From Flavobacteriaceae bacterium (GTDB taxonomy: Bacteria; Bacteroidota; Bacteroidia; Flavobacteriales; Flavobacteriaceae), in assembly GCA_002706045.1 (NCBI GenBank), contig PAJL01000076.1, forward strand, positions 12,037 through 50,988: 38,952 nucleotides of DNA, written 5' to 3'. Positions 1 to 38,952 of the stretch are shown piece by piece (the stretch's first letter is position 1; each line of letters begins with the position of its first letter). The notes under the pieces were generated by a model. The model saw only the letters and a program-made list of their open reading frames with translations. It was not told the DNA's origin and did not search any database. The position numbers and the translations under genes are program-made.

Positions 1-159
1 AAGTTTACACTTTCAGATCATCCTTGGTATGAGCCATTAGATGAAGCGCTAGCTAATAAAACGGAAAACGTTTCTTTAGTAACACCAAAAATGGGTGAAG
101 TAGTAAAACTAAAAGATAGCACTCAAGTTTTTGAAGCTTGGTGGAAAGATTTAAAATAA
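1..159 (+). CDS. MBL-fold metallo-hydrolase, C-terminal end (partial)
   Basis: Open frame from base 1 to a TAA at 157-159; the 5' part lies outside the window. The 52 visible residues contain TLSDHPWYEPLDEAL followed by a TPKMGE segment. This resembles the last active-site strand and C-terminal tail of the UlaG/NAPE-PLD-like metallo-beta-lactamase fold, where a histidine before the TL(S/A)xHPWxEP element would complete the metal site. Substrate cannot be told from this tail. It converges on the minus-strand operon that ends at 330; the 170 bases between hold no clear terminator. The family call is an inference from a short piece. Confidence 0.6.
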   Translation, partial: KFTLSDHPWYEPLDEALANKTENVSLVTPKMGEVVKLKDSTQVFEAWWKDLK

Positions 160-329
160 GTTTACTGTTTATATTGCATCTATAGTTGCTGTTGTAGTAG
201 GGCAAGACTGCTTTACTTGAGATAAACCATTTGCAATACTTTGGTTGTAATAGGTGTGTACTAAGTAACTCAGAATAAATCTAGGAAAACTGAGAGTGCT
301 TAAATTTAACAGAAGCTTGTTTTTTAAGT

Positions 330-1580
330 TTAAAACCTCTCAATTAAAACGTTTAAAACAGTATCTATATTATTAAACAAATCATTCTCTTTCTGATTAA
401 TTATCATATCTGGTTTAAGTGCCATATTTGCTTTATCTGATAAACGAAATAATCTTTTAGAATAGGTAATTACCAATTTTGAGTTAGGTAGTATAAAGCT
501 ATCCATGTCTTGATAACCAGTAGGGTTTGATCCCGTGGGCTCACCAACTAATTTTGCATTTAATAATTGTTTGAAAAGTGCAGCATTACTTGTGCCTGCT
601 GAAAAAGTTTTGTTACTTGTTAATACAAACACACCATTCTTCCAATCTACAGAATCAGCAAGATTTAAGGCATAGGCCATAACAATACCTACATATAAAT
701 CTCCTCCACCATTGTTGCGCATATCAATAACTACTTGTTTCAATTGGTTTTTAGAAATATAGCTTACCAATGTTTCACTAAAAACTTGCATTTCTTCAAA
801 GGTTGGATAGCTTTCAAAATTAATATATAAAGCTTCGGTGTTTTCAATAGGTGCAAACCATAAGTAAGGAAAACTAGGATTATTTGGCTTTTTGATTTTT
901 GGAATGCTAATTGCAAATTCAGCAAAGTCTTTTGGTTTTGCTGATGAACCTGAGACTAAAGCGGTAAGGGTTATTTTTATCTTTTGATTATTGGTGTCTA
1001 GAAAAGTAAAGATAGCTTCATGTTCTTTTTTAGTAATATGAAGTGTGTAGAGTAATTCGCTAATATTTAAATATTCTCCAGTTCTAGTAATTTGTGAGTA
1101 TGCATTTTCTACAAACTGTGCCACTTCAGAAACTTTTGTTGAAACCTCTTCAATAGGAATACCATCAATAGCTATTAATGATGACTTCAACAAGCGACTG
1201 TGCTTGTTACTTATTTTTACCACACGCCATTCATTACCAATAAACTTTACTTCAAGGGGAAAACGATGTATTGGCATATTTCTCAGGGAAACCGATGTAT
1301 GTCCATCATTGACACGCCTTGTTAAGTGCATTAGTTTAAGAATAATTTCAAAATCGTTTAAATTTTCAACATTTTCATAGATTTTAGTCCACTCATTTTC
1401 AAATTCTTCTTTTGTTACTGTATTGTATAAATCGATGTGTTTTTGCTCTAAGGTCTGTTTATAAATTACAAGATCTTCTTGCCATTTGATTTTGTTTGGT
1501 GTTTGAGCAAATAAACCATTACTTGATGATAATAATACAGTAACCAAAAAATTAATTACAACTTTTAAAAATGAGCTCAT
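330..1580 (-). CDS. S41 family (C-terminal processing-like) peptidase
   Basis: 416 residues. A signal peptide runs to about residue 25 (cleavage near LFAQ), so the protein is exported. The C-terminal half carries the S41 protease core: a VVIDMRNNGGGD strand-turn at about 283-294 and TFSAGTS at 325-331, where Ser327 is the expected nucleophile of the Ser/Lys dyad. There is no obvious PDZ domain between the N-terminal region and the core, so it is closer to the retinol-binding/IRBP-like S41 group than to Prc proteases. It is the last gene of an operon running 3390 to 330 and starts only 4 bases after the serine hydrolase. Substrate unknown; a role in periplasmic peptide turnover is inference. 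Confidence 0.85.
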   Translation of the reverse strand: MSSFLKVVINFLVTVLLSSSNGLFAQTPNKIKWQEDLVIYKQTLEQKHIDLYNTVTKEEFENEWTKIYENVENLNDFEIILKLMHLTRRVNDGHTSVSLRNMPIHRFPLEVKFIGNEWRVVKISNKHSRLLKSSLIAIDGIPIEEVSTKVSEVAQFVENAYSQITRTGEYLNISELLYTLHITKKEHEAIFTFLDTNNQKIKITLTALVSGSSAKPKDFAEFAISIPKIKKPNNPSFPYLWFAPIENTEALYINFESYPTFEEMQVFSETLVSYISKNQLKQVVIDMRNNGGGDLYVGIVMAYALNLADSVDWKNGVFVLTSNKTFSAGTSNAALFKQLLNAKLVGEPTGSNPTGYQDMDSFILPNSKLVITYSKRLFRLSDKANMALKPDMIINQKENDLFNNIDTVLNVLIERF

Positions 1581-1584
1581 AGTT

Positions 1585-2709
1585 CTATTTGTTTTCTATT
1601 ATTTTAAGTATATCATAAACCAACATCATTGCACTTTTAGAAGCCTCCAACTGATTAAAAGTACCTGAAATATATGTGTCTAATTGCGGACAATACCATA
1701 AGAAAGAAGCGGTACTACCAGAATGCCCAATGAGCTGTAAGTCGCTTTCTGTATTGGTTAATTCACCTATTGAAATTTGTCTTATCCCAAAGCCGTAATC
1801 CATACCTTTAGTTTCTTTTACCCAGTTTTGCATGGCTAATCTTGTATCTTTCTTCACAATTTTATCTGTATTGTAGGCTTTTAAAAATGCAATTAAATCT
1901 TGAGTGGTGGAGACCAAACCGCCTCCACCCCAATCTGCACTCAAGCTTTTAAGTGATGATAATTCATATTGACTCGCATAGAATTTAACAACAGGTAATT
2001 TGTTATCTATGGCTTTAGACTTTAAGTTTATGTAAGAACTAGTCATTTTTAAAGGTTGAAAAATGTTCTGTTGAAAGAATTCATCTAACGGTAAACCACT
2101 GACGTTTTCAATAATTAAGGCTAAAAGCACATATTCGGTATCTGTGTAATGATAACCTTTACCAGGAATAAAATGAGGAGTCATCTTTTCTTTTGAAAAC
2201 TGAATTAATTCTTCTGCAGACCACAATTTATTCGGATTCATTAATAGTTGATTAATGATATTTTGACTTCCATCATTTGTTGAATCTGTGAAATAATCAG
2301 GTAAACCAGAGGTATGTTGTAATAGATGCGCAATGGTTAACGTTTTAGAATAGTCTTTACCACCTAAAACATGAAGATTAGTAATTAATGAATCTGGTAA
2401 ATATTGAGCAATCTTATCTTCAAAATTTATTAGCTTTCTATCCTTTAAAATACCAATTGCTGTTGCAGTAAACATTTTTGTAATACTAGCTGTGTAAAAT
2501 GGATGATCTATTGAAATAGAATCTTCTTTACTTTCCGCTATCTTAATGTTAATACCACGAGATTCAGAATATACCTGTAGTATTCCACTTTTTATATTTT
2601 CCTTTTTTAATTCGGTTTTAAAGCGTTGTATAATTGTTGTTTCTTTTGTTTGCTGAGCAATAGCTGATAATCCAACTAAAAATATTAAACCTAGAAATAA
2701 ATGTTTCAT
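1585..2709 (-). CDS. Serine hydrolase, beta-lactamase class C/penicillin-binding type
   Basis: 374 residues with a signal peptide to about residue 18. The class C-type catalytic set is visible: S75-x-x-K78 (SITK), a YTD motif at 188-190 in place of the usual Y-x-N, and H329-S-G (GHSGS) in place of KTG. The HxG third motif is usual in the broad serine hydrolase/esterase/DD-peptidase family (Pfam Beta-lactamase) and argues against a true cephalosporinase. Middle gene of the 3390-330 operon: it ends 4 bases before the S41 gene and starts 36 bases after the barrel-like gene. Substrate (ester, D-peptide or other) cannot be read from the sequence. Confidence 0.88.
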   Translation of the reverse strand: MKHLFLGLIFLVGLSAIAQQTKETTIIQRFKTELKKENIKSGILQVYSESRGINIKIAESKEDSISIDHPFYTASITKMFTATAIGILKDRKLINFEDKIAQYLPDSLITNLHVLGGKDYSKTLTIAHLLQHTSGLPDYFTDSTNDGSQNIINQLLMNPNKLWSAEELIQFSKEKMTPHFIPGKGYHYTDTEYVLLALIIENVSGLPLDEFFQQNIFQPLKMTSSYINLKSKAIDNKLPVVKFYASQYELSSLKSLSADWGGGGLVSTTQDLIAFLKAYNTDKIVKKDTRLAMQNWVKETKGMDYGFGIRQISIGELTNTESDLQLIGHSGSTASFLWYCPQLDTYISGTFNQLEASKSAMMLVYDILKIIENK

Positions 2710-2745
2710 AATGTTAGTTTTAGAATTTTAAGATGGTCTTATAAG

Positions 2746-3390
2746 TTAAAATTTTATACCAATATAAAGGTTGGGTTCAAATAAGAAATAGGAGTCCCAT
2801 TTATTGTCGAGTTGCTTAAATGAATCTGGCGTATTGGTGTCAAAATGCCAAACATTACAATGAAATTGTGGTTCTATAAAAAATTGTTTCTTTTTACCAA
2901 AAGCGAAATGATAACCAATATGATACGAATTGTAAAGTTTAAAACCGTTAGCTATTTTTTTGTCATTAAGATCTAAATACGTTTTGTATAATGGTAATAC
3001 TTCAATTGAAGCAAATAACCCTTTCCATAGCATACGTTGATATGAGATACCTACACCTGTTTCACGTAAATACCCAGGATAAAATTCGGTTTCAGAATCT
3101 ATTTTATCAGTAAGTCCATCCCACCATTGTATGCCCATAGGTTGAAACAAACGCCAAGTGGCAAATTTTACACCAACGATGTTTTTGGCGTCAAGCTCAC
3201 GTTTAACGTGTAATTCAATGTGTTGTGTGTTGGTTCTTTTGCCTCCGTCACCAATATTAGATAAGATAATAGCAGGAAAGCTCACTCTGTATTTTAATTC
3301 ATTGTCACTTTTGTTTGATGACTCTGAGATCTGTTGTGCAAAAACATTACATGTAAAAAGTGACAGGAAGATAATTACTAATTTTTTCAT
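2746..3390 (-). CDS. Exported hypothetical protein, likely outer-membrane beta-barrel
   Basis: 214 residues with a clear signal peptide (cleavage after NVFA, about residue 18). The rest alternates hydrophobic and polar residues, is rich in aromatics (many Tyr, Trp and Phe), and ends in a terminal Phe (LYIGIKF). Both traits are typical of small outer-membrane barrels of Bacteroidota. No family recognised. It is the first gene of the operon that also encodes a serine hydrolase and an S41 protease, and its start lies 50 bases downstream of a promoter module shared with the neighbouring operon. Start choice rests on the signal peptide. Confidence 0.7.
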   Translation of the reverse strand: MKKLVIIFLSLFTCNVFAQQISESSNKSDNELKYRVSFPAIILSNIGDGGKRTNTQHIELHVKRELDAKNIVGVKFATWRLFQPMGIQWWDGLTDKIDSETEFYPGYLRETGVGISYQRMLWKGLFASIEVLPLYKTYLDLNDKKIANGFKLYNSYHIGYHFAFGKKKQFFIEPQFHCNVWHFDTNTPDSFKQLDNKWDSYFLFEPNLYIGIKF

Positions 3391-3439
3391 TGTGATTGAT
3401 GTTTAAATTGTTCGTATTTTGATTGAAATTTTGATGGTA

Positions 3440-3491
3440 CAAAGATGCATTAGAAGTGAAGGCTAATCGTTCTGAATTATGATTCGGTACC
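3440..3491 (-). promoter_or_regulatory. Promoter/operator module A of the 3390-330 operon
   Basis: On the minus strand the upstream element is ATCATAATTCAGAACGATT (3469-3487 region), followed by 18 bases and ATCTTTG (3446-3440). ATCTTTG matches the TTTG half of the Bacteroidota -7 box (TAnnTTTG). The same arrangement with the same 18-base gap occurs at 6193-6240 before the second operon. The upstream element is placed where an activator would bind. Seen: sequence identity and spacing. Inferred: promoter function and control by the AraC-type regulator encoded at 6261-8035. Confidence 0.6.
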
Positions 3492-3532
3492 TTTTTGATA
3501 TTTAGTACTAATCCTTAATTTTTACATGAATA

Positions 3533-3567
3533 GAAAAAGGCTTAACAGTTTTACTATTAAGCCTTTT
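3533..3567 (-). terminator. Intrinsic terminator after the acetyltransferase gene
   Basis: An 11-bp perfect stem, AAAAGGCTTAA (3535-3545) with TTAAGCCTTTT (3557-3567), and an 11-base loop. Read on the minus strand the stem ends in a T run. It lies 20 bases beyond the stop of the acetyltransferase gene and closes the 6160-3587 operon before promoter module A. Confidence 0.8.
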
Positions 3568-3586
3568 ATTAGTTCTTAGGGTTTAT

Positions 3587-4204
3587 TTATAACAACGCCT
3601 CAGGATGCGATGTAAGTTTATTGACATTTTTAGTGATTTTTTCAATCTCCCAATCCCACCATTTAAGTTCCAATAATTTTGAAATGGTGTCTTCTGAAAA
3701 ACGTTTTTTAATAGGTTTAGCAGGATTGCCACCAACAATAGTATAAGGCGTAACATCTTTTGTAACCACTGCTTTTGTGGCTATTATTGCTCCATCACCA
3801 ATGGTTACACCAGGCATAATGGTAGCATCGTGACCAATCCACACATCATTACCAATTACGGTATTCCCTTTGGTTGGATAGGTTTTGTCATCCATAGCAT
3901 GTTGCCATGCACCACCAAAAATGGCAAATGGATATGCTGATGTGGCTTCGGTTAAGTGATTGCCACCATTCATAATAAAGGTTGCACCAGAAGCAATCAT
4001 GCAAAATTTACCAATGATGAGTTTATCACCTATAAAATCGAAATGATACTTCACATTTTTTTCAAAGTTAGAAACATCTTTAAAATCGTCATAATAGGTG
4101 TAGTCACCAACCTCAATATTAGGATTGTTAATGGAGTTTTTCAAAAAACATAACTTATCGTAATTGGCTAAAGGAAAAACAGTATTTGGATCTGGAATAT
4201 TCAT
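3587..4204 (-). CDS. Vat/CatB-like xenobiotic O-acetyltransferase
   Basis: 205 residues, usual length for the hexapeptide xenobiotic acetyltransferase family that includes streptogramin A acetyltransferases (Vat) and CatB-type chloramphenicol acetyltransferases. The N-terminal YTYYDD segment, the NGGNH motif with the expected catalytic His83, the loop [12 protein letters not shown], and left-handed beta-helix hexapeptide repeats ([20 protein letters not shown]) are all present. The family transfers acetyl from acetyl-CoA to a hydroxyl of the substrate in the cytoplasm. Last gene of the 6160-3587 operon, 3 bases after the SDR gene. Actual antibiotic resistance cannot be inferred; many chromosomal homologues have no known substrate. 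Confidence 0.85.
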
Positions 4205-4207
4205 AAT

Positions 4208-5068
4208 TTATTGCGTTTTAGCTTCTTCTCTAAAATAGTCTTTTAAATTATACTCACCATAAGTTGGAGCAATATTATCCTCAGCCATTAAGGTTAAGAA
4301 AAATTCAATAGGACCATAGGTTTTAACACTGGTAAATGTTCTTAAAGTCCAAATGGTGAATCGTCTTAAGCAATCTGGTAAATGCGTTATTTTTATTGGC
4401 TTGTTTAATGAAGTCAGAGCGAGTTTACTAATATCATTTAAGCTTAATATATCAGGACCTCCAATTGTTAATTCATTGTTGTAATCCTCTAAGTTATCTA
4501 CAATAGCTTTTGCTAAATCCTCTCCGTGAATTGGGTTGAATCTTTGATTGCCTGATCCAAATAGATACACACGACCAGATTTTGCCATTTGCAAAAAGTC
4601 TTTCATATCAGAGAAAAAACCGTTGGGTCTAATAATGGTATAATTTAATCCTGAAGTTTTTAAAGCGTCAACAAACTTCTCTTTTGCTTCAAAAATCTTC
4701 AAATTTCGATGTTTATTGCCATTAATAGCAGACACATAAACAAAGTGGCTTACACCAGACTTTTTAGCTTCTTCAAGTAAATTTATATTCGCTTGATAAT
4801 CGACATCCATATACGTTAAACCATCCTTTTGCCTTGTAATACCAACGGTTGAAATGACCGTATCTATGCCCTTACAAATGTCTCGTAAAGTTTCGCGTTT
4901 GGTGACTTCGGCTTGCTTAATTTCCAGATAGTTTTCATTAGGATTATCTATCTGATTTAGCTTACGGACAATAGCAACAACCTGGTTTTGTTTTTCTATT
5001 AAAACCTTTAATAAATGCTTGCCTAAATAACCTGTAGCACCTGCCAATAAAACGTTGGTATGTTGCAT
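4208..5068 (-). CDS. Atypical SDR, NmrA-like NAD(P)-binding protein
   Basis: 286 residues. An N-terminal Rossmann fold is marked by VLLAGATGYLGKHLL (GxxGxxG at 10-16), followed by the strand and cofactor region VVAIVRK. A DTVISTVGITRQ strand and the TIIRPNGFFSD segment are typical of NmrA/atypical-a SDRs. The YxxxK motif of classical SDRs is not evident. Such proteins bind NAD(P) and act as reductases/epimerases or redox sensors; its role here is unknown. Middle gene of a three-gene operon, with 9 bases to the upstream serine hydrolase and 3 to the downstream acetyltransferase. Confidence 0.85.
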   Translation of the reverse strand: MQHTNVLLAGATGYLGKHLLKVLIEKQNQVVAIVRKLNQIDNPNENYLEIKQAEVTKRETLRDICKGIDTVISTVGITRQKDGLTYMDVDYQANINLLEEAKKSGVSHFVYVSAINGNKHRNLKIFEAKEKFVDALKTSGLNYTIIRPNGFFSDMKDFLQMAKSGRVYLFGSGNQRFNPIHGEDLAKAIVDNLEDYNNELTIGGPDILSLNDISKLALTSLNKPIKITHLPDCLRRFTIWTLRTFTSVKTYGPIEFFLTLMAEDNIAPTYGEYNLKDYFREEAKTQ

Positions 5069-5077
5069 ACCTGTAAT

Positions 5078-6160
5078 TTATTGGTTAAACTCGTTTGTTA
5101 ATAGTTGTTCAATAATAGTATTACGTTGTATGCCAGTATCATCTTGCTTATTGCTCAATAGTATAATTGTAGCATTGTATTCTGGTATAAAGCCTATCAT
5201 ACTCCAGTAACCATTAATATCGCCACCATGCCAATACAGTGTTGTATTGCCTTCTTGTGTTGTGAACCAACCTAAACCAAAATCTACATAGCCACTTGGT
5301 ACATCTTGCGCGAATATGTCATCTTTTTCTGCAGTTGTAAACCAGTTTGTTTTTACCGCATTTGTCCAAGTTTCCATGTCTTTTGGTGTGCTACTAAAAT
5401 CTCCTGCACCAAAAGCAATAGCCATAGGGTAAGTGCTATTTGCGTTACCATTCTTGTAACCTTCAGCATGCGTATTAGGGTTGATAGCGTCTGTTCCTTT
5501 GAGTGTGTCATCCATTCCCAAAGGATTAAAGATATTTTGTTGAATATACTCGTGATATGACATCTGAGTTAATTCCTGAACCAACAGAGCTGCAATAAGG
5601 TAATTGGAATTGCTGTATTGCTTACTTGCGCCTGGCGCAAAGTTGAGACCGTTTTCAGAAATCAAATACGTAATAACGTCATAAATGTCTTCTTCATCTA
5701 AAATTTCACCTTGTTCGAAGGCATCTTCAACTATAAATTGATAATCTGGAATACCTGATTGATGAGATAATAAATGTGCGATTGTTATTTGATTACCGTT
5801 TGGAAATTCAGAATCAAATTCATCTAAGGTCTGATTGAAATTAGAGATAAAACCATCACGCTTTAACTGAATAATAGCAGCTGCTGTGAGCGTTTTGGAT
5901 ACAGAACCAATTCGGTAAGCCATTTCGTAATCTTGTGGTAATGTTGTGGTTTCATTTGCTAAACCAAACCCTTGACGTACCAAATCATTTCCATTTTTAG
6001 TTACAATGGCATACCCTTGAAAATTAATTTCATTCAATAAATTTTCAGTAGTTGTGTAGTTTATTGTTGGGTTGTTGTTGCCGTCATCCTTTGAGCAAGA
6101 AGTAAGAAGCATTACTGTTGCAGATATAAATGCAACTAAGAATTTGTGTAAAGTATTCAT
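5078..6160 (-). CDS. Serine hydrolase lipoprotein (beta-lactamase class C type)
   Basis: 360 residues. A lipoprotein signal with lipobox LLTSC gives acylated Cys22, so it is anchored outside the cytoplasmic membrane. The complete class C-like catalytic set is visible: S86-x-x-K89 (SVSK), Y182-S-N184 (YSN) and H311-G-G (WHGGD). First gene of the 6160-3587 operon, starting 33 bases after promoter module B. It is a second, separate member of the family also encoded at 1585-2709; the pair under apparently common control suggests a shared substrate class, which is inference. Confidence 0.9.
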   Translation of the reverse strand: MNTLHKFLVAFISATVMLLTSCSKDDGNNNPTINYTTTENLLNEINFQGYAIVTKNGNDLVRQGFGLANETTTLPQDYEMAYRIGSVSKTLTAAAIIQLKRDGFISNFNQTLDEFDSEFPNGNQITIAHLLSHQSGIPDYQFIVEDAFEQGEILDEEDIYDVITYLISENGLNFAPGASKQYSNSNYLIAALLVQELTQMSYHEYIQQNIFNPLGMDDTLKGTDAINPNTHAEGYKNGNANSTYPMAIAFGAGDFSSTPKDMETWTNAVKTNWFTTAEKDDIFAQDVPSGYVDFGLGWFTTQEGNTTLYWHGGDINGYWSMIGFIPEYNATIILLSNKQDDTGIQRNTIIEQLLTNEFNQ

Positions 6161-6192
6161 AACTGTTCGTTTTTTGATTGTTGATATTGATG

Positions 6193-6240
6193 CAAAGATT
6201 CACAAGATTGACACGTGAATCGTACTGAATTATAATCTGA
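6193..6240 (-). promoter_or_regulatory. Promoter/operator module B of the 6160-3587 operon
   Basis: Read on the minus strand: ATTATAATTCAGTACGATT (about 6218-6236), 18 bases, then ATCTTTG (6199-6193). It matches module A (3440-3491) at nearly every position of both blocks with identical spacing. The intervening 18 bases are largely unlike between the copies, so the blocks look selected rather than recently duplicated. Confidence 0.6.
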
Positions 6241-6260
6241 AACGAATTGGTGATGATTTA

Positions 6261-8035
6261 CTACGAGTTGGATTTCATCCAAGCTCTGGGTGTAGTACCT
6301 TCTATTTTTTTAAAGTATGTGTTAAAAACACTTTTAGAGTTAAAACCGCTATCATAACCCAAACCGAGAATAGTTAAATGTGAGTTTTTAGGATCTAAAG
6401 CTATAGTTTTAAAGTGGTTGAGACGATATTGATTAATAAAGTCATTAAAATTTGTATCGAACGCCTGGTTAATTAAATACGACATCTTATTGGTGTTTAA
6501 ACCTAAGACATCAGCAACAAATTTTAAACTTAGTTGTGGGTTCAAATAAGGTTCTTCCTTTTCAAAGTAGTTAAGCAATTCTTTTTTTAGAATTAATATC
6601 TGGTGACTATCTAAAATGTTTGAAGTTAGTTTTTCTTCCTCTTTTTGAGGAACTTCAATGTCGTCAATAAATAAATTAGACTGATGTAATTCTGAGAACC
6701 CATTTATGCTATGTAAGGGTTGTAAAAAAGGTTCTTGTCTGTAGTTAATAATTTGTCCACGTCTTTGACTAACCATTTCTTTTAATCTCGAAAATCCAAG
6801 TTCTTTATGATCTGAGTTGCTTAGAATAAACACGTCATATGGCACTAGCATTGTAGCTTCATTACCTCCTTTAGACCATTTTGAAATGGCTTCATTTGTT
6901 ATTACTGCATCATTTTTATTAATAAGATTAAACAGCATGTTTTTTTCTTCTTGTAATGATGTATTCTGAATAAATGTTTTAAACTGCTCAGCCTCATTAA
7001 GCCATATTAGACAGAAACATTTTAGGTGATGCGCTAATTCTAAATGTGGATTAAGTGTTATGGAGTAGTCAATGCTTTCTAGAGCTTTACGAAATTTACG
7101 TTGATAATAGTAAATGTGTCCTAAAGTGTAGTGATTGTTTGCTGAGAGAGGATCTACTTCTAACAATTTGTTGGCAAAGACTTTGGCTTTATCGAAAAAA
7201 CCAAGAGCAATACACAACTCTGCCATAGCTTCTAATCCATCTATATGGTTTGGATTTATTTCTAAAACCTTATTAATGTGTATGTAAGCGTTTTTGAAAT
7301 CCCATTCTTCCCAGAAAAATTTACCTACAAAAGACAAGGGATACTCAGGTAGCGAAGTATCTATTTCTTTCGCTATCAAAAGGTTGCTAATTGCTAATTC
7401 CATAGCCTCTTGATAAGGCATGTAGCCCCACATTGCTAGTAAACCATAACCTTGTAGATTGGCATAGTAGGCTTTGGCATATTTTTTATCAAGAGTAATG
7501 GCTTGATTATAAAACGATATTGCTTGTTTGATACTCTCTGGTGTCCATTTTAATTGTAAAGAGCGTCCCTTTAGAAATAATTGATAAGCATCAATACTAT
7601 CAGTTGGTTGCTTTATTAATTGGTCTTGGACTTCAAAGTGCCCAAAATTATTTCGGACTTCGTCTGCAATGGCTAAACTAATTTCATCTTCTAAATCGAA
7701 AATGTTTACGAGTTCTCTATCATATTTTTAGACCAATAATGTATACCGTCCTTAACGTCAATTAATTGTGCAGTTATTCGAACCTTTTCTTGAGACTTCT
7801 TTATACTGCCTTCAAGAATTGTATTTACATTTAGCTGTTTACCGATGTCTCTGATATCTATATCCTTTCCTTTAAAGGCAAATGAAGAGGTTCTTGCAAT
7901 TACTTTAAGACCCTTTATTTTGGTAAGGGCATTTATGATTTCTTCGCTAATACCATCACAGAAAAACTCATTATCAATATCATTGCTCATATTGACAAAG
8001 GGAAGCACAGCTATGGATTTTGAATTGGTTTTCAA
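6261..8035 (-). pseudogene. AraC-family regulator with TolB-like and TPR domains, frameshifted
   Basis: Two adjacent frames form one gene. The 5' part (8035-7706, 109 codons) reads SIAVLPFVNMS through GLKVIARTSSFAFKG to DGIHYW, the TolB/FlgO-like N-terminal domain found in regulators and adenylate cyclases. It runs out of frame at a run of five T (7725-7729, plus strand). Adding one base there restores YDRELVNIFDLEDE and an open frame through TPR repeats to a C-terminal AraC-type helix-turn-helix (GFNSKSVFNTYFKK, TPRAW), about 591 residues in total. The 3' part also has an internal ATG at 7433. It lies just upstream of two operons that share a promoter element. It could be a true pseudogene, a homopolymer sequencing error, or a phase-variable gene. 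Confidence 0.85.
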
Positions 8036-8113
8036 CTAAAGTATTGCAATGGCAATTAATTACTGTTCGAAATTAAATAAATTCATAAAATCTAAAAGTA
8101 AAATCAATAATCT

Positions 8114-8806
8114 TTATTTGATATACTTATTAATGATGTATTTAGTTATTGGTTTAAGGTTTTTTCCTGTCTCTGGGTGACGACCATAATCAGTAAAAAA
8201 CTCATATTCTTTATCATTGTTCTTACCATACCAAACGCGTTCGGTACCATCACTATTAAAAAAATGATAATTAGAGTCTGGCTGAATTTTTTTAAAATTA
8301 TCGATTCTTTCCTGTTTGTAAACTTTTAAGTCACTCAGCTTATATTTATTCAAATCCAATTCTACTTCTTCATAGTGATCTATTTTCCAGATCATAAATT
8401 TGGGTTCATTATTATTTAGAAATAGTAAAACCGTTGTTAATACAGTAACTATTACAATGAATCCAAATAGATAAATTTTCTTGAGAAAGTTTTTTTTGTT
8501 TTCCTTTTTAACAGTTGACACATCTACAGTTTTTTGGGAATTAATAAAGTCGTTATAATCTTTAAAGCCTATATACTTACACAACCCATTAACTGTTTCA
8601 ATTCTAGAAATATTTATTTCCTCTTCTTCTGATGCTGTTTTATAGTAATTTCTGAGTGTTCTAGAATGGGTCGAATATTTAAGATCTTCAGTTAAAAATG
8701 TGGCAATATGCTCTGATATAGAATTAATAGATGGGTTATTTGATCCATTTTTTTTTAATATTTCTTCACCACTTTTGAAGGCTTTAAGGATTAATTCTTT
8801 ATGCAT
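8114..8806 (-). CDS. Hypothetical protein, N-terminal regulator-like domain and one TM segment
   Basis: 230 residues. Residues 1-90 (ISEHIATFLT, RTLRNYYK, NGLCKYIGFKDYNDF) resemble an N-terminal helical domain common in Bacteroidota proteins of unknown function, in which a helix-turn-helix-like unit is followed by a 'one-CxxLGF' helix. One TM helix lies at about 109-131, then an approximately 100-residue C-terminal part rich in Tyr, Asp and Lys with no recognised family. The N terminus should be cytoplasmic. Divergent from the signalling cassette at 9165, with the structured intergenic region between. Function unknown. Confidence 0.65.
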   Translation of the reverse strand: MHKELILKAFKSGEEILKKNGSNNPSINSISEHIATFLTEDLKYSTHSRTLRNYYKTASEEEEINISRIETVNGLCKYIGFKDYNDFINSQKTVDVSTVKKENKKNFLKKIYLFGFIVIVTVLTTVLLFLNNNEPKFMIWKIDHYEEVELDLNKYKLSDLKVYKQERIDNFKKIQPDSNYHFFNSDGTERVWYGKNNDKEYEFFTDYGRHPETGKNLKPITKYIINKYIK

Positions 8807-9164
8807 GACAGGTTGGTTGTTAGTGGCATTAAAATTAAAAATTTAAGTGGGAAAAGAGGGAGAAATTCTTTTCCATAATATTTCCATTCAGTTTCCATAC
8901 TACCCATTATAAACTTCATTTATTTGTTCTAAGAATTGATAACCACCTTAGGCGTAATAAGGTTTACGAAATCAATTCATATTAATGGAGTGGCAAGGTG
9001 AAATGGTATTGCCATTTGGGAAGTAATAATTCTGTTTTACTTCTGCACTCCATACTTCCCAAAGGAGAGCTCACTCTTCAAATTTAGTCTGTGTTGCTAT
9101 TCAATAAATACTCCGAAAAGTATCGGACAGCAACACTATTGTCCAATTTTAAAATCATTTCAAA
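8807..9164. other. Divergent intergenic region packed with inverted repeats
   Basis: Contains at least five stems. GGAAAAGA/TCTTTTCC pairs 8850-8857 with 8867-8874. AATTGAT/ATCAATT (8934-8940, 8971-8977) encloses ACCTTA/TAAGGT. TGGAGTG/CACTCCA pairs 8986-8992 with 9046-9052. AAATGG/CCATTT (9001-9006, 9012-9017) sits inside that stem. GGGAAGTA/TACTTCCC pairs 9018-9025 with 9053-9060, and the same 5' arm can instead pair with TTACTTC at 9037-9043. GTGTTGCT/AGCAACAC (9091-9098, 9129-9136) encloses ATACT/AGTAT. The last lies 29 bases before the small lipoprotein start. No coding frame was found. It may be a structured leader or small RNA; which strand is transcribed is unknown. Confidence 0.55.
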
Positions 9165-9344
9165 ATGAAAAAAATATCTGTAATTCTGTTTACGGTTTTC
9201 CTCAATATGGTTTTCTTTTCATGTAACCCTGAGAGCATAACCGATGAAGTTACACCTCAGGCTTGCTGTGGTGAAGGAGGAGAAATTCCACCGCCACCTC
9301 CGCCGCCTCCACCAGGAGGGGGAGATCCTGATCTTGGAGGATAA
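9165..9344 (+). CDS. Small proline-rich lipoprotein
   Basis: 59 residues, ATG at 9165, TAA at 9342. The lipoprotein signal has Cys20 (lipobox FFSC), followed by a short tail with two adjacent cysteines (QACCGEGG), nine consecutive prolines and a GGGDPDLGG end. The tail is too short for an enzyme domain; it could be a tether, a signal or ligand for the sensor kinase, or a surface tag. It lies 32 bases upstream of the histidine kinase, apparently first gene of the same transcript. No family recognised. The good start context, lipobox and coding-like composition support a real gene. Confidence 0.75.
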   Translation: MKKISVILFTVFLNMVFFSCNPESITDEVTPQACCGEGGEIPPPPPPPPPGGGDPDLGG

Positions 9345-9376
9345 TTATTAACTCATTAATTTAGTATTTTAGGGGA

Positions 9377-11014
9377 ATGAAACCAATCAAAATTTCATTC
9401 CTCTTTTTTTATATAGTATTGTTTACTATTAATATAAGCGTCTTTGCTCAGAGTAATTTAGATAGTTTACAGTATTATTCAAGTTTAGCTTTGAGACCAC
9501 AAAGTGGTAGGGATTTAAATAAAGCCTACAATTATTTTGATACATATTACCTGAAATCATTAGATAGCAATGACACCCATAATGCTTTAACATCGCTCTA
9601 TTATAAAGCAAGTGTATTGTATAAAAATGGTGAGTATTTTAATAGTGAAGAGACAATTGTTTCCGCTCTACCCATTATAGAACAATTAGAAAATACTACT
9701 TACAAAACTTCAATTCAATTGAGTTTTTATAACCTTTTAGGGTTGAATTTTAAGCAACAATTGAATTATACCAAAGCTCTTGAAGCTTATAACAATTCTT
9801 TGCTGATTGCTAAGTCTCCCAAGGACAGTGCTATAATATATAATAATAAGTCGCTTGTTTTTAAAAATCTAGAGGACTATGATAATGCTATAAATGAAGT
9901 AAAAAAAGCCTATGAATTAATCCCGAGAATTCCTGATAGCTTAGCATTGGATAAAGCATTGGTAATAGATAATTACGGTGTTTTAAAATTTAAGACAAAT
10001 AAAACCAATGGACTTCCATTATTATTTGAAGCTCTAAAGCTTAGAAAAGCCGTAAACGATACTTCTACAATTTATACAAGTTACTCACATCTTTCGGAAT
10101 TTTACCGTTTAAATGATAGCATTGAAAAATCCAGAGATTTTGCCAAAAAGGCTCTTGGTATAGCTGATATATTAAAATCACCTTCGTACAGAAATAACGC
10201 CTTAGGTCTATTAACAAATTTAAGTGAAGATAACTATGTCAAAGCATATAAACATATCAATGATAGTCTTTCCAACGCCGAAAAAATGGCAGTTAATAAA
10301 TTCGCTTTGGCAAAATATGATTTAACTAAAATTAAGGAAGATCTTCTACAAAGTGAAAGGCTGAAAGAACGCATTTTAGTAATTTCCTTATTTTCAATAC
10401 TAACCTTTCTCTTTATTTATTTCTTTCAAAAATTCAAGCATAAAAAAGAAAAACTCTTGCAAGTTTATAATACTGAAACACGTATATCTAAAAAAGTACA
10501 TGATGAAGTGGCAAATGATGTCTATCAGGTTATGGCAAAAGTACAAACCAATAACTATTCTAACAATGAAGTCTTAGATGATTTAGAAAATATCTATAGG
10601 CGTACAAGGGATATATCAAAGGAAAATGCAATAATTGTATTTAATGATGATTTTGAAGATCAGTTACAGAGTCTATTCTATAATTATATAAACAACGAGG
10701 TTAATATTATTACAAAAAACATCTCAAAAGTTACTTGGCAAAATATTTCTAAAAATAGAAAGGTTGTGCTGTATCGCATCCTACAAGAATTATTGACTAA
10801 TATGCGAAAACATAGTAAAGCTACAATTGTGGTTTTGAATTTTCAACTAAATAAGAAAAACCTAATAGTAAATTATAAAGATAATGGATTAGGTTGCGAA
10901 CTTAAAAAAGGGACAGGTTTGCTAAATGCGGAAAACCGTATAACTGCTCTTGGGGGAAGTATTACATTTGAATCGGGATTGAATAAAGGGTTCCAGGTAG
11001 AGATTGTAATTTAA
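9377..11014 (+). CDS. Sensor histidine kinase with periplasmic TPR domain
   Basis: 545 residues. The signal sequence ends near SVFAQ (about 25). Residues 30-320 are helical TPR-like repeats expected in the periplasm, and a TM helix spans about 332-352 (LVISLFSILTFLFIYFF). The cytoplasmic HisKA_3-type dimerisation segment ISKKVHDEVANDVYQ has phospho-acceptor His375. The GHKL ATPase has an N-box LQELLTNMRKHSK near 470, KDNGLGCE near 502 and GTGLLNAENRI near 513. This is the NarX/DesK-type kinase class that pairs with LuxR-type regulators, and the regulator gene begins one base after its stop. The signal sensed is unknown; TPR sensors of this design are common in flavobacteria. Confidence 0.92.
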   Translation: MKPIKISFLFFYIVLFTINISVFAQSNLDSLQYYSSLALRPQSGRDLNKAYNYFDTYYLKSLDSNDTHNALTSLYYKASVLYKNGEYFNSEETIVSALPIIEQLENTTYKTSIQLSFYNLLGLNFKQQLNYTKALEAYNNSLLIAKSPKDSAIIYNNKSLVFKNLEDYDNAINEVKKAYELIPRIPDSLALDKALVIDNYGVLKFKTNKTNGLPLLFEALKLRKAVNDTSTIYTSYSHLSEFYRLNDSIEKSRDFAKKALGIADILKSPSYRNNALGLLTNLSEDNYVKAYKHINDSLSNAEKMAVNKFALAKYDLTKIKEDLLQSERLKERILVISLFSILTFLFIYFFQKFKHKKEKLLQVYNTETRISKKVHDEVANDVYQVMAKVQTNNYSNNEVLDDLENIYRRTRDISKENAIIVFNDDFEDQLQSLFYNYINNEVNIITKNISKVTWQNISKNRKVVLYRILQELLTNMRKHSKATIVVLNFQLNKKNLIVNYKDNGLGCELKKGTGLLNAENRITALGGSITFESGLNKGFQVEIVI

Positions 11015-11015
11015 T

Positions 11016-11681
11016 ATGTTTTCAAAAGTTTTAATCGCAGATGATTTAGGAAGTATTAACCGAGGGGTTGAGACGATATTAGCAACTTTAGGTATCACTA
11101 ATGTTGATCAAGTTCAATATTGCGATGACGCTTATTTAAAAGTAAAATCAGCAATTCAGAAAAATGCACCCTATGATTTGGTAATAACTGATTTGTCATT
11201 TAAAATTGATCATCGTGATCAAAAACTTGCATCTGGTGAAACTTTAGCAAGACAGCTAAAATCTGAATATCCAGATCTTAAGGTTATTGTTTATTCGGTA
11301 GAAGATCGTTTGCAAAGAGTAAGAAATTTAATTCAGAATATTGAGGTGGATGCATATGTTTGTAAGGGTAGGCATGGGTTAATGGAATTAGCTGCTGCAA
11401 TTCACTTAGTTCACGATAATAAAATTTATGTATCACCACATGTTGAAGAAGCTCTGAAACCAAGTTCAAATTTAGAAATCAACGATTATGATATTGTTTT
11501 GTTAGAGCAGTTGTCCAAAGGTTTATCTCAAGATGAAATTAGTGAATATCTGAAAACTAACGATATTAAACCAGCTAGTCTAAGTTCTGTAGAAAAACAT
11601 ATTAATAAATTAAAAATTCAGTTTAGAGCAAATAATGCTATTCAGCTCATTGCAATTTCTAAGGATCTTGGTTTAATTTAG
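11016..11681 (+). CDS. LuxR/NarL-type response regulator
   Basis: 221 residues. The N-terminal receiver domain has the early acidic pair (IADD) and phospho-acceptor Asp59 (LVITDLSF). The VIVYSVEDR strand and a following lysine (VCKGRHG) complete it. The C-terminal LuxR-type helix-turn-helix spans about 150-215 (EQLSKGLSQDEISEYL, SVEKHINKLKIQF). It forms a two-component pair with the kinase just upstream and is followed at once by a palindrome, a terminator and a second identical-type palindrome. The simplest reading is a regulator that binds those sites and controls itself and the motor operon at 11896; that link is inference. Confidence 0.9.
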   Translation: MFSKVLIADDLGSINRGVETILATLGITNVDQVQYCDDAYLKVKSAIQKNAPYDLVITDLSFKIDHRDQKLASGETLARQLKSEYPDLKVIVYSVEDRLQRVRNLIQNIEVDAYVCKGRHGLMELAAAIHLVHDNKIYVSPHVEEALKPSSNLEINDYDIVLLEQLSKGLSQDEISEYLKTNDIKPASLSSVEKHINKLKIQFRANNAIQLIAISKDLGLI

Positions 11682-11686
11682 GACGC

Positions 11687-11702
11687 TTACGGTAAACCGT
11701 AA
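11687..11702. promoter_or_regulatory. Palindromic operator candidate, copy 1
   Basis: Perfect inverted repeat TTACGGTAAACCGTAA (6-bp arms, 4-bp spacer), 5 bases after the response regulator stop. Copy 2 has the same arms and the same spacer length. Confidence 0.6.
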
Positions 11703-11778
11703 TGAACAATTAAATAATCAATATAATTTTATTGAATCCTAGTTATTAAGGTCATTAACTGGATTCTTAGGGGATAAA

Positions 11779-11807
11779 AGACGTATAGATTTTATACGTC
11801 TTTTTTT
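11779..11807 (+). terminator. Strong intrinsic terminator after the two-component genes
   Basis: Stem AGACGTATA (11779-11787) with TATACGTCT (11793-11801), a short AT-rich loop and a run of seven T (11801-11807). It ends the 9165-11681 transcript, so the motor operon should have its own promoter in 11808-11895. Confidence 0.9.
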
Positions 11808-11819
11808 AGTTTAGGGTAA

Positions 11820-11867
11820 TTACGGATTCCCGTAAAATTATTTATAGCTCTAGTTCTAATTTTACGG
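11820..11867. promoter_or_regulatory. Palindromic operator candidate, copy 2, with a half-site
   Basis: TTACGGATTCCCGTAA at 11820-11835 repeats copy 1's arms and 4-bp spacing. A half-site TTACGGAT follows at 11862-11869. These sites lie 29-76 bases before the first start codon of the motor operon, where an activator or repressor would act. No clean TAnnTTTG box was found in the remaining sequence. Confidence 0.6.
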
Positions 11868-11895
11868 ATATAGTATTTACCATTTGTAAAATCAT

Positions 11896-13350
11896 ATGAA
11901 TATCCGATTACATCTATTAGTTCTTTTTTTTGTGTTGAGTTGTTCAACACCAAATAATAAATCCAAGTATTTTAATGACTTTGAGTTGTTTATAGAAGAA
12001 CTTGAGGAGAGGAAAAGGACTAATAATATTGACTCGCTAGAAGAGAATGAAACTTTTAAATTTTATTTAGAGCAAAAAAATAAATTCCGTTTATCAAACC
12101 AAGACGTTAAAAATATAGATGAACTAACGGAACGTTTTAAAGTAATTTTTAAAGAATCAGGAGGTGTTGATTTAAAAGTAAATTTCTATTTCGAAAATTC
12201 TGCAAGTATGAATGGTTACCTCGAAGGAACAGAGTTCCTACAAGTAATGAATAGAGTTGTAGGTAACATTCAAAATTATGATAATAAATCCTTCTTTGTA
12301 AACTCTAAAGAGCATCAACAATCAAATATCTTACAGAAGATAAATAAAAAACAAATTAAGGTAGGAGATATAAGCAATTCTGATCATCAATTTATTTTTT
12401 CAAACGCTATAAATTCTGCATCTGAAAATAATAGTTTAAGTATTGTTGTTACAGATGGGATTTATTCAGTTACTGATGGAAATATTGATATTGTTCCAAT
12501 AAAAATAGAACAAGCTTTTCAAAAATCATTGAAAAGTAAAAATACAGAAACTGTAGTTTTAAAATTAACTTCAAAATTTAAGGGAACATACTATTCTGAA
12601 ACTTGTCAACCAGGTAAAAAAGCGATTAAAATTAATCAAAGTCGTCCTTATTACATGCTATTATTTGGTGATAGCTCAGTTATAGATAAAGCTTTACAAG
12701 ACATAGTTAATGTTACAGAACTTCCTGGGTATAATGAGCAAGCAAGGTTTTTGTCTTCGTTACAATCCAAACCTAGTTATACAATTTTATCTCAAGGTGA
12801 AGAAAAAATAGGGCATTTTAAACCTGCAAAAAGAGGAAGTAGTTTTTTTACAGAAATAATTGATGTAGAAAAATCTAAGGCTTCTAGATATAGTAAGGAT
12901 GAAAATAAAGAAAACGTATTTCAATTTGGAGTGGCTGTAGACTTTTCAAAAATAGACCTGCCAAATTCTTATTTAGAAGATTTAGGGAATTATAGTATAT
13001 CTGAAGAAATGGGTTATGAAATATTAGATATACAAAATATTGATAATGTTGAAAAAACCAGCAGGACTTATAAAGAGCTAAATAAAATTCAAGAAGCAAA
13101 CAAAGTAGAATTTACACATATTATAACTGTTAGTGCGCAAACTAATTTGTTTGGAGAATTAGAAATTAGTTTAAATAAAAATTTGCCAGAATGGATAAAG
13201 GAGTCTGGAACAACAAACGATTGTGAAATAATAGGTGATGAAAAAACAACTTTTGCTTTTGATCAACTGATTCAAGGAATTTCAAAAGCTTATCAAAAAA
13301 AATCCAATAAATCCGATTACTTAAATATTAACCTAAAAATTAAAATATAA
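11896..13350 (+). CDS. vWA-like domain lipoprotein, first gene of the motor operon
   Basis: 484 residues. Lipoprotein signal with Cys16 (FFVLSC). From about residue 92 a von Willebrand A-like domain is suggested by a hydrophobic strand leading into ENSASM (100-105), at the place of the MIDAS motif D-x-S-x-S, and by IVVTDG (183-188), which matches the later TDG motif. The first Asp is Glu here and the fold is otherwise divergent, so metal binding is uncertain. The C-terminal 200 residues have no recognised family. It should face the periplasm or outside. It starts the nine-gene operon, 2 bases before the next gene. Role as sensor, adhesion or scaffold protein is inference. Confidence 0.65.
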   Translation: MNIRLHLLVLFFVLSCSTPNNKSKYFNDFELFIEELEERKRTNNIDSLEENETFKFYLEQKNKFRLSNQDVKNIDELTERFKVIFKESGGVDLKVNFYFENSASMNGYLEGTEFLQVMNRVVGNIQNYDNKSFFVNSKEHQQSNILQKINKKQIKVGDISNSDHQFIFSNAINSASENNSLSIVVTDGIYSVTDGNIDIVPIKIEQAFQKSLKSKNTETVVLKLTSKFKGTYYSETCQPGKKAIKINQSRPYYMLLFGDSSVIDKALQDIVNVTELPGYNEQARFLSSLQSKPSYTILSQGEEKIGHFKPAKRGSSFFTEIIDVEKSKASRYSKDENKENVFQFGVAVDFSKIDLPNSYLEDLGNYSISEEMGYEILDIQNIDNVEKTSRTYKELNKIQEANKVEFTHIITVSAQTNLFGELEISLNKNLPEWIKESGTTNDCEIIGDEKTTFAFDQLIQGISKAYQKKSNKSDYLNINLKIKI

Positions 13351-13352
13351 AG

Positions 13353-13784
13353 ATGAATAATGTTGTAGCTAGTTTATACGACCCTTGGTTTAATTACGAA
13401 TTGTACTCTGATTTGTTAAATGCTGTATATAATGCTTTTGATTTTCAAAAACTTGGAATTGCATATCTGGTGGTGTCAATTGTTTGTTTGTTAGTGTTTT
13501 ATAAAGTATTAGATCCTATTAAAAAACCTCGCCTTAAATGGTTTTTAACAACGGTTTGTTCAGGTATATTGATGCTTATAGTTTGTTGTGTGTTATTGTA
13601 TAATAATAATGAAGTCCTAATGTCTATTGCAAGTTATAGCCCAAGCCAACCAAATGCTATTAATCCTGAATATTTTATTATTCAAATGGCTGCTATTACT
13701 TTTTTATACGGTGTTATTACTGCAATGCTTTTATCTGTGCTAATGAAATATTTAAGTGCAGCAAATACTAAAAATCCTTTTTAA
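13353..13784 (+). CDS. Three-TM membrane protein of unknown function
   Basis: 143 residues with three predicted TM helices at about 34-51, 63-83 and 107-131, separated by a short basic loop (PIKKPRLKW) and a 25-residue loop. No family recognised. It sits between the vWA-like lipoprotein (2-base gap) and the tubulin-like gene (2-base gap), so it probably anchors or couples the periplasmic and cytoplasmic parts of the system. Confidence 0.75.
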   Translation: MNNVVASLYDPWFNYELYSDLLNAVYNAFDFQKLGIAYLVVSIVCLLVFYKVLDPIKKPRLKWFLTTVCSGILMLIVCCVLLYNNNEVLMSIASYSPSQPNAINPEYFIIQMAAITFLYGVITAMLLSVLMKYLSAANTKNPF

Positions 13785-13786
13785 AT

Positions 13787-15262
13787 ATGGCAAAATTATA
13801 TGTGTTCGGAATAGGAGGTACTGGATCAAGAGTTTTAAAATCTCTTACAATGCTACTTGCATCAGGTGTAAAACTTCAAAATGATTTTGATACGTTAGTA
13901 CCTATTATTATTGATCCAGATGCTGCAAATGGAGACTTAAATAGAACAGCAGATATACTAACAAAATATCAAAGCATTTACAATTCGGTAGGAGAAGATA
14001 ATCAGTTATTCGCAACTAAAATCCTAACCTTAAAACAATTATTAAATGATAAACTTCCAAGTGTTTCAGATCATTTTAAGTTCGGTATGACTAATACTGG
14101 TCAGAAATTTGGAGAATTTATAGATTATAATGGATTGGATAAAGAAAATCAAGCTCTTATTGATTTGTTATTTAGCAAAAATAATTTAGAGTCTGACATG
14201 ACTGTTGGGTTTAAAGGAAATCCCAATATAGGTAGCATTGTATTAAATAAATTTACCGATTCACCAGAATACAAAGAGTTTACTAGATCCTTTAATCCAG
14301 GTGATGCAATTTTTATTATTAGTTCAATATTTGGGGGTACGGGAGCATCTGGTTTTCCTTTATTATTGAAAAATTTAAGACTCAACAAACCCGAAATTGA
14401 AAATAGTAATATAATTAGTAGTTCAAAAATTGGTGCTATATCTTATTTACCATACTTTAAAGTTGCTAATTCAAATGATGATAATAAAGCTATAGATTCA
14501 ACTACTTTCTTTAGTAAATCTAAAGCAGCTCTGAGTTATTATCAGCATTCTATTTTTGATAATAAGGAAACCATTAATGCTTTTTATTATTTAGGAGATT
14601 ACTCAAATAATAACATGCCTTATTCAGAAGGGAAAAGTGATCAGAGAAACAATGCTCATTTTCTTGAATTAGCAGGAGCTTTATCTATAATAGACTTTAC
14701 TAAAGATTTTAACAGTCTAACTGAAAGTGATTCAACAATAATAAAAGAATTTGGTATAGAACCACATGAAGGTAGTAAACTAAAGTTAGATCATTTGGGT
14801 CAGTGGTCAAAGAATCAAATAAGTGTTCCTCTTTCCAAAATGGTGCTTTTGTCAAAGTTTCTTAATAAATCTTTAGATGTTTTATTTCAAAATTTAGGAG
14901 AATTCAACAAAAAGGATAACGGGATAAGTCGAGAGTTTTATAATCAAGAATTTTACAGAAGTTATTTTTTGAAGTTCATTCAGTACTTTGATGAATGGAT
15001 GGATGAGATGGAAGATAATGATGTTTCTTTCGCACCATATCATGATAATCAAGAACACGATACGCTTCTAGATTTTGTAAAAGGGAAAGATGTAGAAAGA
15101 GGTGGTTTTTTAAAGAAGAATAAAGCGAGTGCTAACCATATAATAAAAGAAGCACATACAATTGCAAAAAGTAAAAAACATGATGACGAATCAGAACCTT
15201 CAAGATTCCTGAAAATTTTGGATGAAGTTCTTACTACACAAATAACGAAAATTCTAAATTAA
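13787..15262 (+). CDS. Tubulin/FtsZ-superfamily-like protein
   Basis: 491 residues, cytoplasmic. The N terminus has a strand followed by a glycine-rich nucleotide loop GIGGTGSR (8-15), as at the start of tubulin/FtsZ Rossmann domains. Residues 182-189, FGGTGASG after a hydrophobic strand (AIFIISSI), match the tubulin/FtsZ signature GGGTG(S/T)G. This is the pattern of the bacterial 'tubulin-like' family (Pfam Tubulin_2). The family is predicted to bind GTP and may polymerise; neither is shown for this protein. The C-terminal 200 residues are divergent and helical. Two bases after the membrane protein and 5 before the actin-like gene. Confidence 0.8.
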   Translation: MAKLYVFGIGGTGSRVLKSLTMLLASGVKLQNDFDTLVPIIIDPDAANGDLNRTADILTKYQSIYNSVGEDNQLFATKILTLKQLLNDKLPSVSDHFKFGMTNTGQKFGEFIDYNGLDKENQALIDLLFSKNNLESDMTVGFKGNPNIGSIVLNKFTDSPEYKEFTRSFNPGDAIFIISSIFGGTGASGFPLLLKNLRLNKPEIENSNIISSSKIGAISYLPYFKVANSNDDNKAIDSTTFFSKSKAALSYYQHSIFDNKETINAFYYLGDYSNNNMPYSEGKSDQRNNAHFLELAGALSIIDFTKDFNSLTESDSTIIKEFGIEPHEGSKLKLDHLGQWSKNQISVPLSKMVLLSKFLNKSLDVLFQNLGEFNKKDNGISREFYNQEFYRSYFLKFIQYFDEWMDEMEDNDVSFAPYHDNQEHDTLLDFVKGKDVERGGFLKKNKASANHIIKEAHTIAKSKKHDDESEPSRFLKILDEVLTTQITKILN

Positions 15263-15267
15263 AAGTA

Positions 15268-18200
15268 ATGGCAAAAAAAGTTTTTCGAATTCACTATGAA
15301 GGCGCTCATAATACAGACTGGTTTACTTCAGATAAAATAAATGCCACATTAATAGATAATATAGTTACTGATGGTGGAGATGGTAAAAAATTACCAACTT
15401 CTATACCTAGTCCATTTGCAAGAATAGATTTAGTTAGAACTGCGTTCAGTGCTATTGGAGCCAATGGTAATTTAGATGGTATAACAAGAAATGGTAAGGC
15501 TGTAGCTAGCGATAATCACAAACTTGTTTCAGATGCTTTAGATATAGGTCAGTTGTTTTTTAACTATGATAAACATCAAGATGATTTAAGCTTAATTGTA
15601 TGGAATAAGGAAAAAGGGGTAAATACACTTTTAAATTCAAATCAACATCAAAAGCATTTAGGAGAAACATTAAAGTTATTCTTTCAGCAAGATAGTAATC
15701 AATATAATTTTAATGAATTTAATCATATATACATTTTACTTTATAAGCATAAAATTATTGGGGGAACTTCACCTAGAACACTCTTTTTTGCTGCACCAGA
15801 TGCAATAGGAACCGATATAAGATTTGGTCAAGATACAATGCTAGATGATATGCTTTTACCTCTCTACAGGAGAGACCCAAATTATATAAAATATTTAGTA
15901 GCACTTTCTAAAAGACCTAATTTTAATATATATTTTCCTGAGTTTAATAGCTATATAAGAAAAACGGTAGATAAATTATATAGTTATAATCCATCATTAC
16001 ATGGAGAATTAATGAATCAAGATGCAACATCTTATTTAGATTCTCTTAAGCCAATACTATTTAATAATAACTTAGGTCAACCTGTTGAAGTAATTCAAAG
16101 CTTACTATTAAAACAGTTTAAAAAAGATCCTTCATTAATAGAAAAAGCAAGTGATTTTACTATAAAATCCAGTAAAAACATTGATGAGCTTACACCTTTG
16201 GTTTTACCTGTAGAAACCTTGAATTTACCATACATATATACAGAAGATAAATGGGATAGTAATACCAAAGTGCCATATCAAGATAGCAAGCCTATAAATG
16301 AAAGGTTGTTACCAGATCAGGGAGATAAGTATCCTTATCTAACAATGAACGATTTTTTAGAAAGTACAATTATAAAACTGCCTTACAGTGTAGATGCATC
16401 AAAATTCTTAACCTTAGGAAACGGACAGTTTTTAATTCCATTAAAACCTCTTTTCTTTAAGTATTTTTCTGTTAATGATCTTATTAATAAAAGTTTATTA
16501 AAAATAAAAGAGCTTGCGGGTAGTAGTGTTCAAGTAGAATTAAACATACCAATAAAGCAAGGTTTTATTTCTTATACAAAGATTTATAATACACGTTCTA
16601 ATGTGACAGATGCAGTTCAATTAGATAAAGGTGTAATTTTAGAAAAGTCACTTGCAATGTGTATTTATCCATTTAATAAAAGTAATGAGGTGAAACTTAA
16701 TTATACCATTGGTTTAGCTGATATTTTCCCTAATAATTCAACTAAGTTATCAGTTAATTTATATAACGATACGTCTCAAAATCCTTTAAAACCTAAAAAA
16801 AACAAGGAGAGATCTGATCAACCATATATTACAAGTCAAACTATTTTAGATCAAAATTTTGATGCTATAGGTTTAAATGTAGGAGAAAGTCAGAACTATA
16901 TTATACCTCTTTGGAACAATTATACAATTACAGGAGGAGATGCATACAAATTCGCAATAGATTTCGGAACCACTAACACACATATAGAATATGCTATTGA
17001 GGGGCAAGGAAGTGCAAAAGCATTTGATATTTTAGATACTGAAGAGCAGATTGCTTTTTTATTACCAGCTTCAGCTTCTCGAAGAACAGATGCAGTTAGA
17101 GTAATAGATGATGGTGAATCACATTTAATGCAAGAAATAATACCTAAGCGAATAGGTAAAGATGAGATGGTAAAAATGCCATTCAGATCTGCACTACTTC
17201 AAAATACTAATGTTAATTATGATTTAGCAACATTTGTGTTTGCAAATGCTAATATAGGTTTTGAATATGAGAAAAAACCAATCAGACCATACCTTAAAAC
17301 ATTTACAAATTTAAAGTGGTCACATGAGTCTAATAATGATAAGCAAGTAAAACATTACATTGAAGAAATTTTAATGCTTTGTAAAAACAAAGTTCTTAAA
17401 AACAATGGTGATTTGGCTAAAACAAAAATTATATGGTTTTATCCTGTTAGTATGACAACAAACCATTTAAATAGGTTTAGAAGAATTTGGTCAGAGTCAT
17501 TTAATGCCATATTTAATATTAACGAAGAAAATTTAAGTAGTTTTCCAGAAAGTATTGCACCATTTTATCATTATAAGAACGAAGAAGGTATTAGAACAGC
17601 AGCTAGACCATCAATATCTATAGACATTGGAGGCGGAACAACTGATGTTATGGTCTATTTTGATGAGAAACCACAATTTATTACATCATTCAAGTTTGCT
17701 GGAAATGCCATTTTTGGTAATGGTTTTAATGGAAATATAAAGTCTAATGGTTTTGTTCAAAAATATAAAGATGTATTTGAAAATGTTTTAAACCAAAACA
17801 AGCTTGTAGAGGAAGCAAATATTTTAAAAAGAATTTATGGAGATTATATGTCTTCTACAGATCTCATGAACTATCTATTTTCTCTAAAAGAGAATAAGAA
17901 TGTAGTTGAAAAACATCTTGATTTAGATCTTAATAAACACCTTGCTAATGATGATGATTTTAAAATAATCTTTTTACTGTTTTATTCTTCAATAATTTAT
18001 CATATCGCTGAAATGATGAAGTTAAAAGGTGTTGATCAACCTAGAAACGTTGTTTTTAGTGGAACAGGATCAAAAACTTTAAAAATATTAGATGTAACAT
18101 CTCAGCTTTCAAGCTTAACAAAAGTTTTTGAGGCAATTTTTAATAAAGTATATGGCAATGATTTAATTAATTTAGATGTGAAGTCTAAGGATAATCCTAA

Positions 18201-18636
18201 AGAAGTTACCTGTAAAGGTGGTTTTAGTATAGACAGTGATTTAGATGGTATTAAACACACAGATTTAATTGAGATAAATATAGGTAATGGAAATACTCCG
18301 AAAATTCAATCTAAGTCTCGTTCCCAAGAAGAAGTTATTACATATAAAGATCTAGATAAAAAATATTTAGAAGGTGTTATTGAAAATGTTAATAATTTCT
18401 ATGATTTGTTTAATGATCTTATCCATGAATTAGATTTTAGAGGAGAATTTGGATTATCTAATAAATCCATAGAATTATTTAATCAAATAAAATCAAACGA
18501 TCAGTTAGATTACTTGATGCAAGGTGTAAAAGGATTGTCTGATGATTCTATACCAGAAGAACCTGTAGCTCAAAGTTTATTCTTTTTTCCTTTAACAGGT
18601 TTACTATATGATTTGGCTTCTTCAATTAATCAATAA
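15268..18636 (+). CDS. Large protein with C-terminal actin/Hsp70 (ASKHA) ATPase fold
   Basis: 1122 residues, no signal or TM segment. The first approximately 550 residues have no recognised family. An actin/Hsp70-like ATPase then follows, with phosphate-1 motif IDFGTTNT (about 564-571), phosphate-2 motif DIGGGTTD (786-793) and adenosine motif VVFSGTGSK (about 928-936), in the right order and spacing for the superfamily, with a large insertion between phosphate-1 and phosphate-2. It resembles SrfB-type or other large 'virulence factor' ASKHA proteins in layout, though I cannot assign it. ATP binding is expected; chaperone-like or filament-forming behaviour is open. Central gene of the operon, directly beside a tubulin-like gene. 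Confidence 0.82.
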   Translation: MAKKVFRIHYEGAHNTDWFTSDKINATLIDNIVTDGGDGKKLPTSIPSPFARIDLVRTAFSAIGANGNLDGITRNGKAVASDNHKLVSDALDIGQLFFNYDKHQDDLSLIVWNKEKGVNTLLNSNQHQKHLGETLKLFFQQDSNQYNFNEFNHIYILLYKHKIIGGTSPRTLFFAAPDAIGTDIRFGQDTMLDDMLLPLYRRDPNYIKYLVALSKRPNFNIYFPEFNSYIRKTVDKLYSYNPSLHGELMNQDATSYLDSLKPILFNNNLGQPVEVIQSLLLKQFKKDPSLIEKASDFTIKSSKNIDELTPLVLPVETLNLPYIYTEDKWDSNTKVPYQDSKPINERLLPDQGDKYPYLTMNDFLESTIIKLPYSVDASKFLTLGNGQFLIPLKPLFFKYFSVNDLINKSLLKIKELAGSSVQVELNIPIKQGFISYTKIYNTRSNVTDAVQLDKGVILEKSLAMCIYPFNKSNEVKLNYTIGLADIFPNNSTKLSVNLYNDTSQNPLKPKKNKERSDQPYITSQTILDQNFDAIGLNVGESQNYIIPLWNNYTITGGDAYKFAIDFGTTNTHIEYAIEGQGSAKAFDILDTEEQIAFLLPASASRRTDAVRVIDDGESHLMQEIIPKRIGKDEMVKMPFRSALLQNTNVNYDLATFVFANANIGFEYEKKPIRPYLKTFTNLKWSHESNNDKQVKHYIEEILMLCKNKVLKNNGDLAKTKIIWFYPVSMTTNHLNRFRRIWSESFNAIFNINEENLSSFPESIAPFYHYKNEEGIRTAARPSISIDIGGGTTDVMVYFDEKPQFITSFKFAGNAIFGNGFNGNIKSNGFVQKYKDVFENVLNQNKLVEEANILKRIYGDYMSSTDLMNYLFSLKENKNVVEKHLDLDLNKHLANDDDFKIIFLLFYSSIIYHIAEMMKLKGVDQPRNVVFSGTGSKTLKILDVTSQLSSLTKVFEAIFNKVYGNDLINLDVKSKDNPKEVTCKGGFSIDSDLDGIKHTDLIEINIGNGNTPKIQSKSRSQEEVITYKDLDKKYLEGVIENVNNFYDLFNDLIHELDFRGEFGLSNKSIELFNQIKSNDQLDYLMQGVKGLSDDSIPEEPVAQSLFFFPLTGLLYDLASSINQ

Positions 18637-18646
18637 TGATAGTGTT

Positions 18647-19381
18647 ATGAATCTAATATTTTTAATACAGCCAGATATTGTGAGTCAAGTTAATGAGGAT
18701 GTCGTAGGTACAACTGATGTTTTTTTTGACCTTAAAACGGTAATACTGATAGTAGCAATTTTAGTTCTTGTAATTATTAATCTGACCTTACTTCGAATGC
18801 TCAAAAAGTCTAATTCTAAAGTAAGAAAATTAAATAATAAGCCAGATTATTCTCATTTTAAAAATATAGAACAAAATACGTATAAAACTAAAATAGAAAA
18901 CCTTAAAAAAGCTAATGAGGAATTAAAAAAACAATTTTTTAATAAGAGTAAAGAATTAAGAGTTAACAACCAATCAGAACAAGATAATGTTTTAAATGAT
19001 GTTAATCAAGAGCCCTTGAAGGATGAAGATCCTGTGGTATATGATAGTTTTAAGATAGAAAAACCAGAAGTTCTGTTTTTACCATCCCCTTTTGAAGATA
19101 GAAAATTTTCAACCGAAGATGTGAGTAAAGAAAGAACACCGTTTTCTTTATATAAGATAAAACTAAACTCATCTAAAGTCTTTGGTGATTTAACCTTTCT
19201 AGAGGATGCAGATTTGTCAAGAGCTTTAAACTCTCCAGACCATTATCTTGAAAAAGCATGCGTTTATGTAAATGCTTTTAATATAGAAGCCAAAGGTATA
19301 GAAGTCGTTGAGGCAGGTGAAGTAAAGCTAGAGAATAATGATTGGTCCATTATACAAAAAGTAAAAATCAAATTTATTTAG
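18647..19381 (+). CDS. Single-TM protein with coiled coil and unknown C-terminal domain
   Basis: 244 residues from ATG 18647. A longer start at 18608 would overlap the previous gene by 29 bases, so the start 10 bases after its stop is preferred. TM helix at about 29-50, then a basic segment, a charged coiled-coil stretch (about 75-115) and an approximately 100-residue C-terminal domain (from LFLPSPFEDR to the end) rich in beta-type strands. No family recognised. It may link the actin-like protein to the membrane motor whose gene follows 2 bases downstream; that is inference from position. Confidence 0.7.
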   Translation: MNLIFLIQPDIVSQVNEDVVGTTDVFFDLKTVILIVAILVLVIINLTLLRMLKKSNSKVRKLNNKPDYSHFKNIEQNTYKTKIENLKKANEELKKQFFNKSKELRVNNQSEQDNVLNDVNQEPLKDEDPVVYDSFKIEKPEVLFLPSPFEDRKFSTEDVSKERTPFSLYKIKLNSSKVFGDLTFLEDADLSRALNSPDHYLEKACVYVNAFNIEAKGIEVVEAGEVKLENNDWSIIQKVKIKFI

Positions 19382-19383
19382 AG

Positions 19384-21009
19384 ATGGAGGGAATTGAGAG
19401 AGTTGAGATTGCCGTAATTTTAGTTTTAATAGGGTTTCAATTATATTTTGCATTTAAGCTATGGCAAAAAATAGTTTTGTATAAAAATGTTTTTAAGAAT
19501 CCGCCACTTCTCGGTCTTAAAGATGTGTCATTAAGTCTTTATAATGAGGGTGATGTAGATGAAATACTTTTAGATGAAAATTTTAATGAAGATGTAGAAT
19601 TTGACAACCCTACAATTAGAATAGCTTACCTAGTAAATAACTCGAAAAATGTTGTTATAAGTGAGATCTGCAATTCTATTAATACATATCTTATTAAAAA
19701 TAAAAGTGCAGCTATAGATTTTCATATTTTGAAGGATATAACGGACAGAAATGTAGAGATTAAAGAAGGTGAAATAGATAATAATATTCCAGCTCCGTTA
19801 TATATAGGTTTAGCAGCAACTATGCTGGGTATTATATTTGGATTATTTGCAATTAATTTTAATACCTCAACAAGCGAAAGTGCGACATTAGCTTTGGAAG
19901 CTATAAAACCACTAATTGATGGTGTGAAAATTGCTATGACAGCTTCTGTTACAGGACTAATTATTACGACTGTATTTTCGATTTTGATATTTAAAAGTGC
20001 AAAATCAAAAGTAGAAAATGGTAAAAATGAATTTTTATCTTTTTTACAATCGGAGCTTTTGCCAAAAATGAATAAATCCAAACTTCCAGAAGTTCAAACC
20101 CTATCAAATAAACTAGATAAGTTTGCAAGAAGCACAAGTGGTGTAGTAGCTCAATTAGATAGTGTGGTCAAAAATTCATCCCAGGCCATAAATAGAGAAC
20201 AAGATCTTATTGAACAAATCAAAGAGCTAGACGTTAAAAAAGTTGCGTCAGTAAACTTAGATGTGTTTAATCAACTACAAGGGATGATGGGATCATTTCA
20301 AGAATTTGCGAAATATTATGAGCATTTAGATAAGTCTTTGTTGAATACAAGCAACCTGTTAAGTAACTTACAAGTGTTCGTTGCAAATACACATAATATT
20401 AATGTAATATTAGAGGATATAAAAAGTACTGTTGCAAAAAGTAATCAATCAACCGAGTTTTTTAATACCCATATAAAGTCTTTTGTTAATTATGAAGATG
20501 CCGTTAAAGAAGCTGTGGCAAATACAGATTCTAAAATGTCTAGAGCAATTGAAGAATTAACAAGTTCTGCTCATAAACAATTCGAAGCGTATAATAGTGT
20601 TATTTCAGAATATGACTCAAAACTTTCTACTGCTTTTAACAAGTCTATAGAATCGTTTACAGAAGTAATGACAAAACAAGTTGCTAAAACAGAGGAGGCT
20701 TTTAACACTGCCAGACCTAAATTTGAATTGTTAAGTAAATTAAATAAGCTAGATGTAATTGAAGAACGATTACAAAATTTAGAAAATGAGTTAACACAGG
20801 TCATTTCTAACGGAAATAATTCAATTGTTAAAGCTATTGAGGCTATTAGTATTAAATCAATTAAAGTAGAATCAGAAACTAAAATTCCTGAGCTTAACTT
20901 TCCTAAGCCTAGCGTTTTTCAAAATATTGTATCCACACTTAGTGTATTAACCTATACTGTTATTATATCAGGTGCTTGTTACTATGTTTATATAAATTAC
21001 TTTAAATGA
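19384..21009 (+). CDS. MotA/ExbB/ZorA-like stator subunit with long tail
   Basis: 541 residues from ATG 19384; an upstream ATG at 19342 would overlap the previous gene. TM1 about 8-26. The core pair TM2 (about 138-161, APLYIGLAATMLGIIFGLF) and TM3 (about 180-203, VKIAMTASVTGLIITTVFS) shows the Gly/Ala/Thr-rich pattern of the MotA/TolQ/ExbB channel family. A cytoplasmic tail of about 300 residues is mostly coiled coil, as in Zorya ZorA. Unlike a simple ZorA it ends with another hydrophobic helix (about 515-536). Established for the family: pentameric ion channel subunit driving rotation of a B-subunit dimer. The stop overlaps the next gene's ATG (ATGA), the usual A-B coupling. Confidence 0.82.
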   Translation: MEGIERVEIAVILVLIGFQLYFAFKLWQKIVLYKNVFKNPPLLGLKDVSLSLYNEGDVDEILLDENFNEDVEFDNPTIRIAYLVNNSKNVVISEICNSINTYLIKNKSAAIDFHILKDITDRNVEIKEGEIDNNIPAPLYIGLAATMLGIIFGLFAINFNTSTSESATLALEAIKPLIDGVKIAMTASVTGLIITTVFSILIFKSAKSKVENGKNEFLSFLQSELLPKMNKSKLPEVQTLSNKLDKFARSTSGVVAQLDSVVKNSSQAINREQDLIEQIKELDVKKVASVNLDVFNQLQGMMGSFQEFAKYYEHLDKSLLNTSNLLSNLQVFVANTHNINVILEDIKSTVAKSNQSTEFFNTHIKSFVNYEDAVKEAVANTDSKMSRAIEELTSSAHKQFEAYNSVISEYDSKLSTAFNKSIESFTEVMTKQVAKTEEAFNTARPKFELLSKLNKLDVIEERLQNLENELTQVISNGNNSIVKAIEAISIKSIKVESETKIPELNFPKPSVFQNIVSTLSVLTYTVIISGACYYVYINYFK

Positions 21010-21644
21010 AAAAAACAGGTTTTTTTTGGGTAAGCTTCGCTGACTTAATGACAAGTTTATTTTTTCTAATGCTTGTTTTGTATGTAATAACTTTTGTGAT
21101 TTTAAAGGTTGAGCAAGGTAAAATTGAAGCTCAGAACGAACAGCTTAAAAAAATACTTCAAATAGAAGATCAATTTGCGCCGCTACAAAATGATAAGGAT
21201 TTTTTTTATCTAGATGATTGTGAGAAGTATGTAGCCAAAGAGTTAATTGGTATTGAAATATTTGAGCCAGATAAAACCGAAATATTAGATGTGCATAGAG
21301 AAACTGTTATTCAAGTAGGGCATAAAATAAATAAGTTTTTAGAAAGTCTCAGAGCGCAAAACGCCAAATTTAGCTATTTACTAGTAATAGAAGGAAATAT
21401 GGCTAATTCATGGGATAGAAGGTTTAGTTTAGACTCTAATTATGGATATTCAAAAAGTTATGAGCGTGCCTTATCAGTTTATAATTTATGGAACAAAGAA
21501 GGTATAAATTTTAGAGGAGGAAATGTTGAAGTATTAATTTGTGGTAGCGGATTTAACGGGCTTTGTAGAGATTCAATTGAGAAAAACAACAAAAGGTTCT
21601 CTATTCAAATTATACCAAAAATAGAAAAGATAGATTACAAATGA
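21006..21644 (+). CDS. MotB/ZorB-like stator subunit with OmpA-like domain
   Basis: 212 residues. One N-terminal TM helix preceded by FFWVSFADLMTSLFF, the MotB/ZorB hallmark in which Asp13 is the proton-binding residue. A short linker coiled coil follows, then a periplasmic OmpA/MotB-type domain: FEPDKTEIL, VGHKINKFL, LLVIEG, SYERALSVYNLW and a NNKRFSIQIIP end, corresponding to the peptidoglycan-binding fold's RA and NRR elements. Overlaps the A subunit by 4 bases and the next gene by 4 bases. With its partner it should form an ion-powered rotary unit anchored to cell wall. Confidence 0.85.
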   Translation: MKKTGFFWVSFADLMTSLFFLMLVLYVITFVILKVEQGKIEAQNEQLKKILQIEDQFAPLQNDKDFFYLDDCEKYVAKELIGIEIFEPDKTEILDVHRETVIQVGHKINKFLESLRAQNAKFSYLLVIEGNMANSWDRRFSLDSNYGYSKSYERALSVYNLWNKEGINFRGGNVEVLICGSGFNGLCRDSIEKNNKRFSIQIIPKIEKIDYK

Positions 21645-22378
21645 GAAACCAGCGTATTATAACATTACTTTTTATGTTCGTTTTGTTTTTTGAATCTTGT
21701 GTAGGCTGTTCAAATTCTGGGAGATCTCAAGTTATAGCTAAAGCTAGAGAAGAAGCAGAAAAAATAGAGACTAAACCGATACCAAATACAATAAAAAAGT
21801 CTGTAAAACCTAAGGTTATAAAGATAGAAGATATTGTTACACCATCAGAAAAACAATCAATTATTAAAGATTTGGTTAGAGATAAAATTCCTAAAGCAAA
21901 AGGTAATTTAATACAGGTGGAAGGTCTTGTTTTAAAAGAGGTGATGGAATTGAATATAAAGTTAAATACTTCTTCATCCCAAGTACAACAGATTCTTGCT
22001 ATGCAAAATCATGTTAGAGTCAATTGGCATTACATTTTTGATCCACAAACAGGGAAGGACACTTGGCGATCTGCAGAAGCAACATTAGCCTTAAAGTATA
22101 AAGGACAGTATTCTGGTGATTGTGATGATTTCGCGATTTTATTAGCTTCAATGGCAAGACAAATAGGATTAAAATCACGTATGATAGGAGGCTTTGATAA
22201 AGGAGATGGACATGCTTTTGCAGAGTTTTTATTACCACAAAGTTATACTATGGATAAGAGTTTAACCTATTACGATTTTAGAAAAGATGATGAAGGTATA
22301 TGGGTGAGTTTAGATTGGTTTAAAGGAAATAAACACAATAGGTTTACAAAGGATATTAGAGTATATGAAAATATTTAA
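21641..22378 (+). CDS. Transglutaminase-like lipoprotein
   Basis: 245 residues. Lipoprotein signal with Cys20 or Cys23 (FESCVGC) as acylation site, then a basic/Pro-rich linker. The transglutaminase-like fold is shown by SGDCDDFAILLASMAR (catalytic Cys161), GHAFAEF (His191) and YYDFRKDD (candidate Asp212), in the order of the Cys-His-Asp triad. Members are mostly proteases/peptidases or amide-forming enzymes; peptidoglycan crosslink or protein processing would suit a protein anchored in the periplasm. ATGA-type overlap with the MotB-like gene and a 14-base overlap with the nuclease-like gene show tight coupling to the motor. Confidence 0.82.
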   Translation: MRNQRIITLLFMFVLFFESCVGCSNSGRSQVIAKAREEAEKIETKPIPNTIKKSVKPKVIKIEDIVTPSEKQSIIKDLVRDKIPKAKGNLIQVEGLVLKEVMELNIKLNTSSSQVQQILAMQNHVRVNWHYIFDPQTGKDTWRSAEATLALKYKGQYSGDCDDFAILLASMARQIGLKSRMIGGFDKGDGHAFAEFLLPQSYTMDKSLTYYDFRKDDEGIWVSLDWFKGNKHNRFTKDIRVYENI

Positions 22379-23309
22379 AAATCTGTTTGCGTTTTGGTTG
22401 GTACTTTCAATGACAGGATTTGTTATATCCTGTAATCCCAATTCAAAGGGTAACACTACACGCTCTGCCACTGTGAAATTGGTAGATAATTCGGCCGCCA
22501 ATGATTCTAGCTCTGAACTCGTAGCTAATAGCGATTCAATCTATAATTCGAGAAACCAATTTAAAATAGTGAGTTGGAATATTAGAGATTTAGGACGGTC
22601 AAAGATACTAAAAGATATAGAACAAATAGCGCATGTAATTAAAGAAGCAGACTTGGTATTGATACAGGAGGTTGTAGCTAAAGACCCAGCAGGTGCACAG
22701 GCAATAGCTAAAATAGCCGACAATTTAAACAGGTTAGGAAGTAAGTGGGATTATGCTACAAGTAACCCAACTGAAAGTCCTTCAGCCAATATGAGTGAGC
22801 GTTATGCTTTTCTTTGGAAAACCTCCAAGGTGAGGTTGTTAAACGAGCCCAATTTAGCATCAAATTATAAAGATGTTATTTATAGAGAGCCATTTCTTGC
22901 TAATTTTAAATTTAAAAATAAATCTAATCCTATTAGCGTTGTAAATTTCCATTCGCGTAAACATAACGATAACCCAGAACATGAAATTAAATATTTTGTA
23001 GATATTCAATCTAAACTAAAATATAAGACAGTTATAATTGCGGGTGATTTCAATTTAGATGAATCTCACAAAGTTTGGCAACCTCTTTATGACTTAGGCT
23101 TTAAAAATGCATTATTTAAGACTAGAACCACACTCAAAAAAAAATGCAGTTTTGGGGACTATAAAAATCATGCTATAGATAATATTTACTATAATAATGG
23201 TATTGATAAGATAGAAGCAAAAGTTATAGATTTAGTTAAAACCTGTGACAATTTAGAAGAGATTAGGCGGTTATCTGATCATTTACCTGTTCAATTGATA
23301 TTTTATTAA
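22365..23309 (+). CDS. Endonuclease/exonuclease/phosphatase (EEP) family lipoprotein
   Basis: 314 residues. Lipoprotein signal with lipobox VISC (about residue 23). The DNase I-like EEP domain is complete: Asn72 in SWNIRDLG, Glu102 in LIQEV, the RYAFLWK strand, His in NFHSRKH, Asp228/Asn230 in AGDFNLD, DNIYYN, and the terminal Asp305-His306 in SDHLPV. The superfamily includes nucleases, sphingomyelinases and inositol phosphatases, so DNA is only one possible substrate; length and motifs fit DNase-type members. The lipid anchor places it outside the cytoplasm. Last gene of the operon, overlapping the transglutaminase-like gene by 14 bases. Confidence 0.85.
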   Translation: MKIFKNLFAFWLVLSMTGFVISCNPNSKGNTTRSATVKLVDNSAANDSSSELVANSDSIYNSRNQFKIVSWNIRDLGRSKILKDIEQIAHVIKEADLVLIQEVVAKDPAGAQAIAKIADNLNRLGSKWDYATSNPTESPSANMSERYAFLWKTSKVRLLNEPNLASNYKDVIYREPFLANFKFKNKSNPISVVNFHSRKHNDNPEHEIKYFVDIQSKLKYKTVIIAGDFNLDESHKVWQPLYDLGFKNALFKTRTTLKKKCSFGDYKNHAIDNIYYNNGIDKIEAKVIDLVKTCDNLEEIRRLSDHLPVQLIFY

Positions 23310-23750
23310 CAGTTAACTAGCTTGTGAGATTTAAAAAATAAATATCTCTTCTGTTTTTATATTCTTAAAAGTATGGTTTTACGGTTTCCAATAACAAAAA
23401 TTTATAGAATCGCTTTATTTTTAAATCCAAGAATTACTATTGAGCTTTAGAGGTAGATTACTCATTTTTCCTATCTTTAATGTCCCTTAAAAACTAATTC
23501 TTAAGTTGAAAAAATCATTGTAAACTTTTGTAATGATTTTGCTATTAATTAAAACTCAATCAATGAAATTGATATTTTCTACTTTTTTGCTTATTTCTTG
23601 GAAAAATTCAAGTCTAAAGTCTCTCTTTAAATGATTAGTAATGTAGTTGTTAAAATAACCATAATAAAATATAGATGTCATCTAAACAATGATAAAGCAG
23701 AGAAACTTGAATATACATAAAGTCCGAAAATTAAAAGACTAACAAACTAA
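23310..23750. other. Intergenic region between motor operon and type I R-M operon
   Basis: 441 AT-rich bases without a convincing coding frame. It holds a hairpin AAAATCATT/AATGATTTT (23511-23519, 23532-23540), possibly a weak terminator, a weaker stem GAGATTTA/TAAATATCTC (23326-23348), and a TTTTACGG half-site like the response-regulator palindromes near 23378. The hsdM promoter must lie in the last 200 bases but no consensus box is clear. Confidence 0.5.
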
Positions 23751-26354
23751 ATGACCAACAAAAAACTAACCCTTTCATGGCTAGAAGGTTTCCTTATGGA
23801 TGCCTGCGATATATTAAGAGGTAACATGGATGCCTCAGAGTTTAAAGAATACATTTTCGGGATGTTATTCTTAAAACGACTAAGCGATAAATACGAGCAA
23901 GATCGAGATAAACGCTATAAAGAACTTTTAGAGCGTGGCACTGCTGCTGATAAAATAGAAGCGGCTTTAAACAGACCAAATGCCTACCAATATTTTGTGC
24001 CACCACGTGCACGTTGGAACTACAAAACCATCAACGATGCTGGTGTAGAAATTAATACTGGTATTCTTCACCTTAAAAAAGACGTAGGCGACCATTTAAA
24101 CAAAGCATTAGAAGCATTAGAAGAAGCGAATCCAGATAAGTTAAGTGGAGTACTCACCAATGTAAACTTTAACCGTACCATTGGTAAAAACAAAAATGCC
24201 TTGAGCGATGAAAAACTTATTGAGTTTATTACGCATTTTGATAAGGTGGTGCTTACAGACGACCGTTTTGAATTTCCAGACTTGTTGGGAGCAGCTTACG
24301 AGTATTTAATTAAATACTTTGCCGATAGCGCTGGTAAAAAAGGTGGCGAATTTTATACACCTAACGAAGTAGTAAAATTATTGGTCTCTATTTTAGAACC
24401 TGGTGAAGATGCCGAAATTTACGATCCTACTTGTGGTTCTGGTGGTATGCTTATTGAAAATAAAAACTACGTAGAAGCTCGTTATGGCGATGCGTCTCGA
24501 TTGAGTTTTTACGGACAAGAGTTAAGCGGTACTACCTGGTCTTTGTGTAAAATGAATATGTTGTTTCACGATATTTTTGATGCCACCATTTTACAAGGCG
24601 ATACCATTGCCAATCCGCAACATATAGAAAATGGAGAACTCAAACGTTTTGACATCGTTATTGCCAATCCACCATTTTCCGCCAATTACAGCGATATTAA
24701 AAACCATCGCGACCGTTTTCATTATTGGATGCCTAAAAAGAAAAAAGCTGACTTTATGTTTGTGCAGCACATGGTATCGGTATTAAAAGATAACGGACGT
24801 ATGGCAGTAGTGATGCCTCACGGTGTGCTGTTCCGCGGAAGCGAAGAAAAAAGTATGAGACAATGGTTGGTAGAGCGTGGTTATCTAGAAGCGGTGATTG
24901 GTTTACCATCGGGCTTGTTTTATGGTACAGGTATTCCTGCTTCGGTATTGGTGATCAATAAAAAAGATGCTGGTACACGTAACGAGGTCTTGTTTATCAA
25001 TGCTGATAGGGAATACAAAGAAGGAAAAAACCAAAACAAACTGCGACCAGAAGATATTGCCAAAATCACCTACATCTACAAAACCAAAGAAAATTTAGAA
25101 GGTTACGCCAAAAAGGTGTTTCAAACCGATTTAGAAAAAGAAGACTATAACTTCAACATTCGTAGGTACGTAGATAACAGTCCGCCAGCACAACCACAAG
25201 ATGTGCACGCGCACTTGCATGGTGGTATTCCTACAGCCGAAGTTGATGAACTACAAAACTATTGGGACAATTACCTGAACCTGCGTACTGCCATTTTTCA
25301 CAAAGCACCAAAAGCAGGATACGATGTATTTACGGACCAAATTACCGCTAAAGAAGACCTAAAAAACGTGGTGCTTAACCACGAGGATGTTTTACAAAAA
25401 CGCGAAGCCTATACCAACAGTATCAACAATTGGTGGAACCAAAACGTAGCAAAACTTGAAGCCTTACCAGACACCCAAAACGTTTATGAGGTACGACAAG
25501 ATTTTGCAGTAAGCATTGCTACGACCTTTAACCAATTGGGTATTTTAGACTTACACAAAAGTCGTGGTGCCTTTGCTGCTTATTGGGATGCTTTAGAAAC
25601 TGATATAAAAAGTATTGCCGCCAGTGGTTGGAATGCCGAATTAATACCTGCCGATGCCATTTTACAATCGCAGTTTCCTGAGGTGTTGGAAGAATTAGCC
25701 AAAAACGAAGCCCGTAGAGACGAGTTGGATGCATTATTTAATGAAGTAAACGAGTTGGACGAAGACGAGTACGAAGAAGACAACTACGAGGTATTCCCAA
25801 AAGACACCTTAAAAGAATTAAAAGCCGACTTAAAAGAAGCCAACGCCACCATTCGCCAATGTAAAAAGGACATCAAAGCCTTAAAGATTAGAATAAAAGC
25901 CAACGCGTCTGTCATTCAGAGTCCTGACGTTTACAGTCAGGACGAAGAATCTCTAAAAACCCAACTAGCAAAAAAAGAGCAAGAACAAACCCAAGCCGAA
26001 ACCAAAAAAAACAACATAGATCAAAAACTAGCACGCCATAACGAGTTGACCAAAGAGCTAAAGGACTGTAGAGCGACCATAAAAGAAATAAAAGAACAAA
26101 AAGAAGACCTAGTAGCCAAAGCACGGGAGAAGATTACAGCAGACGAAGCCAAGGTACTCATACTACAACGCTTTAAAGACACCCTACACACCACGGTTAT
26201 GGATTATGTGCACCGTTACGAACGTGCCATGTTAACCGAGCTAGAAAACCGTTTTAGTAAATACCAACACACCTTGGTAAACATTTTAAACGAGCGCGAG
26301 CAAGCCGCTAACCAATTGCAAACGTTTTTAACCGAATTGGGCTATGAAGGATAG
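23751..26354 (+). CDS. hsdM: Type I restriction-modification DNA methyltransferase subunit
   Basis: 867 residues. An N-terminal HsdM helical domain ([14 protein letters not shown]) precedes the N6-adenine methyltransferase core. KKGGEFYTP leads into it, the AdoMet loop is DPTCGSGG (225-232) and catalytic motif IV is NPPF (306-309). A long C-terminal extension follows; residues about 640-820 are acidic then coiled coil, making it much longer than the approximately 500-residue classical HsdM. It methylates adenine in the site chosen by HsdS and is a subunit of the restriction complex. Residues about 721-735 are encoded by a palindromic repeat (25911-25953). Overlaps hsdS by 11 bases. Confidence 0.95.
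25911..25953. repeat. Palindromic repeat embedded in frame in hsdM
   Basis: Begins GTCATTCAGAG, continues with the perfect stem GTCCTGAC/GTCAGGAC (25921-25928, 25936-25943; 7-base loop) and ends GACGAAGAATCTC. The GTCATTC...GAAGAATCTC frame with a variable palindromic centre is the form of dispersed intergenic repeats known in many Bacteroidota genomes. Here it is translated as part of a loop in the coiled-coil tail without breaking the frame. Confidence 0.6.
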
Positions 26355-27603
26355 TTGGGAAAAGAAAAAAGTTTCTGATTTTGGTGATATTATTACAGGT
26401 TCAACGCCTTCAACAAAAAATATCAATTTTTGGGATGGTGAATATCCTTTTTATTCACCTGCCGATTTTAATGGCAAAGTTTACTGTATACAAACAGAAA
26501 GAACTATTACTGAATTAGGTTTAAGAACTGGCAGGATTTTACCAAAAAATTCAGTAATGTTTACATGTATTGGTTCAATAGGAAAAATGGCTATAAGTAA
26601 TTCGATTGGTATATCAAATCAACAAATTAATGCTATTATAGTTAATGATTGTTTGGACTTTAAGTACATATATTATTTACTTTTTCATTATAAGGATAGG
26701 TTTAAAAACTTCGCGCCAATGACTACAATTCAGATAATAAACAAAACTGAATTTGGTCAATTTAAATTTAACCTACCACCACTACCACAACAACGCAAAA
26801 TAGCCGAGATATTAAGCACGGTAGATGCGGTGTTAGAAAAAACCGAAGCCGCCATAGCCAAATACCAGCAGCTTAAACAAGGGTTAATGCACGATGTATT
26901 TACACGTGGTATAGATGTACACACAGAGCAACTACGCCCCAAACAAACCGAAGCACCAGAACTGTATAAACAAAGCGCTTTAGGTTGGATTCCTAAGGAA
27001 TGGGAAGTGGAAACAGTAGACTCAGTAGCTTTTTTAAGGCACGGTTATCAATTTAGAGATTATGACTTCGTAAAAGAAGGAATTGATGTTGTAAAGATAG
27101 GACAGATTGGTAAAAAAGGTAATGTCAACTTAGAGAACTCTTCAAAAATAGCATCATCTAGATTAGATGAATTCAATCCAATACAACTGTTTGAAGGTGA
27201 TATTTTAATGGCTTTGACTGGTGCAACTTTAGGTAAGACTGCTATAATAAGAGGTATTGATAAACCAATGTTACAAAACTATCGCGTTGGTTATTTTACA
27301 CCTAGAGATGAAAATAAACTTAATAAGTTATTTCTCTATTATCTTTTAATCGGTGACTCTGTTCAAAACGAAATTTTAGGTTTTGTTAATACAGGAGCAC
27401 AAGGGAATATTGGAAAGGCAGATTTTGAAAAAATTAAGGTTATAGTACCTAGTTCTATTCAAGAGCAAAAGTTAAGTTCATTAAAACTACAATCCATCGA
27501 CCAAAAAATCCACACCGAGCAACAGGCTTTGGCAAAATACAAGCAGCTAAAAGCAGGTTTAATGCAAGATTTGTTAACGGGTAGGGTAGAGGTGCGTGTG
27601 TAA
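26344..27603 (+). CDS. hsdS: Type I restriction-modification specificity subunit
   Basis: 419 residues with the standard two-half layout. Target recognition domain 1 spans 1 to about 140 ([23 protein letters not shown]). The first conserved helix follows ([13 protein letters not shown] then [13 protein letters not shown]). Domain 2 spans about 215-375 ([29 protein letters not shown]) and the second conserved helix is [20 protein letters not shown]. The two recognition domains read the two half-sites and the helices set the spacing. Start overlaps hsdM by 11 bases. Base composition inside the recognition domains is more AT-rich than in the conserved helices, as expected of exchanged modules. 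Confidence 0.95.
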
Positions 27604-27623
27604 GTAATTAAAAATACAAGAAT

Positions 27624-28505
27624 ATGCCAGTAAATGAGTTAGAAATTCATCCTTATTTAGAGGATATAAATTACCAAGATTTTAAAGTTAACCATTTTGA
27701 GAATCTCATTATTGGTACGTTTCCTGTATATAGTATAACAGATACACTAACACCAGAAGAGGAAATACAAGAACATGTATTGAATGAAAACAATGCTGAT
27801 ATGCGTTTTTTTTACGGAAGTAAAAAAAATAATTTTTGGTCTTGGTTTGCAAATGCCTTTTATGCAGATAACCCTTTAGAACAAGCTAACCCAGAATTGC
27901 GTAAACAAGCTGCCGTAGACTTATTGGTGGCTAACAAGTTCTTAATTACCGATGTGCTTTATAAAACTAACCGCAAAAATACGTCGGCATTAGATAGTGA
28001 TTTGTGGGTGAAAACACGAAACAATTTTGTTGTACAAAACCGTAGCTTAAATCATAATTTAAGCACATTACTCAATATTAATAAGGCTATTAAAAACCTT
28101 TATTTTACAGCTACGGGTTTAGATGGTAAAACCCCTTTTGTCTGGTTCAAAAAAATATTTGGTGACGATTTAGAGTTCCAAAATATCAATGTAATACATA
28201 ACAATACGGTTTCGGCAACACTAACCATTAAAAAGAGAAAATACAATACCTTTTTCCTTATTACACCAGGAGGTGGTTGGGCAAGACGTATTCCATTTAC
28301 TGGCATAAATAACGATGGTATGTTTTCTAATTTTTTAATGGATATAGATATGAATTTTTACCATGAAATTGAGCATGTATATAAAGAGGATAGAACAAAA
28401 GCACAAGGGGACACACTGAAACAGTATCGTAAAAATTATATTAAACTGTACTATACCCAATTACTCAATGCTAAAAACATGTTGTTTGATGGACATATTG
28501 TATAA
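27624..28505 (+). CDS. Uracil-DNA-glycosylase-fold-like protein in the R-M operon
   Basis: 293 residues, no signal or TM. Residues 27-34 (NLIIGTFP) and 61-72 (RFFYGSKKNNFW) match the two early motifs of UDG-superfamily proteins of the Mug/DNA-deoxyinosine glycosylase type (GTFP and FYGxxxNxFW). A later TPGGGW at about 213-218 could be part of the fold. The usual C-terminal HPSP-type motif is not obvious. Lies 20 bases after hsdS in the same orientation, so it is probably co-transcribed. A role in processing modified or damaged DNA next to a restriction system is plausible but inferred. Confidence 0.5.
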   Translation: MPVNELEIHPYLEDINYQDFKVNHFENLIIGTFPVYSITDTLTPEEEIQEHVLNENNADMRFFYGSKKNNFWSWFANAFYADNPLEQANPELRKQAAVDLLVANKFLITDVLYKTNRKNTSALDSDLWVKTRNNFVVQNRSLNHNLSTLLNINKAIKNLYFTATGLDGKTPFVWFKKIFGDDLEFQNINVIHNNTVSATLTIKKRKYNTFFLITPGGGWARRIPFTGINNDGMFSNFLMDIDMNFYHEIEHVYKEDRTKAQGDTLKQYRKNYIKLYYTQLLNAKNMLFDGHIV

Positions 28506-28513
28506 AAATACAA

Positions 28514-28747
28514 ATGATGAATAATAAGAATAGAAAAGATTTAAGAAAGGTCATAGAAATTATTAACGACTTAAAAGATATTGTAACAACCATCCAAGAA
28601 GAAGAGCAGGAAAAGTTTGATAATCTACCAGAAGGATTACAAGATTCAGAAACTGGGATGAATATTGAAGCAGCCGCAACATCATTAGAAGAGGTTCTAA
28701 CTAATCTTGATGAGGCGATTGATAATATTGAAACAGCAATCATTTAA
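28514..28747 (+). CDS. Small acidic helical protein
   Basis: 77 residues (76 if the second ATG at 28517 is used). Heptad-like, very acidic: IEIINDLKDIVTTIQEEEQE, then a conserved-looking DNLPEGLQDSE turn, then a second helix of AATSLEEVLTNLDEAI type. This helix-turn-helix hairpin matches small proteins of unknown function seen in many bacteria and phages. Position between the UDG-like and DUF262 genes, with short gaps (8 and 13 bases), points to co-expression with the restriction genes. Confidence 0.7.
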   Translation: MMNNKNRKDLRKVIEIINDLKDIVTTIQEEEQEKFDNLPEGLQDSETGMNIEAAATSLEEVLTNLDEAIDNIETAII

Positions 28748-28760
28748 AAAAAATATTAAA

Positions 28761-30605
28761 ATGAGTAAAATAACCAACCATAAATACACCATAGAAGAAG
28801 CTTTTAGAGACTGTTTTTACATTGTGCCAGATTACCAACGTGAATATGTCTGGAGCGATAAAGAAGTTAATAAACTACTAGACGATTTAAATAATGAGAT
28901 TGAAAACGGTTCTAATAGCGAGTATTTTATTGGTACCATTTTAGTATCGCCATCGCAAGACAAAAACCAGTTCGATGTCATCGATGGGCAACAACGTTTA
29001 ACAACTTTCTTCTTAATTCTATGTGCATTAAAAGCCTTGTTTAAAGGCGAACCACAAGAGGGTATTATTAACAATTTAATTTCAACCAGCTACACCAATA
29101 GCGATGGCGATATAGAAACCAGCCTTAAACTAAACCCTAAATACGAAAATGCCGAAGAGGTAATTAAGGCTATTTTAAAGAGTGATAACCAACCAGAAAA
29201 TATTAAAGCCTTATTAAATTCTGCTGGTGTATCGCAATTTGGAGCGTTAGAAAATATTATAAATGCTTATTTTACCATTTACCAATATTTAAAATTTAAC
29301 TATCAAGAAACAGGTACACTCAAAAAATACTGGGGAAACTTATCTAACAATATTGTATTTATTCAAATTTCTACCGATGTAAGTAGCGCACTAAAAATAT
29401 TTGAAACTATTAACGAGCGTGGAGTTGGACTTAACCCAATGGATTTGCTTAAAAACTTATTGTTTACTAACGTAAAACTAGATGAGTTTAATAGATTAAA
29501 AAACGATTGGAAAAAAATTACTAATCCACTAGAATCTAATAAAGAAAAACCCTTGCGTTTTCTGCGTTACTTTTTAATGGCAAATTATAAAATAGAAAAC
29601 GCCAGACGTGATGGTATTGTACGCGAAGACGAAATTTATGATTGGTTTTCTAAAAAAGAGAACATTGCAGCAAGTAACTACAAACAAGAGCCTTTTGTGT
29701 TTGTTCGTAAAATAATTAAAACCGTAGACAACTTTATTAAACTAACAGAAGGTAAAGGTAACGATGGAGCAGATAATGTGTATATGAATAACATCCGTAA
29801 GTTAACAGGTGGCGGTTTTAGCTTACATTATGTGTTATTGTTAGCTGCATATAACTTACCTAAAGACTTGTTTGACTATTTATTAAAACAATTAGAAACC
29901 TTTTTGTTTTACTTCATCATTACAAGAACGTCTACCAAAATATTAGAACGTAACTTTTCTGCTTGGGCAGATGAGTTAAGAGCCATTAGCTTATTAACAG
30001 ATTATGATAAGCAAAAAGCACAACTTAATGCTTTTGTTATAAATCGTTTTAAGGAAAGTACTACACAAAAACAACCAGAATTAACCGATGCATTAAAGCG
30101 TTATCATTTTTATTCATTACAACAATACCGTACACGTTACATTTTAGCAAAATTCACTCAACACGTCAACATGGCGTATAAAGGTTTAGCAAATCCAGAT
30201 AACTTAAACGATTATACCAATTTAGAAATTGAGCATATTTTGCCAAACACACCAAACGATGAGTTGTTAAATGCGTTTAATTCGCATGTAAATAATGCTG
30301 AAAAGGATTACCACCAATACAAAGTAAAATTGGGTAACTTAACCTTGCTAGAAAAACCTATAAATATTGTTGCTGGTCGCGATTTTTTTAAAGACAAGAA
30401 AGACCAATATAAAATGAGTAAATATTACTTAACCAGTAGTTTAAATGAGTTAAGTCACGTGGGTGCAAATACCTCAATTACAAGAATAAATAACAAATTA
30501 AAAGCTTTTGATAATGAGTGGACATCCAAAGAAATAGATGAACGCCAACAAATGCTAATTGATTTGGCTTCAGAAATTTGGACTATACAACCTTTAACTG
30601 ATTAA
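28761..30605 (+). CDS. DUF262/DUF1524 protein, GmrSD-type restriction enzyme-like
   Basis: 614 residues from ATG 28761, 13 bases after the previous stop; a start at 28707 would overlap that gene. The N-terminal DUF262 (ParB-like, GmrS) domain has DGQQRLTT (75-82) and the FETINERGVGLNPMD helix. The C-terminal DUF1524 (GmrD) HNH-type nuclease domain has EIEHILP (His492) and KLGNLTLLEKPIN. Fused GmrSD proteins are type IV-like enzymes that cut modified, e.g. glucosylated, DNA using NTP. Here it lies inside a type I operon between hsdS and hsdR, giving one locus that could restrict both unmodified and modified phage DNA. Confidence 0.88.
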   Translation: MSKITNHKYTIEEAFRDCFYIVPDYQREYVWSDKEVNKLLDDLNNEIENGSNSEYFIGTILVSPSQDKNQFDVIDGQQRLTTFFLILCALKALFKGEPQEGIINNLISTSYTNSDGDIETSLKLNPKYENAEEVIKAILKSDNQPENIKALLNSAGVSQFGALENIINAYFTIYQYLKFNYQETGTLKKYWGNLSNNIVFIQISTDVSSALKIFETINERGVGLNPMDLLKNLLFTNVKLDEFNRLKNDWKKITNPLESNKEKPLRFLRYFLMANYKIENARRDGIVREDEIYDWFSKKENIAASNYKQEPFVFVRKIIKTVDNFIKLTEGKGNDGADNVYMNNIRKLTGGGFSLHYVLLLAAYNLPKDLFDYLLKQLETFLFYFIITRTSTKILERNFSAWADELRAISLLTDYDKQKAQLNAFVINRFKESTTQKQPELTDALKRYHFYSLQQYRTRYILAKFTQHVNMAYKGLANPDNLNDYTNLEIEHILPNTPNDELLNAFNSHVNNAEKDYHQYKVKLGNLTLLEKPINIVAGRDFFKDKKDQYKMSKYYLTSSLNELSHVGANTSITRINNKLKAFDNEWTSKEIDERQQMLIDLASEIWTIQPLTD

Positions 30606-30607
30606 CC

Positions 30608-33600
30608 ATGGCAGAATACACCAACGTAGAAAAACCGTTTTTAGATAAGTTACAAGCCTTAGGTTGGCGTATCGTAAATCAAGGGAGTTTTGGGATTCCT
30701 AAAGATCCTGCTTCAAGTTTGCGTACCTCTTTTAAAGAAGTAACCCTAAAGGATGAGTTTATTAAAGGTGTAAGCCAAATCAATACAGTTAATGGCAAAC
30801 CATGGTTAACTAACAAGCAGTTAGAAGATATTTACAACGAATTAATTGGTGTAGAACGCGCCAATTTATCTTTACTAGAAGCTAATAAAGAAGTCTTTGA
30901 AAAACTCATAGGTGTCACCAAAACAACGGTGGCAAAAAATGAAGTGACAGGAGAAGAGAATCCGCTAGTAAAACTTATCGATTTCGAGAAATGGGATAAT
31001 AATGAGTTTGTAGCGATCAATCAGTTTAGAGTAGTCACACCTGGTGGTCCACGAGAAGGCATCATTCCAGACATTGTGTTGTTTGTTAATGGTTTACCTA
31101 TTGCTGTGGTAGAGTGTAAAGAAGTAGATGTAGCAGATCCTATTTCTAATGCGGTAGACCAAATTATGCGCTATGCTAACACTAGAGAAGATGAGTTTGG
31201 TACCAAAGAAGGCGAAGAACGTTTATTTTATTACAACCTTTTTAGCATTGCCACGCATGGAGAAGAAGCGCGATTAGGATCTATAACAGGTGATTTTGAA
31301 TATTACCTGAACTGGAAAGATATTTTTCCAGAAAGCTATAAAGACATAGATATTACTAACTATGTTGAAGAAGAAAGCGAACGCTATAAAAGTAACGGTT
31401 TACAAAACGATCCTCGTGTACGTCAAGAAGTGATGATAAAAGGGATTTTGAATAAAGAAATCCTGTTAGATATTTTGCAGCATTTTACCTTGTTTATGGA
31501 AATTAAGGAAGGTGTTGAGGTTAAAATTGTATGTCGTTATCAACAATACAGAGCTGTAGGTAAAATTTTAGACCGTATGCGCACGCAAACCACAGGGCAA
31601 ACACGTTCTGGAGTGGTTTGGCATACCCAAGGTTCTGGTAAGTCCTTAACCATGGTGTTTTTTGTGCGTAAGTTACGCTCACAACCCGACTTAAAAGATT
31701 ACAAAGTCATCATGATGGTAGATCGTAAAGATTTACAAAAACAATTATCGGCAACAGCGCGCTTAACTAATGAGTTTAAAGAAGCTAATATTGTAAGTTC
31801 GCGTAAAGATTTAAAACCGAAGTTAAGTGGTACAGCATCTAATTTAAATATGGTCATGGTGCACAAGTTTGTACAAGAGGAACTGCAACATTCTAAAGCC
31901 TTACTAAAAGCCTACGAAGAAAAAGGCAAAGTGCCAGAATTTAAGCCTTTTGAGGTTGTAAACACATCAGATAGAATAGTTATCCTTATTGACGAAGCAC
32001 ACCGTACTCAAGGTGGTGAAATGGGCGATAATTTATTTACAGCCTTTCCTAACGCAGCCAAAATTGCCTTTACGGGAACACCTTTATTGACCGATAGACA
32101 CAAACAAAAAACACATGAGCGTTTTGGTGGTACAGGTGAGTTTATAGATACGTATAAAATACGAGAAGCAGTTGACGATAGAGCGACTTTAGATATTCGA
32201 TACATTGGTAAAACTACTAATGATAATATTAAATCTAAAGAAGCTTTTGATGCTGAGTTTGAAGATGTCTTTAAAAAACAATCTAAAGAAGAAAAAGAAG
32301 AGATTCAAAAACGTTATGGTACTATGCAAGCCTATTTAGAGAATGAAGATCGCTTGCGTAAAATAGCCAAAGACATTGTAAAACATTATGTCGCTGATAT
32401 TTTACCTAACGGATTTAAGGCAATGGTAGTAGGTAGCTCTATACTGGCAGCTGCGCGTTATCAATACTATATTCAAGAGTACATCAATGAATATATTGAG
32501 GAGGAAAAACAAAAAGCGAATCCAGATATTGACCTGATTGAAAAACTAGAGTTTTTAAAATTAGGAACTATTGTAACCAAACAAGATAATAACGAGTTAG
32601 GTTTTATAAGTGCTGCAAGAAAGCAAGCCAAAGAACTAAAAGCAGTAGATAACTTTAAAAAGGACTTTGATTTTTCTAAAGATGAAGATGGTAATTATAA
32701 TAAACCAGAAACAGGTGTCGCTTTTTTATGCGTGTGCGATAAATTACTAACTGGATTTGATGCGCCAATTGCACAAGTGATGTATTTAGATAAGAATATT
32801 CGTGAACATGATTTACTACAAGCCATAGCAAGGGTGAATAGAACAAAAAAAGATAAAAAGCATGGTATTTTAGTAGATTATTACGGAGTATCCAACCACT
32901 TAAAAGATGCATTAAATATTTGGGGAGCAGAAGACGAAGAGGATATTAAGGAGTTATTAGAATATTTTAAAGATATTGATAAAGAAATTCCTGTTTTAGA
33001 AGCGCGTTACAACAGAATGATTCAGCTATTCACTGACAAAGGTATTACCGACTTTAAAAGGTTTGCCGAACAGCGAATGGCCGACAAAGCAAAAGAATTT
33101 CAATTAGCTGAAGATTGTATTGCTTTGGCAGAATCGGTGGCTTTTAGAGCGCAATTTGACACCTATCTAAAAGCATTTTTTGATAGTTTAGATTTGCTTT
33201 TCAATTCTAAAGTAGCTAAAGATTATTACATTCCTGCAAAACGTTTTGGTTATTTATTGGTACGTATTAAAAACCGTTACAAAGACCCAAGTATGGACTT
33301 AAAATGGGCAAAACCCAAAGTCCGTAAAATGATTGATACTTATTTAGAAACTTTAGGTATTGATAGTAAAATTCCACCAGTAAGTTTGTTATCTGATGAT
33401 TTTACCAAAGAAGTAGATAAGCTAGGTAAAAATAGCAAAGCAAAAGCTTCAGAAATGGAGCACGCTATTAGAAGGCACATTAAGGTTAACATCCAAAAAG
33501 ATCCTGCTTTATACAAGCGTTTTTTAAGACGAATAGAAGAGTTGCTAGAACGTTATGCAGATAATTGGGAAATGATTGTTCAAGAATTCTATAAAGTCCG

Positions 33601-33952
33601 TGAGGATATGGATAGAGGTAGAGCGGAGGAAGCTCAGGAATCAGGCTTAACTCAACAAGAGCTACCATTTTATGATTTTATCATTTTTACAACGTTAAAA
33701 GAAGAGGATTTATCGGATGATGAAAAAGAAGAATTAAAAGTTTTGGTAAAAAATCTAGTTATCTTACTACAGGATGCAATAAATAAACCAAACTTCTGGA
33801 AAGGACGTCCTTCTGAAATACGAAAATTACAAGGAATAATTGAAGATGAAATATCTTTCGTGTCGGTTGAAAAAGTTGCCAATCAATACGCTAAATTAAG
33901 TGTAGAAATTATGAATTTGGCAAAACGTAGAAATGATGAATTATTAGGCTAA
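30608..33952 (+). CDS. hsdR: Type I restriction enzyme motor/endonuclease subunit
   Basis: 1114 residues. The N-terminal HSDR_N PD-(D/E)xK nuclease has PDIVLFVNGLP (Asp near 154) and VVECKE (near 168). The SF2 translocase follows, with Walker A HTQGSGKSL (Lys345), DEAH (462-465), FTGTP and motif VI-like QAIARVNRT. The C-terminal helical region binds the methyltransferase core. All catalytic motifs are intact, so the system should be able to restrict. The start follows the DUF262 gene by 2 bases; the stop overlaps the metalloprotein start (TAATG). Confidence 0.95.
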   Translation: MAEYTNVEKPFLDKLQALGWRIVNQGSFGIPKDPASSLRTSFKEVTLKDEFIKGVSQINTVNGKPWLTNKQLEDIYNELIGVERANLSLLEANKEVFEKLIGVTKTTVAKNEVTGEENPLVKLIDFEKWDNNEFVAINQFRVVTPGGPREGIIPDIVLFVNGLPIAVVECKEVDVADPISNAVDQIMRYANTREDEFGTKEGEERLFYYNLFSIATHGEEARLGSITGDFEYYLNWKDIFPESYKDIDITNYVEEESERYKSNGLQNDPRVRQEVMIKGILNKEILLDILQHFTLFMEIKEGVEVKIVCRYQQYRAVGKILDRMRTQTTGQTRSGVVWHTQGSGKSLTMVFFVRKLRSQPDLKDYKVIMMVDRKDLQKQLSATARLTNEFKEANIVSSRKDLKPKLSGTASNLNMVMVHKFVQEELQHSKALLKAYEEKGKVPEFKPFEVVNTSDRIVILIDEAHRTQGGEMGDNLFTAFPNAAKIAFTGTPLLTDRHKQKTHERFGGTGEFIDTYKIREAVDDRATLDIRYIGKTTNDNIKSKEAFDAEFEDVFKKQSKEEKEEIQKRYGTMQAYLENEDRLRKIAKDIVKHYVADILPNGFKAMVVGSSILAAARYQYYIQEYINEYIEEEKQKANPDIDLIEKLEFLKLGTIVTKQDNNELGFISAARKQAKELKAVDNFKKDFDFSKDEDGNYNKPETGVAFLCVCDKLLTGFDAPIAQVMYLDKNIREHDLLQAIARVNRTKKDKKHGILVDYYGVSNHLKDALNIWGAEDEEDIKELLEYFKDIDKEIPVLEARYNRMIQLFTDKGITDFKRFAEQRMADKAKEFQLAEDCIALAESVAFRAQFDTYLKAFFDSLDLLFNSKVAKDYYIPAKRFGYLLVRIKNRYKDPSMDLKWAKPKVRKMIDTYLETLGIDSKIPPVSLLSDDFTKEVDKLGKNSKAKASEMEHAIRRHIKVNIQKDPALYKRFLRRIEELLERYADNWEMIVQEFYKVREDMDRGRAEEAQESGLTQQELPFYDFIIFTTLKEEDLSDDEKEELKVLVKNLVILLQDAINKPNFWKGRPSEIRKLQGIIEDEISFVSVEKVANQYAKLSVEIMNLAKRRNDELLG

Positions 33953-34632
33953 TGCAAATATCAGGTGTAGACATAAAAATTATTAAAAGTAACCGTAAAA
34001 CTGCTAGTATTTATATAGAGCGAGACGGTTCTGTGTCAGCTCGTGTTCCAGAAACAATAACAGATTTAGAAATACAAGAGTTATTAAAAGCCAAAGAATA
34101 TCAAATTTTCAAACACTTAGCAGAGTGGGAACAACTAAATGAAAATGCAGTAGAACGAGAATATGTTAGCGGTCAATCTTTTTTGTACTTAGGCAGAAAC
34201 TACCGATTAAAATTTGACAGTGTAGATACAGGTAAATTACACTTTAGAAGAAATACCTTTTTTTTAAATCCAACTGATAAGGATAAAGCTAAAGAGTTAT
34301 TTATTAAGTTTTATAAAGAAAAGTTGAATCAAAAGTTGCCAGAAATAGTAAACCGTTACCAAGAACAATTAGGTGTTCAACCTAACAAAATAAAAGTTAT
34401 GGAATTACAAAATCGCTGGGCATCTTGCACTCCGAGTGGTAATGTGAATTTTCATTGGAAATGTGCTATGGCACCTATTGATGTTTTGCATTATATAGTT
34501 GTACATGAACTGGCACATTTAATTCATAACAACCACTCTAAAGAATTTTGGAATGAAGTTGATAAAATACTGCCAAATTATGATGCTCAAATCCATTGGC
34601 TTAAAATTAATGGTGCTGGTATGGATTTGTAG
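33952..34632 (+). CDS. YgjP-like (DUF45) metal-dependent hydrolase
   Basis: 226 residues. N-terminal beta region, then NRWASC and HELAH (His185-Glu186, His189) followed by NNHSKEFWNEV, the zinc-binding pattern of the YgjP/SprT-like DUF45 family. These are putative zinc peptidases often found as the last gene of type I restriction loci, with no settled role. Overlaps the hsdR stop by one base (TAATG), so it is translationally coupled. Last gene of the operon; an AT-only palindrome follows at 34672-34691. Confidence 0.9.
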   Translation: MQISGVDIKIIKSNRKTASIYIERDGSVSARVPETITDLEIQELLKAKEYQIFKHLAEWEQLNENAVEREYVSGQSFLYLGRNYRLKFDSVDTGKLHFRRNTFFLNPTDKDKAKELFIKFYKEKLNQKLPEIVNRYQEQLGVQPNKIKVMELQNRWASCTPSGNVNFHWKCAMAPIDVLHYIVVHELAHLIHNNHSKEFWNEVDKILPNYDAQIHWLKINGAGMDL

Positions 34633-34671
34633 ACTACAAGCTAACAGAGAAAATTAATTTTTTTCAAGGTA

Positions 34672-34691
34672 TAATTATTTAAAAATAATTA
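34672..34691. repeat. AT-only inverted repeat after the R-M operon
   Basis: TAATTATTT-AA-AAATAATTA, perfect 9-bp arms with a 2-base centre. It could be a weak terminator or a melting site; nothing decides between them. The rest of 34633-34748 holds no coding frame. Confidence 0.4.
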
Positions 34692-34748
34692 GTTTGTAGT
34701 TAAAACTTATTCGTGTATTATTTAAAAAATCCTAGAAGTCTTCCTTCA

Positions 34749-34756
34749 TAACTTTG
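34749..34756 (+). promoter_or_regulatory. Candidate -7 box (TAnnTTTG)
   Basis: TAACTTTG matches the Bacteroidota primary-sigma -7 consensus exactly and lies 26 bases before the small ORF at 34783. No clear TTG -33 element is found at the expected distance, so this is only suggestive. Confidence 0.4.
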
Positions 34757-34782
34757 AATCATAGTAATTTTAAAATAAAAAA

Positions 34783-34887
34783 ATGAAAAGATTTAAAGAT
34801 GAACCAACACAAGCGGATTTGGACAACCATGCTAACCAATTGAACCCTAATAACGAAGAATATTGGCATTCTAGGGAAGAAAACTAA
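34783..34887 (+). CDS. 34-residue small protein
   Basis: ATG 34783 to TAA 34885-34887. Sequence has a basic start (MKRFKDEP), DLDNHANQLNPNN in the middle and EYWHSREEN at the end. The NQLNPNN..YW.SR pattern matches, from memory, small uncharacterised proteins in diverse bacteria, which supports a real gene. No TM or signal. Lies 150 bases after the R-M operon behind a candidate promoter. Function unknown. Confidence 0.6.
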   Translation: MKRFKDEPTQADLDNHANQLNPNNEEYWHSREEN

Positions 34888-34988
34888 AACCTAATTTGGA
34901 CAACCCTAATTGGTTTAGTAAAAAATGATTTTTACTATTTTTATAGCATAAGTTCATGATAAAATGAGTTTATAAATTTTCCAAACTA

Positions 34989-35020
34989 ATAGCAATGTTT
35001 TTATAGCATTGCTATTTTTG
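34989..35020 (+). terminator. Terminator-like hairpin directly before the 35026 gene
   Basis: ATAGCAATG (34989-34997) pairs with CATTGCTAT (35007-35015), followed by TTTTTGTTT. It has all parts of an intrinsic terminator and ends about 6 bases before the next ATG, so it could stop read-through, attenuate or insulate the following gene. Part of it, TTTTTATAGCAT, is repeated 60 bases upstream (34938-34949). Confidence 0.7.
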
Positions 35021-35025
35021 TTTAT

Positions 35026-35889
35026 ATGATAGATTTTATAAAGTTAATTGAAGAAACTGAGCAGCTTCTGAGCAATAGCAGTAGTTTGAAAATTGTAGAG
35101 GGTTTGTTTATAAATAAGTATGGCAGTGAAGAAAAAGCTAAGGAGGCTTTTAAAGCAATTTTAGAACAATCTAAAAAAAATGATAATCTTCAAGAATTAA
35201 TTTTTTCAGAGTTTGGATTGGATAAAATTATTCGAGTTTTAAATTCATTTAAAGAAGCATCAAATTTGAAAGAGACCTATGAAAATCTACAAAACGAGAA
35301 GTTAAAATTAATTAAAGAGGAAACACCAAAAAGTAAAGAAGAACTATTAAATAATTTAGAGCTTTTAAGTAATGCAGCACATCAGGTTGATATATCTGAA
35401 ACCTCTAAAGATAACCTTATCAATTATATTAATGAGAATGTTATTTTTAATCTAGCAAATACCAGAAAAGAATTAGGCTATCCAGATCCTCGTCCATTTA
35501 ATTATTGGTTGAAATTTTTTTTTCAGGGTAAATACAATGATAAAATAAATGAAGGAAACTCTAAAAACTCAGGTAAGCTTACTTTATTTGAATATTTAGA
35601 GGTTGTTTCTGCATTTCTTTTGAGTTATGATGAAGGTAAAATAGACTATTCAAACCCTGAGAAAATGCTCAAACGTTTTGAACTTCAGAAAAAAACACAA
35701 AAACAAGTGTTAAAATATATTACTAATAACAACTATAGCTACTTAAAGGAGAAACTAGAGGATTTATACATTTCGGATGTGTATAGGAATAAATTTGGTG
35801 ACCAACCTTTTGATACGTCCAAGAGGAAAATACCATATAGTATATGTTCCGTAATAAAAAAGCATATTGAAGAGGAGTATTTTGATTAA
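35026..35889 (+). CDS. Hypothetical cytoplasmic helical protein
   Basis: 287 residues, no signal or TM. Largely alpha-helical and Lys/Glu-rich; residues 1-110 look like packed helices or coiled coil. The middle has a GYPDPRPFNYWLKFFFQGKY segment rich in aromatics. No family recognised. Its start follows a terminator-like hairpin, and its stop codon overlaps that of the convergent zinc-finger gene by 4 bases. It is typical cargo next to an integrase module; function unknown. Confidence 0.7.
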   Translation: MIDFIKLIEETEQLLSNSSSLKIVEGLFINKYGSEEKAKEAFKAILEQSKKNDNLQELIFSEFGLDKIIRVLNSFKEASNLKETYENLQNEKLKLIKEETPKSKEELLNNLELLSNAAHQVDISETSKDNLINYINENVIFNLANTRKELGYPDPRPFNYWLKFFFQGKYNDKINEGNSKNSGKLTLFEYLEVVSAFLLSYDEGKIDYSNPEKMLKRFELQKKTQKQVLKYITNNNYSYLKEKLEDLYISDVYRNKFGDQPFDTSKRKIPYSICSVIKKHIEEEYFD

Positions 35890-36302
35890 TAATTGTTTAC
35901 CCTAATATATATTACTATACCTTCCTGCATATCATAATATGGATAGTCACCAAGATGATTGGCCGGCAAATTTTTTATAGGATGGTATCTAGCATTTAGT
36001 TTTTCTATAATGGAAATTAAATCTCCTTTTGTTGCAGGTTTATTCTTTTCAGAAGTTAAAAGTTTGGTTATGGTATCAGCTAATAGAGTTCCAGTAGCTG
36101 CATTACCTATACCTGCCAAAGACATACTTTGGTTAGTGTTATCAGGTGACTTTTGTTGCGGTAAGTTGTTGTTGTTTACAGTTTTTCGTGAATGATATGC
36201 CGCAGAACGACAAGAATTACTGCAATATCGCTGTACTCGGCGTCGTTTGGGTCTGTATTTACTATAACAATATTCACAAATATAGAATTCCTCGTCTCTC
36301 AT
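35886..36302 (-). CDS. Small zinc-ribbon-like protein of the integration module
   Basis: 138 residues. Four N-terminal cysteines in C9-x2-C12 and C27-x3-C31 (ICEYCYSKYRPKRRR, YCSNSCRS) form a likely zinc-binding ribbon in a strongly basic context, suited to DNA binding. The middle is a Gln/Asn/Ser-rich linker with a small Gly/Ala-rich patch (AGIGNAATGTLLAD), the end an alpha/beta segment. It could be an excisionase or a regulator, which is inference from size, charge and position two genes after the integrase. Its ATG is 3 bases from a 28-base near-perfect palindrome. Confidence 0.7.
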   Translation of the reverse strand: MRDEEFYICEYCYSKYRPKRRRVQRYCSNSCRSAAYHSRKTVNNNNLPQQKSPDNTNQSMSLAGIGNAATGTLLADTITKLLTSEKNKPATKGDLISIIEKLNARYHPIKNLPANHLGDYPYYDMQEGIVIYIRVNNY

Positions 36303-36305
36303 TTA

Positions 36306-36333
36306 AGCGTAAAATAAACGTTTGTTTTACGCT
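36306..36333. repeat. 28-base near-perfect palindrome
   Basis: AGCGTAAAATAAAC pairs with GTTTGTTTTACGCT with one T-G mismatch and no loop. Lies in the 34-base gap between two minus-strand genes, 3 bases upstream of the zinc-ribbon start. Could be an operator or a processing hairpin. Confidence 0.6.
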
Positions 36334-36336
36334 AAA

Positions 36337-37038
36337 TTACCGTTTTTCTTTCAAAAGTTTAGGGTCAATGTTAAAAACCTGCTGCAACAGTACTATATCA
36401 ATCTCTTCTTTTGTTGGCAATATGGCTTTCAGCTTTGTATCGGCTTTCTTTGGTTTTGAAATTCTTGGTAAAGAATTTTTTGGTGTAGAAGTATTAACCG
36501 TTGGATCAACTTTTTTTAGATCTCGGAATGAAGGAGGTTTCATTTTAAAAACTCTACTATAATCAACTAAGTCTTTCCAAATACCGAAATGAGATTTCAA
36601 TTGTTCTTTATGGATCTTTAGAAGATTGTACTGTGATTCTAAGTATCCTTGAACTTCAGAGTTATAGTTCATGGTTTGATGTATAGCATCATTTTTAGTC
36701 AATTCAGCAACTGTCAACCAAGTATCTAATTCTGCAAAATATTGATCTATAAAAAATTTAAAAGTGTCATCATTATACTGCTCTCGCATTTTTAAAATTT
36801 CAAAAAAGTTAGAATTTAGAATTACCTTTTTATCCGTTATAGGGAGAGCATCATAAATATTTGAGTAGACCTTATATTCGTTCTTCTTATTTCTAACAAT
36901 TAAATGATTAGTGAATTTAATGTTATCGAGTTCGCTTAGATCTTTACCTATTGCTTTTTCAAACAACTTTCTAGGAAGGAAGAATATTGCAGGTTGACTA
37001 ATTCCTAGGAGTAAAGCTTCTAATGTGTTTTGATTCAT
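36337..37038 (-). CDS. Hypothetical protein coupled to the integrase
   Basis: 233 residues, helical, cytoplasmic. The N-terminal half is mixed (ALLLGISQPAIFFLP) and the C-terminal quarter a Lys/Pro-rich basic linker (RISKPKKADTKLKA) before a last helix. No family recognised. Start codon overlaps the integrase stop (ATGA), so it is translated with it and may assist recombination or replication of the element; this is inferred from coupling alone. Confidence 0.75.
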   Translation of the reverse strand: MNQNTLEALLLGISQPAIFFLPRKLFEKAIGKDLSELDNIKFTNHLIVRNKKNEYKVYSNIYDALPITDKKVILNSNFFEILKMREQYNDDTFKFFIDQYFAELDTWLTVAELTKNDAIHQTMNYNSEVQGYLESQYNLLKIHKEQLKSHFGIWKDLVDYSRVFKMKPPSFRDLKKVDPTVNTSTPKNSLPRISKPKKADTKLKAILPTKEEIDIVLLQQVFNIDPKLLKEKR

Positions 37039-38444
37039 ATTTTTTTGCCTTTTAATAAATCGGAATAATCTTGCGGTAACTCAGCATCTATATCACGAAG
37101 ATATTTTTCTAATGCTGTCATAGTGCTGTGACCTGTAATAAGCATTAACCTACTTTTTGCCTCAAAAGGAGAGGAGTCTTTAGCCATTGCTCTGTATAGT
37201 CTTGTAATAAAGGTATGCCTAAAACTGTAGAGTGTATAATCTTTATTAAAACCTAGTTCTTTTTTTATCTCTGAAAATCGTTTCCCAAAATTAGTTCTGC
37301 GGTTAATTTCTGTTGCTTTCCATGGTCCTCCAATTTTGTTTGGTGTAAACAATAAATCTTCTGGTTGGCATTTCGAAAGATCAGGCAGTTCGTTAAACAA
37401 AATGTCTGGTATGAGTTTAGTCTTTAAAACCTTATTCTTGGCTTCAAATTTTAAAGTCTTTTCATCAAAATTAATATCCTTAATTTTCAATCGACAAACT
37501 TCTAGAGGTCTTAGAAAGTTATACGAAATGAATTTAATGTAGAGTAGGAGAATAGGATCTTCTTTTTCTAAATGGCTAAAAATACGTTCTTGCTCCTTAT
37601 CGGTATAGGTTTTGTGTCGCTGAGGTTTAGATTTTAACGACTTAATACTTTTTATAAAATTACGCTCTATAATTTCATTGTCTTCTAAAACCTGAAAAAT
37701 TGTGCTAAACACTGTTTTGTAATTATTTCTATTTCTTGGTGAAGATTGAAGCTGTACTTCATTAAGAAATTCTAAGACATGCTTTTTTTCTAAATGCTCA
37801 ATATGAGTTATTGCTTTATGTCTTTTTTTAAGCCATCTGTGAAATTTATAGATACGAGATGTATAGTCCTCGAGTGTTTTTGCTTTGGTGACGTTGGTTT
37901 TTAGCTCTAATGCACGGTTAAAGGCGTCTAAAACCTTTGGTGACAAGGGTTTTGGTGGTTTTTCTTTTTTCGGATTTGGTGTTGTTTTTTCAACAGGTTT
38001 TGGCTCTGTTTTGGGTGTAACTTCAGAAACGTGTTCTTTTTCGTGTTCCTTCTGCGGTAAAGTTTCTGTAGATTTTAAAACTTTCTGATTTTCAGTAGTT
38101 TGTGTTGGTTTTTGAGTATGCCTTTGGTAAAGCTCTGTATTGTCTTCAAACGGATTATAACCTTGTTTCAAAAACCGCAATAAACGCTTCTTATATAGAC
38201 TAAGTACACTATAGCGCTCGGCTTTAGTTTTAAATCGATTTGCACCTCCGTATATGTTTTTCATGCGTTTCATCTTTCCCGTCTCCGGGTTGCGGTACGA
38301 AAAATAAACATACCATCGCTTGCTTAAATCTCCGTCTGCGTCAAAAATTTTTGGTGCTGAAAATTTTCTTTTGTGTTCCAAATCGTGTTCTAAATCGTGT
38401 TCGTTTAAGAACTCTAAGGTAATCAAATCATAAATAATACACAT
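37035..38444 (-). CDS. Tyrosine recombinase (site-specific integrase)
   Basis: 469 residues. Residues 30-110 form the arm-binding/SAM-like start region typical of Bacteroidota element integrases (KRWYVYFSYRNPETGK, NIYGG). A Lys/Pro/Thr-rich linker spans about 110-175, the core-binding domain about 175-290. The catalytic domain has Arg312 (FLRPLEV), Tyr406-S-F-Arg409-His (YSFRHTF), His439 (GHS) and nucleophile Tyr448 (EKYLRD). The usual box II His is Tyr, as in several phage-type integrases. It reads away from a tRNA fragment at 38499-38541, the usual place of an attachment site. Residues 15-24 include a short repeat (EHDLEHDLEH). Confidence 0.93.
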   Translation of the reverse strand: MCIIYDLITLEFLNEHDLEHDLEHKRKFSAPKIFDADGDLSKRWYVYFSYRNPETGKMKRMKNIYGGANRFKTKAERYSVLSLYKKRLLRFLKQGYNPFEDNTELYQRHTQKPTQTTENQKVLKSTETLPQKEHEKEHVSEVTPKTEPKPVEKTTPNPKKEKPPKPLSPKVLDAFNRALELKTNVTKAKTLEDYTSRIYKFHRWLKKRHKAITHIEHLEKKHVLEFLNEVQLQSSPRNRNNYKTVFSTIFQVLEDNEIIERNFIKSIKSLKSKPQRHKTYTDKEQERIFSHLEKEDPILLLYIKFISYNFLRPLEVCRLKIKDINFDEKTLKFEAKNKVLKTKLIPDILFNELPDLSKCQPEDLLFTPNKIGGPWKATEINRRTNFGKRFSEIKKELGFNKDYTLYSFRHTFITRLYRAMAKDSSPFEAKSRLMLITGHSTMTALEKYLRDIDAELPQDYSDLLKGKKI

Positions 38445-38474
38445 AAAAAAACGGTTTAGCGTGAACTAAACCGT
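38445..38474 (-). terminator. Terminator hairpin abutting the integrase start codon
   Basis: On the minus strand ACGGTTTAG/CTAAACCGT (arms 38466-38474 and 38451-38459) is followed by seven T running straight into the integrase ATG at 38444. It lies 25 bases after the tRNA fragment, so it may be the tRNA terminator carried on the element, and would also limit expression of the integrase from outside promoters. Confidence 0.75.
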
Positions 38475-38498
38475 TGATTTTGTGTAATTTAAGTTTTT

Positions 38499-38541
38499 GT
38501 AGCGAGATCGAGATTTGAACTCGAGACCTCCGGGTTATGAA
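38499..38541 (-). other. Attachment-site core: 3' fragment of tRNA-Met (CAT)
   Basis: Read on the minus strand it starts in the anticodon loop (TTCATAA, anticodon CAT) and continues with the 3' anticodon stem CCCGG, variable loop AGGTC, T-arm TCGAG-TTCAAAT-CTCGA, acceptor strand TCTCGCT and discriminator A. The bases before TTCATAA (CCAGAA) cannot pair with CCCGG, and no D-arm or 5' acceptor AGCGAGA follows upstream, so the gene is incomplete. This is the duplicated core left by tRNA-targeting tyrosine integrases. Confidence 0.8.
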
Positions 38542-38952
38542 TTCTGGGTAAATAGTTTTTTAAACGTAATTACTGGTGTTTCAAGCCCTATAATTTTGAA
38601 ACCGTATGCAAAATCGTATGCAGTTTAAGTTTTCTTATTAATAAAGCTTCAATATAAAAAAATGACTATGATTTTTTGTTTAATTTATTATATAAGTCAA
38701 AAAAAAATCTCCTTAAAAACTAGCTTTTTTTATTTAGATTAAGTCATTAGTAAAACTGTTGTTATGGTTTTAAAGTTTCTTTTAACTAGTGTTAGTAATT
38801 ACCGAGTAAATTCGGACTTATTCGAATCCACCGACCCGAGCGTAGCGAACAGGTATAAGCAAATTGCGGTTATACATCTTAAGTTTACAATCCATTACAT
38901 TTAGACTATTAATCAGAAAGCACAAAAGAGAGGATTAAGGTTAAGTTATACA
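38542..38952. other. Non-coding flank beyond the attachment core
   Basis: 411 bases, AT-rich, no supportable gene. It holds the CGTATGCA repeats and a GC-richer patch (CCGACCCGAGCGTAGCGAAC, around 38830). It is not the 5' half of the tRNA, so this side is not the simple host flank expected for a single integrated element. Confidence 0.5.
38603..38622. repeat. Direct repeats beside the attachment core
   Basis: CGTATGCA occurs twice with a 12-base period (38603-38610 and 38615-38622), 62 bases from the core. Short repeats like this near an attachment site are candidate integrase arm-type or excisionase binding sites. Confidence 0.45.

Follow-up and report, generated by a model that had tools for sequence, protein, structure and literature searches.

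Rotary 5:2 motors drive flagella, Ton, type 9 secretion/gliding, and Zorya. The 38,952-nucleotide stretch of Flavobacteriaceae DNA analyzed here (the window) encodes two motor-like subunits, A and B, which the original prediction described as a ZorAB-like motor without Zorya effectors. We asked what kind of motor these proteins represent and what, in place of ZorC, ZorD, and ZorE, such a motor would act upon.

The A/B pair is part of a nine-gene operon

Genes A and B, which share a four-base overlap, are genes 6 and 7 of a nine-gene operon spanning positions 11896-23309 (Table 1), a placement that rules out an orphan motor. Nine genes in identical order were found in Xanthomarina gelatinilytica, with 39-79% protein identity. 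As predicted, ZorC, ZorD, and ZorE were not among the PADLOC matches listed for 27 of the 30 window ORF products (at least 120 aa; best 25 matches for three RM proteins), and a search of the window's own genome, run without a positive control on an assembly that is 74% complete, gave no ZorD match. The description "motor without effectors" therefore stands insofar as no Zorya effectors were matched, but it is misleading in that A/B resides in an operon with tubulin- and actin-like proteins.

Table 1. Features of the nine-gene operon and of its A and B subunits (window positions)
Feature	Position	Strand	Basis or remark
vWA-like exported lipoprotein, 484 aa, ExSxSM MIDAS-like motif	11896..13350	+	lipobox Cys16; E100/S102/M105 invariant in 11/11
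Small TM protein, 143 aa, relatives usually with three TM helices	13353..13784	+	position kept in most core loci
FtsZ/tubulin-like protein, 491 aa, GGTGSR and FGGTGASG loops	13787..15262	+	family Pfam matches
Actin/Hsp70-like ATPase, 1122 aa, DFGTTNT/DIGGGTTD/FSGTGSK	15268..18636	+	motif residues among invariant columns, 11 members
One-TM coil protein; true start may be ATG 18647	18608..19381	+	
A subunit, MotA/ExbB/ZorA-like, 541 aa	19384..21009	+	start ATG 19384
A TM2-TM3 core	19798..19992	+	T146 and S188 invariant across 12 clade A proteins
A tail, 290 aa, heptad-periodic	20029..20898	+	residues 216-505; 0/500 shuffles as high as observed value
A C-terminal hydrophobic helix, residues 515-536	20926..20991	+	KD 1.61
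B subunit, ZorB/MotB-like, 212 aa, TM Asp13, OmpA-like domain	21006..21644	+	profile and structure matches
B residues 129-133, EGNMA replacing EGHTD of ZorB/MotB	21390..21404	+	H, T, D missing in 25/25 clade members
Transglutaminase-like lipoprotein, Cys/His/Asp present	21641..22378	+	PF01841 E 3e-11; triad read from sequence
Endonuclease/exonuclease/phosphatase (EEP)-like lipoprotein	22365..23309	+	PF03372 E 7e-7, above cut-off

By sequence, lipoproteins account for three of the nine operon products. None of the 11 members of the first lipoprotein family matched a Pfam vWA model; their E-x-S-x-S-M motif, in which the second S is nearly invariant and which reads DGSGSM in a cyanobacterial (Gloeothece) relative, is what we take to be a vWA MIDAS and is the basis of the name "vWA-like." The small TM gene that follows was uncalled at locus L020 and is short or encodes two TM helices at L037 and L099. 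The tubulin-like family matched PF00091 in 11 of 12 members and PF13809, the domain of Makarova and Koonin's FtsZ-like family according to the available text of PMC9871819, in 9 of 12 (E <=0.01, best 3e-9), and the window copy itself falls under the Pfam cut-off (PF13809, 22 bits vs. a cut-off of 27). Matches of the actin-like protein to FtsA (PF14450, E 3e-5, under cut-off) and to MreB (7bvy, E 0.007) are weak or below threshold. Its three motifs, DFGTTNT, DIGGGTTD, and FSGTGSK, are presumably of the actin/Hsp70 type. Taken individually, the putative actin and tubulin identities of the window copies are thus weak. PADLOC returned no match for the operon's lipoprotein, TM, tubulin-like, or actin-like proteins. 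The transglutaminase-like and EEP-like proteins that close the operon are 71% and 47% identical, respectively, to their Xanthomarina copies.

Directly to the left of the operon lie genes for a TPR histidine kinase and a response regulator (9377-11681), homologues of which (37% and 59%) are also found to the left of the Xanthomarina operon.

The A subunit has a ZorA-like core and a long coiled tail

Hydrophobic helices in A begin near residues 9, 139, 185, and 515, and it is from this helix count that a cytoplasmic placement of the tail is expected. T146 of TM2 falls within a conserved GTxxGI stretch. When the TM2-TM3 regions of 12 A proteins from the window clade (defined below) were compared as a profile with eight canonical ZorA proteins, hhalign gave a probability of 98.3 (E 2e-14), whereas the match to four MotA/ExbB/TolQ proteins was weaker (83.9, E 8e-6). 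Of the two profiles compared, that of ZorA is nearer in sequence to the A core than that of MotA/ExbB/TolQ. The tail exceeded all 500 shuffles in heptad periodicity, so the anatomy first proposed for A, a MotA-type TM2/TM3 core followed by a long coiled tail, is borne out. The predicted fold of A had a pLDDT of 37.5, too low for use.

It had further been suggested that the A tail ends, unlike that of ZorA, in an extra hydrophobic helix that could return to the membrane. This helix retained its hydrophobic character in the three closest copies (KD 1.61-2.04). Using a threshold of KD >=1.5 over 19 residues within the last 45, we found such a helix in 13 of 24 clade A proteins (the window, L006, L007, L100, and all nine stand-alone pairs described below) vs. 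0 of 14 canonical ZorA proteins. The helix is therefore not peculiar to the window; nor is it a defining feature of the clade, since 11 of the 24 are without it.

The B subunit has lost the peptidoglycan-binding motif of ZorB

B carries its transmembrane aspartate, D13, within the sequence FADLM and matched PADLOC ZorB1 with an E value of 9e-11. A four-sequence B profile aligned residues 7-210 with type I ZorB (PDB 8vvn, E 1.5e-7), and a model of B built from four sequences (pLDDT 70) was most similar to ZorB structures (8vvn_B, Z 10.5, rmsd 6.7, 193 residues aligned; 8vvi_A, Z 9.9), in agreement with the TM aspartate and OmpA-like end originally ascribed to this protein. The domains of MotS, MotB, OmpA, and Pal come next (Z 7.5-9.3) and, because they score almost equally, the fold of B is best described as OmpA-like, without ZorB being singled out by fold alone.

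In ZorB I, residues H186, L199, R203, R254, and R259 are required for peptidoglycan binding and defense, and T187, R203, and R254 are counterparts of Pal residues, according to the available text of PMC11890865. We assigned R254/R259 to the NRR stretch by alignment and published spacing rather than from that paper's figure. None of the 25 clade B proteins has the pocket H, T, or D188, and one has the initial R of NRR, while R203 is present in all 25. Among the 16 reference proteins (14 ZorB, MotB, and Pal), all have the initial R of NRR, 15 have H, and T and D are each found in 14. Canonical ZorB proteins of the same phylum retain H in 11 of 12 and T in 11 of 12, so the loss is not a phylum-wide change. 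Stand-alone and DarT-linked members of the clade (see below) have lost the motif as well, which rules out a pocket tailored to the core's lipoprotein and argues for a ligand other than that lipoprotein alone.

The A/B pair most likely represents a distinct motor lineage

In a tree of concatenated A-core and B sequences (41 taxa), 24 clade members were split from canonical ZorAB, MotAB (represented by a single pair), and ExbBD/TolQR with UFBoot support of 98. The same tree grouped 13 canonical ZorAB pairs at 98 and three ExbBD/TolQR pairs at 99, and this support rules out nesting of the window pair in either group, the result on which the original prediction had hinged. Support in trees built earlier, on nine clade members, was 96 (A) and 97 (B). 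Reference pairs were considered canonical by ZorD similarity (L061, L062, L063, and L115), by record annotation of ZorA, EH-signature, and helicase (L069 and L070), by an HNH third gene (L055), by the A-B-third-gene layout only (L056-L060 and L114), or by likeness to L062 (L064). The ZorB of L069 (internal stop), L112 and L037 (fragmentary), the TolQ-like protein of G000, and GldM were removed before counts; the 41-taxon tree additionally excludes GldL, the ZorA of L069, and Pal.

Approximately unbiased (AU) tests were applied to the first A+B set of 24 taxa, nine of them clade members. Grouping of the nine with six Zorya II-like sequences was rejected (p 0.003), as was grouping with five ZorCD/ZorI-labelled sequences (p 0.003), although the latter value partly penalizes L061 because that set is itself not monophyletic. 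Grouping with L062/L064 was rejected by the AU test (p 0.019) but not by the KH and SH tests. The AU test did not reject grouping with MotAB/ExbBD (p 0.77), ExbBD/TolQR (p 0.41), and Zymomonas ZorAB (p 0.33). A GldL tail match was weak (E 0.034), GldL formed an extreme branch in an earlier tree, and the trees were built without GldM. Sequence comparison places A/B most likely in a ZorAB-like motor lineage of its own, apart from canonical ZorAB.

A/B and the tubulin/actin core occur together and apart

Thirteen loci have A/B downstream of a tubulin/actin core: the window, L006, L007, L019-L022, L037, L099, L100, L109, L111, and L113. Among these, L007 begins within the actin gene, L037 is broken with no actin gene visible, the tubulin gene of L111 is cut by the end of the stretch, and the coil gene of L113 was assigned by position only. 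The order tubulin-actin-coil-A-B is retained at L019-L022, where the tubulin- and actin-like proteins are only 27-41% identical to those of the window, and at L099, L100, L109, L111, and L113.

The phylum sample of 395 genomes yielded the actin-like protein in nine. A/B adjoins the core in five of them and is lacking in three (L018, L023, and L024); at L025 the contig ends early. Cores without A/B were also present in Prevotella (L005) and on a viral-labelled contig (L017), and on two cyanobacterial plasmids the profiles matched lipoprotein, tubulin-like, and actin-like genes and no A/B. Downstream of the coil gene, L018 and L023 encode a one-TM protein with WG repeats, and L024 encodes, in the place of A/B, a one-TM protein with a sub-threshold SH3 match. 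These replacements suggest a set of several interchangeable membrane modules, of which A/B would be one. Since the A/B-bearing cores do not make one group on a tubulin+actin tree, A/B has been acquired, lost, or swapped on more than one occasion.

The cyanobacterial plasmid loci L075, L076, and L077 carry the lipoprotein/TM/tubulin/actin core among mostly unnamed genes, L077 being recognized by layout only.

A nine-protein B profile matched 20 of 395 class genomes at E <=1e-8, of which 10 were core-linked, 1 DarT-linked, 6 stand-alone, 2 canonical Zorya, and 1 a fragment. The six stand-alone genomes, all of family f70, carry nine pairs (L101-L108 and L110), up to two per genome, and in each the A protein has a C-terminal TM helix; L102 is on a 3 kb contig, its surroundings unseen. 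The A/B lineage thus also occurs without a core or toxin nearby. An order-level search with a single A protein recovered the window alone among 296 genomes. Scans of viral contigs gave one match for query A1, one for A4, and none for A2, and phage records gave no match for two queries.

The DarT-linked class genome (G825) has two B copies, and further DarT-linked pairs were found in a Parabacteroides distasonis record (L004) and on a viral-labelled contig (L036). DarT, known from DarT-NADAR toxin-antitoxin modules (PF14487, PF22397), thus adjoins three A/B relatives, none of them in this window, and the available literature yielded no motor paired with DarT. The clade A/B genes and DarT occupy positions 4497-8681 of L036, 15953-20075 of L004, and 6520-11227 of L098; two of these loci include a DUF6939/NADAR-like gene and one has two tandem B genes.

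Restriction genes and an integrase flank the operon

The operon is followed in the window by a type I RM locus (23751-33952) with an embedded GmrSD-type restriction gene (28707-30605). A phage integrase at 37035-38444 marks a possible island edge. McrBC genes lie near the Prevotella core. When ten flanking proteins were scanned at eight loci, restriction-related matches were obtained at L005 and L036 only. A CARF-named PADLOC match at L019 was discarded, the flanking protein being a GH2 glycosidase.

Comparison with known systems

With Zorya ZorAB (types I/II; PDB 8vvn, 8vvi, and 8qyd), the window pair shares the MotA-type core, the long coiled tail, and the B TM Asp and OmpA-like domain. It differs in its separate clade, in the loss of GHTD, in the C-terminal TM helix of many A proteins, and in an operon that provides tubulin/actin-like NTPases where no ZorC/D/E was matched. 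Unlike ExbBD/TolQR, B is OmpA-like and the pair falls outside their group (99); unlike MotAB, the clade B proteins have lost the GHTD of MotB, and the clade lies outside the one MotAB pair in the tree.

Makarova and Koonin (2010; PMC2875224) predicted that vWA/FtsZl1/OmpA-like operons remodel membranes. In the available text, these FtsZl1/Tubulin_2 operons combine an FtsZ-like protein with partners that carry vWA and OmpA domains and are often membrane-associated, a set to which the tubulin-like, vWA-like, and B proteins of the window would correspond. The window operon differs in its full A/B motor and large actin/Hsp70-like protein, and its tubulin-like protein is half as long as Huta_2051. 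The other kind of GTPase described for FtsZl1 operons was not recognized among the operon proteins scanned, and the main text of PMC2875224 mentions neither MotA nor MotB. Kaur et al. (2020; PMC7159879), as far as their text was available, predicted tubulin, HSP70, and vWA parts in GTPase-centric (GAP1-N2) conflict systems, a set of components to which the tubulin-like, actin/Hsp70-like, and vWA-like proteins of the window would correspond. Those systems are described mainly from other phyla, and no GAP1 GTPase was recognized here; MotA, ExbB, TolQ, Zorya, and a proton channel go unmentioned in the main text of PMC7159879. Among the literature matches listed, mostly at title/abstract level and including few subscription papers or preprints, there was no ZorAB-like motor with a tubulin/actin operon.

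What A/B may do

We favor, with a probability of roughly one half, the reading that A/B supplies the ion-driven membrane part of a tubulin/actin NTPase system of FtsZl1 type that serves in defense and is triggered likeliest by phage or mobile elements. A and B would form an inner-membrane motor, for which a 5:2 stoichiometry is expected, and the vWA-like lipoprotein and the OmpA-like domain of B would read the envelope from the periplasm. By analogy with Zorya (PMC11890865, available text), periplasmic sensing would open an ion path, and ions flowing past Asp13 of B would turn A around B; the sensor side is expected to differ from that of Zorya, given the loss of the peptidoglycan motif. The coiled A tail may then signal to the two NTPases, tubulin-like and actin/Hsp70-like, that would stand in for ZorC/D/E. 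These are the likeliest receivers, since no ZorC/D/E was matched nearby and the NTPases are the fixed cytoplasmic neighbors. The likeliest trigger would be attack by phage or another mobile element, and the exported transglutaminase-like and EEP-like enzymes may be accessory effectors of the flavobacterial version.

The nine-gene order in Xanthomarina, the 13 loci combining A/B and core, and the ZorAB-like core with its heptad tail all speak for this reading and suggest a motor coupled to a cytoskeleton-like machine. That the machine serves defense is probable and is hinted at by the RM locus with GmrSD, the integrase, McrBC, DarT at three loci, and the patchy occurrence of the core (9/395); the prediction by Kaur et al. 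(PMC7159879, available text) of conflict systems built from tubulin, HSP70, and vWA parts lends further support. Weighing against our reading are the individually weak actin and tubulin identities of the window copies, the lack of PADLOC matches for the lipoprotein, TM, tubulin-like, and actin-like proteins, the scatter of A/B-bearing cores on the tubulin+actin tree, the scarcity of restriction-related flanks (two loci of eight), the GH2 gene at L019, the chromosomal appearance of the stand-alone pairs, and the clade-wide alteration of the B pocket, for which the core's own lipoprotein would not be the reason.

Some of these same observations suit a non-defense envelope machine, in which an ion gradient would drive membrane remodelling or cell-surface work with tubulin/actin-like polymers, as in ExbBD, TolQR, and GldLM. 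Most of the nine stand-alone pairs of the one family sit in ordinary-looking chromosomal settings, membrane remodelling is the role predicted for vWA/FtsZl1/OmpA-like operons (PMC2875224, available text), and lipoproteins make up a third of the operon's products. Such a machine is nonetheless rather unlikely, as patchiness and neighbors such as RM, McrBC, integrase, and DarT genes better suit a mobile conflict system. Less likely still is a divergent Zorya type, with a peptidoglycan-sensing ZorAB whose effectors have been replaced by other DNA-damaging proteins. The ZorB1 match covers most of B, the A core is nearer to the ZorA profile of the two compared, and DarT or an EEP-type nuclease could replace ZorE; however, the clade lies outside canonical ZorAB (UFBoot 98), the pocket H, T, and D are missing in all 25 members, and the two enzymes, EEP and transglutaminase, resemble exported lipoproteins and hence would not be cytoplasmic. 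That A/B merely adjoins an unrelated core operon by chance is very improbable: each does occur without the other, but the tubulin-actin-coil-A-B order has been kept at L019-L022 despite 27-41% identity, as well as at later loci.

We also tentatively consider a reading in which a separate lineage of ion-driven stators, with a rebuilt periplasmic pocket and an often membrane-returning tail, powers or gates, from across the inner membrane, an intracellular machine of tubulin and actin-like polymers.

The assembly is real, conserved, and unusual; its motor belongs to an established type, its set of partners was unexpected, and its function is inferred. If the lineage is wired to tubulin-/actin-like NTPases, it would constitute a new output for rotary 5:2 motors. 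The loss of GHTD in 25 of 25 members makes the activation of such motors a testable question, and A/B would give the long-orphan FtsZl1 operons a partner in the membrane.
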